A DNA stretch of 64,000 nucleotides, taken from positions 744,001-808,000 of the forward strand of contig ATWD01000002.1 in assembly GCA_000421065.1 (NCBI GenBank), written 5' to 3'. This document shows positions 1-64,000 of the stretch, in pieces (the first letter of the stretch is position 1; each line of letters opens with the position of its first letter). Source of the stretch: Acidobacteriaceae bacterium TAA 166. GTDB lineage: Bacteria > Acidobacteriota > Terriglobia > Terriglobales > Acidobacteriaceae. Position numbers and translations under genes: made by a program. A model generated the notes under the pieces. It was not told the DNA's origin, did not search any database, and saw only the letters and a list, made by a program, of their open reading frames with translations.

Positions 1-1
1 C

Positions 2-370
2 TATGGACTCTTCATGGATCCTCCGCTGGCCCGGGTCGGAATGACGGAGCGCGAGGTGCGGAAGGCAGGCAAGCCCGCCCTGATGGGCACGCGGCCCATG
101 ACGAAGGTGAATCGGGCTATCGAGAAAGGCGAGAGCGATGGCTTCATGAAGGTCCTGGTCGATGCGGAGAGCAAACTCATTCTGGGAGCGTCGATCCTCG
201 GGACCGGAGGCGACGAGGCCATTCACTGCATCACGGACGTGATGTACGCCCGCGCGCCGTACACGACGATTCAGCGGGCCGTCCATATTCACCCCACGGT
301 CTCGGAGCTGATCCCGACCGTGCTGGGAGATCTGAAGCCGCTCGAGCCGTCTGGCCAGTCCGAATCTTAG
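2..370 (+). CDS. Pyridine nucleotide-disulfide oxidoreductase, C-terminal part (cut by window edge)
   Basis: The reading frame is open from the first bases, so the 5' end lies outside the window. The visible ~122 residues are the dimerisation domain of a mercuric-reductase or dihydrolipoamide-dehydrogenase type flavoprotein. The signature is VHIHPTVSELIPT near the end, in which the His and the downstream Glu form the active-site base pair of this family, and TDVMYARAPYTTIQ just before it. The FAD domain and the redox-active CxxxxC are not visible, so mercuric, lipoamide or another substrate cannot be decided. The stop codon overlaps the stop of the convergent next gene by 4 bp. Confidence 0.85.
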   Translation, partial: YGLFMDPPLARVGMTEREVRKAGKPALMGTRPMTKVNRAIEKGESDGFMKVLVDAESKLILGASILGTGGDEAIHCITDVMYARAPYTTIQRAVHIHPTVSELIPTVLGDLKPLEPSGQSES

Positions 371-1857
371 CGAGAGACCCGGGCTGGCGTCTGAAAGAGC
401 GCTCCAGCCCACACCAGCAGCAAAGGGAAGAACTCGAGCGTGTATCGCGGCTCGGAGTTATCGAGCGTCAGCAGCATGACGCTGCGCAGGACCAGGAAGG
501 CCACCATGGACCATCCCAGCGCGGCGTAACCGTTCCATCCGTGCCGCCGCCAGCGCATCAGTCCCCATAACCCTGCGACGAAGTAGGCGAGATTCAGCAG
601 AGCGTAGAGCGCGGCGAAGAGGGTCTGTCGCTTGTGCCGGCTCCATTGCCACCAGCGGAGGTCGATCGACATCATCTCGACGCGAGGACGCAACGCCATG
701 TTGAGGAGGCGCGCGATGGGCAGCGCGACGTAGTAGCGGAATGGATGGTTGGCGACGCGCTCTCGCGCCAGCGCGGCGAACCCAGCATCCATCTCGGGGG
801 TCGCGGTGAAGGTCTCATTGTGCTGGCTTAGAAGCGCAGCGGCCCGGCTGTACTGGCTTGGGTTATCGAAGGCTCGCGCTGGAACATCGTTGATGTTGAT
901 GGTTGCGCTGTCGAGATTCCAGTAGACGCTCTCGGTCGATGCGAACTCGACGGCCCAGCTACGGAACCATCGCTGAAAGCCTAGAGGAACCAGCTCGCCA
1001 GGGTCGGTCGCGTAACGCGGCGCCAGAGGCTGAAGGACATGAAAGGTGCGCCAGTTGCGGACCGCCCACGGAGCCAGCGGCAGGATTACGCAGAGCGCCG
1101 CGGCGGCGATAGGTGCAAGGGCACCGGTGATAGACGTACCGGAACGGCGCCGCAGCCACAGCATCTCGGGCAGAACCGCAGCGGCCAGCAGTCCCTGCTC
1201 GGGCCGCAGCAGTACCGAGTAGGCCAGGACAGCGGCCACCAGCCATAGCCATAGGTTCCACACACGGGCGCATCTTTGCCAACGCTCCAGCCCGTAAAAC
1301 GCGAGGGCGATACAGGCGAGCGTCAGGGTCTCGGTAAGCGGGGCAGCCACGTAGTTTGCCGTGAAGGGACAGAGCGCCGCCAGCCACAGCACCACCACGG
1401 CCGCGCGCTGGCCGAAGATGCGGCGGGCGAGAGAGCTCAACAGAACGCAGGTGCCCAGATCGAGGATGCACTGCACCAGCATGACGGCCGTGTAGCGATC
1501 GTCTCCGAAGATTCGGAAGCACAGGGCGAGAAAGAGAGGATAGCCCGGGAGCCGGATCAGCGTAGGGATAGGACCGCTCGGTCCCTCCGCAAAACCATAA
1601 ATCCCGTGCTCCATCCAGTTTTTGGCGATGTTGCCGTAGACCAGCGTATCGCCGGCGATGCGTGGCGTATGCAGGATGAACGCCAGCCTAAGCGCGAAAC
1701 CCAACGCCAATGCCAGCCAGAACCATCCTCCCGCTCTCGGTCGATCCACCATATGCAACTGCATCATACTGCGAACGTTGACGCTCACCTTCCAGCGTTG
1801 ACCGGAACCCTCTCCCTCAATAGGATGGAGCCAGCGCACTCTCCCACGGATACGCAT
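367..1857 (-). CDS. GT39-like membrane glycosyltransferase (ArnT/PMT type)
   Basis: An integral membrane protein with about ten hydrophobic segments. The first cytoplasm-to-periplasm segment (WFWLALALGFALRLAFIL) is followed by a periplasmic loop with a conserved Asp (AGDTLVYGNIAKNW) and by LIRLPGYPLFLALCFRIFG. That arrangement is typical of polyprenyl-phosphate-sugar dependent transferases of the ArnT/PMT_2 group. It probably moves a sugar from a lipid carrier onto lipid A, protein or polysaccharide; the acceptor is unknown. The start at 1857 has GGAGA five bases upstream, but the first ~35 residues look atypical, and ATG codons at 1767 or 1752 give a more usual N-terminus. It is divergent, only 20 bp from the next gene, and its tail overlaps the preceding gene. 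Confidence 0.8.
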   Translation of the reverse strand: MRIRGRVRWLHPIEGEGSGQRWKVSVNVRSMMQLHMVDRPRAGGWFWLALALGFALRLAFILHTPRIAGDTLVYGNIAKNWMEHGIYGFAEGPSGPIPTLIRLPGYPLFLALCFRIFGDDRYTAVMLVQCILDLGTCVLLSSLARRIFGQRAAVVVLWLAALCPFTANYVAAPLTETLTLACIALAFYGLERWQRCARVWNLWLWLVAAVLAYSVLLRPEQGLLAAAVLPEMLWLRRRSGTSITGALAPIAAAALCVILPLAPWAVRNWRTFHVLQPLAPRYATDPGELVPLGFQRWFRSWAVEFASTESVYWNLDSATININDVPARAFDNPSQYSRAAALLSQHNETFTATPEMDAGFAALARERVANHPFRYYVALPIARLLNMALRPRVEMMSIDLRWWQWSRHKRQTLFAALYALLNLAYFVAGLWGLMRWRRHGWNGYAALGWSMVAFLVLRSVMLLTLDNSEPRYTLEFFPLLLVWAGALFQTPARVSR

Positions 1858-1877
1858 CTCAATCTCCGATATCTCCG

Positions 1878-4800
1878 ATGACCAAACCGATCTTCTACGA
1901 TCCGCAACGCAAGCGCTGGAAGCGTCTCCGGGTGGTCTTCGACTCGCTGGCGCTGGCCGGGCTCGTCATTGGAGCTCTGTTCCTGATCGGCCTGCTCCGC
2001 ATGAAGCCTTTGCCGGAGCTGCTGCTGTACTCGCAGAAGCGCAACTACCGCACGCTGGCGAACCAGCAGTCGCAGAAGAACCTCAAGCTCCGCCGCTCCG
2101 CGCATCGCAAGACGGATCTCGAGCCCGCGGACGTTCCGCTGAACTCCGGCGAGGGTCTGCGCGCGGCCTATTATGTGGAGGATGACCCGGCCAGCTACTC
2201 ATCACTGAAGCAGCACATCTCGCAGATCGACATCCTCTTTCCCGAGTGGCTCCATGTCGTCTCGCCGGACGGCAACCTGACCGCCTACACCATCGATAAC
2301 CGGCCCTACAACGTGGTCGATCACGATGGAGTCCATCCGGTCGATCGCGACAACCGCGTGGCCAACACCATCGCCTCGAGCCATGTGAATCTCGATCTGT
2401 TCCCTCTGGTCAACAACTATGACCCGCTCAAGAACGTCTTCGATCCCGGAGTCGGCAAGTTTCTGATGGATGACGCCGCGCGGGCGAACTTCATTCACCG
2501 GATCGATACCTTTCTAACCGCCAATCCCAACTATCGCGGTCTCTCGCTCGACCTCGAGGAGATTCCGGACGAGGCGCAGCCGTCCTTTCGCACGCTGGTC
2601 GCCGAGCTCTACAAGGACTTCCACCCTCGCCGCCTTCGTCTCTACGTCAACGTTCCGGCGCACGACGAGGACTTCGACTACAAGTTCCTCGCCGACAACT
2701 CCGACGGCCTGCTGGTGATGAACTACGACGAGCACGAGACCGGCAGCGCCCCAGGCCCCATCGCCTCGCAGGATTGGTTCATCGACAACCTAAAGTCCAT
2801 CCTCAAGACGGTCCCGAAGGAAAAGATCATCTGTGCCATCGGGAGCTACGGCTACGACTGGAAGACCACGCTTCCCTCGCCTGCCCGGAAGGGCCGGAAG
2901 GCGGTGTCCGAGAAGGTGCTCTCCGCCGTCAGCATCCCCACCCAGCAGGCCTGGCAGCAGGCTTACGACTCCGGTTCGCAGATCGACCTCGACGACGATT
3001 CGCTGAACGTCCACTTCGCCTATGACGACGACGATGCGCATGTGCGTCACTATGTCTGGTTCCTCGATGCCGTCACGGTGTTCAACCAGATGCGCGCAGC
3101 CCGCGAGCTGGGTATCCAGACCTATGCGCTGTGGGCTCTGGGCTCGGAGGATAACTCGCTGTGGAAGATATGGGACAATCCGCTGCACGCTGATCCCTCG
3201 AAGGACCTGGCCCGCGTTGCCCCCGGCTACGATGTCGACACCGAAGGGGAGGGCGACATCCTCCGCATCACACGCAAGCCTCAGGAGGGTTCGCGCGACC
3301 TTACCATGGACGACGACGACACTATTCCTGCCCAGTACCGCATGGTTCTGCAGGAGCGGATGGAGTCCTATCCTCTCTCCTACACCATCACGCAGTACGG
3401 CTATCAGCCCAAGAAGGTCGCCATCTCCTTCGACGACGGCCCCGATGCGGAGTGGACCCCGAAGATCCTCGACGTGCTCAAGAAGTACAACGTCAAGGGC
3501 GTCTTTCTGCTGATCGGAGAAGAGGCCGAGAAGAACGTCGGCGTGATGCAGCGCATCTACCGCGAGGGCCACGAGATCGGCAATCACAGCTTCACGCATC
3601 CCGATATCGCCGAGATCTCGAACGGCCAGGTGGACCTTGAGCTGAATCTCACCGAGCGGCTCTTCGCCTCCAAGCTCGGCGTGCAGCCGCTCTACTTCCG
3701 TCCGCCCTACTCCATCGACCAGGAGCCCGATACCAACGACCAGGCCGCTCCCGTCGATCGCATCCAAAGCCTCGGCTACGTCATTCTCGGCAACAAGATC
3801 GACACCAACGACTGGGACGAGAATCCGCGCAAGACCCCCAAGGAGATCACCGACAGCGTCTTCGAACAGATCGCCGACATGGACAAACGCCCCTGGACGC
3901 GCGGCTCCATCATCCTGATGCACGATGGCGGCGGCGACCGCTCGGCCACCGTCGCGGCGTTGCCCCTGCTCATCACCACGCTACGCGAGCACGGATATGA
4001 GATCGTCCCCGTCTCTGAGCTGATCGGCAAGACCCGCGCCGAGGTGATGCCGCCGCTTACGCCGCATCAGCGATGGCAGGCCCGCGTCGATTCCATCGCC
4101 TTCTTCCTCTTCGGGTTCTTCAACAACTTCGTCGTCAGCGTCTTCTTCGTCGGCGATGTGCTGATGAGCGCGCGGCTGATCCTCATCGGCGTCTGCGCGC
4201 TGATCGACCGTCTGCGCCGGCGCAAGAACTACGCCGCACCCGACTTCGCTCCGCGCGTTGCCGTATTGATCCCAGCCTACAACGAAGAAAAGGTGATCGT
4301 CAGGACCATCCGTTCGGTGATGATGTCGAACTACAAGAACATCCGCATCATCGTCATCGACGACGGCTCCTCGGACAGCACTCTCGAAGCGGCCCGCGAA
4401 GCCTACCCGGCCGATATCGCCTCGGGCCGCCTGACGGTGCTGACCAAGCCCAATGGAGGCAAGGCCGAGGCGCTGAACTTCGCGCTCAGCTACACGGATG
4501 AGGAGATCTACATCGGCATCGACGCCGACGGCGTGATCGCGCACGACGCCATTACCCGGCTGGTCTGCCACTTCGCCAACCCGAAGATCGGGGCTGTCGC
4601 CGGCAACGCCAAGGTGGGCAACCGTGTGAACCTTTGGACACGGTGGCAGGCCCTCGAGTACATCACCTCTCAGAACTTCGAGCGGCGCGCACTCGATCTT
4701 TTCGACGTGGTCATGGTGGTCCCCGGAGCGATTGGAGCGTGGCGCACCCGGGCCGTGCACGATGGCGGCGGCTATCATCCCGACACGGTCGCTGAAGACG

Positions 4801-5405
4801 CCGACCTCACCATGAACATCCTCGAGCAGGGCTACTCGGTCATCTACGAGGATCAGGCGCTTGCCTTCACCGAGGCTCCCGTCAACATGAACGGCCTGAT
4901 GCGCCAACGCTTCCGCTGGTCCTTCGGAATTCTGCAGGCGGTCTTCAAGCATCGTGGAGCCATTACCAAACATCGCGCCATGGGCCTCTTCGCCCTGCCC
5001 AACATCCTCATCTTCCAGATCCTGCTGCCGCTGGTCTCGCCCCTGATCGACCTGATGTTTGTGGCCGGCACCATCCACTACTTCGTCGACAAGTACTTTC
5101 ACCCGGAATCGGCCTCACCCGCCAGCTTCCACAAGCTTCTGCTCTTCTTTCTCGCCTTCCTGGTCATCGACTTTCTCACCTCCGCACTGGCCTTCGCGCT
5201 CGAGCGCAAACACCCGGCCAGCCGTGGCGATGCCTGGCTTTTGGTCCATATCTGGATCCAGAGGTTCACCTATCGGCAGGTCTTCTCGATGGTCCTCTTC
5301 AAAACCATCAAGCGGGCCATCGATGGCAAGCCCTTCAGCTGGGACAAGCTCGAGCGCACGGCCAAGATGTCGAAGGAGATGGAGCAGCTGGCCGAGCACC
5401 GCTGA
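1878..5405 (+). CDS. Three-domain polysaccharide protein: GH18-like + NodB deacetylase + GT2 synthase
   Basis: 1,175 residues. A membrane anchor lies near residues 20-42. A GH18-like domain (about 100-420) keeps the end of the DxxDxDxE motif as LSLDLEEI (D225, E227). A NodB/CE4 polysaccharide deacetylase domain (about 510-720) shows SFDDGP (metal Asp at 519-520), HSFTHPD, FRPPYS and ILMHDGG. Two or more membrane segments (about 735-780) lead to a GT2 domain from residue 794 (VAVLIPAYNEE, DDGSSD, DADG, EDADLT) with the QxxRW motif as QRFRW at 1010-1014, then C-terminal membrane helices. The GT2 part resembles PgaC/HAS/cellulose synthase-type processive enzymes. Synthesis, deacetylation and cleavage of an N-acetylhexosamine polymer at the inner membrane is the likely role; the polymer is inferred. 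Confidence 0.88.
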   Translation: MTKPIFYDPQRKRWKRLRVVFDSLALAGLVIGALFLIGLLRMKPLPELLLYSQKRNYRTLANQQSQKNLKLRRSAHRKTDLEPADVPLNSGEGLRAAYYVEDDPASYSSLKQHISQIDILFPEWLHVVSPDGNLTAYTIDNRPYNVVDHDGVHPVDRDNRVANTIASSHVNLDLFPLVNNYDPLKNVFDPGVGKFLMDDAARANFIHRIDTFLTANPNYRGLSLDLEEIPDEAQPSFRTLVAELYKDFHPRRLRLYVNVPAHDEDFDYKFLADNSDGLLVMNYDEHETGSAPGPIASQDWFIDNLKSILKTVPKEKIICAIGSYGYDWKTTLPSPARKGRKAVSEKVLSAVSIPTQQAWQQAYDSGSQIDLDDDSLNVHFAYDDDDAHVRHYVWFLDAVTVFNQMRAARELGIQTYALWALGSEDNSLWKIWDNPLHADPSKDLARVAPGYDVDTEGEGDILRITRKPQEGSRDLTMDDDDTIPAQYRMVLQERMESYPLSYTITQYGYQPKKVAISFDDGPDAEWTPKILDVLKKYNVKGVFLLIGEEAEKNVGVMQRIYREGHEIGNHSFTHPDIAEISNGQVDLELNLTERLFASKLGVQPLYFRPPYSIDQEPDTNDQAAPVDRIQSLGYVILGNKIDTNDWDENPRKTPKEITDSVFEQIADMDKRPWTRGSIILMHDGGGDRSATVAALPLLITTLREHGYEIVPVSELIGKTRAEVMPPLTPHQRWQARVDSIAFFLFGFFNNFVVSVFFVGDVLMSARLILIGVCALIDRLRRRKNYAAPDFAPRVAVLIPAYNEEKVIVRTIRSVMMSNYKNIRIIVIDDGSSDSTLEAAREAYPADIASGRLTVLTKPNGGKAEALNFALSYTDEEIYIGIDADGVIAHDAITRLVCHFANPKIGAVAGNAKVGNRVNLWTRWQALEYITSQNFERRALDLFDVVMVVPGAIGAWRTRAVHDGGGYHPDTVAEDADLTMNILEQGYSVIYEDQALAFTEAPVNMNGLMRQRFRWSFGILQAVFKHRGAITKHRAMGLFALPNILIFQILLPLVSPLIDLMFVAGTIHYFVDKYFHPESASPASFHKLLLFFLAFLVIDFLTSALAFALERKHPASRGDAWLLVHIWIQRFTYRQVFSMVLFKTIKRAIDGKPFSWDKLERTAKMSKEMEQLAEHR

Positions 5406-5486
5406 ACGCAATGGTCGCTCAACTTAGATCAAGCTTGCTATAACAGATTCACAGGTGTGTTTTCAGCAGGAACTGGAGAGAATCCG

Positions 5487-6041
5487 ATGCGAAAGATGTT
5501 GATGGTCCTTCTGCTTTGCGTAACGACGGTGGTGATGGCCGCGACAGCCCGTCAGCTCTACGGCTACAAGCTCAAGACGATCGATGGGCAGCCGACGTCG
5601 CTCTCAAAGTACAGGGGCAAGGTTCTTCTCGTCGTCAATGTGGCGAGCGCGTGCGGATTCACACCGCAGTACGCGGCACTGGAGTCGGTGTACGAGAAGT
5701 ACAAGGACCAGGGGCTGGTCATCGTCGGGATTCCGGCGAACAACTTCGCGAACCAGGAGTCGGGCACGGACGCCGAGATCAAAACCTTCTGTAATCGCAA
5801 GTATCATGTCACCTTTCCCATGATGTCGAAGGTCTCGGTGCTGGGCGAGGACAAGACTCCCCTCTACCAGTACCTGACGGACAAGACGAAGAATCCCACG
5901 GTGGGCGGCGATATCAAATGGAACTTCACCAAGTTTCTGATCTCGCGCGATGGAACTCCGGTGGTGCGATTTGAACCGGCGACCAAACCGGACTCTCCAG
6001 AGGTGATCGCAGCCATCGAGAGTGCGTTGAAAAAGAGCTAG
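5487..6041 (+). CDS. Secreted glutathione peroxidase family protein
   Basis: A 184-residue thiol peroxidase of the GPx family, probably reducing hydroperoxides in the periplasm with thioredoxin-like donors. The ATG at 5487 is preceded by GGAGAG six bases upstream and opens a clear signal peptide (MRKMLMVLLLCVTTVVMA). An upstream GTG at 5457 in the same frame lacks such a site. Catalytic residues are present: peroxidatic Cys56 in NVASACGFTPQ, Gln90 in NNFANQESG, and Trp145-Asn146 in WNFTKFL. Cys102 in KTFCNRKY is a plausible resolving cysteine, as in the thioredoxin-dependent members. It stands alone, 81 bp after the polysaccharide gene. Confidence 0.9.
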   Translation: MRKMLMVLLLCVTTVVMAATARQLYGYKLKTIDGQPTSLSKYRGKVLLVVNVASACGFTPQYAALESVYEKYKDQGLVIVGIPANNFANQESGTDAEIKTFCNRKYHVTFPMMSKVSVLGEDKTPLYQYLTDKTKNPTVGGDIKWNFTKFLISRDGTPVVRFEPATKPDSPEVIAAIESALKKS

Positions 6042-6109
6042 TTTCGCTTGTCGGATCGTATGAATCGGGAGGAACCGCGCAGCCGGGAAAATGGAGCTAA
6101 GATTTAAGC

Positions 6110-7702
6110 ATGGCTACTGCCGATCTCTCCGCCCCCGTCAAGCGTACCGCTGAGACCCCGTTTCTCAATGAGCCGTTCGTCGACTTTTCGATCCCTGAGA
6201 ATAAACGCTCCATTGAGGCCGCGCTCCAAAAGGTCGCCTCCGAGCTGGGACGCGAGTATGACATCGTTCTCGGCGGACGCCACCTGAAGACTGATGGCAA
6301 GATCAGCTCGATTAATCCCGCACGGCCTGCACAGATCGTAGGCATCCATCAGTATGCCGAAGCCGATCTGGCTGAGCAAGCCGTTAAGGCTGCCCGAGAG
6401 GCCTTCCCTGCCTGGAGCCGCACGCCTGCAACCGAGCGCGCTGCCATGCTCTTTCGCGCCGCCGATCTGATCCGGGACCGCAAGTTCGAGTTCTGCGCCT
6501 GGCTGGTCTACGAGGTGGGAAAGAACTGGGGCGAGGCCGATGCCGATGTAGCCGAGACCGTCGACTTCCTGGAGTTCTACGGCCGCCAGGCTCTTCAGCT
6601 GGACGCTGCGACGACCCCCATTCAGTATCCCGGCGAGCGCAACCGGCTCCGCTACATTCCGCTGGGCGTAGGAGCCGTGATTCCTCCCTGGAACTTCCCC
6701 TTTGCCATCATGGCGGGAATGACGGCCGCGGCGATCGTCTGTGGGAATACGGTCGTCCTGAAACCGTCGGTCGACGCCCCGACGATCGCGGCCCACTTCA
6801 TGAGCCTGCTCGAGGAGGTCGGTCTGCCCGACGGCGTCGTAAACCTCTGTCCCGGCGAGGGCCCTGGCTTCGGCTCGGCCCTGGTGGCACACGCCGAGGT
6901 ACGGTTTATCGCCTTCACCGGATCAAAGAAGGTCGGGCTTGAGATTCATGAGAGCGCGGCCAAGACCCAGCAGGGGCAGATCTTTATCAAGCGCACCATT
7001 CTTGAGATGGGCGGCAAGGACGCGATCATCGTGGCCGACGATGCGAATCTCGACGCCGCGCTGGACGGCGTGGTTGCCAGCGCCTTCGGCTTCAACGGGC
7101 AGAAGTGCTCGGCCTGCTCGCGCGCCATCGTCGATGCGAAGATCTACGATGACTTCTGCGAACGCTTGCAGGCGAGGGTCGGGAAGCTGGTGACCGGCGA
7201 CCCGGTGGAGAACGCCTACAGCGGTCCGGTGATCAGTGACCGGGCATTCAAAAAAGTTATGGACTATATCGAAATCGGAAAGAGCGAGGGACGCCTGCTC
7301 AGTGGGGGAGCAGCCGTCAAAACCGGGGATGAGGGTTACTACGTTGCGCCGACGGTGATCGCCGACGTCAGTCCGAAGGGCCGCCTCGCCCAGGAGGAGA
7401 TCTTCGGTCCGGTCCTGGCCGTGATCAAGTCCCAAAGCTTCGATGAGGCTCTGGCGATTGCGAACGACACGGAGTACGGCCTGACGGGGTCGGTCTATTC
7501 AGGCTCACGGGAGAGGCTGGAGCAGGCGGCGCGGGAATTCCATGTGGGGAACCTGTACTTCAACCGCAAGTCGACCGGAGCGATGGTCGGAGCGCATCCG
7601 TTCGGTGGATTCAATATGAGTGGAACAGACTCAAAGGCAGGTGGACCGGATTACCTCTTACTGTTCACGCAGGCCAAGAGCATTGGGGAGAAGCTGGGGT
7701 AG
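6110..7702 (+). CDS. rocA: L-glutamate gamma-semialdehyde (P5C) dehydrogenase, RocA type
   Basis: A 530-residue aldehyde dehydrogenase that should oxidise glutamate semialdehyde to glutamate with NAD in proline or arginine breakdown. The fold is complete: PPWNFPFAIMAGM and KPSVDAPTIAAHF in the nucleotide-binding part, FTGSKKVG, catalytic Glu299 in LEMGGKDAIIV and nucleophile Cys333 in GQKCSACSR. The CSACSR context is characteristic of P5C dehydrogenases rather than general ALDHs. Length and lack of a proline dehydrogenase domain match RocA, not PutA. No proline dehydrogenase gene is next to it. A strong ribosome site is not evident; GGAG lies about 13 bases before the ATG. Confidence 0.9.
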   Translation: MATADLSAPVKRTAETPFLNEPFVDFSIPENKRSIEAALQKVASELGREYDIVLGGRHLKTDGKISSINPARPAQIVGIHQYAEADLAEQAVKAAREAFPAWSRTPATERAAMLFRAADLIRDRKFEFCAWLVYEVGKNWGEADADVAETVDFLEFYGRQALQLDAATTPIQYPGERNRLRYIPLGVGAVIPPWNFPFAIMAGMTAAAIVCGNTVVLKPSVDAPTIAAHFMSLLEEVGLPDGVVNLCPGEGPGFGSALVAHAEVRFIAFTGSKKVGLEIHESAAKTQQGQIFIKRTILEMGGKDAIIVADDANLDAALDGVVASAFGFNGQKCSACSRAIVDAKIYDDFCERLQARVGKLVTGDPVENAYSGPVISDRAFKKVMDYIEIGKSEGRLLSGGAAVKTGDEGYYVAPTVIADVSPKGRLAQEEIFGPVLAVIKSQSFDEALAIANDTEYGLTGSVYSGSRERLEQAAREFHVGNLYFNRKSTGAMVGAHPFGGFNMSGTDSKAGGPDYLLLFTQAKSIGEKLG

Positions 7703-7898
7703 TTTCAAGGCGATGGCCTGCCGGCCTGACCCACTGCGCGTGGAGCACACCCTTCGTGACGCGTGTACTCCCTTCGGGGTAGGGCTCCCATTGGTCGCTT
7801 ACACAAATCTTCGCGCCGACCAGAGGGAGGCCCATGCCGAAAAGGATACACCGAACCGCTGCCCGCGCGGCAGCGCCTCAAGCCATTCCCCTACAAAG

Positions 7899-8555
7899 CT
7901 AAGCCGACTTCATCTCGATCAGGTTGCCTGCCTTAGCTGCGGCCTCGGCGAGGACGCGATGATGGATGGTAAAGAGGGCGAGCTCGAGACGGTCCGAGAC
8001 ACCGGTCTTGTCGTAGATTCCGCGCAGGTAGTTCTTGATGACCTGCTCCTTGGTTCCGAGCTGCTGGGCGATCTCCTTGTTCTTGCAGCCCTGGACGATG
8101 AGGGCGACGATCTGCATCTCCTTGGGGGTAAGGCGGTCGCGGACGCGGGTTCCTACGCTGTCGGCGGCGTGGATGGCGGTGACGTTGGTGCGCTGCAGGT
8201 AGCGCTGTCCACGGCCGACGCGACGCACAGCGTCGACCAGATCGGTCGCGGGGATGTTGCGGCTGATGACTCCGTCGACCAGGGGCGTCAGGTTATCGGG
8301 GATCTGTTCGGCGTTTTCCGCGACGAGCAGGACGCGGCTGTTGACAGCATGGGCCCGTTCGACGAGCAATGGGAGCTCCGGACGGAGGCTGGATGCGGCC
8401 AGGACCACGGAACCGCGCAGGCTTTCGAGCGCGCTCCACATCTTGGGCAGGTCTTCGCACTGGGCCACGATGCGCATATCTTCCTCAAGCGCCAGAATTC
8501 GCGCCGCGCCTGCCCGGAAGATGACCTGGTTGTCGGCGAGAATGATGCGGTTCAT
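7899..8555 (-). CDS. LuxR/NarL-family regulator with degenerate receiver domain
   Basis: 218 residues: an N-terminal receiver-like domain (about 1-120) and a C-terminal LuxR HTH (about 145-205; LTPKEMQIVALIVQG and NKEIAQQLGTKEQVIKNYL). The receiver lacks the normal phosphorylation chemistry. The acidic pair reads ADNQ instead of ADD, the phosphoacceptor Asp position near residues 53-55 is Ala-Ala-Ser, and the conserved Lys is replaced by Arg in VISRNI. It is therefore likely phosphorylation-independent, responding to a ligand, a partner protein or redox state. The start is supported by GGAGAG three bases before ATG. It is divergent from the receiver-flavoprotein gene, so the two may be functionally linked. 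Confidence 0.85.
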   Translation of the reverse strand: MNRIILADNQVIFRAGAARILALEEDMRIVAQCEDLPKMWSALESLRGSVVLAASSLRPELPLLVERAHAVNSRVLLVAENAEQIPDNLTPLVDGVISRNIPATDLVDAVRRVGRGQRYLQRTNVTAIHAADSVGTRVRDRLTPKEMQIVALIVQGCKNKEIAQQLGTKEQVIKNYLRGIYDKTGVSDRLELALFTIHHRVLAEAAAKAGNLIEMKSA

Positions 8556-8800
8556 AGACTCTCCTGGGACGGGCCGGTATGTCCCGTACCCTCCTCATCG
8601 GCGGGTCGCGGCCCGTCTAACCGCTGTGTCTTCAATTCGGACAAACTACTCTGCGGGTCCGTCTCGGTCATTTCAGTCGCGTCAATCCTCTCTCCATCGG
8701 GGAACCGCCCTCCAGGCTTTCTGAATCCTGAGGGGTGCACCATCAATCAAATCACAGGTGCGGTGTGCATGGGCACTGGTCCGCGAAGTATAACAAGGGT

Positions 8801-10447
8801 ATGCCGAAGCCTATTTTGCTCGCCATCGACGACGACACCAGCGTTCTGGAGGCTGTGGTGCAGGATCTGCGCCGCCACTATGGCCAGGACTACAGGATCG
8901 TGCGTGCGGCCTCGGGCGGGGCGGCGCTCGATATCTGCCGCCAGCTGAAGGAGCGCAACGACACGGTCGCCCTCTTCCTCTCGGACCAGCGCATGCCGGG
9001 GATGACGGGCGTGGATTTTCTGGAGAAGGCGCTATGCATCTATCCGGAAGCCAAACGCGTGCTTTTGACGGCCTACGCCGATACGGAAGCCGCCATCCGC
9101 GCCATCAACGCCGCCAAGATCCACTACTACCTGAACAAGCCCTGGGATCCCCCGGAAGAGAAGCTCTACCCTGTTCTCGACGACCTGCTCGAATCCTGGA
9201 AGCAGGGTTATCGTCCTCCATTTGAAGGAATTCGAGTGGTGGGCATGCGCTGGTCCCCCAAGGATCACGCGGTGCGGGACTTTCTCTCCCGCAATCGGAT
9301 TCCCTACCTGTGGATGAGTCCGGAGGAGAATCCGGACGCCGTGGCTCTGCTCAAAGAAAAGGGCGCCGACGACTCCAGGCTTCCGGTAGTTCTGTTCGGG
9401 GACGGGACGGCGCTGATTCAGCCGAGCTCGACCGACCTAGCGGCGAAGCTGGGAATGCCGACCCAGGCGCAGCAGAAGTTCTACGACATCGTGGTGGTCG
9501 GCGCGGGACCGGCGGGGCTCGCCGCGGGCGTCTACGGCGCGTCTGAAGGGCTGCGTACGCTGATCGTCGAGCCGAACGCCCCGGGCGGGCAGGCGGGCTC
9601 AAGCTCGAAGATCGAGAACTACCTCGGATTTCCTTCCGGCCTGAGCGGAGAGGAGCTGGCTAAACGCGCCTATCTGCAGGCCACGCGGCTGGGGGCGGAG
9701 TTCCTGCTGCAGAGGGTGACCTGCATCCGTTCGGAGAACAATTACCAGATCGTGGTGATGAACGACGGGCAGGAGATTACCTGCCACGTCTGCCTTCTCG
9801 CCACCGGCGTCGATTACTGCATGCTGGATGTCCCGGGCGCCGAGACCTATAGCGGCGCGGGCGTCTACTACGGAGCGGCGTTGAGCGAGGCCATGGGGTG
9901 CGTCGGCGAGACGGTGTACATCGTCGGAGGAGCGAACTCCGCCGGTCAGGCGGCGATGCACTTCTCCCGTTACGCCGATAAGGTGCATATGCTAATCCGC
10001 GGCGACAGCCTGACCAGGAGCATGTCGAAGTACCTGATCGACCAAATTCAGTCGACGCCGAACATCGTCGTCGAGACCAATACGGAGGTCTGCTCGATGT
10101 CGGGCGACGGCCACCTGGAGGAGCTGACGCTCAAGACCCCCAGGGGTCCGGAGACCCGGCAGACGAGCTCGCTGTTCATCTTCATCGGTGCGGCTCCGAA
10201 AACCGACTGGCTTCCGCAGCAGGTCGCCTGCGATACCAAGGGCTTCGTTCTGGCCGGACCGGATCTGAAGACGAAGGCTCCGGGGAGCTGGAAGCTGGAG
10301 CGCGAGCCCTATCTTCTGGAGACCAGCGTTCCGGGAATCTTCGTCGCCGGAGACGTTCGTTACAACTCGGTCAAACGGTGCGCCTCTGCGGTCGGCGAGG
10401 GCTCCATTGCGATCCAGTTCGTTCATCAATATCTTGCAACGCTTTGA
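8801..10447 (+). CDS. Response-regulator receiver fused to thioredoxin reductase-like flavoprotein
   Basis: 548 residues. An intact receiver domain comes first (IDDDTS; phosphoacceptor Asp62 in SDQRMPGMTG; Lys113 in LNKPWD). A thioredoxin/glutaredoxin-like segment follows (about 145-220). Then a class II pyridine nucleotide-disulfide oxidoreductase: FAD motif VVVGAGPAGLAAG at 231-243, GGQAGSSSKIENYLGFP, NAD(P) motif IVGGANSAGQAA from 374, and the C-terminal FAD signature GIFVAGDVRYNSVKR. The CxxC redox centre of true thioredoxin reductase (CATCDG) is absent; the equivalent stretch reads GAGVYYGAALSEA. The ATG at 8801 fits the domain boundary; an upstream in-frame start adds unrelated residues. 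The next gene, a sensor kinase, starts 22 bp downstream, suggesting a redox-linked two-component pair. Confidence 0.9.
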   Translation: MPKPILLAIDDDTSVLEAVVQDLRRHYGQDYRIVRAASGGAALDICRQLKERNDTVALFLSDQRMPGMTGVDFLEKALCIYPEAKRVLLTAYADTEAAIRAINAAKIHYYLNKPWDPPEEKLYPVLDDLLESWKQGYRPPFEGIRVVGMRWSPKDHAVRDFLSRNRIPYLWMSPEENPDAVALLKEKGADDSRLPVVLFGDGTALIQPSSTDLAAKLGMPTQAQQKFYDIVVVGAGPAGLAAGVYGASEGLRTLIVEPNAPGGQAGSSSKIENYLGFPSGLSGEELAKRAYLQATRLGAEFLLQRVTCIRSENNYQIVVMNDGQEITCHVCLLATGVDYCMLDVPGAETYSGAGVYYGAALSEAMGCVGETVYIVGGANSAGQAAMHFSRYADKVHMLIRGDSLTRSMSKYLIDQIQSTPNIVVETNTEVCSMSGDGHLEELTLKTPRGPETRQTSSLFIFIGAAPKTDWLPQQVACDTKGFVLAGPDLKTKAPGSWKLEREPYLLETSVPGIFVAGDVRYNSVKRCASAVGEGSIAIQFVHQYLATL

Positions 10448-10469
10448 AAGGTCTAATTCCACCACAACC

Positions 10470-11936
10470 ATGAGCCAGACATCCCAGGTCGTCCAAGCCG
10501 CCCAAGAGCCTATTAGCGACGCTCTGTTCGCCGAGCTGCGAACGGTTCCCATCTTCTCCTCCCTCAAAGACGAAGAGTTGCGATGCCTGAGCGGAGTGGA
10601 GGAGATCCGGCTGAAGGCCGGCGACGTCCTGGGACGTCAGGGCGAGGCCGCACACAACTTCTGGGTGGTCCTGGAGGGTTCTATCTCCTTGACCCAGGCG
10701 CTACCGGACGGTCGCGAGGTGGAGATCTCTTCGCTGCCCGCGGGCACCGCCTTCGGCGAACTTCCCTTGCTGGCGAACATTCCCAATGCCGTCACGCTGA
10801 AGGCTCAGGTCGACGGCCATCTGGTTCAGCTGAACGAAGAGGGATTCTGGAGCCTGATGACGACCTGCCCGGAGGTCCGCAAGGCGATTCTGGGCAACAT
10901 GGCGAAGCGGTTCCAGAAGCTGCAGAGCACCACCGTGCAGCAGGAGAAGATGGCCTCGCTGGGCACTCTGGCCGCGGGCCTAATGCACGAGTTGAACAAC
11001 CCGGGCACGGCCGCCAGACGGGCTGCCTCGCAGCTGCGCGCGAACCTGATGCGAATGCACGAGCTCTCAGCCAAGTTCAGCAAGGTGGATTTGAGCCGCG
11101 AACAGAAGGAGTGCCTGCACGACCTGCAGGAGCATACGCTGGCCGCTAAGCAGCCGATCGTGATGAGCTCGCTCGAGCAGAGCGACGCCGAGGAGGCCCT
11201 GGCGGAGTGGATGGAGGGGGCCAACATCGAGAACGCCTGGAAGATGGCTCCCACGCTGGTCTCGATCGGGCTGAAGGCGGACGATCTGGAGTGCGCCAAG
11301 GCGGAGTTTCCGGGCTCGACGCTCTCGGACGCCCTGTGCTGGCTGGAGGCGCTTGCCTCGAGCATGCAGCTGGTGGGAACGATCGAGGAGAGCATCGGCC
11401 GGGTCTCGGACTTGGTGATGGCGGTCAAGTCCTACGCCTACGAGGGCAAGGGCATGAAGCAGGCGATCGACGTCAACGGCAGCATTCATGCAACGCTGGT
11501 GATCCTGAGCCATAAGATGCGGGAGAAGGAGATCACCCTCGAGAAGGAGTTCGCCCCCGATCTTCCTCCACTGCAGAGCGAGTGCACGGGGCTGAACCAG
11601 ATCTGGACCAATCTTCTGGACAACTCCATCGACGCGGTGGGCCCGAAGGGAAAGATCAGCGTGAAGACGTGGGCGGAGAAGTCGCCGACGAGCCCCGATC
11701 GCACCGATATCTGCATCCGAATCGCCGACGACGGCTCCGGGATTCCGCTCGATAGCCAGGCGCACATCTTCGATACGTTCTATACGACAAAGCCGGTCGG
11801 GGTGGGAACGGGGCTGGGGCTCGGCATCGTTCACCGCATCGTGGACCAGTTTGGCGGCGTGATCCGCTTCTCCTCCGTTCCGGGTGATACGGAGTTCATT
11901 GTCCGCCTGCCGGCACAGACGCCTGTCGCGGCCTAA
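10470..11936 (+). CDS. Histidine kinase with N-terminal cyclic nucleotide-binding domain
   Basis: 488 residues, no membrane segments, hence cytosolic. An N-terminal cNMP-binding domain (about 15-145; LGRQGEAAHNFWVVLEGSI, PAGTAFGELPLLANIPN) is followed by a dimerisation region with His173 in GLMHELNNPG. An HATPase_c domain then shows the N box (QIWTNLLDNSIDAV), G1 (IADDGSGIP) and G2 (GTGLGLGIVHRI). It starts 22 bp after the receiver-flavoprotein gene, the obvious phosphotransfer partner. The chosen ATG at 10470 has only a weak distant GAAAGG; an in-frame TTG at 10407 would overlap the previous gene. The signal could be a cyclic nucleotide or a bound cofactor; the sequence does not say. Confidence 0.9.
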   Translation: MSQTSQVVQAAQEPISDALFAELRTVPIFSSLKDEELRCLSGVEEIRLKAGDVLGRQGEAAHNFWVVLEGSISLTQALPDGREVEISSLPAGTAFGELPLLANIPNAVTLKAQVDGHLVQLNEEGFWSLMTTCPEVRKAILGNMAKRFQKLQSTTVQQEKMASLGTLAAGLMHELNNPGTAARRAASQLRANLMRMHELSAKFSKVDLSREQKECLHDLQEHTLAAKQPIVMSSLEQSDAEEALAEWMEGANIENAWKMAPTLVSIGLKADDLECAKAEFPGSTLSDALCWLEALASSMQLVGTIEESIGRVSDLVMAVKSYAYEGKGMKQAIDVNGSIHATLVILSHKMREKEITLEKEFAPDLPPLQSECTGLNQIWTNLLDNSIDAVGPKGKISVKTWAEKSPTSPDRTDICIRIADDGSGIPLDSQAHIFDTFYTTKPVGVGTGLGLGIVHRIVDQFGGVIRFSSVPGDTEFIVRLPAQTPVAA

Positions 11937-12011
11937 GCCTCCACAAGATCACGGGCGACGAAGAGGTCTCGAAGCGGCATCGTATGATGAACGCAAGGAG
12001 AACTCACCCCG

Positions 12012-12434
12012 TTGGCGCTTACCCCCTTTCATATTTCCTTCCCCGTCGACGATCTTGATGCGGCCCGGGCCTTCTACTGCGGATTGCTGGGCTGCCCGGA
12101 GGGACGAAGCTCTACGGAGTGGATCGACTTCGATCTCTTCGGCCACCAGATCGTGGCCCACCATAAGCCTTCCGCGGAAAAAGAAGACCGGCACCATAAT
12201 CCGGTCGATGGGCATGAGGTTCCGGTTCCCCACTTCGGCGTAGTGCTGGCCATGGATGACTGGAAGACCCTGGCCGAGCGGCTGAAGGCGGCGGATGTGC
12301 AGTTCGTGATCGAGCCCTATCTCCGCTTCAAGGGCGAGGTGGGAGAGCAGGCGACGATGTTCTTTCTGGACCCTTCCGGCAATGCGCTCGAGTTCAAGGC
12401 CTTCGCTGATATGAGCCGGATCTTCGCCAAATGA
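12012..12434 (+). CDS. VOC (glyoxalase/dioxygenase-fold) family protein
   Basis: A 140-residue vicinal-oxygen-chelate protein with two beta-alpha-beta-beta-beta halves: [24 protein letters not shown] at the start, then [13 protein letters not shown], and [15 protein letters not shown] at the end. His7, the His in VPHFG and the Glu in ALEFKAF are candidate metal ligands, as in the extradiol-dioxygenase-like VOC proteins. The substrate cannot be assigned. No ATG fits; the TTG at 12012 has AAGGAG eleven bases upstream. It sits 75 bp downstream of the kinase gene, possibly in the same transcript. Confidence 0.8.
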
Positions 12435-12595
12435 GACGGAAGTGAGAAGGTAAACCGATGATCGGCAGAGGTTTGGCTCTAAAATGATCGGAGCGCACAG
12501 GATGTGCGCACGCAAGACATGAAGCACTGACGGACTTTGCCGTAGAGGAAGGCGAGTTGGGCCCTGGGCCTCAGCTCGCGATGGAGCTGATATCG

Positions 12596-15139
12596 ATGTC
12601 GAAGGGTACGACGCGCCGCCGCTTTCTCGCCACCTCCGCTGCAGCGGCCGCAGCGATCTCGCAGAAGAACGCCCTGGCGCTCTCCTGGCAGGATGCGACT
12701 CCTTCGGACAACCCCACACCGTACAAGCTCTTCTTCGAGCAGCCAGCGGCGACGTGGCCGGACTCGCTGCCTGTCGGCAACGGACGGCTGGGGGCATGCG
12801 TCTTTGGAGACCCGGGCAAGGAACGCATCCAGCTGAACGAGGAGTCGATCTGGGACGGCGAGCAGAGGGACCGGAATAATCCGCTCGCCGCCGAGGCTAT
12901 CCAGCAGATGCGGCAGATGCTCTTCGCCGGGCAGGTGACGGAGGCAGAGGCTCTGGTGCCTCAAGATATTCTATCGATCCCGCAGCGGTTTCCCTGCTAC
13001 CAGACATTGGGCGATCTGCACATGGACTTCGGTCCGATGGAGGGAGTCACCAACTATCGCCGCGAGCTGAATCTGGATACGGCGGTGGTGACGACCACCT
13101 TTACCCAGGGTGGCGTTGATTATCACCGCGAGGTCTTCAGTTCGGGGTCGGACCAGGTGATCGTAATCCGGTTGACGTCGAACAGGATCGGCAAGATCAG
13201 CTTTACGGCGGCGCTCGACCGGCCAGCTCACTTTGAGACGGCGGCACTGGCACAGAACCGGCTGAAGCTCTTCGGGGAGGCTCTGCCGGAGAACGACAAT
13301 CCCGGTCTGCCCGACAAGGAGCGGCAGACCGGCGTCCGCTACTATGCCGAAATGCTGGCCGTCTCGACGGACGGCACAACGACGACCAAGAATGGAGCGC
13401 TGGTCGTCACCAATGCGACCGCAGTGACTCTGTTTTTGGACTGCGCCACCAGCTTTCGCTATCCGGCGGGCGAGGCGCTGATGCGGCAGGCCGTGGTCGC
13501 CAACATCCTGAACGCGGCGTCACGGCCCTATGCGGAGCTGCGGGCCCGGCACACCGTCGATCACCAGAGATTCTTCCGCCGCAGCGCCTTGACGATAGGA
13601 CCGGCCGAGGATGCGAATGCGAATGTCGCCACCGATAAGCGCCTGGCCAGGGTGAAGACCGGGGGTGAGGACCTGGGGCTGATCGGGATCTACTTTCAGT
13701 ATGGCCGTTACCTGCTGATCTCGAGCTCGCGGCAGGGGACGCTGGCGGCCAATCTGCAGGGAATCTGGAACGAGTCGGTCGATCCTCCATGGGGATCGAA
13801 GTACACGATCAACATCAATATCCAGATGATCTACTGGCTTGCGGAGCGGGCAGCTCTCTCTGACCTGCACTATCCTCTGTTCGATCTGATCGACCGCACG
13901 CGCACTCCGGGCTATGTGACCGCGAAGAAGTACTACAACTCACGCGGCTATGTGGTTCACCACAACACCGACATCTGGGGCGACTCTTCGCCGATTGACG
14001 GTCTGGGCGGCGGAGTGTGGCCGATGGGGGCGGCGTGGATGTCGCTGCACCTGTGGGATCACTTCGATTACACGGGCAACGTCGCGTTTCTGCGCGATCG
14101 GGGTTATCCGCGGCTGAAGGAGAATGCGATGTTTCTCCTCGACTACCTGGTGACGGACCCGAAGACGGAGCGCATGGTGACGGGGCCCTCCTGCTCGCCG
14201 GAGAACAGCTACAAGCTTCCGGATGGAAGCGTGCATCATCTGTGCATGGCGCCGACGATGGATATCGAGATCGTCCGGGCGGTCCTGACGCGTCTGCTGC
14301 AGTCGGCGGCGGTGCTGGCCGCCTCGCCGAACTGGGACGCCACCGCGGACGCGGAGTTGCATAACCGGGCACGGCTGGCGCTGATCAAGCTGCCGCCTTT
14401 TCAGATTGCCAAGGGAGGCTACCTGCAGGAGTGGCAGCAGGACTACGCCGAGGCCGAGCCCGGCCATCGGCATATCTCGCACCTGTTCGCCCTGTTTCCC
14501 GAGGACCAGATCACGCCGCACCGGACCCCGGATATGGCGAAGGCGGCGAAGGCTACGCTCGACCGCAGGCTTGCCGCCGGTGGCGGAAGCACGGGATGGT
14601 CGCGTGCCTGGATCGTCTGCTGCATGGCGCGGCTGGGGGACGGGGACGCGGCCTACGACAGTTTGCGTTTTCTGTTGGCGCACTCGACGCGCGGGAATCT
14701 CTTCGATATCTGCGGGACGGACGAGAAGTCTCCCTTCCAGATGGATGGAAACTGCGGAGGAGCAGCGGGGATCGTCGAGATGCTGCTGCAATCGCACGCC
14801 AGCGGCGGAAGCTCCGAGGCGGCCCAGATGAGGGGAGCGGAGTCGGCCGCGAATGTTATCCGTCTGCTGCCAGCGCTTCCGAAGGCGTGGCCGACGGGCT
14901 CCTTCAAAGGCCTGCGGGCGAGGGGCGGCCTGGAGATCGATCTGGAGTGGACAGAGGGGAAGGCGACGGTCGCCACTCTGCGGGCGAGGCTCGACCTGAC
15001 TCACCACATCCTGGCGCCTGCGGGACAGCGTATCGCGTCGGTCTCGCCGATGTCTTCGCAGCCGATCCCGGGCGCTGGCCCGGATGAGCTGGTGCTCGCG
15101 ATGAAGGCAGGCGAGGTCTTCACCGTCCACTTCTCCTGA
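12596..15139 (+). CDS. GH95 glycoside hydrolase (alpha-L-fucosidase/galactosidase type), Tat-exported
   Basis: 847 residues. The N-terminus TTRRRFLATSAAAAAA is a twin-arginine signal, so the enzyme folds before export. The start at 12596 has GGAG nine bases upstream. The catalytic frame of inverting GH95 alpha-L-fucosidases is recognisable: an Asn-x-Asn water-activating pair at N406/N408 in TININ, the general acid Glu536 in PSCSPENSYK, and Asp717 in MDGNCGGAAG. Two family-typical positions differ from the usual consensus: MIYW where MNYW is usual, and DGNCGG where DGNFGG is usual. It should release L-fucose or L-galactose from plant or algal glycans. A lactate-oxidation operon and a rhamnose transporter lie 6-9 kb away. 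Confidence 0.9.
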   Translation: MSKGTTRRRFLATSAAAAAAISQKNALALSWQDATPSDNPTPYKLFFEQPAATWPDSLPVGNGRLGACVFGDPGKERIQLNEESIWDGEQRDRNNPLAAEAIQQMRQMLFAGQVTEAEALVPQDILSIPQRFPCYQTLGDLHMDFGPMEGVTNYRRELNLDTAVVTTTFTQGGVDYHREVFSSGSDQVIVIRLTSNRIGKISFTAALDRPAHFETAALAQNRLKLFGEALPENDNPGLPDKERQTGVRYYAEMLAVSTDGTTTTKNGALVVTNATAVTLFLDCATSFRYPAGEALMRQAVVANILNAASRPYAELRARHTVDHQRFFRRSALTIGPAEDANANVATDKRLARVKTGGEDLGLIGIYFQYGRYLLISSSRQGTLAANLQGIWNESVDPPWGSKYTININIQMIYWLAERAALSDLHYPLFDLIDRTRTPGYVTAKKYYNSRGYVVHHNTDIWGDSSPIDGLGGGVWPMGAAWMSLHLWDHFDYTGNVAFLRDRGYPRLKENAMFLLDYLVTDPKTERMVTGPSCSPENSYKLPDGSVHHLCMAPTMDIEIVRAVLTRLLQSAAVLAASPNWDATADAELHNRARLALIKLPPFQIAKGGYLQEWQQDYAEAEPGHRHISHLFALFPEDQITPHRTPDMAKAAKATLDRRLAAGGGSTGWSRAWIVCCMARLGDGDAAYDSLRFLLAHSTRGNLFDICGTDEKSPFQMDGNCGGAAGIVEMLLQSHASGGSSEAAQMRGAESAANVIRLLPALPKAWPTGSFKGLRARGGLEIDLEWTEGKATVATLRARLDLTHHILAPAGQRIASVSPMSSQPIPGAGPDELVLAMKAGEVFTVHFS

Positions 15140-15285
15140 TATTTCGCTGTTGACTCGCCGGAAGCTCCCTTTCCGCCTGGATATTTGCTTGCGTGCGGGC
15201 GCAGCCACGGGTATATATGGTCGGCACAGGGTAGGAGCAACTGGGCTGCGGAGCGTTCTCTTCCCTGTGTGGAAAGGGGGCTCGG

Positions 15286-15462
15286 GTGCACAACGATACG
15301 GCGCGGATCGTACTGACGATTCTGATGTACGCGGGCGTGGGTGTGTTTCTGCTTCCGTACGCGACGGGTAAGGCCGCGACCGCTCCCCTGCTGATGCTGC
15401 TGGGTGCCGGGATGTCTGTCGTCTGTGGCCTGCTGCGCTGTTACATGACCAGGGGCGAGTAG
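15286..15462 (+). CDS. Small two-helix membrane protein
   Basis: A 58-residue open frame starting at GTG with AAAGGGGG about six bases upstream. It encodes two hydrophobic segments (IVLTILMYAGVGVFLLPYA and PLLMLLGAGMSVVCGLL) joined by a short Gly-Lys loop and ending in charged TRGE. Good ribosome site, membrane-like composition and a gap otherwise empty of genes support it as real. No family recognised; function unknown. Confidence 0.5.
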   Translation: MHNDTARIVLTILMYAGVGVFLLPYATGKAATAPLLMLLGAGMSVVCGLLRCYMTRGE

Positions 15463-15500
15463 AGCGATTCTCGAGGTATGCTGGCGGCAGGAGACTCTTC

Positions 15501-16453
15501 ATGAACGCAGCAGTTGTCGAAAGCTACTCGAATCCTCCACGGTATATCTCCTTCCCCGATCCTGTAGCGCAAGAGGAAGCGCGCATCGTCCGGGTCACAG
15601 CGGCGGGCCTTCATCCGATCGTCAAGTCCCTGGCCAATGGAAACCATTATGGAAGCACGGGGAAGTTTCCCTTTGTTGTCGGAGTGGATGGAACGGGCGT
15701 CCTGGAGGATGGCACGGAGGCGTTTTTGGAGCCGGCCGGCCGCCCTTCGGAACCTTTGCCAGCTGACGGTGGCGCATAACGATTTTCTGATTCCGCTGCC
15801 GCAGGAGTTGGAGGCTGTGACCGCGGCGGCGATTGCGAACCCGGGAATGTCTTCGTGGGTCGCCTTGAAGGCTCGCGCCCACTTTGTCGCCGGAGAGAGC
15901 GTTCTGATCCTTGGGGCAACCGGCTCCGTGGGTCAGCTCGCGATCCAGATTGCAAAACGCCTGGGAGCGTGGCATGTGGTGGCTGCGGGAAGGCATGTGG
16001 ACGTGGAGGCTCTGAAGGCGCTCGGAGCGGACTCCGTGATCTCGTTCGCGCAGGAGCGCGATGCACTGGTTGCTTCGGGCGGAGTGGGACGGAGCCGGCA
16101 TCGATGTCGTGCTGGACTACGTATGGGGCCAGCCGGCGGAGGCCGTCCTCGAGGCGATCTCGCGCAAGGGGCTTGCGCATGCGGCACCGAGGGTGCGTTA
16201 TGTGCAGACTGGCTCGAGCGCTGGAGCGAATGTCTCGCTTCCGGCGGCGACGTTACGCTGCTCCGGGCTCGAGATTCTGGGCAGCGGCTTCGGCAGCGCA
16301 TCGATGTCTCAGATCAGGGATGCGATCGCGGAGCTCTTCACGGCAGCGGCCGAGAAACCCTTCGCGGTGAAGTTCCGCACGGTGTCTCTGCGCGAGATCG
16401 AATCAGTGTGGGCAGAGGCGGGAGACGGGGTCCGCCTGATCTTTCAACCATGA
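15501..16453 (+). pseudogene. Zinc-type alcohol dehydrogenase/quinone oxidoreductase, disrupted by frameshifts
   Basis: The N-terminal GroES-like part (MNAAVVESYSNPPRYISFPD to VVGVDGTGVLEDGT) is read in the frame of 15501. A short piece (GAGRPPFGTFA) is in another frame near 15717-15760. The Rossmann part (LTVAHNDFLIPLP, SVLILGATGSVGQLAIQIAKRLGA) is in the frame of 15637. The C-terminus (AEWDGAGIDVVLDYVWGQ to RLIFQP) is in the frame of 16061. Joined, they give one ~315-residue MDR superfamily protein, so about three single-base slips near 15717, 15761 and 16075 break it. This is either a recent pseudogene or sequencing error. The coding content is otherwise intact, with no internal stops within the segments. 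Confidence 0.8.
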
Positions 16454-16481
16454 GGCCGTGAAGCGAACGCAGCAACCCCGA

Positions 16482-17564
16482 TTATTGCGGAGCTAACCCG
16501 GAAGAGGCTGCCGGGGTGGCTGAGGTCGCGATCTGAGCGGGCTTGAGCACGCGATATCCATCGCGGGTACGGATGCGGTACTTCTGTCCCGCCTCCCCTG
16601 TCAGCTTGACCGAGATGGTTCGCCAGCCCCGGTTCGGGTTGGACTGCGGGTAGTAGCTCAAGGAATAGAGGTGCGCGAGGTCCTCACGGATGGAGTCGAA
16701 GGCGTCCTTCTCGTCCTTCCAGGACTTGGAGAAGTAGGCCTTGCCACCGGTGGCCTTGCTCATGCGCTCGAAGACGGCGGTCGAGATGGGCTCGGCCTGG
16801 GCGTCGCGGGTGCTAATCATGTAGATGATGGTTCCGGTGGATTGAGCGAGCTCGGCGACATCCTCGGGCGGAACGAGGCTGGCATTGTCAGGGCCATTGG
16901 AGAAGACGACGATGGCCTTGCGTCCGGTGAACTGCGCCGCATCCTTCACGGTCATCAGGAGGCTGTTGTAGAGAGCGGCGTCGTCGCCGGCCACGGTGCT
17001 GCGGACGCCGCGCAGGACCACCGATCGCTCTCCGGTAAGCGGCACGGCGCGGGAGAGATCGCGGCTGTAGGAGTAGAAGGCGACGTGAGAGACCCCCTCG
17101 AGCGAGCGCACGAAGTCGGCGATGGCGTCCTGGGCGAAGACGAAGCCGCGGTACATGTAATTGCTGGTGTCGAAGAGGATGAAGACGTTGGCTCCGATGA
17201 TCGACGGTCCGGAGGGAGCCGGGGCGTTCTGGTCAGCAGTCGAATCGCTGGTCTGCAAAATCGATTCGGGGCGCGGAGCTTGGGGAACCATCCTGCCATC
17301 GCTGCCGCTGGCGACGAGACGGCGGGTGGGTTCGTAACCTTCTTCAAAGGTCGAGATCTTTTCCGGGATCTTATCCTCGGTGACGACGAAGTCCTCGGGC
17401 TTGAGACCGCTAATGTAATTGCCCTTGCGGTCGGTGACGGCGACGTTCAGCTGCACCAGGACGACGTTGACCGTGATGCGGTCATCCTGGGCGCTCGTCC
17501 GGCGGCCTGCGCCGAGCACGAGCAAAGAAGATAACAGCAGGACAGGGATTAGGGACCGGTTCAC
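16482..17564 (-). CDS. Secreted VWFA-related protein (acidobacterial type), degenerate MIDAS
   Basis: 360 residues. A signal peptide (MNRSLIPVLLLSSLLVLGAG) precedes a beta domain (VVLVQLNVAVTDRKGNYISGLKPEDFVVTED), the usual entry of the acidobacterial VWFA-related family, and a von Willebrand A fold (about 125-340). The metal site is altered. DxSxS reads DTSNY (D132-Y136), and the later Asp motif reads FSNGPDNAS, so metal-dependent ligand binding may be weakened. Its start overlaps the stop of the upstream 1,052-residue gene by 4 bp, so the two are translationally coupled and probably work as a pair at the cell surface or in the periplasm. Confidence 0.85.
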   Translation of the reverse strand: MNRSLIPVLLLSSLLVLGAGRRTSAQDDRITVNVVLVQLNVAVTDRKGNYISGLKPEDFVVTEDKIPEKISTFEEGYEPTRRLVASGSDGRMVPQAPRPESILQTSDSTADQNAPAPSGPSIIGANVFILFDTSNYMYRGFVFAQDAIADFVRSLEGVSHVAFYSYSRDLSRAVPLTGERSVVLRGVRSTVAGDDAALYNSLLMTVKDAAQFTGRKAIVVFSNGPDNASLVPPEDVAELAQSTGTIIYMISTRDAQAEPISTAVFERMSKATGGKAYFSKSWKDEKDAFDSIREDLAHLYSLSYYPQSNPNRGWRTISVKLTGEAGQKYRIRTRDGYRVLKPAQIATSATPAASSGLAPQ

Positions 17565-20500
17565 TGGACTCCTCCATCTGCAGTGGTTTGACGTCCTTCG
17601 GGCTGGGGGCTTGCGGCGGCGGTAGCGACGGGGAGAGGGGCAATTTTGCCCTGACGGAACTCTTCCCCTGTCTCCTGCATGGCTCGCTCAAGGGCGGGCC
17701 AGTCTTCGAGGTCGGTGGCGAAGATCTTCGCCGTCATGCGGCGGGTGAGCTCGGGCACCAGCCGATTAAGTGTTGCGGGATCGTATCCCTTCTCGTCGAC
17801 CAGGCGCGCCCAGTAGAGATTGTTCGACTCCCAGGACTCGCCGAAGAGGCGGCTGGACTCTCCGCCGAAGGAGGGGAAGGGCTTGACGTAGAGCAGATCG
17901 GGAGCATAGTTGCGGGCAAGGACGGGATGAGGAACGCCGAAGTCGCGGGAGAGATGGAGCGGGGTGGTCTCGGAGGGAGAGCTCTGACGCAGAGCCTCGA
18001 GCTGCTGGCTCTGGGGCCCCGCGGTGGCGGCCTTCTCGGGATAAAGGCGGCGATATTCGGCGGCGAGGTAGAAGGTATCGGCGGGAATGGTCTGGGCCAG
18101 CACCGCGATGGCATCCTCCCCGTTGGCTAGGGATCGCTCGAGGGTCTCGAGCCTCTGGGGGGACATGCGGTCGGCGAGGATGGGATGGATCTGCGCGCGC
18201 ATCGCAGGATCCTGCTCGGAGGCGAGGAGAAGCTCTTCGCCGCTGCGCTGGTAGAGGGCGACGGCGTGGAGCTCGGCCGGGGTGATCCGCCACCACCGCG
18301 GCACGGTGGCGCTGACGAGGAGGTCAGGGACCAGCTCCTTCCAGATGAGTGCCTGGACGTTCTCGGGGGCGATGAAGTCCTGCTCCGTGGAGGCCAAGGC
18401 GTAGGGCAGATCGGAGAGCGAGCCCATGAGGTAGGCTCCTCCGCCTGCGGGCGTTCCTACTCCCATCAGCTCCGGGGTATGCCAGGAGCGCTCGGTCGAG
18501 GTGACGGTGAGACCGGAGAAGTCGTGCGCACGCACGAAGAGGGAGTTGTTGTGGAGCACCTGCGCTCCGGGCGGCTCGTAGTAGGCGTAGTTCATGCCGA
18601 CCAGGGCATCGCGCAGGAACGGCATGAGCTGTCCACGGGCCGCTTCAAGCTGCGTTTTATTGCCGGGGCCATTGATGACTTTGGTGAGGTCGGTCTTGAT
18701 CTGCAGCTCGGCGTGGTGGGAAGTATAGACGCCGGGCGCCCAGGTGATCTTCTCCGTGCTGGTGAAGATCGCTCGCGGCATCTCGAACTCGCGCAGCTCC
18801 CCGGCGAGGCCAAGCATGTTGGAAGGAGCGGAAGATCCCTGCGCCATGGCGGAGAGATCGTCGCCGAGGGCGAAGAGGGTGTCGAGCGAGACCAGACGCT
18901 GGTCTTCGAGCACGTTTTGGATGCGGCCGGCGACCTCCTGATGGGTGCGTTGAGCCTCGGCGCTCTGCTGGGGCGGTCCGGCAAGCAGCCCGACGAGCTC
19001 CTGCTGTGAGAGGTTCGGCTTGCCGGAGGAGGCCAGCATCAGCTCGCTCAGGGAGGTCCGGGTGGCGTCGAAGAGCTGGGCAGGCGAGGTGATCTTTGCG
19101 AAGGGTCCAACCATCTTGAGCCAGGAGGAGTTCATCTCGTCGGCGGGAATCTCGCCCTGCCGGGCGAGAATCTGCCAAAGACCGACGTTGGCCTGAAAGG
19201 CTCCGACGGCGTTGCCATGCAGGGGCTGGTTGGAGATGCCGCCGAACGATTCGGCGACGGAGATGAAGCGGGTGATGGATTCATCGTTCAGCTCCGGGAA
19301 CTCAGAGAAGAGCATGTACCAGGGGCCGAAGCGCTGGTAGCGAGTGGCGAGAAGGCGGACGGTCTCAGGGGAGAGCCGATGGTCAGCGAGGCGGCGGCTA
19401 TCGATCTCGCTGAGGGTGAGATAGCTTTGAAGCGGGCCGGTGTCGGTGTCAACGCGGGAGAGAGCGGCCATGGCCTCGAGCAACTGCTCCGGGCTGCTCC
19501 AGTCCCGGGACCGTTTGGCGAAGGTACGGACCAGCTTGGAGTCGGACTTCTGGGCGAGGATCTCCTTCCATACATTGAGACCACCGGGAACGTAAGGCTG
19601 GCCGTCAGGGGTCCATTCGACGCGGGTGAAGAGGACGAGGAGACCGGGGGCCTTGCGGAAGACGCTTGCAGTCGCGGCCTGCTCGGGTTCGGGCGACCGG
19701 AAGGTCTCGTAGAGGTGCTTCAGGCGGTCGGGTTCGGTGAGGTGTTGCTGCTGACCCTGGCTAACACGGGAGAGGGCGTCGTAGTAAGCCGCAAGCCAGC
19801 CATTGTCCTTCGCGACCAGGTGCAGGACGAACTCGCCAGGATTCTCTGGGCTGGCTCCCACTAGATCTTTCCAAACGGGCTCCGCACGGCTTCCACCGGG
19901 AACGAGGACACGGCCGGAGCGGATGGAGATGTGGCTTCCATAGAAGTCCATGACGGGGGCAAAGGATGACAATTTACCGAGGCCGGGAGATCGCTGCAGG
20001 GCGAGGTTGGTCTCGTCGTCGTTGCGGGAGAGCGCCCAGTAGAGCCGGGAGACCTCCTGATCGCGCAGAAGGACATCGAGGAGACTGGAGGAGACGCGTT
20101 TGCGATTGAGGGAGACCCAGTCGGGCTCGCGCAGAAGGACCGGAACGCGAGTGGAGGGGAAGGCGTAGACGAAGGGAATGCCTTTCTGCAGGGACTCCTC
20201 AAGGGTCATCAGAGGAAAGCCGGAGTCGATCGTGAGAAAGGCGCGGTCGGGATTGGAGGTGGCAAGGATCAGATTCTTGTCCTGACAGTTGCCCATGATG
20301 CGGTAGCCGAGGATCTGGATGAGGGTGCCGGCGTCGGAACATCCATTCACGGTGATGATGTTGCTGCTGCCGGCGAGGATCTGTAGCTCACGCGCCTGAT
20401 CGACGTAGCGGCCGAGCAGAATGAGAAACTCGGTGGGCTGGTCGTGATGGTAACCCTGCATGAAGACGTTACGGGCCAGGAGGGGAAGAACCTCATCGGA

Positions 20501-20719
20501 GGGAACCTTCTGGCTGATGCCGGCCATGCGCAGGAATGAGCGCAGCGGACCGGGAATCACAACTCCATCGGCAGCGCGAGAGAGAGACTTGCCCCCAGGG
20601 GTGGCTCTTGAGGGCCTGCGAGAAGAAGAGGCCCCTTGCGATCGAGCAACAGAGGGCAACAGGAGGACGCACAGAAGGCTGGAGGACAGAACGGCGGGCA
20701 ACCGAGGAAGAAGCTTCAT
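17561..20719 (-). CDS. Large secreted protein of unknown function, paired with VWFA protein
   Basis: 1,052 residues from the ATG at 20719, which has AGGTG seven bases upstream; an in-frame ATG at 20734 is the alternative. The start is a signal peptide (MKLLPRLPAVLSSSLLCVLLLPSVARS) followed by a basic, low-complexity stretch. The rest is a mixed alpha/beta soluble protein with no motif I recognise and no membrane helices. One segment near residues 105-140 is Cys-containing (ITVNGCSDAGTLIQIL, MGNCQDK). It is the first gene of a two-gene operon with the VWFA protein. Similar large proteins next to VWFA genes would be expected in related genomes. I assign no function. Confidence 0.75.
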   Translation of the reverse strand: MKLLPRLPAVLSSSLLCVLLLPSVARSQGASSSRRPSRATPGGKSLSRAADGVVIPGPLRSFLRMAGISQKVPSDEVLPLLARNVFMQGYHHDQPTEFLILLGRYVDQARELQILAGSSNIITVNGCSDAGTLIQILGYRIMGNCQDKNLILATSNPDRAFLTIDSGFPLMTLEESLQKGIPFVYAFPSTRVPVLLREPDWVSLNRKRVSSSLLDVLLRDQEVSRLYWALSRNDDETNLALQRSPGLGKLSSFAPVMDFYGSHISIRSGRVLVPGGSRAEPVWKDLVGASPENPGEFVLHLVAKDNGWLAAYYDALSRVSQGQQQHLTEPDRLKHLYETFRSPEPEQAATASVFRKAPGLLVLFTRVEWTPDGQPYVPGGLNVWKEILAQKSDSKLVRTFAKRSRDWSSPEQLLEAMAALSRVDTDTGPLQSYLTLSEIDSRRLADHRLSPETVRLLATRYQRFGPWYMLFSEFPELNDESITRFISVAESFGGISNQPLHGNAVGAFQANVGLWQILARQGEIPADEMNSSWLKMVGPFAKITSPAQLFDATRTSLSELMLASSGKPNLSQQELVGLLAGPPQQSAEAQRTHQEVAGRIQNVLEDQRLVSLDTLFALGDDLSAMAQGSSAPSNMLGLAGELREFEMPRAIFTSTEKITWAPGVYTSHHAELQIKTDLTKVINGPGNKTQLEAARGQLMPFLRDALVGMNYAYYEPPGAQVLHNNSLFVRAHDFSGLTVTSTERSWHTPELMGVGTPAGGGAYLMGSLSDLPYALASTEQDFIAPENVQALIWKELVPDLLVSATVPRWWRITPAELHAVALYQRSGEELLLASEQDPAMRAQIHPILADRMSPQRLETLERSLANGEDAIAVLAQTIPADTFYLAAEYRRLYPEKAATAGPQSQQLEALRQSSPSETTPLHLSRDFGVPHPVLARNYAPDLLYVKPFPSFGGESSRLFGESWESNNLYWARLVDEKGYDPATLNRLVPELTRRMTAKIFATDLEDWPALERAMQETGEEFRQGKIAPLPVATAAASPQPEGRQTTADGGVQ

Positions 20720-20734
20720 CTCGAAACACCTCAT

Positions 20735-21078
20735 CCGAACCCGACGACGCGACAGATCACGAACAGGCCAAGAGATTAGGGCGATGATCTACGGCGATTC
20801 CTCTCGATTGCAGTGCGTTCCGGCCCCCGGCTGCCATGAGTGAATACGCGTCCCGGTTTCACGCTGTCGGACCACTATATAGAGGGTCCGTTAGCCGTAC
20901 CAGTGTTTTTCGCAGGTCAGTGGTCAAGGAAATGTAAAAAGTTCACTGGTAGTGGAAGGTGGTAGAGTGGAACTCTCAGGCAGGTCGAAAGTTAGAAAAG
21001 TTAGATCGAAGTAGTATTTTTTAGCTGGAGCGGAACAGACCTGCTTCGGTGGAGCCTATGACGAGTTGGCCCACGGCA
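20735..21078. other. Intergenic region upstream of the large secreted protein operon
   Basis: 344 bp without a convincing gene; it must hold the promoter of the minus-strand operon ending at 16482 and the 3' end of lutC. An inverted repeat GGACC / GGTCC (20869-20873 and 20885-20889) flanks an AT-rich core ACTATATAGAG. This could be an operator or contain a -10-like TATATA. A near-direct repeat AAAGTTAGA occurs twice near 20978-20995. No clear terminator is seen. Confidence 0.4.
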
Positions 21079-21741
21079 CTAACCAACGAGGATGATATCT
21101 AGGAACCTGGGGCCGTGGACTCCCTTGATACGGGTCATCTCGATGTCTGCCGTCGCGGAAGGACCGGCGAAGAAGGTGGTGGGGACGGTTTCGGTGTTCC
21201 TGAGCCGCGCAAAGGCCTCGGGAACGGTCTCGACGACGTCCTCCACACGGACGATGCAGAGGTGGTAGTCGGGGATAAGCGAGGCGGCGCGTCTTCCCTG
21301 CCCCGGAACATTTTGCAGGATGATGGAGCCGGTGAGCGCGATCGCGCAGGTGGAGGCGGTGAGGACTCCCTGGAACGGGTCGAGATCTGCAGCGGAGGTT
21401 CCCGGATCGACGACGAAGTCAAAGCCCTGGGGAAGCCATGCGGGATCGATGCCGGGCGGCAGGAGGATTCGGCTCAGGCCTCGGCCCTGGAGCATTCTGG
21501 AGATAGCAGGCGCGATCTCGTGCTCGGCTGCGCGGACGACCTGAGCGTCGTAGTCGCGCAGACGATCTTCGAGTAGGTCCAGGATCTGCTCGTGGGAGAG
21601 GGTGGCGCTACGACGATAGTCTCGTTCGATCGCGTTCCATTGCCGGGAGGCGCTTGTTCCCTCCGCGGGTGCGCCGTTAGCGGCACGGATGCGGCGAAGG
21701 ATCTCAGTACGGGCTGGAGAGTTGTTGGGCTCAGCGGCCAT
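21079..21741 (-). CDS. lutC: Lactate utilization protein C (LUD domain)
   Basis: 220 residues of the LutC/YkgG family, third subunit of the LutABC L-lactate dehydrogenase complex. The LUD domain is seen as ILLPPGIDPAWLPQGFDFVVD, GVLTASTCAIALTGSIIL and PDYHLCIVRVEDVVETVPEAF. The ATG at 21741 gives the usual N-terminus (NNSPARTEILRRIRAA) and lies 11 bp inside the end of lutB. In-frame upstream starts would add a long low-quality extension that reads through lutB in another frame. Last gene of the lutA-lutB-lutC operon. Confidence 0.88.
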   Translation of the reverse strand: MAAEPNNSPARTEILRRIRAANGAPAEGTSASRQWNAIERDYRRSATLSHEQILDLLEDRLRDYDAQVVRAAEHEIAPAISRMLQGRGLSRILLPPGIDPAWLPQGFDFVVDPGTSAADLDPFQGVLTASTCAIALTGSIILQNVPGQGRRAASLIPDYHLCIVRVEDVVETVPEAFARLRNTETVPTTFFAGPSATADIEMTRIKGVHGPRFLDIILVG

Positions 21742-23188
21742 GACTGCTCCTCTTCTCCCACCAGTCGCGGAAGGTCTCTTTGGGCATCTCGCGGAGGTCG
21801 CGGACCTGGGTCCAGCCGCCCAGCAAGCCGGGAAGCCAGCCGATCCAGCCCTCTCCGCTTCCATCCTTGCGGACTAGGGGAGTCTCGGCGATACGGCCGA
21901 GGCGTTGCGCTGCGCGGAAACGGCGCTCGGAGCGGAAGATGGCGCCCATGGTCTTCATGGCGATGGCCTCGGGGTTCAAGGGTCCCTTCTGCTTCACCAC
22001 CTTGTTGCGCAGGTGAATGAGGACCTCGGGGATGTTGATCTTGACCGGGCAGACCTCGTAGCAGGCCCCGCAGAGCGAGGAGGCGTAGGGAAGGGTCTGC
22101 GCGTGATGGAGCTGCTGGAGCTGAGGCGTGAGGATAGCCCCGATGGGTCCGGCGTAGACCGAGCCGTAGGCGTGGCCGCCGGTCTGACGATAGACGGGGC
22201 AGGCGTTCTGACAGGCTCCACAACGGATGCAGTTCAGGGTCTGCCGGCCCTCGGCGTCGGCAAGAACCTCGGTGCGGGCATTGTCCATCAGGATGACGTG
22301 GAAGTTCCTGGGGCCGTCACCGGGGCGAACCCCGGTCCAGATGGAGTTGTAGGGGTTCATGCGCTCGCCGGTGGCCGAGCGGGGCAGCAGCTGCAGCATG
22401 ACCTCGAGATCGACGAAGCGCGGAAGGACCTTGTCGATACCGGCGATGGTGATGAGGGTGTCGGGAAGGGTGAGGCACATGCGGCCGTTGCCTTCGCTCT
22501 CGACGATGGTGACGCTGCCGGTCTCGGCGATGAGGAAGTTGGCTCCGCTGACGGCGGTGTCGACGCGGAGGAACTTCTCGCGAAGGAATCGGCGCGCGGC
22601 GTCGGCGAGATCCTGCGGCTTTTCGCCTAATGCGGGAAGGTTCATCTCGCGCTGGAAGATCTCGCGGATCTGCTGGCGGTTCTTATGCAGGGCCGGGACG
22701 ACGATGTGCGAGGGCTGGTCGTGGCCGAGCTGAATGATGAGTTCGGCGAGATCGGTCTCGTAGACGCGGATGCCGGCGGCCTCGAGCGCGAGGTTGAGGT
22801 GAATCTCCTCGGTGGTCATCGACTTGATCTTGATGACCTCAGGCGAGTCGGGGCTGACGTGCTCCTTCACCAACTGGGTCGCGATACGTTTGGCCTCTTC
22901 GCCATCACGAGCCCAGTGGACCTTACCGCCCGCGCGAGTGCAGTTGCGCTCGAACTCCTCGAGGTAGAAGTCGAGGTGCGCCATGGTGTGCTGACGAATC
23001 TGCTTGCCGGTCTCGCGCAGCTGCTGCCAGTCGGGCATCTCGCCGACGACTCGGGCGCGCTTGTTCTGGATGACCTCGGTGGCGTGGCGGACGTTTTTGC
23101 GCAGCTGGGTGTCGCCGAGCGCGGCCCGGGCGGCGATGGGGAAGGTGGGCGAGGTTTTGGGGTCGAGCAGTATGTTGAAAGAGCTCAC
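21731..23188 (-). CDS. lutB: Lactate utilization iron-sulfur protein B
   Basis: 485 residues with an N-terminal LUD domain (VIKIKSMTTEEIHLN, ANFLIAETGSVTIVESEGN) and a C-terminal ferredoxin-like region with two 4Fe-4S clusters (CIRCGACQNACPVY and CGACYEVCPVKI). It is the electron-transfer subunit of the LutABC complex that oxidises L-lactate to pyruvate in the cytoplasm. The start is a GTG whose last bases overlap the lutA stop (GTGA), indicating coupled translation; lutC begins before its stop. Full length for the family. Confidence 0.92.
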   Translation of the reverse strand: MSSFNILLDPKTSPTFPIAARAALGDTQLRKNVRHATEVIQNKRARVVGEMPDWQQLRETGKQIRQHTMAHLDFYLEEFERNCTRAGGKVHWARDGEEAKRIATQLVKEHVSPDSPEVIKIKSMTTEEIHLNLALEAAGIRVYETDLAELIIQLGHDQPSHIVVPALHKNRQQIREIFQREMNLPALGEKPQDLADAARRFLREKFLRVDTAVSGANFLIAETGSVTIVESEGNGRMCLTLPDTLITIAGIDKVLPRFVDLEVMLQLLPRSATGERMNPYNSIWTGVRPGDGPRNFHVILMDNARTEVLADAEGRQTLNCIRCGACQNACPVYRQTGGHAYGSVYAGPIGAILTPQLQQLHHAQTLPYASSLCGACYEVCPVKINIPEVLIHLRNKVVKQKGPLNPEAIAMKTMGAIFRSERRFRAAQRLGRIAETPLVRKDGSGEGWIGWLPGLLGGWTQVRDLREMPKETFRDWWEKRSSHGR

Positions 23189-23925
23189 CTGGGGGCCTCC
23201 TCGGAGCCGGCAAGGATCTCGGCCAGGTGAACGGTGCGGACGCCGGTGCGCTGGCGGTGCAAAGCGCCCTGGATGCCCATCAGGCAGCTGTTGTCGCAGG
23301 CGGTGCAGACCTCGGCTCCGGTGTTGAGCACGGCGGTGGTCTTTTCGGCGAGCATCGCGCTCGAGACGTCGGCGTTCTTGACGGCGAAGGTTCCGCCGAA
23401 GCCGCAGCAGCGATCCATATTTTCGATCTCGATGAGGTTGATTCCCTTCACCGATCGCAGCAGGTCAAGCGGACCGTCCGCCAGGCCGAGGTTGCGTAGG
23501 CCATGGCAGCTGGCGTGATAGGTGACGCGGTGAGGATAGTAGGCCCCCACGTCGGTGAGTCCGAGACACCTGGTGAGGAACTCGGAGAACTCGTAGACGC
23601 GGGGGAGGAGCTGGTCGACCTCGGCGATCAGCCTGGCATCGCCGATCTCCTTCGCCATGATGGGGTAGTGGTCGCGCATCATGGCGACACAGCTGGAAGA
23701 GGGTACGACGACGGCCTCGGCGTGGCGGAACTGCGCAACGAAGCGCGGGACCAGGGGGAGTGCCTCGGCCTGGTAGCCGGTGTTCCAGTGCATCTGCCCG
23801 CAGCAGGTCTGTCCGGCGGGAAAGTCGACCGTGTGTCCGAGCCGCTCGAGCACTTTGACGACGGCCCTGCCGGTCTCCGGGAAGAGAGTATCGCCGTAAC
23901 AGGTAATGAACAGAGAGACTTGCAG
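23185..23925 (-). CDS. lutA: Lactate utilization protein A, probable CTG start
   Basis: A member of the CCG-domain family (LutA/GlpC C-terminal type) with Cys motifs QTCCGQMHW, TYHASCHGL, DRCCGFGG and CTACDNSC. The first Met-type codon in frame (GTG at 23853) would remove a stretch that belongs to the family: LQVSLFITCYGDTLFPETG. Reading upstream, this conserved N-terminus begins at CTG 23925, which has a perfect GGAGG six bases before it; no ATG, GTG or TTG gives that N-terminus. I therefore call a CTG start, giving 246 residues, normal for LutA. First gene of lutABC, divergent from rhaT with 133 bp between. Confidence 0.82.
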   Translation of the reverse strand: MQVSLFITCYGDTLFPETGRAVVKVLERLGHTVDFPAGQTCCGQMHWNTGYQAEALPLVPRFVAQFRHAEAVVVPSSSCVAMMRDHYPIMAKEIGDARLIAEVDQLLPRVYEFSEFLTRCLGLTDVGAYYPHRVTYHASCHGLRNLGLADGPLDLLRSVKGINLIEIENMDRCCGFGGTFAVKNADVSSAMLAEKTTAVLNTGAEVCTACDNSCLMGIQGALHRQRTGVRTVHLAEILAGSEEAPR

Positions 23926-24058
23926 GGAAAACCTCCAGGGATCAGACCGGCAACGCGTTATTCAATAGAGAGTTTATTTCCATATGCAATCGGTTGTCAG
24001 CTACGATATGCGCTTACTGAGAAGATCGTCTTTTATCATTCCTCAAAACGGAGACTTC

Positions 24059-25255
24059 GTGGGACCCAATCCTTTTCTCGGCGTGATCTATCACTGGATC
24101 GGCGGCTTTGCCTCCGCGACCAACTTTATTCCCTTTCGCGGCATTAAGCGTTGGTCGTGGGAGGTGTACTGGCTGATCCAGGGATTCGCGGCCTGGATTG
24201 TGGCTCCGGTGGTGCTCTCGTCGATCTTCGTGCCGAACCTGACGGGGGTGCTCCATACGGCCTATCAACAAAACCCGGGCGCCTTTCACTACGCCATTCT
24301 GTGGGGCATCCTGTGGGGCATGGGTGGGCTGACCTTCGGGCTGGCGATCCGCTACCTGGGCATCGCGCTGGGATATGCGATTGCGCTGGGTCTATGCACG
24401 GCGTTCGGGACGCTGATCCCCCCGATCTATTCCGGCGAGATGAAGACGATTCTGCATGAGCGCTCAGGACAGATCATTCTGCTTGGAGTTCTGGTGTGCC
24501 TCATCGCGGTTGCGGTTAATGGGATGGCTGGATTGTCGAAGGAGAAGGAGGTCACCCCGGAGGAGAAGGCCGAGGCGGGCGAAACGGACTACAACTTCGG
24601 CAAGGGGCTGGCGGTGGCGGTCTTTGCCGGGGTGATGAGCTCGTTCTTCGCCTTCGGGCTGAAGGCCGGGGCTCCGATCGCGGAGGTGGCGAAGCAGGAG
24701 CTGCTGGCACGCGGACGGCTCGACCTGTGGCAGAACCTTCCGGTGCTGATCGTGGTGCTGTGGGGAGGATTCCTGACCAATTTCGTATGGTCGCTAATTC
24801 TGATCCTCAAGAATGGTTCGATGAAACAGTTTGCGGGAGAGCCGGGAATGAACCCCATGCGCGCGAGCCACGCCTCGGGCCATACCATGGTGGACTTCGA
24901 TCCTCTGGATCCCTCGACGTATGACCGGCTGTCACCGCGCACGCTGACGGCCAACTATCTGTTCGCAGCGCTGGCGGGGGTGGTGTGGTACTTCCAGTTC
25001 TTCTTCTACTCGATGGGCCAGACGAAGATGGGCAGGTACGATTTTTCATCGTGGACGCTGCACATGGCCTCCATCATCCTCTTCGCCACGCTGTGGGGAC
25101 TGGCACTGAAGGAGTGGCGTGGGACCAGCACGTGGACCAAGCTACTGGTGACCCTGGGGCTGGCGTTGCTGATCGGCTCCACAATGATTGTGGGGTATGG
25201 AAATTACCTGAAGGCTGGGGAGATTTCGGCAGCAACGAACGCTGTTTTACGCTGA
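24059..25255 (+). CDS. rhaT: L-rhamnose/proton symporter
   Basis: A 398-residue, ten-helix membrane carrier of the RhaT family. The N-terminus GPNPFLGVIYHWIGG, then FIPFRGIKRWSWEVYW, is the family hallmark; RLGIALG- and GTLIPP-like segments and the C-terminal WYFQFFFYSMGQTKMG also match. The GTG at 24059 gives the usual start and has GGAGA four bases upstream; the longer frame from ATG 23984 adds an unusual 25-residue leader. It imports L-rhamnose with H+. Its divergence from lutABC makes sense because rhamnose catabolism ends in L-lactaldehyde and lactate. Rhamnose isomerase, kinase and aldolase genes are not in the window. Confidence 0.9.
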   Translation: MGPNPFLGVIYHWIGGFASATNFIPFRGIKRWSWEVYWLIQGFAAWIVAPVVLSSIFVPNLTGVLHTAYQQNPGAFHYAILWGILWGMGGLTFGLAIRYLGIALGYAIALGLCTAFGTLIPPIYSGEMKTILHERSGQIILLGVLVCLIAVAVNGMAGLSKEKEVTPEEKAEAGETDYNFGKGLAVAVFAGVMSSFFAFGLKAGAPIAEVAKQELLARGRLDLWQNLPVLIVVLWGGFLTNFVWSLILILKNGSMKQFAGEPGMNPMRASHASGHTMVDFDPLDPSTYDRLSPRTLTANYLFAALAGVVWYFQFFFYSMGQTKMGRYDFSSWTLHMASIILFATLWGLALKEWRGTSTWTKLLVTLGLALLIGSTMIVGYGNYLKAGEISAATNAVLR

Positions 25256-25403
25256 TCCCGCGATCGGAGGTCGAGTTCTTGGAAAAGCTTTGTTTTCAGA
25301 GGACTCTTCAGTCTCCTTCGCCATTACAAAAGTCTTACATCCACGGCTCACACTTCCTGTTAGCTTCGAAATAGAAGTTCTCGAAGGAAGTGAAACGATA
25401 CTT

Positions 25404-26387
25404 ATGAGCTCCTCAATGATTCCGACCGAAACCCTCCAGACGCCTGCAGTCGAGCCCGCTGCCTCCCCCGCGGTCCGCACGGCTCGCAAGGTTCGGGAAG
25501 ACCTGCGCATGGGACGCGAGCACCAAGAAGGCCGCGTTAACTGGATTACCACGATTGCCATGGTGCTCTTTCACATCGGAGCGATTGCGGCGCTGTTCTT
25601 CTTCTCGTGGAAGAACCTCGCGGTCGCCGCGATCATGTACTTCTTCGCGATCAACGTGGGCATCGGCATGGCCTATCACCGTCTGCTGACGCATCGCGGA
25701 TACAGGACTCCCAAGTGGGTGGAGTATTTTCTGACCACCTGCGGCACGATGGCGCTTGAGGGTGGCCCGATCTTCTGGGTGGCGACGCATCGCGTGCATC
25801 ACCAGAATTCGGACCATGAAGGCGATCCGCACACCCCGCACGACGGAACCTGGTGGGCGCACGCGGGCTGGATCCTCTCCGGCCGCGCTCTGCACTCGGA
25901 GACGGCTCTGCTTGGACGCTATGCTCCTGATCTGACCCGGGACCCGGTCCATGTGTGGCTTTCGAAGTACCACTGGCTTCCCCTGACGATCGCCGGTTTC
26001 ATGCAGCTTGCACTTGGTGCTGCATTGGCTGATCCGGGTCACCGCGCTGTAGGCGCTCTCGGCATGGTGCTTTGGGGAACGTTCCTCCGCGTCAGCCTTG
26101 GACTTCACGCCACCTGGCTGGTAAACTCGGCCACGCATCTTTGGGGCAAGCGCAGGTTCGAGACGCACGACGATTCGCGGAACAACTGGTGGGTCGCGCT
26201 CCTCACGGGAGGCGAAGGATGGCATAACAACCATCATGCTCATCCGGTGAGCGCCCGTCATGGATTGGCCTGGTATGAGTTCGATGTCAACTATTACGGC
26301 ATCTGGCTGCTGGAAAAGATCGGGTTGGCGAAGAAGGTTCAGGTCGCCAAGTTCGATCCTGCCAATCCCAAGCCGGCCGGCATGTAA
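25404..26387 (+). CDS. Acyl-CoA/acyl-lipid delta-9-type fatty acid desaturase
   Basis: 327 residues from ATG 25404. The three histidine boxes of membrane di-iron desaturases are complete: HRLLTH (92-97), HRVHH (129-133) and HNNHH (274-278). Helices around 50-85 and 190-235 form the membrane hairpins. The GDPHTPHDGTWWAHAGW and HATWLVNSATHLWG segments match stearoyl-CoA-desaturase-like bacterial enzymes that introduce a double bond for membrane fluidity. It is monocistronic: a strong terminator follows at 26410. Confidence 0.92.
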   Translation: MSSSMIPTETLQTPAVEPAASPAVRTARKVREDLRMGREHQEGRVNWITTIAMVLFHIGAIAALFFFSWKNLAVAAIMYFFAINVGIGMAYHRLLTHRGYRTPKWVEYFLTTCGTMALEGGPIFWVATHRVHHQNSDHEGDPHTPHDGTWWAHAGWILSGRALHSETALLGRYAPDLTRDPVHVWLSKYHWLPLTIAGFMQLALGAALADPGHRAVGALGMVLWGTFLRVSLGLHATWLVNSATHLWGKRRFETHDDSRNNWWVALLTGGEGWHNNHHAHPVSARHGLAWYEFDVNYYGIWLLEKIGLAKKVQVAKFDPANPKPAGM

Positions 26388-26409
26388 TTGAAATTTTCTG
26401 TCCGTTTGG

Positions 26410-26446
26410 AAGAGGGCAGAGAGAGATTCTGCCCTCTTTCGCTTTT
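26410..26446 (+). terminator. Rho-independent terminator after the desaturase gene
   Basis: A perfect 10-bp stem, AAGAGGGCAG (26410-26419) with CTGCCCTCTT (26429-26438), encloses a 9-base loop and is followed by TCGCTTTT. It lies 22 bp after the desaturase stop. Confidence 0.85.
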
Positions 26447-26606
26447 AACACAGATTCCTTTAGAATGCCGCAAGGCTTGCCTCTTCCGATACATAACCTT
26501 GCATCTAAAACAGGCATCCCATGCGATAGAGTCTCTATGCGTCACGCACTTCAACCCAAGGCTTCAGGAATCGGGTCCCTATCTCACGATTTGAAAAGAG
26601 GCGCTT

Positions 26607-27194
26607 ATGTTCGCGAAGTCCAAGCTTATTCCGCTTATATTTCTTTCGTTGATCGGCTGCGGCATTGCGCTCGCTTCGCCGGCACCTTCCCCTGCCGATC
26701 CTGGCCAGGGCTTCGGCCAGTCGATTAGCTGTTCGTCCGACGATGGCAAACGGCATTACTGCAACATCGATACCCGTGGCGGCGTCAGGATGTCACACCA
26801 GGTCAGCGGCTCTGCCTGCATCCAGGGACAGACCTGGGGCTATGACAATCGCGGCGTTTGGGTGGACCGCGGATGCCGCGCTGAGTTCGTCTCGGGAGGA
26901 AGGGGTAATGGCGGTGGCTATGGTGGAGGCTACGGCGGCGGAAATGGCGGTCGCCCTGGCAATGGCTATAACGGCGGTGGCTATAACGGTGGAAACCGAG
27001 CCCAGACCTTTACCTGCTCGTCGGACGATGGCAAGCGCCATTATTGCTCGGTTCCCGGCGGGGTAAATTCTGGCCGGATCTCCCTGTCGCGCCAGATCAG
27101 CGGTTCGTCCTGCGTTCAAGGACGGAGTTGGGGCTCGGATCGCAGGGGCGTGTGGGTGGATAAGGGCTGCCGGGCTGAGTTCCGGGGAAACTAA
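26607..27194 (+). CDS. Secreted protein with two DUF3011 repeats
   Basis: 195 residues: signal peptide (IPLIFLSLIGCGIALASP), then two copies of a ~50-residue DUF3011 module separated by a Gly/Tyr/Asn-rich linker (about 100-130, many GGGYGG units). Each module reads CSSDDGKRHYC ... QxSGSxCxQGxxWGxDxRGVWVDxGCRAEF, with four conserved Cys likely forming two disulfides. DUF3011 has no settled biochemical role; export, disulfides and repeats suggest an extracytoplasmic binding protein. AGAGG lies five bases before the ATG. The Gly-rich linker DNA is repetitive but is coding, not a mobile repeat. Confidence 0.85.
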   Translation: MFAKSKLIPLIFLSLIGCGIALASPAPSPADPGQGFGQSISCSSDDGKRHYCNIDTRGGVRMSHQVSGSACIQGQTWGYDNRGVWVDRGCRAEFVSGGRGNGGGYGGGYGGGNGGRPGNGYNGGGYNGGNRAQTFTCSSDDGKRHYCSVPGGVNSGRISLSRQISGSSCVQGRSWGSDRRGVWVDKGCRAEFRGN

Positions 27195-27301
27195 CCGTAA
27201 GGTCGGAAGGGCAAGAGCTCCATCCATGCAGCCCGATCGCGTGGGTGGAGCTTTGATGCATTTGGGGCTTATGGAAATATACTGCCCACAGAGCCTGGGC
27301 T

Positions 27302-28276
27302 ATGAACATTACACGACGCCGCGGAACGATCGCATTCTTTATCACTCTCGGCGTCCTGCTGGTGGGGCTTGCGGTTACGCTGAACATCGGATGGATCGTG
27401 CTGAACGAGCGTACCGTGGCGCTCGCGGTGCTGGGCATTATTCTGTTCGCCCTGTTGATTGCTGGAGTGGTGCTCAACACAGTTTTTCTGGTGCGTGAGG
27501 TTCGCCGCAACGAGCGGCAGGACTCTTTCCTGAATGCGGTGACGCACGAGCTCAAGACACCGATCGCAAGCATCCGGCTTTACCTGGAGACGCTGCAACG
27601 GCATCCGGTCGATGAGGCGCAGAAACAACAGTTTTATACCGCGATGCTGGCGGACTCCGACCGCCTGCTGGCTACCGTTGAACAAGTGCTGAAGGCGGGG
27701 CAGCTAGGACAGCGCAACCGGCAACAGAATCGCACGCTCGTCGATCTTGAGCCTCTGCTTGCCGACTGCATTGCGATCACACTCAAGCGCCACCATCTTC
27801 ACCAGGATGCAATTGAGATGGAGCCGATCTCGGGCGGCGTCCATCTACGCGTCCTGGCGATCGCTGAAGATTTGAGAACCGCGATCCTGAATGTGCTGGA
27901 TAACGCCGTGAAGTATTCTCCGGACGGAGTCAGGATACGCTGTTCGCTGTCGATCACGCATTACACCTGGGCGACGCTGCGCATTACCGACTCCGGCATC
28001 GGCCTTCCTCCTAATCAACATAAACGAATCTTTCATCGCTTCTATCGCGTTCCGGGTCGTACGGTGCTGCGCATCAAAGGCACGGGGCTTGGGCTGTTTC
28101 TGGTTCGTACGATCGCGCGGCAGCACGGGGGGAATGCCACGGCTACGAGTCCGGGCCTGAACCAGGGCACGACGATTACATTGACGCTTCCGCTGAGCAC
28201 TCCGAAGACAGAGGGCTCACTGGCGACGGTCGAGGATCGTCAGGGACGGAGCCGGAACAGGGAGGGAAAGGCATGA
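27302..28276 (+). CDS. Membrane sensor histidine kinase
   Basis: 324 residues. Two adjacent membrane helices (about 10-32 and 40-64) leave almost no periplasmic sensor loop. A HisKA domain with His82 in NAVTHELKTPIASI and an HATPase_c domain (LRTAILNVLDNAVKYS, DSGIGLP, FYRVPG, GTGLGLFLVR) follow. With so little outside the membrane it may sense membrane state or an internal cue. Its stop overlaps the start of the response regulator (ATGA), so the pair is translationally coupled. Confidence 0.93.
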   Translation: MNITRRRGTIAFFITLGVLLVGLAVTLNIGWIVLNERTVALAVLGIILFALLIAGVVLNTVFLVREVRRNERQDSFLNAVTHELKTPIASIRLYLETLQRHPVDEAQKQQFYTAMLADSDRLLATVEQVLKAGQLGQRNRQQNRTLVDLEPLLADCIAITLKRHHLHQDAIEMEPISGGVHLRVLAIAEDLRTAILNVLDNAVKYSPDGVRIRCSLSITHYTWATLRITDSGIGLPPNQHKRIFHRFYRVPGRTVLRIKGTGLGLFLVRTIARQHGGNATATSPGLNQGTTITLTLPLSTPKTEGSLATVEDRQGRSRNREGKA

Positions 28277-29028
28277 ACACGGCAAAAGATCAGGAGGCTC
28301 TCCTTATCGCCGTCATCGAGGATGAAGAGCACCTGGCGCACGGTCTCCTCTTCAATCTTCAGGCCGAGGGCTACCGGACGCATCATGAGTCCGATGGAGA
28401 CGCCGCTCTTGAGTATCTTCTACACGCCGATGATGCGATTGCTGCGGTCGTGCTGGACTGCATGCTTCCGGGCAGGGACGGCGTCGAGATTGTGCGCGCC
28501 CTTCGAGAGGCGCAACGCTACACTCCAGTGTTGATGCTGACGGCTCGCTCTCGTCCCGAGGAGGTACTGGAAGGGCTGGAGGCGGGTGCCGACGACTATC
28601 TTGCGAAGCCCTTCGACCTGAGCATCCTGCTGGTGAGGATTAAGTCGCTGCTTCGGCGGACTGCCTGGCAGCGTAACCATGTTGCTGCGACGACTGAAAC
28701 CGCGAGTTCGGCAATGGCTTCTCCAGAATATCACTTCAACCATCGCACGATCCGGTTTGAAGAGTTGGAGCTGGTGGCGCCGAACCGCACGACGCATCTG
28801 ACGGTCATGGAAGCGGACCTTCTGCGATACCTGACGGAGCGCGTGGGGCAGATCGTCTCCCGCAAGGAGATCCTTGAACAGGTGTGGCGGGTTCACGAGG
28901 ATACCGATACGCGAGCTATCGACAACTTCATCGTCCGGCTGCGCCGCTACATCGAAGACGACCCGGCGCATCCGCAGCATCTGCTGACCGTACGCGGGGT
29001 GGGCTACCGCTTCCTGGCGAATCCGTAA
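28273..29028 (+). CDS. OmpR/PhoB-family response regulator
   Basis: 251 residues. The receiver has the acidic residues in VIEDEEH, phosphoacceptor Asp62 in VVLDCMLPGRDG, the Thr in LMLTARS and Lys in YLAKPFDL. The C-terminal winged helix (LTVMEADLLRYLTERVGQIVSRKEILEQVW to TVRGVGYRF) is complete. It is encoded with, and presumably phosphorylated by, the preceding kinase. The target genes are unknown; the neighbouring DUF3011, PLD-like or LptFG genes are possible. Confidence 0.93.
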   Translation: MNTAKDQEALLIAVIEDEEHLAHGLLFNLQAEGYRTHHESDGDAALEYLLHADDAIAAVVLDCMLPGRDGVEIVRALREAQRYTPVLMLTARSRPEEVLEGLEAGADDYLAKPFDLSILLVRIKSLLRRTAWQRNHVAATTETASSAMASPEYHFNHRTIRFEELELVAPNRTTHLTVMEADLLRYLTERVGQIVSRKEILEQVWRVHEDTDTRAIDNFIVRLRRYIEDDPAHPQHLLTVRGVGYRFLANP

Positions 29029-29165
29029 TCGATGTTTTTGTTACATCGCTGTGATACAAGCGCCGTATAGTTCACAGGAATATTGCATCTCCCGATCTGT
29101 CCTCCCCATGAAGACCAGCGATTCAATCAAGCTGGCGTCCAGTTTTGAACAAATCGGAGAAGTGG

Positions 29166-30884
29166 ATGAGCGATCTCGCAAACGCCAGAACCTCGGGAAG
29201 CCTTACCGCCAAGTTCTGGCGGGGAGAGCGCATGTGCCTGATTGGCATGGACGTCAAAGATCCGGAGCCTGATTTTGTCGGCTTCTCGATCGAGGTTGAG
29301 AGTCCCGGGAAGAAGACTTTCTCTCCGCTTCGCAACCGTCTTGCCTTCTCTTATGATCAAGCCGCGAAGAAGGCCGTGAATGGGTTCCGCAACTACCCTT
29401 CCCCTGAGGCGCCGTTTCAGAAGTTCCGGTGGCTTCACTTCCCCTACGACCCCAAGGACGGGACCTACAAGTATCGCGTGACGAAGCAGCATATGCCCTC
29501 CGACGACAAGCTGGTCGCAGGGGATAGCGTGACCGTCGACATCTCACTGTCCAAAGAGATCTATAGCGACTTTCTCGATATCGGCTTTACGCGAAGCTTC
29601 GCGTCTTCGCAGGCTTATGTCGATAAATTCCACAACGATCCCGATGTCATTCCGAAGAGCGGCACTTCGGGAATGTCGTTCGACAAATCGAAGTCTCCGG
29701 CAGGGGTGTATGAGTGGCTCGGATTTGAGGCTTACCATCTGCTGTTTTCGACTCTGGATGAGGTCGTCAACGATAAGACTCTTTCGCTCGATGTCTTCGC
29801 CTACGATCTCGACGAGCCGGATGTGGTGGGCAGGTTCGCTGCCCTGGGCTCGCGGCTGCGTATTATCATTGACGACTCCGCCAGCCATGGCAAAGCGACG
29901 AACGATGCCTCGATCGCAGCCGTCAAGCTGACCGGCACGGCCGGCCCCGATCATGTCCACCGCATGCACTTCACCAGCCTGCAGCACAATAAGGTACTGA
30001 TCGTGAAGAAGAACGGCAAGGCGATCAAGGTCCTGTTCGGCTCGACCAACTTCAGCTTTCGTGGAATCTATATACAGGCGAATAACACCCTAGTGTTTAC
30101 CAACGAGGATGTGGCCGGTCTCTTCTCTCAATACTTCGACCTCGCGTTTGCCGACTCTCCCGGATTTACCTCCAATGCGCTGTTTCAGGACTGGCATCCG
30201 GTAAAGATCAAGGGGGAGCCGAACCTGCAGCTGTGCTTTGCTCCTCACAGCTCCGCGGATCTCTCGCTCGGGCCAGTGGGACAGGCGATCGACGATGCAA
30301 GGTCCTCGGTGTTTTTTGCCATCGCCTTTCTCTACGAGACCAAGTCGGGCGCGGTGCGAACGGCCATCGACAATCTGATGAAGAGGGACCTCTTCAGCTA
30401 TGGCATCTCCGACAAGACCAGTTCGCTCGAGATCACCAAGCCGGACGGCAGCGTCGCTCTGGTTCCCTTCAGCTATCTGGCCAAGAATGCGCCTCCTCCG
30501 TTCTCGGAAGAGTGGAGTGGAGGTTTCGGCATCACGGAACATAACAAGTTTGTCGTCACCGATTTTAACCTTGCCAGCGCACGGGTTTATACCGGCTCCT
30601 CGAATCTCTCGCCCTCGGGAGAGACCAAAAACGGTGACAATATGATCGTTATCAACGATCAGAGAGTCGCAACCTCGTATGCGATCGATGCCCTGCGCAT
30701 CTTCGACCATCTGGACTTTCGCGCGCGCATGAGCCAGGCGTCGAAGCTAAAGGCGCACGATGCCCAGAAGGCGCTTACGCTGCAGAAGCCGATCGCGATC
30801 AGCGGGGAGAAGGAGAGCTGGTTTGCCTCCTCCTATGTCAAGGGGGATCAGGCGGAGCGCGACCGGCTGCTCTTTTCCCACTAA
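29166..30884 (+). CDS. Phospholipase D-like protein with one degenerate HKD motif
   Basis: 572 residues from ATG 29166, which has GGAGA five bases upstream. Two PLD-type halves are visible. The first has HNKVLIVKK (His about 274) with GSTNFSFRG, where the HxKxxxxD Asp is replaced by Lys. The second has a complete HNKFVVTD (His about 459) with GSSNLSPSG. No signal peptide is seen, so it is likely cytosolic. The N-terminal ~110 residues are not part of the PLD fold and are unrecognised. The family includes phospholipases, nucleases and phosphatidyltransferases; the substrate cannot be told. Confidence 0.8.
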   Translation: MSDLANARTSGSLTAKFWRGERMCLIGMDVKDPEPDFVGFSIEVESPGKKTFSPLRNRLAFSYDQAAKKAVNGFRNYPSPEAPFQKFRWLHFPYDPKDGTYKYRVTKQHMPSDDKLVAGDSVTVDISLSKEIYSDFLDIGFTRSFASSQAYVDKFHNDPDVIPKSGTSGMSFDKSKSPAGVYEWLGFEAYHLLFSTLDEVVNDKTLSLDVFAYDLDEPDVVGRFAALGSRLRIIIDDSASHGKATNDASIAAVKLTGTAGPDHVHRMHFTSLQHNKVLIVKKNGKAIKVLFGSTNFSFRGIYIQANNTLVFTNEDVAGLFSQYFDLAFADSPGFTSNALFQDWHPVKIKGEPNLQLCFAPHSSADLSLGPVGQAIDDARSSVFFAIAFLYETKSGAVRTAIDNLMKRDLFSYGISDKTSSLEITKPDGSVALVPFSYLAKNAPPPFSEEWSGGFGITEHNKFVVTDFNLASARVYTGSSNLSPSGETKNGDNMIVINDQRVATSYAIDALRIFDHLDFRARMSQASKLKAHDAQKALTLQKPIAISGEKESWFASSYVKGDQAERDRLLFSH

Positions 30885-30950
30885 ATTCGATCTCCTGCAA
30901 TCGGGCTTGCTCCGTCGCGATAAACTCGAACGAGGGACAAGCTCCACCGC

Positions 30951-33320
30951 ATGCGCATCTTAACCCGGTACATTCTTCGCGAAGTTTCCTCACACGCCCT
31001 GCTGGGTGGCGTTTTGTTTACTTTTGTGCTGTACATGCGGTATCTGGGACCGATTCTTGAGTTGGTGGTGCGTAATTCAGCTTCGCTGCTCGACGTTCTC
31101 CGCATCTTTGCCTACCTTTTGCCCAACTTCCTGATCGTCACGATTCCCATGTCGGTCCTTGTAGGAATTCTGCTGGGGCTGTCACGGTTGGCCGCGGACT
31201 CAGAGATCACAGCGATGCGCGCTTCGGGAATGGGCGTACTCAGCTTTGTCCGCATCGTATCGATCGTCTCTTCCATTGCTGTCGCACTGGGGCTTTTGAA
31301 CTCGTTTTATCTGGCGCCGCAATCCGCGAGGGCCACGCTTGCTCTGCAGGATTCCCTGAAGTCGACCCAGGCCTCGTTCGAGGTGCAGCCTCGCGTCTTC
31401 TATGAAGACTTTCGCGACTACGTCCTCTACATCCAGGACGTTCGACCTGCGCAAGGAGCGGCCGTCTGGCGTCACGTCTTTCTCGCCGATCTGTCTCAGC
31501 CGGCGAATCCAAACGTTACCACGGCGGATCAGGCCGTCGTCGTCTCCGATGATTCGCAGAGCATCCATCTTCACCTGATCAATGGTGGGCAGCACCAGAC
31601 TTTACCGACAGACCCGAATCAGTACAACATCTCGACCTTCGCTTCGACGGACCTTTCGATTCAGACCGGAGTCCAGGAGGATCCACATCTCGGCCGATCG
31701 GATACTCCCATCCTTGCGTTGTCTCTGCCGGAGCTCTGGAAGTTGGGACACTCGCCGGATGGCACGATCAAGGGATTGCCCACCCGCATCTACTGGATCG
31801 AGATCAACCGGCGCTTTTCCTATCCGTTTGCCTGCCTGGTGCTGATGCTGATCGGCGTTCCGTTGGGAATCTCCTCGAAGCGTGGAGGCAAGTCTACGGG
31901 ATTCGTCCTGACCATTGCGCTGGTCTTTATCTATTACACGCTCTCGCAGATTGGCATAGCGTTCGCTAAGAACGGAAAGCTCTCTCCCTTTCTCGGAGTG
32001 TGGGGAGCGAACTTTCTCTTCGCGATTGCGGGAATTTTTCTTCTTTACCAGATGTCGCGCGGCGGTATCGCCCTGAGTTTGCTTTCTACCGCGGGGGCGG
32101 AAGCGTACAGATTCTTCAACCGCTTTGCGCAGGGGCGAAAGCTTATCTCGGGGAACAACTTCAATATTGGGTCTCTGCTGAGACGCTTTCGCAGCACCTT
32201 CCACATTCAATTTCCGCTGCTGCTCGACGACTATGTCATGCGTGAATATGTCACCAACTTCGCGGTGATCCTGCTCTCTTTCTCAGCCCTCTTTTTGATC
32301 TTCACGACGTTTGAGCTGATCGGCGACATCATTCGCAACCGCACGCCGCTGGTGACCGTTGGCGAATACCTTATAAACCTGATCCCTTTCATTCTCTATA
32401 ACGTCACCCCGCTCTGCGCTTTGGTCGCCGTGCTGGTCACGTTCGGTTCGCTTAGCCGCTCTTCAGAGATGACGGCCATGAAGGCCACAGGAATCAGTCT
32501 TTATCGCATCATCGCTCCTATCCTGATGACGACCTTGCTGATCGCCGGGGGGCTCTTCGCCTTCGATGAACTTTATCTTCCCGCGGCGAATCGACGCCAG
32601 GAGGCTCTCCGTTCCGTCATCAAAGACAAGCCGGCGCAGACGTTTCTGCGTCCCGATAGGAAGTGGATCTCCGGGCAGGCCGGTTCTACGGGCTCACCCT
32701 CGCGAATCTTTTACTATCAATTTTTCGACGCCAACAAGAATGTCTTTGCCAATCTGACGGTCTTTGAGTTTGATCCGGTGACGTTCGCGTTGAAGCGGCG
32801 CATCTTTGCCGCGTCCACTCATTGGAATGAGCCTGCGGGACAGTGGGTCTTCGAAAATGGATGGCAACGTACGTTCGTGGGAGAGACTATCTCTTCGTAT
32901 GAGCCCTTTACGGTGACCGCCTTCGCCGATATCCATGAACAGCCGTCCTACTTCGTCAAGGAAGATCGGCCGGCACAGGAGATGAGCTATCACGAACTGT
33001 CGCACTACATCTCGGATCTCAACCAATCGGGATTCGATACCAAGCGGTTGAGCGTGCAATTGAACCGCAAGCTCTCCTACCCAATGATCACGCTGGTCAT
33101 GGCGGTGCTGGCGATTCCCTTTGCGCTATCCATGGGCAAACGCGGATCGCTTGCCGGAGTTGCCACGGCGATCGGTCTCGCCATTGCCTATTGGGTGGTC
33201 GATGCAGTGTTTACGGATATGGGCTACGTCAATACATTGCCGGCGATGCTGGCGGCTTGGAGTCCAGATCTTCTCTTCGGGATTGCCGGAAGCTATCTTC
33301 TGCTTCGGACTCCGACGTAA
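30951..33320 (+). CDS. Fused LptF-LptG lipopolysaccharide export permease
   Basis: 789 residues containing two consecutive YjgP/YjgQ permease units. The first (about 1-385) begins MRILTRYILREVSSHALLGG, has LGLSRLAADSEITAMRASGMG, a periplasmic beta domain and SYPFACLVLMLIGVPLGI. The second (from about residue 423) begins DDYVMREYVTNFAVILL and has GSLSRSSEMTAMKATGIS, a second periplasmic domain and SYPMITLVMAVLAIPFALS. In proteobacteria these are separate LptF and LptG subunits forming the inner-membrane LPS extractor with LptB2. Here both halves are one polypeptide with about 12 helices, fixing 1:1 stoichiometry. lptB, lptC and lptA are not adjacent. Confidence 0.88.
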   Translation: MRILTRYILREVSSHALLGGVLFTFVLYMRYLGPILELVVRNSASLLDVLRIFAYLLPNFLIVTIPMSVLVGILLGLSRLAADSEITAMRASGMGVLSFVRIVSIVSSIAVALGLLNSFYLAPQSARATLALQDSLKSTQASFEVQPRVFYEDFRDYVLYIQDVRPAQGAAVWRHVFLADLSQPANPNVTTADQAVVVSDDSQSIHLHLINGGQHQTLPTDPNQYNISTFASTDLSIQTGVQEDPHLGRSDTPILALSLPELWKLGHSPDGTIKGLPTRIYWIEINRRFSYPFACLVLMLIGVPLGISSKRGGKSTGFVLTIALVFIYYTLSQIGIAFAKNGKLSPFLGVWGANFLFAIAGIFLLYQMSRGGIALSLLSTAGAEAYRFFNRFAQGRKLISGNNFNIGSLLRRFRSTFHIQFPLLLDDYVMREYVTNFAVILLSFSALFLIFTTFELIGDIIRNRTPLVTVGEYLINLIPFILYNVTPLCALVAVLVTFGSLSRSSEMTAMKATGISLYRIIAPILMTTLLIAGGLFAFDELYLPAANRRQEALRSVIKDKPAQTFLRPDRKWISGQAGSTGSPSRIFYYQFFDANKNVFANLTVFEFDPVTFALKRRIFAASTHWNEPAGQWVFENGWQRTFVGETISSYEPFTVTAFADIHEQPSYFVKEDRPAQEMSYHELSHYISDLNQSGFDTKRLSVQLNRKLSYPMITLVMAVLAIPFALSMGKRGSLAGVATAIGLAIAYWVVDAVFTDMGYVNTLPAMLAAWSPDLLFGIAGSYLLLRTPT

Positions 33321-33366
33321 CGGTCAGGTCGAATTTGCGCCACGACTGGCCTACACTGGAAAGACG

Positions 33367-34002
33367 ATGATTCTTCGATCTTCCCTCGTCCTCGCAGCCT
33401 TTATAACGACATCCGCCACTGCCCAGACGGCGCCGGCTCTCTCCAGAGCAACTCCTGACAATCCGCCTTCGATTCCAAAGGTCGAGGGCACTCCCAAAGA
33501 TCTTTACGCCCTGCGTTATATCGATACTCAGGTCGGCACGGGAGAGGTGGCGAAGCCGCAACAGTACTACACCGTTCATTACACCGGGTGGCTTCCTGAT
33601 GGCACAAAGTTCGACTCTTCGCATGATCATCCCGGCGATGAACCAATCGTATTCCCCTATGGAGCGCGCCAAGTCATCGCCGGATGGGATACGGGATTCG
33701 AAGGAATGCATGTGGGAGGCAAGCGCCGCCTCTATATTCCTTACCAGCTTGCTTATGGGGAGTCTGGCCGACCCCCTGTCATCCCTCCCAAGGCCAATCT
33801 GATCTTCGATGTTGAACTGGTCGCCCAGTCCGACACGCCTCCCGAGCCGAAGCAGCCGCCTGCTCCAGAGGCCGAGCCTCAGGGGTCCAGTCCCGAGAAA
33901 CCTCAGGCTTCCGATCAGCCGGAAGGCGAAAAGCCCGCGACACCTTCACCGACGACCGCACCCGGCTCCGGAGGAAGATCCTCGCAACATCAACCACAAT
34001 AA
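33367..34002 (+). CDS. Secreted FKBP-type peptidyl-prolyl isomerase with Pro-rich tail
   Basis: 211 residues. A signal peptide (MILRSSLVLAAFITTSATAQ) is followed by an FKBP domain (about 60-155): YYTVHYTGWLPDGTKFDSS, PIVFPYGARQVIAGWDTGFEGM, GGKRRLYIPYQLAYG and PPKANLIFDVEL, with the proline-binding aromatic residues kept. The last ~55 residues are rich in Pro, Glu, Gln and Ser with no fold, perhaps a cell-wall spacer. The long frame from 33121 is just overlap with the LptFG gene; ATG 33367 gives the signal peptide. Confidence 0.92.
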   Translation: MILRSSLVLAAFITTSATAQTAPALSRATPDNPPSIPKVEGTPKDLYALRYIDTQVGTGEVAKPQQYYTVHYTGWLPDGTKFDSSHDHPGDEPIVFPYGARQVIAGWDTGFEGMHVGGKRRLYIPYQLAYGESGRPPVIPPKANLIFDVELVAQSDTPPEPKQPPAPEAEPQGSSPEKPQASDQPEGEKPATPSPTTAPGSGGRSSQHQPQ

Positions 34003-34105
34003 TCGATATGAAAGCGCAGGAGGGTTCACACCTGCCTGCTTCCGAATTCCACGCACCCTAGCGACCATCACAGATATCCAATACCTGGACGTACACTGAT
34101 CTCTC

Positions 34106-35896
34106 ATGTTTGATCGTCTCAGACCTCTCAATCCGTATCTCAAGCGTTACTGGAAGTCGCTGGCATGGGGCGGCGTTGCGGTCGTCATCTACAACGTCGT
34201 CAAGGTGCTGGTCCCCATCGTCATCGGACACGCTATCGACGATATGCGCCACGACGTTACGGAGCAGAAGGTTCTCTTCCATGGCCTGCGCCTGCTGCTG
34301 GTCGCTGCTTGCTCGGCTGTCTTTCTTTACATCACGCGCCAGGTGATCATTGGGGCATCGCGCGAGATCGAATACGATCTGCGCAATGACCTCTTCGCCA
34401 ATCTTGAGCGACAGTCTCCGAGCTTCTATCACACGCATCGCACCGGCGACATCATGGCCCGTACGACGAACGACCTCAACGCCGTTCGACAGCTTCTGGG
34501 GCCGGCCATCATGTATAGCGCGAATACCCTGGTCTTCACCTGCGCCGCGTTGCCGTTCATGTATCGGATCAGCCCGAAGCTGACGTTCTTAGCCTTTGTG
34601 CCTCTCCCGGCGGCCTCCGTGCTGGTGCAGTACTTCGGCAACCGAATCCATCGGCGGTTTGAGCGCATTCAGTCGATGTTCTCGGACATCTCCGCCAAGG
34701 CGCAGGAGAACTTCTCGGGAGCGAGGCTGATCCGCGCCTTCGCCCAGGAGGAGGCCGAGATCGCCTCCTTCGAAGAGGCGAACCAGGAGTATATCCGCCG
34801 CAGTCTTCATCTTGTTCGCCTGATGGCCATGCTGTGGCCCACGCTTGAGTTCGTGCTGGGCCTCTCTCTGATGATTACGCTTCTCATCGGCGGCCATGAG
34901 GTCGTTCAGCACCGCATCAGCGTGGGGGAGTTCACCAGCTTCAACGTGTATATGGTGCAGTTGATCTGGCCGATCATTGCCATTGGCTGGGTCGTGAATC
35001 TTTTTCAACGCGGAACGGCTTCGGTGGCGCGTATCGACGAGCTGCTCAAACAGCAGCCCACCATCGCGGATGATCCTGCGCTGCTTGTCCGCCGTCAGGA
35101 TATCGATGACCATGCCTCGGCGTCTGCGCTTCCGCAGGGTTCGATTCGCGGAGAGATCCGGTTTCAGAATCTCTCCTTCGCTTATCAGGGAGGACCGACC
35201 GTCCTTCATGACATCAATCTCACCATCCCCGCAGGCTCTTCCCTTGCGATTGTCGGCCCCACAGGATCGGGAAAGTCAACGCTGGTCTCCCTAATCGCGC
35301 GGCTCGAAGACGCAGCTCCCGGGATGGTGCTGATCGACGAACAGCCCATCCGCTCTTTTCCTCTCGCGGAGCTTCGCACTAGCCTCGGTTTTGTCCCCCA
35401 GGAGACGTTTCTCTTCTCCGACACCATCCGTCACAATATTTCTTTTGGCGCTCCCCACGCAACAGACGAACAGATCGAAGACTCCGCCGCGATCGCGCAT
35501 ATCCGCACGGAAATCCTGGAGTTTCCGCGCGGCTTCGATACCATGGTCGGGGAGCGCGGCGTGACTCTTTCCGGCGGACAGAAGCAGCGTACGGCGATCG
35601 CCCGCGCCATTATCCGCGATCCGCGCGTGTTGATCCTCGACGATGCTCTCGCGTCCGTGGATACCTATACGGAGGAGCGCATTCTGCAGGGACTGGCCAA
35701 GGTGATGCAGGGTCGCACCACCATCTTCATCTCGCACCGTATCTCGACCGCGCGCAGTGCGGATCAGATCGCCGTGCTGGTGCAGGGCCGCATCGCGGAG
35801 CTAGGAACGCACGATGAGCTGCTCCTGCTCAACGGCTATTACACAAGCCTCTTCGAGAAACAGCGTCTTGAAGAGGAGATCTCGGTCGCCAGTTAA
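34106..35896 (+). CDS. ABC exporter, fused permease-ATPase half transporter
   Basis: 596 residues: six-helix permease domain (about 15-310) then ATPase (about 345-585) with Walker A GPTGSGKST at 384, Q-loop FVPQET, signature LSGGQKQR, Walker B VLILDDA, D-loop ASVD and switch His in ISHR. The residue after the Walker B Asp is Asp, not the common catalytic Glu, as in the YheI/MdlA-like subgroup where half transporters often pair with another subunit. No second half gene is adjacent. Substrate could be drug, lipid or peptide. The stop overlaps the convergent phosphatase gene by 4 bp. Confidence 0.9.
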   Translation: MFDRLRPLNPYLKRYWKSLAWGGVAVVIYNVVKVLVPIVIGHAIDDMRHDVTEQKVLFHGLRLLLVAACSAVFLYITRQVIIGASREIEYDLRNDLFANLERQSPSFYHTHRTGDIMARTTNDLNAVRQLLGPAIMYSANTLVFTCAALPFMYRISPKLTFLAFVPLPAASVLVQYFGNRIHRRFERIQSMFSDISAKAQENFSGARLIRAFAQEEAEIASFEEANQEYIRRSLHLVRLMAMLWPTLEFVLGLSLMITLLIGGHEVVQHRISVGEFTSFNVYMVQLIWPIIAIGWVVNLFQRGTASVARIDELLKQQPTIADDPALLVRRQDIDDHASASALPQGSIRGEIRFQNLSFAYQGGPTVLHDINLTIPAGSSLAIVGPTGSGKSTLVSLIARLEDAAPGMVLIDEQPIRSFPLAELRTSLGFVPQETFLFSDTIRHNISFGAPHATDEQIEDSAAIAHIRTEILEFPRGFDTMVGERGVTLSGGQKQRTAIARAIIRDPRVLILDDALASVDTYTEERILQGLAKVMQGRTTIFISHRISTARSADQIAVLVQGRIAELGTHDELLLLNGYYTSLFEKQRLEEEISVAS

Positions 35897-36771
35897 GCCG
35901 TTTCCCCTGCCACCCGTCGCGCCGCAAACTCGGCGGGGGTGGGAATCGGCTCCAGCTCTCTGCCGCTGAACATCTCGGTGAAGATATGGACGAGCTCATC
36001 CTTGATGAGACCGTTGGTCGCCAGGACTTCTCGACTGTCCAGGGTAAATTCTTTACCGTCGAAGTGAGTCACCGTTCCGCCAGCCTCCGCAATCAGCAGG
36101 ACGCCCGACGAGGTATCCCAGGGGTTCAGATTGAACTCCCAGAATCCGTCCAGTCTTCCGCAGGCAACATAGGCCAGATCGAGTGCGGCCGATCCGGCGC
36201 GTCTGACTCCGTGCGACCGCAGGGTGATCTGATAGTAAAAGTATGCATTTGGATTCAGGTGTCGCTTATGGCTGGGAAACCCGGTCGCTGTCAGCGACTC
36301 CTGCAGGGTCTTTGTCTTCGACACATGGATCTGTTTCCCGTTCAGCCACGCGCCCTTGCCTCGCTCGGCTGTAAACATCTCGTTGCGCAGCGGGTCATAG
36401 ACAACTCCCGCCGTCATCACGCCATCTTCATCCTGCTTCAATCCGGCCGGACGGTGTTCGAGTCCCAGCACGACGGCGAAGGCGGGAAATCCATGCGCGA
36501 AGTTGGTGGTTCCATCGAGGGGATCCACATACCAGCGATATTCACTATCCAGAGAGTCGCGGGTTCCCTCTTCGCCGTAGATGCCATGAGTTGGGAATGC
36601 GACCTTTAGCCTCTCGCGGATGAGTTTTTCACTGGCTTTATCGGCCTCGGTAACGAGGTCCACATCGCCCTTGTACTCTGCCGTAACACCCTTTTCGTAG
36701 AAGTCCTTCAGAAGCGCCCCGGCCTCGCGAGCGATCTCTTCCGCCTTATGCGCAAATTCGAATTGGCTCAC
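35893..36771 (-). CDS. Inositol monophosphatase family phosphatase
   Basis: 292 residues with the Mg-binding motifs of the IMPase/SuhB/FBPase fold: TEAD near residue 41-44, GEEGTRDS (Glu67-68), WYVDPLDGTTNFAHGFP (Asp83, Asp86) and the C-terminal NLNPWDTSSGVLLIAEAGG. The last usually reads WDxAAG, so the Ala to Ser change is minor. The reaction is dephosphorylation of a small sugar or inositol phosphate; the exact substrate cannot be separated within the family. Monocistronic on the minus strand, convergent with the ABC exporter. Confidence 0.9.
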   Translation of the reverse strand: MSQFEFAHKAEEIAREAGALLKDFYEKGVTAEYKGDVDLVTEADKASEKLIRERLKVAFPTHGIYGEEGTRDSLDSEYRWYVDPLDGTTNFAHGFPAFAVVLGLEHRPAGLKQDEDGVMTAGVVYDPLRNEMFTAERGKGAWLNGKQIHVSKTKTLQESLTATGFPSHKRHLNPNAYFYYQITLRSHGVRRAGSAALDLAYVACGRLDGFWEFNLNPWDTSSGVLLIAEAGGTVTHFDGKEFTLDSREVLATNGLIKDELVHIFTEMFSGRELEPIPTPAEFAARRVAGETA

Positions 36772-36810
36772 AAATCCCTCTCACCCTTACTTTACAACTC
36801 TCTGAGAGAG

Positions 36811-37806
36811 TTATCGACCATCGGCATAGTATCCGCTGCGGTGACGCAACTGATAACGATCTTTTAGAGAGGCATCCTTCATCCGCACCTTTACAGACCG
36901 GAATGCACTCTCCCGTTCACTCTGCGGAGCATAGTAACCCAGCACGTATTGCGTCCTTAGATCGTCCGAGAGACGAGCAAATGCCGGCTCCAGATCCTTC
37001 TTGTCCTCGACGTAATAGTATTTGCCGCCGGTGTCGTTCGACATCTGGATCAGAGCATGTTCCCCCCCAGTGTTCCTACCCGCATCCTCCCACACCGGAA
37101 CGATAATGATCGGATAGATCATGGCCCCGGCTCTTTGCGCCTCTTCGAGCGCCTGTCCGTAGCGGGATTTCTTGGCCGTGTCTTCTCCATCGGTGATCAG
37201 CACGAGCACACGCCGTCGTCCGGCATCGTTTTTCGTCTGCGACAGCCGGTCGGAGGCAAGATAGATGGCATCGTACAGAGCGGTCTCATCCCCGCGTTCG
37301 AGAGAGTTTAGGCCGCTCTCGATTCTCTTCTTCTGATTAGTGAAAGGAACGATCTCCCTTACCGTGTCCGAGAAGTCCATCAAGTCCATCTCATCCTGAT
37401 CGCGCAGCAGAGCGTTGATAAAGTGCTTCGCCGCGGTCTTCTCCAACCGCTCATCGCGCAGCACGCTTTCACTGGCGTCGATCGCCAATACGATCGACAA
37501 CGGGGTCGAGGACTCTTTTTCAAAGTAGGCGATCTTTTGTGGCTTTCCGTCCTCTGTGATCTCGAAATCATCTTTCCCCAGGCCACCGACCGGAGCGCCA
37601 TTCTGATCGGCTACATTGACGACAACATTCACCAACCGAGTCTGCACACGAATGGTGGGAACCGGCGACTGCGAAGCCGGGGCCGAGGAGGACTGCTGTT
37701 CGTCAGAGTTTGGCTGCACAGGAGCGATGGGAGGACGACGAACGATCGGCGCCTGTGCCAGCAGAGACGCTTCCAATACCCAGACTGCAGCAGCGACGAT
37801 TCTCAC
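36811..37806 (-). CDS. Secreted VWFA-related protein with intact MIDAS
   Basis: 331 residues from GTG 37806, which has GGAG five bases upstream and overlaps the moaE stop (GTGA). A hydrophobic N-terminus (MRIVAAAVWVLEASLLAQ) precedes a linker and the acidobacterial entry domain (RLVNVVVNVADQNGAPVGGLGKDDFEITEDGKPQ). The VWA fold has a complete metal site: DASES at 110-114, Thr in GDETALYDAI and Asp in LITDGEDT. Unlike the paralogue at 16482, this one should bind a divalent metal and ligand. Why it is coupled to molybdopterin synthase genes is unclear. Confidence 0.88.
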   Translation of the reverse strand: MRIVAAAVWVLEASLLAQAPIVRRPPIAPVQPNSDEQQSSSAPASQSPVPTIRVQTRLVNVVVNVADQNGAPVGGLGKDDFEITEDGKPQKIAYFEKESSTPLSIVLAIDASESVLRDERLEKTAAKHFINALLRDQDEMDLMDFSDTVREIVPFTNQKKRIESGLNSLERGDETALYDAIYLASDRLSQTKNDAGRRRVLVLITDGEDTAKKSRYGQALEEAQRAGAMIYPIIIVPVWEDAGRNTGGEHALIQMSNDTGGKYYYVEDKKDLEPAFARLSDDLRTQYVLGYYAPQSERESAFRSVKVRMKDASLKDRYQLRHRSGYYADGR

Positions 37807-38261
37807 ATCCGCTCCTCTTTTGCGGAGACGAGACCGATCCCCTCGGGAAATGGATCTCCGTCCGCCCACACCGCTCCATCGACGAAGTATTCTTTCTTCC
37901 AGATGGGAACGGTCTGCTTGAGGGTATCGATCAACCAACGACAGGCTTCGAAGGCGACAGCACGGTGCGCCGAGACGACGACGATGAGCACGCTTGTCTC
38001 CCCGACCACGAGCCGGCCCAGTCGATGCACCAGGGCAACGTCGCGCACGCCGAATCGCGTTGTGGCCTCCTGGGCAAGCTCGCTCATCTTTGCGAGAGCC
38101 ATCTCGCGATAGGCCTCGTAGTCCAGGTACAGGGTCTTTCGCCCACGGGTGTTATCCCGCACAATGCCGTCGAAGATGCAAGCCGCTCCGTCGGCTCCGG
38201 CTTTGAGCTCGTCGACGATCTGTTCGGCGGGAATCACGCTGTCTGTAATCTCTACCCTCAC
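37803..38261 (-). CDS. moaE: Molybdopterin synthase catalytic subunit
   Basis: 152 residues. The MoaE hallmarks are present: GADGAACIFDGIVRDNTRGR, YLDYEAYREMA, VALVHRLGRLVVGE, SAHRAVAFEACRWLID and the catalytic Lys pair in VPIWKKEYF. It transfers sulfur from thiocarboxylated MoaD to precursor Z (cPMP) to make molybdopterin. The GTG start overlaps the moaD stop and its stop overlaps the VWFA start, so all three are translationally coupled. Confidence 0.93.
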   Translation of the reverse strand: MRVEITDSVIPAEQIVDELKAGADGAACIFDGIVRDNTRGRKTLYLDYEAYREMALAKMSELAQEATTRFGVRDVALVHRLGRLVVGETSVLIVVVSAHRAVAFEACRWLIDTLKQTVPIWKKEYFVDGAVWADGDPFPEGIGLVSAKEERM

Positions 38262-38506
38262 CGGAGTCCTCCACTCACCGGAGGCAGGAAAGCTACCTCG
38301 TCTCCGTCATGCAGGATGTCCTCCGCGCGCGCATATCCCTGATTGACGGCGACTGCAATGGATCGCATCAGGGCGTCCCGGCCCGTCACTCTCATCTCAA
38401 AGAGTCCTTTGAGATGAGCGACGTCCGTTCCTTCCCTCAACTCCATCATCTCGCTGCTGCCGAAGATCTCTTTCAACGCTCCGAAAAACAAGATCCGAAC
38501 TCGCAT
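38258..38506 (-). CDS. moaD: Molybdopterin synthase sulfur carrier subunit, C-terminal Leu-Arg extension
   Basis: 82 residues of the ubiquitin-like MoaD/ThiS fold (MRVRILFFGALKEIFG, AVNQGYARAEDILHDGDEVAFLPPVSGG). The functional C-terminus of MoaD is Gly-Gly, which is adenylated and thiocarboxylated. Here two residues (Leu-Arg) follow the Gly-Gly before the stop. ATG 38506 gives normal length; the in-frame TTG at 38533 adds nine residues. First gene of moaD-moaE-VWFA. Confidence 0.88.
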   Translation of the reverse strand: MRVRILFFGALKEIFGSSEMMELREGTDVAHLKGLFEMRVTGRDALMRSIAVAVNQGYARAEDILHDGDEVAFLPPVSGGLR

Positions 38507-38580
38507 GTCTTCAAAAAGAATACGCGACTCCAAGTCTTTGACTGTTCGAATCCTTAAAACGGCATCGCTCCAGTGGGTAT

Positions 38581-39117
38581 TTACCCAAATAGGGTGGGTT
38601 CTTTGGGATACCAGACCCGACTATCGCTGACCTGTGCGAAAGTCGTCATCACATGCGGGCTTCGCTCGCTGCCGCCATCGGGCTTCACGAAGATATCTTC
38701 CACCTCTTCTCCTCGAGCCAGCACGGCATCCGCAATCAGCGAGCGGTGGCATCTCCATGGCAGGGACTCGGCACACATCACCGCGGCATGGGAGAGTCCA
38801 GGAAGCCCGACGAGCCAGTCGATCTCCTTTGAAAAGGCCGGGGTCTGCATGTAATCGGCGTAACCGCGAAAGCTCTGGTTCCGCCACCCTGTATTGACGC
38901 TGTCGGGGGCTGGAGGACGTCGTCCTCCCAGTCCTTCGCGCCAGACTCCTCGAATCCCCCTGCTTTCCAGAGCCGCAAAGAGGGCTGGCTGGGAGAACTG
39001 AGGATGCCGTCTCGACCCTGGAAATCTCCGCACGTCCACCAGCACCTCCACGCTGTTCTGCTGGAGTGCCTTCAGGAAGGCATCGATGGTCAGCACGGAA
39101 TGCCCGATGGTCATCAT
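38581..39117 (-). CDS. DUF488 family protein
   Basis: 178 residues. Family signature: TIGHS at the start, VDVRRFPGSRRHPQF, and the C-terminal AVMCAESLPWRCHRSLIADA with its Cys-x(n)-Cys-His-Arg pattern. DUF488 proteins have no proven reaction; the conserved Cys and His suggest metal or nucleotide chemistry. ATG 39117 has GGAGG eight bases upstream; ATG 39141 is also in frame but has no ribosome site. Confidence 0.83.
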   Translation of the reverse strand: MMTIGHSVLTIDAFLKALQQNSVEVLVDVRRFPGSRRHPQFSQPALFAALESRGIRGVWREGLGGRRPPAPDSVNTGWRNQSFRGYADYMQTPAFSKEIDWLVGLPGLSHAAVMCAESLPWRCHRSLIADAVLARGEEVEDIFVKPDGGSERSPHVMTTFAQVSDSRVWYPKEPTLFG

Positions 39118-39159
39118 CTGCTGCGCCTCCACTCCCAGCATATAAAGGAGAGAGATCCT

Positions 39160-39180
39160 GTTTCGCAGGATTTCGCTTGT
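39160..39180 (+). promoter_or_regulatory. Island operator copy 1, upstream of PQQ dehydrogenase
   Basis: Reads GTTTCGCAGGATTTCGCTTG in the direction of the downstream gene, ending 88 bp before its start. It contains two TTTCG repeats in a 10-bp phase. AGCTGCT follows CTTG after 14 bases. It matches three other copies in the same region (see 45650, 51129 and 56664). It also lies just upstream of the divergent DUF488 gene. Confidence 0.65.
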
Positions 39181-39267
39181 TCGTCATATCTAAAGCTGCT
39201 CATACTGCTAGATTGAGTGACTTAGCACTCGATCGAGAGATCTTCCGATAAAAGAAGGACCGTCAGC

Positions 39268-41199
39268 GTGCGATTTGGACTTTGTAGCGCCGTTCTCCTC
39301 TGGGCTGCAGCATCGGTTTCCGGTGCGGCACATGCTCAAAGCTCAACCGATTGGCCGATGTTTGGATATGACTCTGCCAGCACGCGTTTTTCCCCGCTCG
39401 CTCAGATCGATACCCAGACGGTACATTCGCTCGCGCGCGCCTGGACCTATCACATGAAGCGGGATAGTCCGGCCGCCACGGCTGCAGGCGCGATCGGACA
39501 TGGGGGCGGACGAAGGTCCTCCCAAGCAACTCCAATCGTGATCGATGGCGTGATGTACATTCCCACTCCCTACGGCACCGTGGTGGCTCTCGATCCGGAG
39601 ACGGGAGACGAGATCTGGACCTTCAAGATGGACCGCGGCAATCCTGCAGGCCGGGCAGTCAGTTATTGGCCCGGGGATGCGCAGACGCCTGCCTCCATTC
39701 TGTTCGGGACACGAGATGGACGACTCGTCTCGATCAACGCCAAGACCGGCAAATTGACGGAGTCTTTTGGGGAGAAAGGAATTGTCAACCTGAAGCAAGG
39801 CGTCGATAACGGTTTTCCAAATGCCCGCTACGACATGACATCTCCTCCGCAGATCTACAAAGGCCTGATCATTACGGGAGCACAGGTGCAGGAGACTCCG
39901 GAGCGAGGACCGTCGGGCGATACCCGAGCCTGGGACGTTCACACCGGCAAGCTGGTCTGGCAGTTCCACTCCGTGCCGCACCCGGGAGAGACCGGAAGCG
40001 AGACATGGCCCGGGGATAGCTGGAAGAACCGCTCGGGAACGAATGTATGGGGCATGATGAGCGTCGATGCTAACCGGGGCCTCGTCTTTCTTCCTTACGG
40101 TGGTCCGAGTTATGACTTTTATGGGGCGGATCGCAAGGGAAAGAATCTCTTCGGCAACAGCCTGGTGGCTCTCGATGCAAAGAGCGGCAAGCTCGTCTGG
40201 TACTTCCAGACTGTCCACCACGATCTGATCGACTACGACCTGGCCTCGGCCCCGGTCCTGATGGATGTTCGTCGCAAGGGCAGGGACATTCCCGCGGTTG
40301 CGGTGATCGGCAAAGCCGGGTTAATGTATATTCTCGATCGCCGCAACGGCAAGCCGATCTACGGAGTTGAGGAAAGGCCCGTTCCGGCCAGCGATGTTCC
40401 AGACGAGGAGGCATCCCCGACTCAGCCTTTCCCTCTAAAGCCTGTGCCATTAGGCCGCACCTCGTTTACAGAGAAGGACATCACAACAGTTACTCCCGAA
40501 CATCAGAAATTCTGCGAAGCGATGTACAAACAAGGGGAAGGGCTGAAGAATAGCGGGCCTTTCACGCCGTTTGGCACGGAGATGACCATCATCTTCCCGG
40601 GGACGATTGGGGTGACCAACTGGCAGGGCATGTCGCTGAATCCGAAGCTGGGATACCTCTTTGTCAACACGATGGACCTTGGCGATGTGGGAAGGATGGA
40701 GAAGCAGGCTCCGGGTTCGGATCCTCCCTATGAGCGAGCCAGCCCGTGGGGGACTTATGCGCACTTCTGGAATAACGACACCTTCATGCCATGCCAGCAG
40801 CCACCGTGGGGGCAACTGTGGGCGATCAACGTCAATACAGGTGAGGTGGCATGGAAGATTCCTTTTGGAGTGGTCGAATCGCTGGAGGCGAAGGGGGTTC
40901 ACGGCACCGGGGCTCCCAACTATGGGGGCTCGATCGCGACGGCAGGAGGCCTTGTCTTTATCGCGGCAACCAACGACCAGCACTTCCGAGCCTTCGAGGC
41001 GAAGACCGGAAAGACTCTGTGGGAGACGAAGCTCGAGACAGGCTCCTACAACGTTCCCATGACCTTCCAGGGCAAAGATGGCAGGCAGTATGTCGTCCTG
41101 GTCGCCACGGGGGGCAGCTACTATGACGCGACTTCTGGGGATTCGGTGATTGCCTTCGCCCTGCCTCATTCCCAGATAGAGAAAACTGCCGGCCAGTGA
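39268..41199 (+). CDS. Secreted PQQ-dependent dehydrogenase (quinoprotein)
   Basis: 643 residues. A signal peptide (VRFGLCSAVLLWAAASVSGAAHAQ; GTG start, GAAGGA about nine bases upstream) is followed by an eight-bladed propeller with repeated LDAKSGKLVWYF/ LDPETGDEIWTF tryptophan-docking motifs. TPIVIDGVMYIPTPYGTVVALDPETG, WPGDSWKNRSGTNVWGMMSVD and TGAPNYGGSIATAGGLVFIAAT match the membrane-glucose-dehydrogenase-like PQQ group. There are no membrane helices and no fused cytochrome; a separate c-type cytochrome gene lies two genes on. It should oxidise an alcohol or sugar hydroxyl in the periplasm. Substrate unknown. PQQ biosynthesis genes are not in the window. Confidence 0.9.
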   Translation: MRFGLCSAVLLWAAASVSGAAHAQSSTDWPMFGYDSASTRFSPLAQIDTQTVHSLARAWTYHMKRDSPAATAAGAIGHGGGRRSSQATPIVIDGVMYIPTPYGTVVALDPETGDEIWTFKMDRGNPAGRAVSYWPGDAQTPASILFGTRDGRLVSINAKTGKLTESFGEKGIVNLKQGVDNGFPNARYDMTSPPQIYKGLIITGAQVQETPERGPSGDTRAWDVHTGKLVWQFHSVPHPGETGSETWPGDSWKNRSGTNVWGMMSVDANRGLVFLPYGGPSYDFYGADRKGKNLFGNSLVALDAKSGKLVWYFQTVHHDLIDYDLASAPVLMDVRRKGRDIPAVAVIGKAGLMYILDRRNGKPIYGVEERPVPASDVPDEEASPTQPFPLKPVPLGRTSFTEKDITTVTPEHQKFCEAMYKQGEGLKNSGPFTPFGTEMTIIFPGTIGVTNWQGMSLNPKLGYLFVNTMDLGDVGRMEKQAPGSDPPYERASPWGTYAHFWNNDTFMPCQQPPWGQLWAINVNTGEVAWKIPFGVVESLEAKGVHGTGAPNYGGSIATAGGLVFIAATNDQHFRAFEAKTGKTLWETKLETGSYNVPMTFQGKDGRQYVVLVATGGSYYDATSGDSVIAFALPHSQIEKTAGQ

Positions 41200-41225
41200 G
41201 ATCCCGGCCTATTTGGAGAAGCGGT

Positions 41226-42218
41226 ATGGATGCAATTCACAGCGCTAACTATTCTGCAATCAAACGAGTTGTCACACTCGCGTTGGCGCTCGGTTGTGCT
41301 CTCGGGCCCGCCCCAGCACAAGTCGCGGCCCATCCCAGCGTCTCGACCAAAGGCACTGGCGGCAATACCTTCGACGGCCCGGGCGATGTACGCTATGTGC
41401 CTCATCGAGACTCAGTCGATCGCCGCATCGACCTGTACTTCGGAGACTGGCACGAGTCGACGCCGCGCTCAGCCTATGGATCTCTCATACTGCGCGACAT
41501 CCTTACACGGGGGGATAATCTTAGCCCTCCGGCGAAAGGAGCTGTGCTGCAGTCGGCGAATTTTCTCGCCTTTGGCAGGCTGCCGGGCCTTGCAGTGACG
41601 CAGCCTTCTACTCTGACGAACACGCAAGAGGTCTTCTACGTCATGAGCGGCGCGGGAGAGATTACCGCCGGAACGAAGAAGGTCTCTCTGCATAAGGACA
41701 TTGCGATCCTAATGCCCGCGGGACTGCAATTTACCATCAGGAGCTCCAGCCCCGAGGATCTGACCATGTATGTCCTCGATGAACCCGTTCCTGCAGGCTT
41801 TCATCCGATTCCGCAGATGCTGATGACCGATGAGCAGACGGTTCCGGTCCGCAAGCCGCTGATCGCCTCTCCCTATACCGTTCCAGGAGGTTCGGGACAC
41901 TGGGCGCATGTGGTGAGGGATCTCTTCAACACCTCGGATGGCCTGGCAACCGTCGGCGACGTCATCACGGTTGAGGTCAATCCATTGACGCTGGGAGAGC
42001 CGCATCCTCACCTTCCCGGAAAAGAGGAGGTATGGCTGCAGATCGAAGGGACCAGCCTGGCGTTTTATGGACCCCAGCTGCGGGTGCAGCATCCCGGGAC
42101 GGCCTATATGCTGCGTCCTGACGGCATGACACAACACTCCAATATTAACAACGAAGACAAGCCTGTGAAATTTCTCTGGTTCAACACTAATACCGGTCTT
42201 GCTGCGCAACGTCGATAG
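41226..42218 (+). CDS. Secreted bicupin protein with one metal site
   Basis: 330 residues, ATG 41226 with GGAG seven bases upstream; signal peptide (VVTLALALGCALGPAPAQ). Two cupin domains. The N-terminal one has TNTQEVFYVMSG with no His pair, so it is metal-free. The C-terminal one has EPHPHLPGKEEVW and later QHSNINN, a full His-x-His, Glu, His ligand set. The reaction could be dioxygenase or isomerase chemistry on the PQQ product. Starts 26 bp after the PQQ dehydrogenase, so probably co-transcribed. A paralogue without metal ligands lies at 44722. Confidence 0.82.
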   Translation: MDAIHSANYSAIKRVVTLALALGCALGPAPAQVAAHPSVSTKGTGGNTFDGPGDVRYVPHRDSVDRRIDLYFGDWHESTPRSAYGSLILRDILTRGDNLSPPAKGAVLQSANFLAFGRLPGLAVTQPSTLTNTQEVFYVMSGAGEITAGTKKVSLHKDIAILMPAGLQFTIRSSSPEDLTMYVLDEPVPAGFHPIPQMLMTDEQTVPVRKPLIASPYTVPGGSGHWAHVVRDLFNTSDGLATVGDVITVEVNPLTLGEPHPHLPGKEEVWLQIEGTSLAFYGPQLRVQHPGTAYMLRPDGMTQHSNINNEDKPVKFLWFNTNTGLAAQRR

Positions 42219-42254
42219 CGCAGATTCACTAGAATCCAATATATGGAGATTAAT

Positions 42255-42683
42255 GTGTTCAAAAAAGCTGCTTTTTTTGCGACGGTTCTGATAGCTGCAT
42301 CCCCAGCAATTGCTCAGGAGAATGACGTAAAGCTCCCCGATGGCCCGGGTAAACCCATCGTTCAGAGGATGTGTACCGGATGTCATAGCCTGAAAACCGT
42401 AATTTCAAAGCACGCGACGAAGGAACAGTGGTCCGCGACCGTACAGCAGATGGTCTCACGGGGTGCCGACGGAACGGATGAAGAGGTTGCGACCGTCATC
42501 GATTATCTGGCAAAGAACTTCCCTCCACAAAAAGAAGACAAGCCGGCATCGACGCCTGCTCCGCAATCTGCTCTCAAGCCGCAACGCATCGGACCCGCTC
42601 AGCTGCCCTATGCTTCCTTGTTGATCATCTCCAAGGCGGACGAGGACGCGATGCTGCTGCGGTGGAGGCAGTCTGCTCGATAG
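42255..42683 (+). CDS. Small periplasmic c-type cytochrome
   Basis: 142 residues from GTG 42255 (GGAG six bases upstream), with signal peptide MFKKAAFFATVLIAASPAIAQ. An ATG at 42243 lacks a ribosome site. One heme c site, CTGCH, in MCTGCHSLKTVISKH, with Met in QQMVSRG as possible sixth ligand, then VATVIDYLAKNFP, typical of small cytochromes c. A Pro-rich tail of about 50 residues follows. It probably takes electrons from the PQQ dehydrogenase encoded upstream in the same unit. Confidence 0.88.
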   Translation: MFKKAAFFATVLIAASPAIAQENDVKLPDGPGKPIVQRMCTGCHSLKTVISKHATKEQWSATVQQMVSRGADGTDEEVATVIDYLAKNFPPQKEDKPASTPAPQSALKPQRIGPAQLPYASLLIISKADEDAMLLRWRQSAR

Positions 42684-42685
42684 CC

Positions 42686-43450
42686 TTAGTCCGGGAGATG
42701 GTCCCATCCCGGGCTAATCCTGCTTAGGTGTAGCTTCATGGCCTCGAAGTGCAAGGACGACTGCTGGCGTTCCTGCTCGAACTGCTGCGCAGTTCTCCGC
42801 GCCAACTCTTCGGGGATCTGGCGAAGCTTCTTGCCCGTGCTCTGAGCCAGCACCTGCACGGTACAGGCTCGCTCCAGATAGTAGAGGTCGTCGAAGACAT
42901 TCGCGATGGTGTCACCGCAGAGCAACACTCCGTGGTTCGCCATAAACATGATGTCCGCATCCACCAGCTTGCTGGTGATGCGGTCGCCTTCGTTATCGTC
43001 GAGCGCGAGACCGCCATACTCCGCGTCATAAACGATGCGTCCATAGTAGCGAAGAGAGTTCTGACTCACCCATTCAAGCCCGCCATCTTCGAGCAAGGTA
43101 AGCGCCGTTGCGTAAGGCATGTGCGTATGCATGATGCAACGGGCGTTCTTTTTCGTCTTGTGGATACATCCGTGGATGAAGAATGCAGTGGGCTCAACGC
43201 TGCGGTGCCCGTCAACTTTATTTCCATGAACGTCGACCGTCACGATATCGGACGGAACGGCGTCCCCCCAGTACACGCCCTGGGGGTTGATGAGAAAGTC
43301 GTCCCCCCCATTCTCGCCGGGCACCGCCAGGCTGAAGTGGTTGCAGACACCTTCATGCAGACCGAGAAGAGCCGCGATCCTCAACGCAGCTGTCAGGTCA
43401 ATCTTCGCCTGGCGAATTGCCTGGTTGTTCACAGAAACCTCCGCCTTCAT
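42686..43450 (-). CDS. Class II aldolase/adducin-fold protein
   Basis: 254 residues. The zinc or iron site of the fold is visible: Glu/His around EGVCNHFSLAVPG, HTHMPYATAL (two His) and the C-terminal ANHGVLLCG His. Members include fuculose- and ribulose-phosphate aldolases, decarboxylases and a few non-heme iron oxygenases (NovR/CloR group), so the reaction is open. No signal peptide: cytosolic. It follows the lactonase gene with a 33-bp gap and ends 2 bp from the convergent cytochrome gene. Confidence 0.85.
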   Translation of the reverse strand: MKAEVSVNNQAIRQAKIDLTAALRIAALLGLHEGVCNHFSLAVPGENGGDDFLINPQGVYWGDAVPSDIVTVDVHGNKVDGHRSVEPTAFFIHGCIHKTKKNARCIMHTHMPYATALTLLEDGGLEWVSQNSLRYYGRIVYDAEYGGLALDDNEGDRITSKLVDADIMFMANHGVLLCGDTIANVFDDLYYLERACTVQVLAQSTGKKLRQIPEELARRTAQQFEQERQQSSLHFEAMKLHLSRISPGWDHLPD

Positions 43451-43483
43451 AAGGCTCGCACCCCAATAGATCGCCTTCCGTTG

Positions 43484-44710
43484 TTATGGCTGAACCGGAA
43501 CGAACTTCAGGCAGACCGGAGTGTCGATAGTGATCTTCTTGCCGGTTTCGGACAGCTTTCCTGTTGCCTTGTCGATCTTGTATACCACGATGGTGTTATT
43601 CAATTCACTGGCCGAGAGCAGAAAGGCGCCGGTGGGATCCAGTGCGAAGCTGCGCGGCAGGATAATTGTCGGTTTCTCTTCAACCTGCGTGAGGGTTCCC
43701 TTGGAAGGATCGATCGCATAGACACCAATGCTATCGGGACCACGCGCATCGTTGGTTACGCGGCGATTCGACTCATACAAAAATTTACCGTCAGGACTGA
43801 TCTCAATTTCGGCGCTGTGATTATCTGTCACCAGGCCCGGGGTCACCGTCGAGAGCTCCTGGAGAGGGGTCAACGCCCCGCCCTCCGAATTCCAGGAGAA
43901 GACGTTGAGGGTTCCACTCATCTCGCCTAGCTGGTAGCCGAACTTACCATCGCGTCCGAAGGCGAAGTGACGTGGTCCACCGCCGCCCGTTACTGTAGCG
44001 AAATGAGGATCCGCAGGCGAGAGCGCTCCCGTATTATCGTCAAAGTTATAGACGAAGATCTTATCGAGCCCAAGGTCGGAGACGATGACATATTTATTGT
44101 CGGGTGACGGCAGAATCGAGTGTGGATGCGGCACGTTCTGTATCTGCGGATTGACGCTGTGGCCGAGGTGCTGCATAAAAGCGGTCATTCCACCGAGCGA
44201 GCCGTCGGGATGAACGTTTAGAACCGTGACGCTGCTGCTGCCAAAGTTCGCCATCATGACATATTTGCCGGTTCTATCGAGCGAGAGGAAGCAGGTGCTG
44301 GTGCCGCCCGTCGGCTTTGTATTCAGAAGGCGCAGTTTGCCTGTAGAAGCATCGATTGCGTAGGCGCTCACATAAGAAGCATGATCGAGCGGAGGTCCGA
44401 CCGAGAGAGGGTCTTCGCTTACCGCGTAAAGAAATCGATGATTAGGAGAGATGGTGATAAATGAAGGATTTGCAATCTCCGCTGCCAGCTGAGGTTCACC
44501 GAAGTCCCCGGTCGCGGCGTTGAAGCGAACGACATAAATGCCCTTGCTGTGGCTCTCGCCAGCTCCATTGGGAAGATTATGGCGTACAAACTTAAACCCC
44601 GTATAGGTGCCTGAGTACAGGAAAAAGTCCTTTCCCTGTGCTTCTAAGCTTTGATGTGAGCAAACAAGAAGAGCAAGAGCGATACAGAGAGAGGTCCAAA
44701 ACCGTTTCAT
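43484..44710 (-). CDS. Secreted lactonase, seven-bladed beta-propeller
   Basis: 408 residues; signal peptide MKRFWTSLCIALALLVCSHQSLEAQ, GGAG about eight bases before ATG. The lactonase (YbhE/6-phosphogluconolactonase-like, also muconate cyclase-like) repeat pattern is clear: GIYVVRFNAATGDFGEPQLA, PSFITISPNHRFLYAVSE, GPRHFAFGRDGKFGYQLGEMSGTLNVF, and HSAEIEISPDGKFLYESNR. Being exported, it is not the cytosolic pentose-pathway enzyme. It more likely opens a lactone made by the periplasmic PQQ dehydrogenase. Eleven bp after the second cupin gene. Confidence 0.87.
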   Translation of the reverse strand: MKRFWTSLCIALALLVCSHQSLEAQGKDFFLYSGTYTGFKFVRHNLPNGAGESHSKGIYVVRFNAATGDFGEPQLAAEIANPSFITISPNHRFLYAVSEDPLSVGPPLDHASYVSAYAIDASTGKLRLLNTKPTGGTSTCFLSLDRTGKYVMMANFGSSSVTVLNVHPDGSLGGMTAFMQHLGHSVNPQIQNVPHPHSILPSPDNKYVIVSDLGLDKIFVYNFDDNTGALSPADPHFATVTGGGGPRHFAFGRDGKFGYQLGEMSGTLNVFSWNSEGGALTPLQELSTVTPGLVTDNHSAEIEISPDGKFLYESNRRVTNDARGPDSIGVYAIDPSKGTLTQVEEKPTIILPRSFALDPTGAFLLSASELNNTIVVYKIDKATGKLSETGKKITIDTPVCLKFVPVQP

Positions 44711-44721
44711 CTTCCGGTCTC

Positions 44722-45573
44722 CTAATTTGGCCGATACGTATTTGCTGGATTCGCGGGTTTATGCGCGAAGTAAAGAAACTTGAGCTGCGTATCTTCGTTC
44801 GGATTAATAATGCTGTGCGGAGTCTTTCCATCCGGGATCTCCATAAAGGCTGTCCCCGGTGGCTGGCGAAGCAACCGATTCGATACGAAAGCAAGGCCGG
44901 TTCCCTTCAATGCGGTCCAGACAGCGTCGGTATCAGCGGATTCTGTGGATTGCGGACGGCTCACGGTAAGAGGATCGAGATAAACGGTGGATACCTCGGT
45001 CAAGGTCGCAAGTCCGTCTGAAGGGACAAAGATCTTCTTTACCAGGTAGGACCATTGCAGATCGGCCGTGCTGAAGGGCAAGCTGTTTTCGTCTTTCGCC
45101 AGTATGGAGGTGTTGGCATGAAATCCAGAAGGAGTCTGCTCCTGGATGATGTACATTGCGAGAGGTTCGGTTGCATCGTTTACGAGGCGAAATTCAAGTC
45201 CGGATGGCACCAGGATGGCAATATTCGGCGACAGGGCTAAAGTCTGACCTCCGGCAATCGCCCTTCCTTCGCCGGAGACGATGAAATAGATCTGCTGCTG
45301 GCCACCGAGACGAGTTCGAGAGGTCTCGGCATGAGGCGCCAAGGTCGCATATTCGTAGGCAGAAGCGGATCGAAGGACAGCTCCATTCGAAGTGGGATGA
45401 AGTGTATCACCCCGGGTAAGGACATCCCGCTCCGAGAGACCATTGACTGTACGTGCAGGCGCCGCTTGCCAACTCCCGAAATAGAGATCGAGTTGGTTGC
45501 CGTAGGTCTGGGCCGATGCAGACACCTTGAGAAGCAGGTATGCGCCGAGAATCAGGAGCACTCTTCTGGACAT
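44722..45573 (-). CDS. Secreted bicupin protein lacking metal ligands (paralogue)
   Basis: 283 residues with signal peptide (MSRRVLLILGAYLLLKVSASAQ). It aligns with the cupin at 41226 along most of its length: DLYFGSWQAAPAR / DVLTRGDTL / GAVLRSA / IYFIVSGEG / SDGLATLTEVSTVYLDPLT. The second cupin has RPQSTESADTDAVW where the paralogue has PHPHLPGKEEVW, so both His ligands and the Glu are lost. It may be a binding or scaffold protein rather than an enzyme. First gene of a unit with the lactonase and class II aldolase-fold genes; operator copy 2 lies 77 bp upstream. Confidence 0.8.
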   Translation of the reverse strand: MSRRVLLILGAYLLLKVSASAQTYGNQLDLYFGSWQAAPARTVNGLSERDVLTRGDTLHPTSNGAVLRSASAYEYATLAPHAETSRTRLGGQQQIYFIVSGEGRAIAGGQTLALSPNIAILVPSGLEFRLVNDATEPLAMYIIQEQTPSGFHANTSILAKDENSLPFSTADLQWSYLVKKIFVPSDGLATLTEVSTVYLDPLTVSRPQSTESADTDAVWTALKGTGLAFVSNRLLRQPPGTAFMEIPDGKTPHSIINPNEDTQLKFLYFAHKPANPANTYRPN

Positions 45574-45649
45574 TAGGATGATTCTCTTCCGAAGCCTTAA
45601 ACAAAGATCTTTTGCAATACCTAGAATGGGAACAGCTTATCTCAACCGT

Positions 45650-45670
45650 AACAAGCGAAATTGTACGAAA
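45650..45670 (-). promoter_or_regulatory. Island operator copy 2, upstream of second cupin unit
   Basis: Read on the minus strand: TTTCGTACAATTTCGCTTGT, 77 bp before the cupin start. AGCTGTT follows the CTTG after 14 bases. It sits in the 100-bp gap between two minus-strand genes, so it can only serve the downstream cupin-lactonase-aldolase unit. Confidence 0.7.
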
Positions 45671-45673
45671 ACC

Positions 45674-46693
45674 TTATTGCGTCTTATTGAGCGTGTAGTA
45701 GCGGTAGGAGTGACTCCACTTCACCGTCTCCCCGGGGGCTACCGCTAAATGGACAAAAGGCTCGATCGCCAGGATGGAGCGAATCGACCACAACTCTTCT
45801 TTTTCAAGCGGATGATCTCCCGTAATTCTTAAGCCAACGCCGAGGCGCCTGTTCTCAATACGAATGTCGTAATCTTTGGGCGTCTGGCTAAAGCCCCCAA
45901 TGTGAACCGTAAACACATCCGTTCCTTGCAAGGGCCTGCGATATAGGATTTTGTTTCCTGTAACCTCTCCCAAGTCCTGTTTGATCGGGCCTTCCGGTTT
46001 GATCGTAAAGGGCATGACGATAGAAAAGTTCGGTCCTGTCGGCTGCCGGTCGAGAACAAGAAAGTTGTGATTGTAGACGTTCGTCTCAATTGGAAGCCTC
46101 CCTACATTCTTCAGCATATGACTTATCGCCAAGACAGGCTTGTTGGGAAGGACGCGGAGCTCCTTCGTATAAAGATAGGCATAGCCCGTCTTAGGATCTG
46201 ACAATCTTTGCACAAACCGGATCGAGTCCGTCCGCTTTTCTACAGTCCATTGTCCTGAGTCGACGATCTGATATTGGCGAAACATGTCGTACTTCTGGTC
46301 ATCCGGTCGCCGAAGAACTCCAACGCCGATCTTAACGAACGTCTGTCCGGGTGTTGTCTGGTCGAATCCGAGTGGCGAGACAAACTCTTCCGCAGGGCCA
46401 GTGATCGAACTGCAGGATCCCGCGATGATATCTGGTCCTTTGAAGATGAAGTCTCTTACACTCGGGTCCTGCTTTGTAAACCAGGGGCCATAGTAAGAGT
46501 GACCGGCAAAGGTGAGATTTGCGATGACTCCAGACCAGTCAAAGCGCGTACCTCGATAGAATCCCTTCGAGGTGTCGGGCAGATAAACAATTGCATGAAG
46601 GACTCCATTGTCGAGTGTTGCGCTGGGAACCTCCGCATCCGCGACCGCCGATCCAGCCAGAGCCAGGCAAAGATATAAAAGTAGAGTGCGCAA
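45674..46693 (-). CDS. Secreted galactose-mutarotase-like fold protein, function unknown
   Basis: 339 residues with a signal peptide (LRTLLLYLCLALAGSAVADA). It is beta-rich with TLDNGVLHAIVYLPD, FYRGTRFDWSGVIANLTFAG, YNHNFLVLDRQPTGPNFSIVMPF and AIEPFVHLAVAPGETVKWSHSYRYY, resembling aldose-1-epimerase/lyase-like sugar-binding folds. I cannot name the family. The start is a TTG placed directly after the stop of the upstream dehydrogenase gene, with GGGGGAG six bases before it. Last gene of the BKACE unit. It may bind or isomerise a carbohydrate in the periplasm. Confidence 0.72.
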   Translation of the reverse strand: MRTLLLYLCLALAGSAVADAEVPSATLDNGVLHAIVYLPDTSKGFYRGTRFDWSGVIANLTFAGHSYYGPWFTKQDPSVRDFIFKGPDIIAGSCSSITGPAEEFVSPLGFDQTTPGQTFVKIGVGVLRRPDDQKYDMFRQYQIVDSGQWTVEKRTDSIRFVQRLSDPKTGYAYLYTKELRVLPNKPVLAISHMLKNVGRLPIETNVYNHNFLVLDRQPTGPNFSIVMPFTIKPEGPIKQDLGEVTGNKILYRRPLQGTDVFTVHIGGFSQTPKDYDIRIENRRLGVGLRITGDHPLEKEELWSIRSILAIEPFVHLAVAPGETVKWSHSYRYYTLNKTQ

Positions 46694-47659
46694 TCAATAC
46701 TCCCCCGTCACGACATTTTGGAGCGGCTCATTCTTTGCAAATCGAGAAGCCTGCTCGGCAACCAGCTTAAATGCCCTGTCAAGGGTTCGGGGACTGTCAC
46801 TGGCGACGTGCGGAGTAATCAGCAGATTTGGCGCGCTCCAGAGGGGATGATCTGGGGCGAGAGGCTCTGGATCCATTACATCGACTGCAGCGCGGATATG
46901 TTTCTGAGCCAGAGCTTCAACGAGAGCATCCGTCTCCACGGTTGCGCCGCGGCCGGCATTCACGAGTAGAGCGCCTCGCTTCATCCTGGAGATTCGATCT
47001 CGATCAAACATACGGTAGGTCTCCGAGGTGAGAGGCATGATGAGGACGATCACATCCGCCTGACAGATGAGGTCATCCAGGCGCGAGACGGGTTCGACTC
47101 CCGCACGCGAGGTACGAGCGACCCGGAGAAACTTCGGCCTAAACGGAGCCAAGCGGGCTTCGATTCCCTGCCCGATCGCTCCATAGCCGACGATGAGAAC
47201 GGTCATATCTGCTATCTCGTCAATCAGCGCGGGCATATTGGAGCTTGGGACTGTCCCCTCACGCAAGAGATAGATCTTCTCCGCCTCATCCTTGCCATTC
47301 CAGTCGCGGCGGCGCTGCAGATCGACGTAGAAAGGGATGTACTTCTGCATGGCGAGGATCGCCGTGACCGCCCATTCGGCGGTGGGAATATCGTGAACCC
47401 CTCGGGCATCGCAGAGCGTGACTTCTTTCGGCAGAATCTTGAGCAGAGCATCGACTCCGGCAAAGGGGGATTGCACGACTTTGACATTCCGTAGGGAGGG
47501 CCATTGCTCGCGAGCGGTAGCCGCCGAGAGAGGCGCAACCCAAAGATCAATATCCATTGGAGACGATGGTTTCTCCGGGATACGCACGAGCTGAATCTCA
47601 TTCGAAAAATCTTTTAAATATCGATCTTCAATCGAAGCTTCTATACCAACCCGAATCAT
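46694..47659 (-). CDS. D-isomer-specific 2-hydroxyacid dehydrogenase
   Basis: 321 residues. NAD motif VGYGAIGQGIEARL, and the catalytic set Arg in NAGRGATVETDAL, Glu in VMDPEPLAPDHPLW and His in LITPHVASDS. It interconverts a 2-hydroxyacid and a 2-ketoacid with NAD(P)H in the cytoplasm; glyoxylate/hydroxypyruvate-type reductases are the nearest groups. ATG 47659 has GGAAG nine bases upstream; a TTG three codons earlier is possible. Located between the permease and the mutarotase-like gene, both with almost no gaps. Confidence 0.88.
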   Translation of the reverse strand: MIRVGIEASIEDRYLKDFSNEIQLVRIPEKPSSPMDIDLWVAPLSAATAREQWPSLRNVKVVQSPFAGVDALLKILPKEVTLCDARGVHDIPTAEWAVTAILAMQKYIPFYVDLQRRRDWNGKDEAEKIYLLREGTVPSSNMPALIDEIADMTVLIVGYGAIGQGIEARLAPFRPKFLRVARTSRAGVEPVSRLDDLICQADVIVLIMPLTSETYRMFDRDRISRMKRGALLVNAGRGATVETDALVEALAQKHIRAAVDVMDPEPLAPDHPLWSAPNLLITPHVASDSPRTLDRAFKLVAEQASRFAKNEPLQNVVTGEY

Positions 47660-47674
47660 CACGTCCAACTTCCT

Positions 47675-49270
47675 TCAGCGCCTGACAGGCTTTGCAACCT
47701 CGGAGTCACTGGCGGATGACCCCGCTTTGAATAAAAAGTAAACCGGAACTCCAAGCAGAACGATGACGATGCCTGGCACGGTTGTCGTCGTTCGATACAG
47801 CAGCAGAATCAAAAGAATGATCGATGCAAAAAGAATATAGAGGATGGGAACGACAGGGTAGCCAAATGCCCGATACGGTCGCGGGACATTGGGTTGCGAC
47901 TTCCTCAGACGAAAAATTCCCGCGATCGTGAGGATGTAAAAGACAAGCGCGGCCGATACGACGTAGTCCAGCAGATTGCTGTAGAGATTGCCGTAGGTGT
48001 TCGTCGCAGGCTCATAGGTACGAATCAACACCAGGACTCCCGCCCATACGCCCTGCATCACGAGCGCAGAGCTTGGAACACTTGCACCATTGACATAAGA
48101 GGCTTTCTTGAAAAAGACACCATCCAAAGCCATCGCGTAATAGGCACGCGCCCCTGACAGGATCATCCCATTCATGCAGCCGAATGCGGAGATCATGATA
48201 GCGATTGCAATGATGGTGGCGCCAGCGTGCGGGAAGATCGCTTCCATCATCGCGGCAGCCACGCGATCGGAGGGCGCATGCTGGACACTGCTGAACGGCA
48301 GCACAACCATATAGGCAAAGTTCGCAAGCACATAAAGCCCGATCACAATGATCGTTCCCAATGCAAGCGAGAGAGGCACGTTGCGCGCGGGATTGCGCAC
48401 CTCTCCTGCATTGAATGTGATGTTGTTCCAGGCATCGGCAGCGAAGAGAGACCCGATCTGCGCGGTGCAAAGGGCAACGATCATGCCGAATGCCGTGAGC
48501 AGGCTCAGCCCCGGCGCCGGAGGAGTCGCATCGGTGGGCAGCCAGGCGTGATCGAAGTTCATGTGAAAGACCAACGTCTTCCACCCAAGAAAGAGGCCAA
48601 TGGCGATTACGCCAACCAGAGATCCAATCTTGATCGTCGTAAAGGTATTCTGCACGCCCTTGCCATACTTAAGACCTCGGCTGTTGGTCCATGTAAGAAA
48701 CGCAATCAGTAGCAAAGAGACCATCTGCGCTGTCGAGAGCGAGATCGCATACTTCGGCAAGATATGGATCGGCGGGATGATGTATCTCAATTCGGCGATG
48801 GGGGGCCACAACACGCCGAGATAACGGGCAAATCCCACCGACGAAGCCGCAATCGTTCCCGTCTGAATGACCAGGAAGAGCGTCCAACCATAGAGAAAGC
48901 CCCACAGGGGCGAGTACGCTTCGCGCAGATAGACGTATTGCCCTCCGGCTCGAGGCATCATTGCAGCCAGTTCGCCGTAGGATAATGCAGCAGCCATGGT
49001 CAGGACTCCTGCGATCAGCCACGCGACCATCAACCAACCGGCGCTGCCTACCTCGCGGGCCATCTCGCCGGCTACGATGAAGATTCCGGATCCGATCATC
49101 GAACCAGCCACGATCATCGTCGAGTCATAAAGACCGAGTCCGCGGTGGAGGGTATTGTGACTCTCCGAATCTGCATAGCCTGGTGGTCGTATTTGAACTT
49201 GTCTGTAGGCCTCGGCCACGAGTCGTTCTCCCCGAATGGGCCCGCTTGCCTGCGGTTCCCGTCGATTCAA
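47675..49270 (-). CDS. APC-superfamily amino acid/organic cation permease
   Basis: 531 residues with about 12 helices. The APC signature STMIVAGSMIGSGIFIVAGEMAREVG lies in helix 1, and AALSYGELAAMMPRAGGQYVYLREAY in helices 2-3. NARNVPLS-type and FRLRKSQPNVPRPYRAFGYP segments are typical of the LAT-like branch. An N-terminal cytoplasmic stretch of about 45 residues precedes helix 1. It overlaps the hydrolase gene by 4 bp (ATGA) and is probably the inner-membrane importer of the island's substrate or intermediate, which may be amino-acid-like or a carboxylate. Confidence 0.9.
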   Translation of the reverse strand: MNRREPQASGPIRGERLVAEAYRQVQIRPPGYADSESHNTLHRGLGLYDSTMIVAGSMIGSGIFIVAGEMAREVGSAGWLMVAWLIAGVLTMAAALSYGELAAMMPRAGGQYVYLREAYSPLWGFLYGWTLFLVIQTGTIAASSVGFARYLGVLWPPIAELRYIIPPIHILPKYAISLSTAQMVSLLLIAFLTWTNSRGLKYGKGVQNTFTTIKIGSLVGVIAIGLFLGWKTLVFHMNFDHAWLPTDATPPAPGLSLLTAFGMIVALCTAQIGSLFAADAWNNITFNAGEVRNPARNVPLSLALGTIIVIGLYVLANFAYMVVLPFSSVQHAPSDRVAAAMMEAIFPHAGATIIAIAIMISAFGCMNGMILSGARAYYAMALDGVFFKKASYVNGASVPSSALVMQGVWAGVLVLIRTYEPATNTYGNLYSNLLDYVVSAALVFYILTIAGIFRLRKSQPNVPRPYRAFGYPVVPILYILFASIILLILLLYRTTTTVPGIVIVLLGVPVYFLFKAGSSASDSEVAKPVRR

Positions 49271-50037
49271 TCCAGATTAGATGGATTCTTGCTTTGTTGT
49301 AGGAAGGAGTGAACGACTTGGTTAAACTCCTCAGCGTATCTCTTATGAATATTATGTTTGCCTTCCGGGAAGCTGTAAAACTTCGAGCCCTCGATCTCGC
49401 GGTGAAGGACTTCAGGGTGCATAGCCGGTACAAGCGGATCCAGGGCACCGTGCAATATGAGTGTGGGGCACTTTACTCGTCGAAGTTCAGAGCGATAGAT
49501 ATCACCGCCCGCGGCGAAGATATCTTCAAGCCCCGCTACATAGCGCTCCCAGAGCGGCTGCAGGTGTTCGCCATAGATCGCCTGCAGAGGCTCAATCGCC
49601 CGAGGCGACCAGGTCGACAGGGAGCGCATTGCTTGAAAGGCATGCACCTCTTCCTCGCTGAGGAACGAGTTTCCTCCCCAGACGACCAGATTGCTCACCC
49701 GCTCGGGATAGCGGGTCGCCAGGATGGTGCCGCTATTCGCTCCGTCGCTCCAGCCCAGAATGCCGAATCTCCAATATCCCAGAGCTTCCATCAAAGCGGC
49801 CATATCTTCAGCATCGCTCCTGTAGAAGTCCAGGGGAAAGATTCTTTCCGGGGGGCGCGATTGGCCATAGCCTCGTGGGTCGGGTGCAATTACGCGATAG
49901 CTCCGGCTGAACCAGGAGAGTTGCTCGGAGAAGTCGCTGGAGCCTGTTCCCAGAGCCCCAGGAAGGAACAACAGAGGCTCTCCGTCGCCAAGGCTCTCAA
50001 AGTGAACGGTGAACTCTTTCAGATCGAGTTTAGGCAT
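49267..50037 (-). CDS. Alpha/beta hydrolase, valacyclovirase (BPHL)-like
   Basis: 256 residues. Nucleophile elbow GWSDGAN in FGILGWSDGANSGTILA, oxyanion region LLFLPGALGTG, acid in HGALDPLVP and catalytic His in EGKHNIHKRY. The sequence DPRGYGQSRPPERIFPLDFY together with GWSDG resembles BPHL-type hydrolases, which cleave amino-acid esters and thiolactones. It is cytosolic. It lies between the BKACE and permease genes, overlapping the latter by 4 bp. Confidence 0.88.
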   Translation of the reverse strand: MPKLDLKEFTVHFESLGDGEPLLFLPGALGTGSSDFSEQLSWFSRSYRVIAPDPRGYGQSRPPERIFPLDFYRSDAEDMAALMEALGYWRFGILGWSDGANSGTILATRYPERVSNLVVWGGNSFLSEEEVHAFQAMRSLSTWSPRAIEPLQAIYGEHLQPLWERYVAGLEDIFAAGGDIYRSELRRVKCPTLILHGALDPLVPAMHPEVLHREIEGSKFYSFPEGKHNIHKRYAEEFNQVVHSFLQQSKNPSNLD

Positions 50038-50060
50038 GAGAACAGATCGACTCCACCCAA

Positions 50061-51065
50061 TTACAGGGCTTCCTGGACTGACTGCGGTTCATAGTGAGAG
50101 GGCAGACGGCTGAGGCCCAGAATCTCGCGCGTCTGCGCGGGCGTTGCGATCTCGCGATTCAGCTCTCCGGCGATGCGCACTGCCCGCTGAACGAGCTCGG
50201 CATTGCTCTTCGCCTTACGCCCACGCGAGTAATACACATTATCCTCGAGACCGACGCGAACATGGCCGCCCAGAAGCGTAGAAAGGGTCGTAAGGGGAAG
50301 CTGATAAGGGCCAATCGCGGAGCAGAGCCATAAGGCTCCTTCGGGGAACTCCTTCAGCAGCTGAAGCACATTTTCAACCGTAGGAAAGCTTCCCGTCTGC
50401 GAGCCCATGACGGTTTGGATCCAATAAGGTTTTCCCAGCAGATCGTTCTCGATAAGGTACTTCACCACCCACCCGCAGCCGCTATGATAAGCCTCTAGCT
50501 CCGGCTTGATGCCACGCTTCTTCATCTCCGCTGCAAATTGATGAATCTGACCATAGCTGAATGGAACGCACTCGTCGATATCGATCGCTGGTCGAGGGTT
50601 CGGGAGGGGCGCTTTTCGCTCTTTTAGATGAAATTTACTCATATCCGGCGATAGATTGAGCGAGGCCATCTCGGGCCCAGCCTCTAGAGAAGACAACCTC
50701 TCTTCCATCGTCATGCCGGGACCACCGCCGGTCGTTGCGTTGATGATGATATCGGGGCAACACTGACGAATCTTGTAGAGAAGCTCGTGCCATGGCTCCG
50801 GATCGCGCGCGCACTGCGTCAGATCTCGAGGATCGCGTGCATGGACATGAACCATGGAAGCGCCAGCTTCATAAGCTGCATGCGCGGACTCCGCAATCTC
50901 GTCAGCGGTCTCAGGAATATTTTCATTTGCTTCTTTACCCTGGATACCGCCGTTGCAGGCGACACAGACGATAAGGGGAGATAACCCCTCGCGAGTCCTT
51001 TCCATGAAGTCGTAGCTATCGGTATAACGATGGATTCGCTGAATGGCGTCGTTGATCTCGGACAT
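50061..51065 (-). CDS. Beta-keto acid cleavage enzyme (BKACE, DUF849)
   Basis: 334 residues from ATG 51065. BKACE enzymes condense a beta-keto acid with acetyl-CoA and release acetoacetate plus a CoA ester. The zinc site is visible: VHVHARDP (two His), and Glu in VRVGLEDNVYYSRGRKAKSNAELV. LIVCVACNGGIQGKEANENIPETADEIAESAHAAYEAGAS is split over the first strand and helix of the TIM barrel. Substrates range widely, from 3-keto-5-aminohexanoate to dehydrocarnitine. First gene of a five-gene unit; operator copy 3 is 64 bp upstream. Confidence 0.9.
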   Translation of the reverse strand: MSEINDAIQRIHRYTDSYDFMERTREGLSPLIVCVACNGGIQGKEANENIPETADEIAESAHAAYEAGASMVHVHARDPRDLTQCARDPEPWHELLYKIRQCCPDIIINATTGGGPGMTMEERLSSLEAGPEMASLNLSPDMSKFHLKERKAPLPNPRPAIDIDECVPFSYGQIHQFAAEMKKRGIKPELEAYHSGCGWVVKYLIENDLLGKPYWIQTVMGSQTGSFPTVENVLQLLKEFPEGALWLCSAIGPYQLPLTTLSTLLGGHVRVGLEDNVYYSRGRKAKSNAELVQRAVRIAGELNREIATPAQTREILGLSRLPSHYEPQSVQEAL

Positions 51066-51433
51066 GATGCTCTCTAAGGGAAGTCGGAAATGATGCAAGT
51101 TCAGGAAAACAGTTCTCTCTTTCGAGGATCAAGCGAAATAGTACGAAACCAATCTCCGGTGAAGATCGTCCGTCCACCAGGCCCTTTCAAGAGGTAAGCC
51201 AGATTATCGCCACTGCCGCAACAATCGGCCGGCGAGAGGGCCCTCCTGCTCTGGAGGCGGAACAGAACACTTGCATCACTTTTAATTGAGGCGTAGTCTT
51301 TACGCCATACTCAGCTGGATCTTTCCCCGAGATTTCATCTTTGCCATTCACTTCGATTGGGACCGAGATGTCCTTATCCATGACATCCCGTTCTCATCGG
51401 CTTCTTCAATTCCGTTTTGCAAGTTGACTTCTT
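51066..51433. other. Divergent control region between BKACE unit and TPR regulator
   Basis: 368 bp with no convincing gene; a 64-codon minus frame at 51187-51381 has no ribosome site or family features. It holds operator copy 3 (51129-51149). It also has an inverted repeat GGCGTA-N5-TACGCC (51290-51306). The 14-mer CTTTACGCCATACT (51298-51311) is repeated exactly upstream of the second TonB gene (57254-57267). Confidence 0.55.
51129..51149 (-). promoter_or_regulatory. Island operator copy 3, upstream of BKACE unit
   Basis: Read on the minus strand: GTTTCGTACTATTTCGCTTG, 64 bp before the BKACE start. It keeps both TTTCG repeats. The downstream AACTGTT, 15 bases after CTTG, is a variant of the AGCTGYT seen in the other copies. 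Confidence 0.65.
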
Positions 51434-53101
51434 ATGAATAATGCATCTGATTCGATGTCTTCGGTTCCAGAACCCACTCCTCGGCTGGGCGCAGGCCCCG
51501 ACCGCCTTGATTCGTGGAAAGAGATCGCCAGTTACCTCAAGCGAGAAGTTCGCACAGTCCAGATGTGGGAGAAAAAAGAGGGTCTCCCGATTCATCGTCA
51601 CTTCCATAACCATTTGGGAACTGTATTTGCCTTTCGTTCCGAGATTGAGGCCTGGGGGCTGAAGCAGGCAACGAAGCATCAACAGAGGGCTTCCGTGGCA
51701 TCCGAGACCTCCGGGCCATCGACAAAACCGTCGATCCGGATCGCCATCGCCTCGCTTCATCCATCACAGGATAATCCTGACGATCGCGCCCTCTGCATGA
51801 CCATCCTCTCCGAGACGATCGCCGCTCTCGATCTTCTCGATTCTTCCAATGTTCAGGTTCTAGGGCTCGACCTTTCGCAGCAAACCTCCGAAACTCTCGA
51901 CTATCGCCTCGAATGGGAGATCTGGAACGATCACGATCATCTCACGCTCAAAGCCAGTCTTCTGGAGCTCAAGAGCCAATTGATTGTATGGTCCCGGAAC
52001 TTCCATCTAACACCGGAGGCCGGCGGCGAGATTTCAACCCATATTGCCGATCAGATCGCCCGATATCTTTGGCTCAAAACCATTTCCTCATTGAGGCCTT
52101 CGCTTTCGATCAGGCGCGTAGAAGCAATGAGCTCCCGCGAAGCCTACCTCAAAGGTCGCTACTTTCTGAGCCAACGGAACGAAGAGGGCATGCGCAAGGC
52201 TGCGGGATGGTTTCGGGCAGCGATTAAGGAAGACCCCGACTTCGCGCTGCCCTACTCCGGCCTGGCCGATTCCCTTACCCTGCTGTCTTTCTATGAGATC
52301 GAATCTCCTTCTATTACCATGCCGGCGGCTCGTTGCGCAGCTCTCAAGGCTCTCGAGCTGGCACCCAATGTCGCCGAGGCGCACGCCTCGCTCGCAGACA
52401 TCCGACTTCATTTCGACCGCGATTGGGACGGTGCGGATCAGGAGTATCGCCAGGCCATTCAGTGCAATCCTGAGTACGCCCTGGGCTACCACTGGTATGC
52501 GAACCTTCTTTCGGCTCGAGGTCAACATGAAGCGGCCTGCGTTGCGATCATGAACGCTCTCGAGATCGATCCCGTCTCCCTCATCACGCAGGTTTGGGCA
52601 GGAGTGACGCAGTATCTTGCGCATCGTTTCGATGAGGCCATCGCACATTATCAAAGTGCGCTCGAGCTTGACCCTCATTACATCTGGGCGCACATGTATA
52701 TGGCCCAGGCTCTCGAGCAAAAAGGAAGATACCATGAGGCCATTCGCGAGTTCGACACGACGATTCAGCTGGCCGGTGGCAGCAGCTGTGTCACGGCGAT
52801 GAAGGCGCACGCCTTGGCAGCGGCTGGAGAAACGTCCGCGGCCCGGGTGATCCTGCGCAGGCTGCGCAACCTTCCTAACCTAAAGTGCATGCCTTCGTAC
52901 GATATTGCAGCGACCTATGCTGCTCTCGGAGAGTCTTCCCAGATGGCCGTGTGGCTCATGCGAGCCTGCGAAGAGCGCAATATGAAGCTATTCAAGCTGC
53001 GTCGCGATCCACGCTTCGATAATGCACGGCATTCTATCCAATTTCAACAGGTCGTGCAGCATATCGGTCTCTCTCGTTACGACGGGTTTGAAATTAACTG
53101 A
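51434..53101 (+). CDS. HTH-TPR transcriptional regulator (acidobacterial type), island regulator candidate
   Basis: 555 residues. The N-terminal DNA-binding part is LDSWKEIASYLKREVRTVQMWEKKEGLPIHRH then FAFRSEIEAWG, the MerR/excisionase-like helix common before TPR domains in acidobacteria. A central domain (about 95-220; IRIAIASLHPSQDN, ETIAALDLL) precedes TPR repeats (about 235-500; KGRYFLSQRNEEGMRKAAGWF, PNVAEAHASLADI, IDPVSLITQVWAGVTQY). There is no receiver or membrane helix. Divergent from the BKACE unit and inside the island, it is the best candidate for binding the shared operator, an inference. No ribosome site is clear before the ATG, so a leaderless transcript is possible. Confidence 0.85.
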   Translation: MNNASDSMSSVPEPTPRLGAGPDRLDSWKEIASYLKREVRTVQMWEKKEGLPIHRHFHNHLGTVFAFRSEIEAWGLKQATKHQQRASVASETSGPSTKPSIRIAIASLHPSQDNPDDRALCMTILSETIAALDLLDSSNVQVLGLDLSQQTSETLDYRLEWEIWNDHDHLTLKASLLELKSQLIVWSRNFHLTPEAGGEISTHIADQIARYLWLKTISSLRPSLSIRRVEAMSSREAYLKGRYFLSQRNEEGMRKAAGWFRAAIKEDPDFALPYSGLADSLTLLSFYEIESPSITMPAARCAALKALELAPNVAEAHASLADIRLHFDRDWDGADQEYRQAIQCNPEYALGYHWYANLLSARGQHEAACVAIMNALEIDPVSLITQVWAGVTQYLAHRFDEAIAHYQSALELDPHYIWAHMYMAQALEQKGRYHEAIREFDTTIQLAGGSSCVTAMKAHALAAAGETSAARVILRRLRNLPNLKCMPSYDIAATYAALGESSQMAVWLMRACEERNMKLFKLRRDPRFDNARHSIQFQQVVQHIGLSRYDGFEIN

Positions 53102-53118
53102 ACAGCATCGGTCTTAAA

Positions 53119-53153
53119 TGAGAGAGGCTCCGACCGTATCGGAGCCTCTCTCA
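53119..53153. terminator. Bidirectional hairpin terminator between regulator and TonB1
   Basis: A perfect 15-bp stem, TGAGAGAGGCTCCGA paired with its complement, closes on a 5-base loop CCGTA. It lies between convergent genes, 17 bp past the regulator stop and 11 bp from the TonB1 stop. The T-tract is weak on both sides. Confidence 0.8.
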
Positions 53154-53164
53154 GCTTAGATCCG

Positions 53165-56100
53165 TTAGAAAAGTAGCTTTACGCTGACCTGGCCGATACG
53201 GGCTGGCGAGGCGGCGGTAACCTGACCAAACTGGCTGCTGGCGAAGTTTCCTTGCACCGTCGTGAATTGGGCATGATTGAAGACGTTGAAAAATTCAGCA
53301 CGAGCCTGGATCGAATAACGCTCATTGATCTTTGTTGATTTTGAGAGCCCGGCATCTGTGTTCAAGATGCCAGGTCCATAGATCGGGCGAGGATTCGAAT
53401 TCCCAATAACTCCCACGACCTCAGTACTAAAGGCTGACTTATTGAAGAAGGTGTGACCTGCGGTCGACCGCGGGTCTGACTTAACCACACCTCCTAAATA
53501 GTTCGGGAAGTCAAAGGAGAATCCAGTGAGCGCAAGATCGCCAGACTGGCTGACCGTAACAGGAAATCCAGTAGCAAATCGAGTAATACCACTCAGGCTC
53601 CAACCTTCTGTAAGTCGCTTTGGAGCGGATGCAAACACTGTGTCAAACGGCATCAGCCAGTTATAGCTCGTCACGAAGTTATGCTTGACGTCGTAAGGGG
53701 AGACGGCCCTCCCACGGCGGAAGTTCGAAGGAAGAAATGTCGTCGATACATTATCGATCGATTTTCCGTATGTATAGGCGCCAAGGAGTGAAACGCGGCG
53801 AGCCTTTCTCTCCACCGTAATCTGCAGTGAGTTATAGTTCGATGCACCCAGATTGCTATAAAGATGAACGTGGCCATATACGACAGATCCGAGTTGCTGG
53901 TTGCCCATTCCCTCAAGCGTTCCATAGACCTTTGATCCATCCGGCCGGGTGAACACCTGTTTTTCATTGTTCGGTCCGCAGGCAGGGGCCAGCGAAAGAC
54001 AAAGACTCGGATTACCGATATTCAGGTTGAGATCTCCTTGCAGATTATGGCTCTGCGTTCCAACATACGCGACCGTCATCACCATAGAAGAGGAGAGCTG
54101 GCGCTGGATCGACATATTGTAATGCTCCGCATAAGCAAGCCTGTTGTCAGGATTCAGTCCGGGACCAACGATCGGCTCGAAGTTCTTGAAATCGAGCTGA
54201 GCATTACTGGGGGCGCCCGCCTGTGGAAGGACAAAAGGAAAACGCTGCGTCTGCGAGCTTCCATCTGCACGGGTCATGAAAGGCTGATCCAGAGTCGGCT
54301 GAGCAAGACTCGTCCAGTAAAGCCCATAAGGCGCAGAACCGATTACACCGAAGTTGGCTGAATCTGCCGCGCCGAGATAATAAATACCGTAAGCTGCCCG
54401 TACACTGCTTTGCCCATTTTGGCCAAAGATTTTTTCAAGTGGCGTACCAGAGAAGTTTGGAGCATACGCGAGGCCAAGGCGCGGACCGAATTTATTCCAG
54501 AAAGTCGGCGAGATCGTGCGCCGCACCCCAGGATCGCCAGGAAAGAGATATCCCAGAGGCGAAAGAGGAAAGACTGTCGACTGAACATTAGGAATGAAGG
54601 TATCCAGGCGATCATACTTGTCATACCAGGGAACCGGTACCTCCCAACGGACACCGTAGTTGAAGGTCAGGTTCGACTTGACCTTCCACGTGTCTTCAAC
54701 AAATAAGCCGCCATAACGCGCGCGGTTATCGAGTAACTGCTCAGAACACTGCGTATAAGTTGCTGGAGCTCCCAGGAGAAAATCAGCAAAGTCACTTCCT
54801 GTCTCTCCACCGGTATAAGAGAATTGGCCGTTGGGCGCACAGACATTTCGTACATTCAGCTGGTAGTACCGATACTCCCCACCGAACTTCATCGAATGAT
54901 TTCCTACCAACTTCGAAAAGGTATCCGTGACCATATAGTTGTTATCGACGGCCTTCATATTCGTCAACGGGTTTCCCACCGAGAAGCTGTTGAATAATTG
55001 AGGTGGAACCGCCTCTGGATACCCGGCTGGGCCTGAAGGAACAATCCCCAGACTGCTCGGATCGCTGCTAAAGCCAAGATCGGCCAGCTTAACCTGATTT
55101 CCTGGAGAAGAAGCGACCGGCTGCGCTGTCTGCGTCGCTGTGCGGAAGAAGGTGGCGCGGGCCTCATTCACCATCGTCGCGCCAATCGTCTTGGTGTTGC
55201 TCATCATGAACATCTGCGCACGTGATGGATTCGTAATAGCAAAGCCTGGAAGATAGTTGCTCCCCGCAGACTGATTGAATGCCGACGAGTCGTCGAAGTG
55301 ATAATAGAAAGACCAGTCCCCTGTCTTCTGATGATGGAAATCAATCCTTTGTCCCGCCTTGTAGTCATTGATGGTATTGTTCAGACTTGCATTCGCGAAG
55401 GTCCCGGAGCCATTTACCCCCATAGGAATAAACGGCAGGATCTTCGCAGCGATCGGATCGATTGCACCAGCTAAATTTCCATTCGGGAACACCGAACTAT
55501 ACTGTTCTCCCGCCGTTACCGGGCGCCCAAGCCTCTGCGACAGAGCCGCTGCAAAGGCTGCTCCATTCACCGTCTTCGTGCCAAAGGGGATGGCTGCTGA
55601 AAAATCGCCGTTCCGTTGTGCGTTCGTGGGAACTGCAATATTGCCGAAGCTTACGCCCGCCGTCTGCTTCGAACCTTGAAAATCGGTAAACCAGAAGAGA
55701 TGATCGCGCCAGATAGGACCTCCCACCGCATAGCCGTACTGATTGCGATTGAGCTTGGCCTTTGTCGGATCGAGATATCCTCTGGCGTCCATCGCATCGT
55801 TGCGATAAAACTCGAACGCATCACCATGGACGCTATTGGTCCCGGATTTGGTAATGGTGTTCATTACGGCGCCCGTGAACTTGCCGTACTCGGCATCGAA
55901 GCTGTTCGTGATAAGACGGAACTCCGCTACAGAATCAATATTCGGAATCAGCCCGGCGCCATTGTTCTTTGTCTCGCTCACATCGCCGCCGTTCACCAGA
56001 AAGGCATTCGCACTCTCCGGTTGACCATTGACCGAGATGTTTCCCGCATTTGCCGATAAGCCGCTATCGAGCGGACGATCGGTCGCAGCCGAGCTGCTTG

Positions 56101-56599
56101 GACGAGGAGCGACTCCAGCCTGCAAGCTTAAAAGATCTAGGTAGCTTCGTCCATTCAGGGGCAGACTCAGCATCTCCTTCGATTCAACCGTTCCGCCAAG
56201 TTGCGTACTCGAGGTCTGAATCTGCACCGTATTCGCATCCACAGCGACGCTCTGCTGCACGTCTCCAACCTCCAGGGAAAGATCAAATCGAAGCTGATCG
56301 TTTACCTTGAGATCGATATTCTGAATCGTCGATCCTTTAAATCCAGTGGCTGTGACTACGATCTTGTACCTTCCCGGGACGAGGGAGAGGAAGGTGTATT
56401 GCCCCTCACCTGAGCTCTTTACTTCGCGGCTTACATTTGTCGTCACTTCGGTGATGAGGATGGAAGCCCCTGGGATTGCGGCCCCTGAAGCATCATGAAT
56501 GACACCTGAGATGCCTCCCGTAACGTCGGCCTTGATAGAAGGAACAGCCAACACAAACACGAGTAGGAGATAAAGGTACAAAAAGCAACGACGTAACAT
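53165..56599 (-). CDS. TonB-dependent outer-membrane transporter 1 (carboxypeptidase-regulatory-like N-domain)
   Basis: 1,144 residues; signal peptide MLRRCFLYLYLLLVFVLAVPSIKA and GGAGG eight bases before ATG. The N-terminal carboxypeptidase-regulatory-like domain (GGISGVIHDASGAAIPGASILI to VTATGF, about 28-115) is followed by a plug domain (LPLNGRSYLDLLSLQAGV; FDAEYGKFTGAVMNTITKSGTN) and a beta-barrel ending in VSVKLLF. This Oar-like form takes up large carbohydrate-type or other bulky ligands in acidobacteria. Operator copy 4 lies 65 bp upstream. Base composition by eye is clearly lower in GC than the second TonB gene. Confidence 0.9.
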   Translation of the reverse strand: MLRRCFLYLYLLLVFVLAVPSIKADVTGGISGVIHDASGAAIPGASILITEVTTNVSREVKSSGEGQYTFLSLVPGRYKIVVTATGFKGSTIQNIDLKVNDQLRFDLSLEVGDVQQSVAVDANTVQIQTSSTQLGGTVESKEMLSLPLNGRSYLDLLSLQAGVAPRPSSSAATDRPLDSGLSANAGNISVNGQPESANAFLVNGGDVSETKNNGAGLIPNIDSVAEFRLITNSFDAEYGKFTGAVMNTITKSGTNSVHGDAFEFYRNDAMDARGYLDPTKAKLNRNQYGYAVGGPIWRDHLFWFTDFQGSKQTAGVSFGNIAVPTNAQRNGDFSAAIPFGTKTVNGAAFAAALSQRLGRPVTAGEQYSSVFPNGNLAGAIDPIAAKILPFIPMGVNGSGTFANASLNNTINDYKAGQRIDFHHQKTGDWSFYYHFDDSSAFNQSAGSNYLPGFAITNPSRAQMFMMSNTKTIGATMVNEARATFFRTATQTAQPVASSPGNQVKLADLGFSSDPSSLGIVPSGPAGYPEAVPPQLFNSFSVGNPLTNMKAVDNNYMVTDTFSKLVGNHSMKFGGEYRYYQLNVRNVCAPNGQFSYTGGETGSDFADFLLGAPATYTQCSEQLLDNRARYGGLFVEDTWKVKSNLTFNYGVRWEVPVPWYDKYDRLDTFIPNVQSTVFPLSPLGYLFPGDPGVRRTISPTFWNKFGPRLGLAYAPNFSGTPLEKIFGQNGQSSVRAAYGIYYLGAADSANFGVIGSAPYGLYWTSLAQPTLDQPFMTRADGSSQTQRFPFVLPQAGAPSNAQLDFKNFEPIVGPGLNPDNRLAYAEHYNMSIQRQLSSSMVMTVAYVGTQSHNLQGDLNLNIGNPSLCLSLAPACGPNNEKQVFTRPDGSKVYGTLEGMGNQQLGSVVYGHVHLYSNLGASNYNSLQITVERKARRVSLLGAYTYGKSIDNVSTTFLPSNFRRGRAVSPYDVKHNFVTSYNWLMPFDTVFASAPKRLTEGWSLSGITRFATGFPVTVSQSGDLALTGFSFDFPNYLGGVVKSDPRSTAGHTFFNKSAFSTEVVGVIGNSNPRPIYGPGILNTDAGLSKSTKINERYSIQARAEFFNVFNHAQFTTVQGNFASSQFGQVTAASPARIGQVSVKLLF

Positions 56600-56663
56600 T
56601 GGCGACGCCTCCGATGCTTGACAAACCTGTGAATGGAATCAAAGCAGCTTAGTAAATTGACTC

Positions 56664-56684
56664 ACAAGCGAAATTGTGCGAAAC
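56664..56684 (-). promoter_or_regulatory. Island operator copy 4, upstream of TonB1
   Basis: Read on the minus strand: GTTTCGCACAATTTCGCTTG, 65 bp before the TonB1 start, with AGCTGCT 15 bases after CTTG. It is the closest copy to the consensus TTTCGYACWATTTCGCTTG. Confidence 0.7.
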
Positions 56685-57253
56685 AAACTCGCGAGACAAA
56701 GGTTCTTGGATTTCACAGGGGTCAGAACAAACGCGCTCCGGGCAACGGGCATGAAGTGCATCGACTATTACGGGATAACGCGGGACTCATGAAAAAAAAT
56801 AAATTGCGTTAGCGAGGTAAGTCCGTGAGCTCTACAGACTAATTACTCGATCGACCGATACCGCATACCGGATAATCGATAAAGCAAGCTGCTTTCTTCC
56901 GACATTTACCGATAACTTCAATTTTGCGAGTCAACATCTCCGTAGGAGATCACCCTGGGAGATAGACGTCCTGGAGAAAAAATATTTTGGGACCACCGTT
57001 CGATTCGTCGACCTCACAACCGCAGCCAATCGACTCTCAAACCATCTGCTCCACTCTCGCCAGCGATGGAGAAAGGCCTACAGTGGAGCTGATCATTTTG
57101 TGGATCAGAGCAAGGTCTGATGGCAAATGTAAAACTCTCTTCACTACGAAGTAAAACTATCGCCCATTTACCGTTCCAGCCGCCTACTTCTTCTATCTTT
57201 ATCTCTGTCAAGTAGTTACCTCCACAATTTTGCGAGGGTTTCTGTGTATACTC

Positions 57254-57267
57254 CTTTACGCCATACT
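57254..57267 (+). repeat. 14-bp repeat shared with the regulator upstream region
   Basis: CTTTACGCCATACT, identical to 51298-51311 and in the same orientation relative to the downstream gene (regulator there, TonB2 here). It lies 45 bp before TonB2. Confidence 0.6.
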
Positions 57268-57312
57268 AGGTCTAATGCCTTATAAGGAACTAGCTGAGGC
57301 TGAAGGAGAATC

Positions 57313-60300
57313 ATGAAACGTTGTAATTACTACGCTGCCTTAATGGCGGTACTGTGTCTTTTTACGGGATGGCTGTGCGCGCAGAATGTCACCGGCGCGG
57401 TAAGTGGAGTGGTTACCGATCCCAGCGGAGCTGTGATCCCCGGAGCCACCGTCGTTGTCCATAATGTAGGGACTGGCGTCAATACGACGGTCACGACCAA
57501 CGAGGTCGGGCTCTACAGCGCCCGCTTTCTTTCGATCGGGCAGTACCAGATCACCGTATCCGCCAACGGTTTCGCCACCTCGAAGTTCACTCCGTTCACG
57601 CTCGAGATCAACCAGACCGCTAAATTCGACGCCAAGCTCCAGCCCGGCGGCGCCTCCACCGTCACCGACGTCAGCGCCGAGGCGGCTCCCATCCTCAACA
57701 CCAACGACTCCTCACTAGGAATCTCGCTCTCGACCAATGAGATCGCTAACATTCCGCTGAACGGCCGCAACTTCTCCTCCGTCACGCTCTTCCAGCCCGG
57801 AGCGATCGCGACCGATCCCCAGGGCATGACCGGCAACAACGCTATCGAGCGCAGCACCTTCAACAATGGGGTCGCGTCCATCAACGGCAATCGCAACCAG
57901 GCGAACTACTACACGCTCGATGGAGCCGACCTCAACGAGCCCCAGAACAACCTCATCGCCTACAATCCCGCCCCCGACGCCATCGCCGAGGTCCGTGTCA
58001 TCTCGGCCAACGCTCCGGCGCAGTTCGGCAACGCCAACGGCGGTGCCGTCATCTCGGTCCTTAAGTCCGGAACCAACCAATTCCACGGCTCCGCCTATGC
58101 CTTTCTCCAGAATCAGAACCTCAACGCCAACTCCTGGGCCAACAAGCACGCCAACCCCATCATCGCGATCAATCCCTACACCCAAACCATCTTCGGCGGA
58201 ACCGTAGGAGGCCCAGTCCTCAAGGACAAGCTCTTCTTCTTCGCCGACTACGAAGGTGCCCGCTCCCACACCGGAGGCCTGCAGCAGGCCAGCGTTGTTC
58301 CCGCCGCGATGCGCAACGGAGACTTCTCGTCCCTGCTCCGTACCGATACTCCCATCCAGCTCTACGACACCCAGAACGGATTCGCGGCCTACGCCAACAA
58401 TCAGCTTCCCATCCTGAACCCCGTCGCTAAATATCTCTTCGCGCATCCGGAGTTCTACCCGACCGAGAACGCAACCCCCACCGACGGTCTGCTCCAGAAC
58501 AACTTCCAGGGAGCGCAGCGCAAGTTCGTCCGCAACGATCAGGGCGACATCAAGATCGAGTGGAATGCCTCCGGCGCAAACAAGTTCACCGCCTTCTACT
58601 CGCAGTCCGACGCGGGCGATACCCAGACGGCGCTGATTCCCATCACCTTCCCACCCCAGAACGTCTACCCCACCAAGCTCGGCGGCGGAAGCTGGATCCA
58701 TACCTTCTCCCCTGCCATCGTCAACGAGGCTCGCTTCGGCTTCACCCGCGTGCGCTGGGATAACAGCATTCCCACCGACCCCTCTGGAGCCTTCGGACTC
58801 AACGGCAACTCAGTCGTCGGCGTTCCCTTCGGAGCCCAACCCTACCCCGGCTTCTCCGGACAGAGCCTCGGCAACAACGCCTCCTTCCTCGGAACCAACG
58901 CCAATATCCAGGTTCTGCGCGACAACACCTTCAACTACTACGACAATCTCACCTGGCAGCGCGGCCGCCATCTGCTCTCCATCGGCATCCAGGCTACCCG
59001 TTACCAACAGAACTACCTCAACTCCTCCAACTACGGATTCCTGGGGGAGTTCGACTACTCCGGCAACTTCACCGGCTTGCCCGGTGGAGCTGGATACGGT
59101 CCGGCCGACTTCGTCCTCGACCGCGTCAGCAGCTCCCAGCTCGGATCCTCCATCGGGTTCGTCGGCAATCGCCAGTGGCGCACCGCCGGTTACATCCAGG
59201 ATGATTGGAAGGCCCTCGATAACCTGACCATCAACATCGGTCTTCGCTACGAGTTCGATCAGCCCTGGGGTGAGGTCAACAACAAGACTGCCAACGTCGA
59301 TCTCGCCACCGGAATCGTCCAGTTCGCGCACAGCATTCCGGCGGGAGCTCCCGCCGGCTCCCAGCTGTGTTCCAACCGAGCCTGCTACAACCCCAACTAT
59401 GCCCAGTGGATGCCTCGCATCGGCTTCGCCCTTCAGGTGAATCCGCGCCTGGTCGTCCGCGGAGGCTACGGCGCCACCAGCTTCTTCGAGGGCAACGCCG
59501 GCAACCAGCGCCTCACCTCCTCGCCGCCCTTCGCCCAGGGTAGCCATATCGTCGCCATCAATCCCAGCGACAGCAACGCAGGAACACCCTTCCGCATCGA
59601 AGACGGCTTCTCGTCCTCATTTAGCGCTACCAGCCAGTACTCCGTGTGGCCGAAGGATATTCGCCCCGCCTACATCCAGCAGTTCTCCCTCACCACGGAG
59701 TTCGCCCTCACCAATATGACTTCACTTACCGTTGGCTACCTCGGCGAGACAGGCCAGCACCTGATCGACTACCGCAACGGCAACCAGCTCACTGCCGCCC
59801 AGGCGGCGATCTACTCGGCTCTCCCGGAGGGAGCACCGGTTCCCCCCGCCGCCCAGGCCCCCTACGCCAACCTGGTCGGACAGACGGGGCCTCTGCTCGT
59901 TACCGAGTCCAATGCCATGATGAACTACAATGGCGGCCAAGTCACGGTACGGCATCGCGCCGACCGCGGTTTCGAGTACACCGTCAACTACACCTATGCC
60001 AAGTCCATGACCAACTCCGCCGGAAACTACGGTCAGCCTGGCATCGGCGGATCGACCGGCGCCTTCCAGGACGCCTACAACCCACAGGCCGACTACGCGC
60101 CCTCCGGACAGGACGTTCGTCACAACCTCAACGCCGTTGGCGTCTATGCTCTCCCGTTCGGACGCAATCAATTCTACGGCTCGCACACCAACCGCGCCCT
60201 CGACCTGATCGCCGGAGGATGGAAGGTCTCTTCAACCGTTATCGCCTACACCGGCCTGCCTATCACCATCCAGGCGCCAAACGTCTCCAACTCCTTCAAC

Positions 60301-60696
60301 AGCTTCTCCACATCTCGCGCCAATCACTACCGCAAGCTGGTCATCCGCAATCGCTCCATCGACAACTGGTGGGGAACCGATCCCTCGGCCATCCCCTGCA
60401 ACGGTCCTGACAACGGCGTATGCGCCTATGGTGTAGCCGCCCCCAACACCTTCGGTACCGCCCGTCCCAGCGCTGAGCGCGTCCCCGGCTTCGCTCAGAT
60501 CGACGGTGCCGCCTTCAAGGACTTCCACATCACCGAAGGGCACGTACTCGGCTTCAGGGCCGAAGGCTTCAATCTCTTCAACATCGCCTCTTATCAGAAT
60601 CCTGATGCTTCAGTCCAGGATTCCAACTTCGGCCAGATCACCAACACCCGCTCAAAGGAGCGCGTCATTCAGCTGAACCTTCACTACTCGTTCTAA
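57313..60696 (+). CDS. TonB-dependent outer-membrane transporter 2 (carboxypeptidase-regulatory-like N-domain)
   Basis: 1,127 residues; signal peptide MKRCNYYAALMAVLCLFTGWLCAQ, AAGGAG six bases before ATG. Regulatory-like domain (GAVSGVVTDPSGAVIPGATVVV to VSANGF), plug (IPLNGRNFSSVTLFQPGA; QFGNANGGAVISVLKSGTNQFHG) and a beta-barrel ending in QLNLHYSF. It shares the architecture of TonB1 but is not a close copy. Codon use is strongly C-ending, unlike TonB1. It carries only half-sites of the island operator but shares a 14-mer with the regulator's upstream region. A strong terminator follows, separating it from the glycosidase gene. Confidence 0.92.
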   Translation: MKRCNYYAALMAVLCLFTGWLCAQNVTGAVSGVVTDPSGAVIPGATVVVHNVGTGVNTTVTTNEVGLYSARFLSIGQYQITVSANGFATSKFTPFTLEINQTAKFDAKLQPGGASTVTDVSAEAAPILNTNDSSLGISLSTNEIANIPLNGRNFSSVTLFQPGAIATDPQGMTGNNAIERSTFNNGVASINGNRNQANYYTLDGADLNEPQNNLIAYNPAPDAIAEVRVISANAPAQFGNANGGAVISVLKSGTNQFHGSAYAFLQNQNLNANSWANKHANPIIAINPYTQTIFGGTVGGPVLKDKLFFFADYEGARSHTGGLQQASVVPAAMRNGDFSSLLRTDTPIQLYDTQNGFAAYANNQLPILNPVAKYLFAHPEFYPTENATPTDGLLQNNFQGAQRKFVRNDQGDIKIEWNASGANKFTAFYSQSDAGDTQTALIPITFPPQNVYPTKLGGGSWIHTFSPAIVNEARFGFTRVRWDNSIPTDPSGAFGLNGNSVVGVPFGAQPYPGFSGQSLGNNASFLGTNANIQVLRDNTFNYYDNLTWQRGRHLLSIGIQATRYQQNYLNSSNYGFLGEFDYSGNFTGLPGGAGYGPADFVLDRVSSSQLGSSIGFVGNRQWRTAGYIQDDWKALDNLTINIGLRYEFDQPWGEVNNKTANVDLATGIVQFAHSIPAGAPAGSQLCSNRACYNPNYAQWMPRIGFALQVNPRLVVRGGYGATSFFEGNAGNQRLTSSPPFAQGSHIVAINPSDSNAGTPFRIEDGFSSSFSATSQYSVWPKDIRPAYIQQFSLTTEFALTNMTSLTVGYLGETGQHLIDYRNGNQLTAAQAAIYSALPEGAPVPPAAQAPYANLVGQTGPLLVTESNAMMNYNGGQVTVRHRADRGFEYTVNYTYAKSMTNSAGNYGQPGIGGSTGAFQDAYNPQADYAPSGQDVRHNLNAVGVYALPFGRNQFYGSHTNRALDLIAGGWKVSSTVIAYTGLPITIQAPNVSNSFNSFSTSRANHYRKLVIRNRSIDNWWGTDPSAIPCNGPDNGVCAYGVAAPNTFGTARPSAERVPGFAQIDGAAFKDFHITEGHVLGFRAEGFNLFNIASYQNPDASVQDSNFGQITNTRSKERVIQLNLHYSF

Positions 60697-60713
60697 GCAC
60701 CATTCATTCCTGA

Positions 60714-60751
60714 AAGAATGGCGGAGGCACATGCCTCCGCCATTCTTATTG
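60714..60751 (+). terminator. Rho-independent terminator after TonB2
   Basis: A perfect 16-bp stem, AAGAATGGCGGAGGCA (60714-60729) with its complement (60732-60747), has a minimal 2-base loop and is followed by ATTGTT. It lies 18 bp past the TonB2 stop. Confidence 0.85.
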
Positions 60752-60862
60752 TTCAATGAATTCGAAATCAGCGCATTGGCGATCAGGCTGGTCAACAATT
60801 TCGAGGCATTCCTGTACCATCCTGCTTTATTGCATTCATCCCACGATCCGGGGAAAGGCCAC

Positions 60863-62899
60863 ATGCAATTCAAACAGATCAAGAGCCTCCGTCTCTTCCT
60901 CACTCTCGTCGGACTTCCCCTTATCGCTCACGCCCAAAGCACTGACAGAGCCGTCTTTAGTCACACCAGCCACAGCTACGAGCTACACAACCATGTACTG
61001 GGCATCCGTTGGACCATCACCGATGGTCACATCGAAGACTGGCGGCTCGAAGATTTTCTCCACCACAAAACCTTGCCGGCCTCCGAGCCATTCTCGATCG
61101 CCATGGCGGACGGACGCGTCCTTCGCAGCTCCGACCTCAAACTGGTCGACGAAGCTCTCGAGGCGAAGCCCCTCGTCCTTGAGTCAAACTCCCCCAGCCA
61201 GGCTCGCCACACGCCTGGCCTCGAACTCAGCCTGCCGCTCGAAAGCCCTGATCACGCACTCACCGCCACACTCCGGGTCATCCTGCTCGACGACACCGCC
61301 TACGAACGCGCTGAGCTCACCCTGCACGCCGAACAGGCCGACCAACCCATCCGGCGCATCGAACTCGTGCATCAGTCTCTATCCAATCCTCCCTCTTCGC
61401 CCAATACCCAGCCCGCTCCGGAAGCATCGGTCAGTGGCACCGTTCCCGGCTCCCCCATCGTCACCCCCACCCTCTTCCTCGGCCTCGAGCACCCAATTTC
61501 GCAGAGTCGCGTTACCCATGGACTGGCCACCGCATGGGTAGAGCGCGAGCTTCCCCTCCGCTTCGGCCAATCTGTCAGCTACTCCTCCGTCTTCGGTGTG
61601 GTCCATTCCGGCCAGCTCCGCCGTGACTTCCTCGCCTATCTCGAGCGCGAGCGTGCTCATCCCTATCGCACCTTCCTGCACTACAACTCCTGGTACGACC
61701 TCGGCTACTTCACCCCCTACACTGCGGACGATGCCGTCGACCGCATCCAGACCTTCGGTCATGAGCTCGTCGAAGAGCGCGGCGTCAAGCTGGACTCCTT
61801 TCTCTTCGACGATGGTTGGGACGACCATCACTCCCTGTGGAAGTTCAACTCCGGCTTCCCCCAGGGTTTCACTCCAGTCACTCAGGCCGCGCAGAAGATT
61901 GGGGCCGCCCCCGGCATCTGGATGTCCCCCTGGGGCGGTTACAGCACGCCGCGCAAAGAACGCATCGAGTTCGGCACCCAAGCGGGCTACGAGATCGTCC
62001 GCAACGGCTATGCCCTCTCCGGGCTGAAGTACTACCAGGCCTTCCGCGACGTCGCGCTCGACATGATTCGCACCTACCACGTCAACCAGTTCAAGTTCGA
62101 CGGCACCGGCAACGTCGATACTGTTGTCCCTGGAAGTCAGTTCGACAGCGACTTCGCCGCCGCCATCCACCTTATTGGGGAGCTGCGCCAGGCCGACCCC
62201 GGGCTCTTCATCAATCTCACCACCGGCACGTGGCCCTCTCCCTTCTGGCTTCGTTACTCCGACACCATCTGGCGCGGCGGCGAGGATGACAGCTTCGCTG
62301 GCGTCGGAAGCTATCGCCAGCGCTGGATCACCTACCGAGACTCCGATACCTACCGCCGCATCGTGCAGGCGGGCCCGCTCTATCCGCTCAACTCCCTCAT
62401 GCTCCACGGCATGATCTATGCACGTTTTCACAAGCACCTCAACGTCGATCCCGGCTCTGACTTCCGCGACGAGATCCGTTCCTACTTCGGCACCGGCACC
62501 CAACTGCAGGAGATGTACATCACCCCTGCACTGCTGACGAAGCAGAACTGGGACGACCTCGCCGAAGCCGCAAAGTGGTCCCGCGAAAACGCCGAGGTTC
62601 TCCGCGATGTGCATTGGATCGGAGGCGACCCTATCTGGCTTGAGGTGTACGGCTGGGTCTCATGGGCTCCCCGCAAGGGAATTATCACTCTGCGAAATCC
62701 CAGCGACCACGCTCAGACCATCCGCGTGAAGCTCGCAGATGCCTTTGAGCTTCCTGCAGGTGCAGCCCGGAGGTTCACCGCTAATAGCCCATGGCGCGGT
62801 GGAGATCAAAAACGGTCTCTGATCTCGGCCGACAAGCCGCATGAGTTTTCCTTGCGCCCATTCGAGGTCTTGACCTTGGAATTCAGCCCGAGAAAGTGA
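60863..62899 (+). CDS. Secreted clan GH-D (alpha-galactosidase-like) glycoside hydrolase
   Basis: 678 residues from ATG 60863 (AAAGG five bases upstream), signal peptide MQFKQIKSLRLFLTLVGLPLIAHAQ. An N-terminal beta-sandwich (about 30-260) precedes a TIM barrel with FLHYNSWYDLGYF, SFLFDDGWDDHHSLWKF, GIWMSPWGGY and the likely nucleophile Asp in VNQFKFDGTGN. An acid/base Asp in TIWRGGEDDS and a small C-terminal beta domain follow. The layout matches GH27/GH36-type alpha-galactosidases. Relatives are sometimes mislabelled 'enterotoxin'. Linkage specificity is not readable from sequence. It has its own promoter region after the TonB2 terminator; ACAATTTCG, a half-site like the island operator, lies about 55 bp upstream. 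Confidence 0.75.
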   Translation: MQFKQIKSLRLFLTLVGLPLIAHAQSTDRAVFSHTSHSYELHNHVLGIRWTITDGHIEDWRLEDFLHHKTLPASEPFSIAMADGRVLRSSDLKLVDEALEAKPLVLESNSPSQARHTPGLELSLPLESPDHALTATLRVILLDDTAYERAELTLHAEQADQPIRRIELVHQSLSNPPSSPNTQPAPEASVSGTVPGSPIVTPTLFLGLEHPISQSRVTHGLATAWVERELPLRFGQSVSYSSVFGVVHSGQLRRDFLAYLERERAHPYRTFLHYNSWYDLGYFTPYTADDAVDRIQTFGHELVEERGVKLDSFLFDDGWDDHHSLWKFNSGFPQGFTPVTQAAQKIGAAPGIWMSPWGGYSTPRKERIEFGTQAGYEIVRNGYALSGLKYYQAFRDVALDMIRTYHVNQFKFDGTGNVDTVVPGSQFDSDFAAAIHLIGELRQADPGLFINLTTGTWPSPFWLRYSDTIWRGGEDDSFAGVGSYRQRWITYRDSDTYRRIVQAGPLYPLNSLMLHGMIYARFHKHLNVDPGSDFRDEIRSYFGTGTQLQEMYITPALLTKQNWDDLAEAAKWSRENAEVLRDVHWIGGDPIWLEVYGWVSWAPRKGIITLRNPSDHAQTIRVKLADAFELPAGAARRFTANSPWRGGDQKRSLISADKPHEFSLRPFEVLTLEFSPRK

Positions 62900-63016
62900 C
62901 TGGCCCCGATCACGCGGGTCACAATCTTGCCTGCTTACGCTCAGTGGGCCTTATCCGGTCCGTAATTCTTTTTATGTTGCTCGCGTGATCGTACGACATC
63001 GCGAACAATTACAGAC

Positions 63017-63787
63017 ATGGACTCTACAACTTCGAGACAGACCTGGAATACCGACGCGTATGCGGCTCACGGCCGCTTTGTTGCCAATCTTGCCACTGGC
63101 GTAATGGAGCTGTTGGCGCCCCAGGCAGGCGAAAGGATTCTGGATATCGGTTGCGGCGATGGAGCACTCACGGAGCAGCTGGCACAGACCGGAGCCGAGA
63201 TTGTGGGTGTCGATAACTCGCCGACGATGCTCGAGGCCGCACGCCGGCGAGGGTTGCGTGTGGAGCAGCACGATGCGGACGCGCTGCCCTATCGCGGCGA
63301 GTTCGATGCCGTGTTCTCGAACGCCATGCTTCACTGGCTTACGGAAGAGAGGCATCCGAAGCTGCTTGCCGGCGTGCATCGCGCTCTCAAGCCTGGCGGA
63401 CGCTTCGTCGCCGAGATGGGGGGGCAGGGAAACATCGCCGCGATCCGAACAGCGCTCTCGGCCGTCTTCGCGGCCTACGGCATTGACACGGAACACGCCG
63501 CCGCCTCCTTCTATCCCGCGCCTTCGATCTATCGTCGCCTGCTTGAAACAGCGGGTTTCACCGTAGAGTTCATCGAGCTGATCCCGCGCCCCACACCGCT
63601 CCTCAGCGGAATGCGGCAATGGCTTGAGACCTTCCGTAATGGCGTGCTGGATCGACTCTCCCCACAGGACCGAGCCGACGCGCTCGACAAAACCGTTGCT
63701 CTACTGGAACCGATTCTTCGCGACGGGGACGGAAACTGGACCGGCGACTATATTCGTCTTCGCTTTGCAGCGCGGGCTCGCGGCTAG
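63017..63787 (+). CDS. Class I SAM-dependent methyltransferase
   Basis: 256 residues. SAM motif I ILDIGCGDGALTEQL, motif II acid GVDNSPTML, motif IV FDAVFSNAMLHWLTE and post-motif ALKPGGRFVAEMGG; the C-terminal FIELIPRPTPLLSGMRQWLETF resembles trans-aconitate/ubiquinone-type methyltransferases. The substrate is unknown. The stop overlaps the stop of the convergent MarR gene by 4 bp. Confidence 0.88.
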   Translation: MDSTTSRQTWNTDAYAAHGRFVANLATGVMELLAPQAGERILDIGCGDGALTEQLAQTGAEIVGVDNSPTMLEAARRRGLRVEQHDADALPYRGEFDAVFSNAMLHWLTEERHPKLLAGVHRALKPGGRFVAEMGGQGNIAAIRTALSAVFAAYGIDTEHAAASFYPAPSIYRRLLETAGFTVEFIELIPRPTPLLSGMRQWLETFRNGVLDRLSPQDRADALDKTVALLEPILRDGDGNWTGDYIRLRFAARARG

Positions 63788-64000
63788 CGGACCTGAGGCG
63801 GCTCGTCTTCCCCGTTGAGATTGGAGAGACACCGGTTCAGCAGGGTGTCCAGACGGGAGAGCTCGCGGTCGGAGATTCCCGTCCAAAGCTCCTTCTGCAA
63901 CGCGAGCGACTTCTTCTCGACGACCTCGGCCAGCCGCTCCCCCCGAGCGGTGATGCTGGCGGTGACGATCCGGTCGTTGACCGGATCTTTACCGCGAACG
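63784..64000 (-). CDS. MarR-family transcriptional regulator, C-terminal part (cut by window edge)
   Basis: The minus strand is open from the window end to a TAG at 63784. It reads VRGKDPVNDRIVTASITARGERLAEVV in two steps, then LQKELWTGISDRELSRLDTLLNRCLSNL and EDEPPQVR. The wing (DPVNDRIVTASIT-x-RGE) and long C-terminal helix are characteristic of MarR proteins. The N-terminal half lies outside the window. It may control the adjacent methyltransferase or a gene beyond the edge. Confidence 0.8.
   Translation of the reverse strand, partial: VRGKDPVNDRIVTASITARGERLAEVVEKKSLALQKELWTGISDRELSRLDTLLNRCLSNLNGEDEPPQVR

Follow-up and report, generated by a model that had tools for sequence, protein, structure and literature searches.

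A probable catabolic cluster for a sugar-derived acid or lactone that pairs exported oxidation proteins with a beta-keto acid cleavage enzyme in an acidobacterium

Acid soils and peat are rich in Acidobacteria, for many of whose exported proteins no function is known. The window, by which we mean the whole stretch of 64,000 nucleotides from Acidobacteriaceae bacterium TAA 166 that was analysed, comes from a soil acidobacterium and holds a cluster of exported and cytosolic catabolic genes at 39268-51098 (Table 1). The question that this locus raises is whether these genes form a single pathway and, if so, what compound the pathway degrades.

The initial annotation had named a PQQ dehydrogenase (PQQDH), two cupins, a lactonase, a 2-hydroxyacid dehydrogenase (2-HADH), a beta-keto acid cleavage enzyme (BKACE), a class II aldolase, an APC permease and TonB-type barrels, and Pfam matched all of them, with PF25183 matching more than one barrel in the window. 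It was also right about the BPHL-like hydrolase, which matches valacyclovir hydrolase, and its division into exported and cytosolic proteins agrees with the N-termini as read by eye: PQQDH, CupA, CupB, the cytochrome c, the lactonase and the mutarotase-fold protein have signal-peptide-like N-termini and none is visible on the aldolase, the BPHL-like hydrolase, 2-HADH or BKACE. Two of its assignments stood in part. The CxxCH motif of the cytochrome c is visible, but Pfam does not settle the matter because the match is weak (9.5e-4) and under the curated cut-off, as is the NCBIfam match. The protein called mutarotase-like had no match in a Pfam search, but a Foldseek search with a structure model of low confidence (mean pLDDT 51) gave, at 13 of the first 14 ranks (E = 2e-8 to 2e-5), proteins with the description aldose 1-epimerase or galactose mutarotase, the exception being the undescribed Slr1438 at rank 4.

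Table 1. Coordinates, strand and basis of assignment of the features in the window
Feature	Coordinates	Strand	Basis
Exported soluble PQQ dehydrogenase (PQQDH), glucose/quinate/shikimate family	39268..41199	+	PF01011 2e-202
cupA, exported bicupin	41196..42218	+	Cupin_2
Small exported c-type cytochrome, SorB-like, presumed electron acceptor	42243..42683	+	NF052246 1.2e-9, below cut-off
Class II aldolase, PRK06486-type, accessory	42686..43450	-	PF00596 (Aldolase_II) 5e-41
Exported 7-bladed beta-propeller lactonase	43484..44710	-	PF10282 2e-101
cupB, second exported bicupin, homologous to cupA	44722..45573	-	Cupin_2
Exported protein, galactose-mutarotase/aldose-1-epimerase fold	45674..46693	-	Foldseek
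D-2-hydroxyacid dehydrogenase (2-HADH)	46694..47668	-	PF02826 (2-Hacid_dh_C) 1e-44
APC-family permease	47675..49270	-	AA_permease_2 2e-49
Cytosolic alpha/beta hydrolase, BPHL/valacyclovir-hydrolase family	49267..50037	-	Abhydrolase_1; 2ocg 8.5e-68
BKACE, cytosolic	50061..51098	-	PF05853 1e-83
HTH + TPR protein, divergent from BKACE, candidate regulator	51434..53101	+	TPR families; HTH by eye
ton1, TonB-type outer-membrane receptor, candidate uptake receptor	53165..56599	-	PF25183 8e-177

The eight minus-strand genes for BKACE, the hydrolase, the APC permease, 2-HADH, the mutarotase-fold protein, CupB, the lactonase and the aldolase are separated by 23, -4, 6, 0, 100, 11 and 33 nt and make up a probable operon, and the plus-strand gaps in PQQDH-cupA-cytochrome c are -4 and 24 nt. 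BKACE, the bicupin and the lactonase each occur in 6 of 220 genomes of the family, and these are the same six; BKACE and the bicupin occur in the same three of 150 genomes of the order, and the bicupin is present in all nine BKACE genomes, these three samples being overlapping ones. Since the presence sets of the three proteins are identical in the 220 genomes, their neighbourhood is not due to chance. Their pairwise divergences over the six genomes are also correlated (r 0.65-0.80), with 8, 4 and 1 of 720 permutations giving values as high. The claim that the gene set is one co-inherited unit is thereby supported, and three unrelated families in exactly the same genomes define a unit that can be tested. 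From these comparisons the cluster seems to be retained or lost as a whole among relatives, with a patchy distribution.

The genes are not scattered in all relatives. Granulicella sp. dw_53 (strain by record name) has nearly the whole set inside about 20 kb and retains the order BKACE-hydrolase-APC permease-2-HADH-mutarotase-fold protein-cupB-lactonase, into which an MFS gene, a cytochrome c and one further bicupin have been inserted; this near-identical locus may permit growth and deletion tests. Yet in Edaphobacter RYN_3 the lactonase-cupin module, the BKACE block and the PQQDH-cupA module are three blocks that together span about 63 kb of a single contig, and BKACE lies on a different contig from the bicupins in G547, G578 and G584, whose genomes are fragmented. 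These arrangements would suit two separate pathways in one neighbourhood, one for periplasmic sugar-lactone oxidation by PQQDH, cupins and lactonases and the other an unrelated BKACE operon with a different substrate, as would the finding that the examined stretches of 25 BKACE loci of a sister clade hold no cupin or lactonase homologue. We consider this unlikely in view of the identical presence sets and correlated divergences, and also because one probable tandem operon mixes both sets in the window in an order that is nearly the same in dw_53.

Membership of the unit is not uniform. PQQDH, with up to five candidates scored per genome, was found at E <= 1e-150 in 22 of the 220 genomes and is therefore not exclusive to the unit; by the same scoring none was shown in two of the six BKACE genomes (G547 and G578), and the PQQ genes adjoining BKACE in loci L010, L011 and L039 are just 38-50% identical. 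In the fetched regions of the nine BKACE genomes, homologues of the HTH + TPR protein were found in eight, of the cytochrome c in seven, of the mutarotase-fold protein and the APC permease in six each, of the BPHL-like hydrolase in four and of 2-HADH in three. The propeller lactonase is present in two to four side-by-side copies in G152, G153, G154 and G157, and ton1 is kept adjoining the unit in loci L007 and L008 (69% identical).

A clue to what the exported proteins act on comes from PQQDH. Its match to TIGR03074 (glucose/quinate family) scores 534.8 bits, short of the cut-off of 832.65, and begins at model position 148; by this match and by alignment with E. coli Gcd it has no membrane domain of the Gcd kind, whereas the entire quinoprotein domain is alignable (32% identity). 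The positions of Gcd Asp466 and Lys493 are kept and that of His262 falls in a gap, and if these positions are functionally relevant, as we take them to be, the missing histidine makes glucose itself a doubtful substrate. Distant bicupins in eight other acidobacteria have an SMP-30 gluconolactonase within about 4 kb or fused to them (8/8 genomes). Gene content was described for three of these loci: L084 encodes a kinase of the DGOK family together with an RraA-like protein, a PQQ dehydrogenase and an MFS protein; L085 encodes a PfkB-type kinase, to which KDG kinases come nearest (below cut-off), along with a KDPG/KHG aldolase that scores above cut-off; and in L089 neither set was seen. The company of the distant bicupins, together with the mutarotase fold and the PQQ dehydrogenase family, favours a sugar-derived substrate, and the exported bicupins thus gain a metabolic context in sugar-lactone oxidation.

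The bicupins could also be taken as ring-cleaving dioxygenases for an aromatic or polyketide-like compound, with BKACE acting on, for example, a 3,5-dioxo acid or 3-oxoadipate. Their architecture and a weak match of their profile to gentisate dioxygenase (E about 0.06) are in keeping with this, as are the NCBIfam hits of BKACE to 3,5-dioxohexanoate and 3-oxoadipate BKACEs, and a BKACE-type step is reportedly part of anaerobic phloroglucinol degradation. However, the profile finds better matches in other cupins (2.5e-4 to 7.5e-4), among them DddK and a putative oxalate decarboxylase, the bicupins are exported proteins whose distant relatives sit with gluconolactonases, no aromatic ring hydroxylase was found among the proteins scanned, and the two NCBIfam hits, of 204 bits (3,5-dioxohexanoate) and 194 bits (3-oxoadipate), are far under the cut-offs of 430 and 350. 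An aromatic substrate is thus very improbable. In the 33-member alignment the C-terminal domain of CupA retains, by eye, an HxH...E...H pattern like a metal site, and in CupB this motif is partly lost.

The nearest solved relative of BKACE is KCE (2y7d, 9.5e-43), the 3-keto-5-aminohexanoate cleavage enzyme of lysine fermentation, with which it shares the family and the zinc-ligand and catalytic positions. H72, H74, R269, E273 and D274 are invariant in all 34 sequences, its own included (9 acidobacterial and 25 sister-clade), H72, H74 and E273 presumably being zinc ligands and D274 and R269 catalytic. It differs from KCE in that the position of Glu14, which we take to be the ligand of the 5-amino group of the substrate, is Ile in all nine acidobacterial BKACEs (window and eight relatives) and Ile, Val or Leu in all 25 sister BKACEs, and in that it scores 238.9 bits against the KCE equivalog NF052387, below the cut-off of 382. 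Its identity to the 30 plasmid-borne BKACEs that were listed out of 554 records does not exceed 44%, compared with 58-82% within its own 33-locus group; an uncharacterised BKACE subfamily common to Acidobacteria and Gemmatimonadota is indicated.

The Glu14 replacement speaks against the main chemical rival to a sugar, namely, a zwitterionic 3-hydroxy-4-amino acid of the carnitine or GABOB kind, or its ester or lactone, that would be imported by the APC permease, oxidised to a 3-keto acid by a dehydrogenase, converted by BKACE to an aminoacyl-CoA and cleaved by the BPHL-like hydrolase. L-Carnitine degradation runs via carnitine 3-dehydrogenase and BKACE, and the BPHL family is noted for acting on alpha-amino acid esters. 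The hydrolase has the GWSDG motif and DPLVP and GKHN stretches that align with 2ocg, so that what we assume to be its catalytic triad is kept. This family and an amino-acid-type APC permease fit a nitrogen-bearing substrate and speak against a sugar. Of the 25 sister-clade loci, 20 have within 400 bp of BKACE a gene of 3HCDH type, for which carnitine 3-dehydrogenase is the second-best NCBIfam model (below cut-off); 11 have S15-family hydrolases within 200 bp of BKACE, and five have an APC permease, found with another APC query, within 1.2 kb. The window is like carnitine degradation in having BKACE with a zwitterion-type permease and a hydrolase that could release the CoA product, but a query with the sister-clade 3HCDH found no homologue in it, and it has an additional exported oxidation module. 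Moreover, the mutarotase fold, the PQQ glucose/quinate family and the lactonases suit a sugar better. We therefore regard a carnitine-like substrate as improbable.

Among the substrates that had been offered, a sugar lactone is favoured over a less probable amino-acid-like compound, with which the APC permease and the BPHL-like hydrolase would fit, and nothing points particularly to a plant alcohol. By its sequences the cluster probably degrades an acid or lactone derived from a sugar, in a manner similar to deoxyribose oxidation. In the oxidative deoxyribose/deoxyribonate pathway of Pseudomonas simiae WCS417 and Paraburkholderia, oxidation of the aldose to a lactone is proposed and suspected to be periplasmic, a lactonase, MFS import and formation of a 3-keto acid follow, BKACE yields acetoacetate and hydroxyacyl-CoA, and a cytochrome c accompanies the dehydrogenase (PMC6365646). 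The enzymes there are a molybdenum (iorAB-like) dehydrogenase, a predicted cytoplasmic lactonase, an SDR deoxyribonate dehydrogenase and a glycerate kinase, with a GntR-like regulator (PMC6365646). The window likewise has BKACE, a lactonase in the same tandem array and a cytochrome c with the dehydrogenase. Unlike that pathway, it has PQQDH, an exported propeller lactonase, exported bicupins and a mutarotase-fold protein, as well as the APC permease, BPHL-like hydrolase, D-2-HADH and HTH-TPR protein. No molybdenum dehydrogenase of that kind was found among the cluster proteins scanned, the dehydrogenase being the PQQ enzyme, no 3HCDH was recognised in the window, and no SDR among the 22 window proteins scanned, which include 20 proteins of 30951-56599. 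By analogy, we infer that the logic is that of the deoxyribose/deoxyribonate route with different enzymes in most steps. The statement that no characterised pathway has this set thus holds for the exact gene set, for which no paper was found in the literature searched, but not for the logic, which is published.

We propose, with a probability of roughly 0.45, that the cluster is a catabolic unit for a sugar-derived compound whose acid carries a 3-hydroxy group, the simplest candidate being a 2-deoxyaldose or related lactone. The substrate would be taken up by the TonB receptor; the mutarotase-fold protein would provide the anomer for PQQDH, which would oxidise C1 to give the lactone and pass electrons to cytochrome c. 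The propeller lactonase, whose family is established, would open the lactone with the two bicupins as putative helpers, and the acid would be imported by the APC permease or, in several relatives whose loci hold an MFS protein nearest to a D-galactonate model (below cut-off), by a galactonate-type carrier. A 3-hydroxyacid dehydrogenase, of which none was recognised in the window and which is a gap in the scheme, would form the 3-keto acid. BKACE, with its conserved catalytic machinery, would convert this putative substrate and acetyl-CoA to acetoacetate and a hydroxyacyl-CoA, from which the BPHL-like hydrolase would release a 2-hydroxyacid (D-glycerate in the pentose case) for oxidation by D-2-HADH, whose nearest solved relative is the glycerate dehydrogenase/glyoxylate reductase 2cuk (3.5e-35). 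This last step would not be universal since 2-HADH and the hydrolase were found in the fetched regions of only three and four of the nine genomes. The order suggested initially, from uptake through a periplasmic lactone, its opening and import to CoA esters, is thus partly supported, and the best reading is that sugar-lactone chemistry by exported proteins supplies a cytosolic BKACE. More tentatively, this may be an undescribed two-compartment pathway of Acidobacteriaceae in which the exported bicupins are a new kind of lactone- or keto-sugar-processing enzyme acting with PQQDH, the mutarotase and lactonases in tandem; its product would be a 3-hydroxy acid of a sugar or amino sugar, and a BKACE subfamily of new substrate specificity would complete the breakdown.

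The class II aldolase, which had been given a place in the title of the initial annotation, passes the cut-off of NCBIfam PRK06486 (333 against 269 bits), but with a close homologue in just two of the nine BKACE genomes, its own included, it is peripheral and not part of the core. The start codon of BKACE may be the ATG at 51062.

Genomes were searched with the cluster proteins by searches that may score only part of the first-look candidates per genome, and several of the sampled genomes were fragmented MAGs read with a simple ORF caller. In the order sample (n=150) the beta-keto acid cleavage enzyme (BKACE, E ≤ 1e-60) and the exported bicupin (E ≤ 1e-40) were found in three genomes each, and these were the identical three. 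In the family sample (n=220) BKACE (E ≤ 1e-60), bicupin (E ≤ 1e-30) and lactonase (E ≤ 1e-100) were found in six genomes each, and the six were identical (G000, G103, G547, G578, G584 and G587), for which the chance is 1 in C(220,6) if relatedness is ignored; each was present in 4 of 79 genera. The samples overlap, as judged from contig numbers and coordinates (G103 = G152, G547 = G157, G584 = G154, G587 = G156), and in G156/G587 the cupin match spans 98 residues where a contig ends. The exported PQQ dehydrogenase (PQQDH) is distributed more broadly, occurring at E ≤ 1e-150 in 22 of the 220 genomes, four of the six included. Scanning a named genome collection with BKACE gave 33 loci, at eight of which the BKACE is acidobacterial and close to the query (72-82% identical), and a bicupin is present in all nine genomes made up of these relatives and the window's; five genomes, the window's among them, are common to this set and the set of six. 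A first scan of the collection with cupB, one of the two bicupins of the window, gave no match. Pairwise divergences were correlated between BKACE and the other bicupin, cupA (r 0.79; 8 of 720 permutations as high), BKACE and lactonase (r 0.65; 4 of 720), and cupA and lactonase (r 0.80; 1 of 720) in six hand-chosen genomes in which each of the three proteins has a counterpart, relatedness contributing to the correlation. Taken together, the identical presence sets and the correlated divergences argue for BKACE, bicupin and lactonase being one inherited unit. In the phylum sample (n=396) BKACE was found at E ≤ 1e-100 in the window's genome only and bicupin at E ≤ 1e-30 in nine, eight of them without BKACE at E ≤ 1e-100. 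In plasmid records BKACE was at most 44% identical among the matches listed (30 of 554 records), the bicupin query had no match, and this gene set was not seen around the three BKACE and two aldolase matches inspected.

The genome measures 6.1 Mb, and the window is part of its contig 2. The gene set described in the initial annotation was confirmed and strengthened, and most of the families named there were recovered by Pfam, the mutarotase by fold search only and the cytochrome by a weak match. PQQDH, cupA and the cytochrome c gene are tightly packed on the plus strand, and BKACE, hydrolase, APC permease, D-2-hydroxyacid dehydrogenase (2-HADH), mutarotase, cupB, lactonase and aldolase form a minus-strand tandem with gaps of ≤100 nt. 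From this packing we infer that exported and cytosolic enzymes are probably on one transcript. An HTH-TPR protein is encoded divergently from BKACE, and next comes a TonB-type barrel. Promoter-like and terminator-like sites were near chance (6 found vs 6.8 expected, and 12 vs 9.5). The low-G+C stretch listed in the table, with flanks of about 0.60-0.65, exceeds the cluster in width and takes in housekeeping-type genes such as LptF/LptG. The 722-aa protein resembles a GH36-type glycosidase by eye and has no Pfam match at 1e-3.

In Granulicella sp. dw_53 the order BKACE-hydrolase-APC-HADH is kept, followed by an MFS gene and cytochrome c, both on the opposite strand, and then by mutarotase-cupB-cupA'-lactonase (cupA' being a further bicupin copy), while the TonB-type receptor gene ton1, cupA and PQQDH lie on the other side. 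In Edaphobacter RYN_3 (G150) the genes form three blocks on a single contig. With this split on one side and the tandem and shared inheritance on the other, it is unlikely that the genes belong to two unlinked pathways. Counts over the nine genomes come from fetched regions and are lower bounds, absence there not being absence from the genome: at least nine for bicupin and BKACE; eight for TonB, PQQDH-family and HTH-TPR; seven for MFS, cytochrome c and lactonase; six for APC, methyltransferase-2-like and mutarotase; five for a 154-aa unknown protein; four for FAH family, Fer4 protein, GntR-like (by eye), BPHL-like hydrolase and a GSDH-cytochrome fusion; and three for a 211-aa unknown protein, 2-HADH and a solute-binding protein. 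The lactonase of G156 is outside the fetched regions yet elsewhere in the genome (as G587). The class II aldolase, which had been counted among the pathway members, is peripheral and was ruled out as a core enzyme, a close homologue being found in two of the nine genomes, the window's and G150; G154 gave two further matches, both partial and weaker (47 and 40%).

Positions of features in the window and in loci of relatives
Sequence	Position	Feature
Window	24000-58000	G+C 0.52-0.59
Window	44722-45573	cupB
Window	57313-62899	second TonB-type barrel (PF25183), then exported 722-aa protein
RYN_3	about 15-19 kb	aldolase-lactonase-cupA'-cupB
RYN_3	near 61 kb	BKACE block
RYN_3	75-78 kb	PQQDH-cupA
L007	1-3455	recurrent set near unit
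L009	11622-15925	recurrent set near unit
L073		recurrent set near unit
L069	4624-9795	four tandem propeller lactonases between bicupins
L085	9054-11876	cupin domains fused to SMP-30/gluconolactonase domain (Pfam)
L089	9884-11815	cupin domains fused to SMP-30/gluconolactonase domain (by eye)

The recurrent set seen in some relatives consists of a Fer4 protein whose C-terminal part has no assignment, a methyltransferase-2-like protein, a GntR-like regulator, an FAH-family hydrolase and a galactonate-type MFS, together with the 211-aa protein, which has no Pfam or NCBIfam match. The four lactonases at L069 suggest several lactone substrates.

The BKACE positions that we take to be zinc ligands and catalytic residues are invariant in all 34 sequences, namely, the nine acidobacterial ones and 25 of a sister clade from loci that, by title, are mostly Gemmatimonadota and in one case Acidobacteria. 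The position of Glu14 of 3-keto-5-aminohexanoate cleavage enzyme (KCE) is Ile in all nine and Ile, Val or Leu in every sister-clade sequence; KCE identity for the window BKACE was ruled out by comparison with the KCE structure and by the NCBIfam equivalog score. Among the sister loci a 3-hydroxyacyl-CoA-dehydrogenase (3HCDH)-type gene lies <400 bp from BKACE in 20 of 25 (17 of these at ≥120 bits). Eleven of the loci have an S15-family hydrolase no more than 200 bp from BKACE and five have an APC permease no more than 1.2 kb from it, self-matches being counted where queries came from these loci (L016, L018, L023, L027 and L032). These neighbours support a 3-hydroxy acid as the precursor of the BKACE substrate, and they are compatible with a nitrogen-bearing substrate. 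A carnitine-like substrate, to be weighed between this compatibility and the sugar-lactone evidence below, seems rather improbable. The 3HCDH query had no match in the eight acidobacterial loci or the window, and this missing step is the main gap in the proposed pathway. Beta-lactamase-like hydrolases also occur beside the sister BKACE and its dehydrogenase (L014-L038), which is perhaps a separate uncharacterised system.

In the portion of Price et al. (PMC6365646) drawn on here, it is proposed that deoxyribose is oxidized to a lactone, which a lactonase opens, that deoxyribonate is imported and converted by an SDR to a 3-keto acid, and that BKACE yields glyceryl-CoA and acetoacetate, followed by glycerate; the authors state there that direct evidence is lacking for the BKACE cleavage itself. 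Most of these steps have an analogue in the window, in the form of other enzymes. Of the pathway first read from the window, the logic of exported oxidation plus BKACE stands, a central aldolase does not, and the logic is not without precedent: it was already proposed there for deoxyribose and deoxyribonate, and the enzyme set of the window is a variant. Among the papers listed on BKACE and on acidobacterial sugar/lactone oxidation, none was on this gene set as judged from titles and abstract openings. The nearest PDB relative of 2-HADH is a glycerate dehydrogenase, and the BPHL-like hydrolase and 2-HADH would be suited to releasing and oxidizing D-glycerate. Based on the step analogues and this fit, our favoured candidate substrate is a sugar lactone, of 2-deoxyaldose type or related, at a probability of roughly 45%.

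PQQDH aligns over the full quinoprotein domain with the E. coli membrane glucose dehydrogenase Gcd (32% identity). The positions of Asp466 and Lys493, presumably functional in Gcd, are retained, and His262, to which we likewise ascribe a role, falls in a gap. With a low-confidence model of the mutarotase-fold protein as query, 13 of the 14 top-ranked Foldseek matches had an aldose 1-epimerase or galactose mutarotase description; a PDB profile search with its family found no credible match. The exported bicupins are the least explained part of the pathway, and the structure model of cupA is poor (mean pLDDT 41). Aromatic ring cleavage by the cupins was rejected, with nothing in its favour beyond one weak profile match, and an aromatic-type substrate is very unlikely. 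The bicupins of the eight phylum-sample acidobacterial genomes without BKACE at E ≤ 1e-100 are distant (30-42% identical for the best match), and in all eight genomes an SMP-30/gluconolactonase homologue lies at most about 4 kb from the bicupin or in the same reading frame. Of three loci inspected among these eight, L084 has a PQQ dehydrogenase, an RraA-like protein, an MFS and a DGOK-family kinase, L085 has a PfkB-type kinase nearest keto-deoxygluconate kinases and a KDPG/KHG aldolase, and in L089 neither gene set was seen. From this linkage and gene content, the bicupins appear to be tied to the chemistry of sugar lactones and aldonates.

The C-terminal cupin motif stretch of the window's cupB has no histidines, whereas cupA has them, and this cupB may be catalytically changed. 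Among 14 aligned cupB-type sequences, judged by eye, 11 have at least one histidine there and those of the window, L067 and L071 have none. The cupin-lactonase fusions of L085 and L089 are in acidobacteria without a close BKACE, with DUF362-like (by eye) and Na+ symporter-like proteins encoded downstream.
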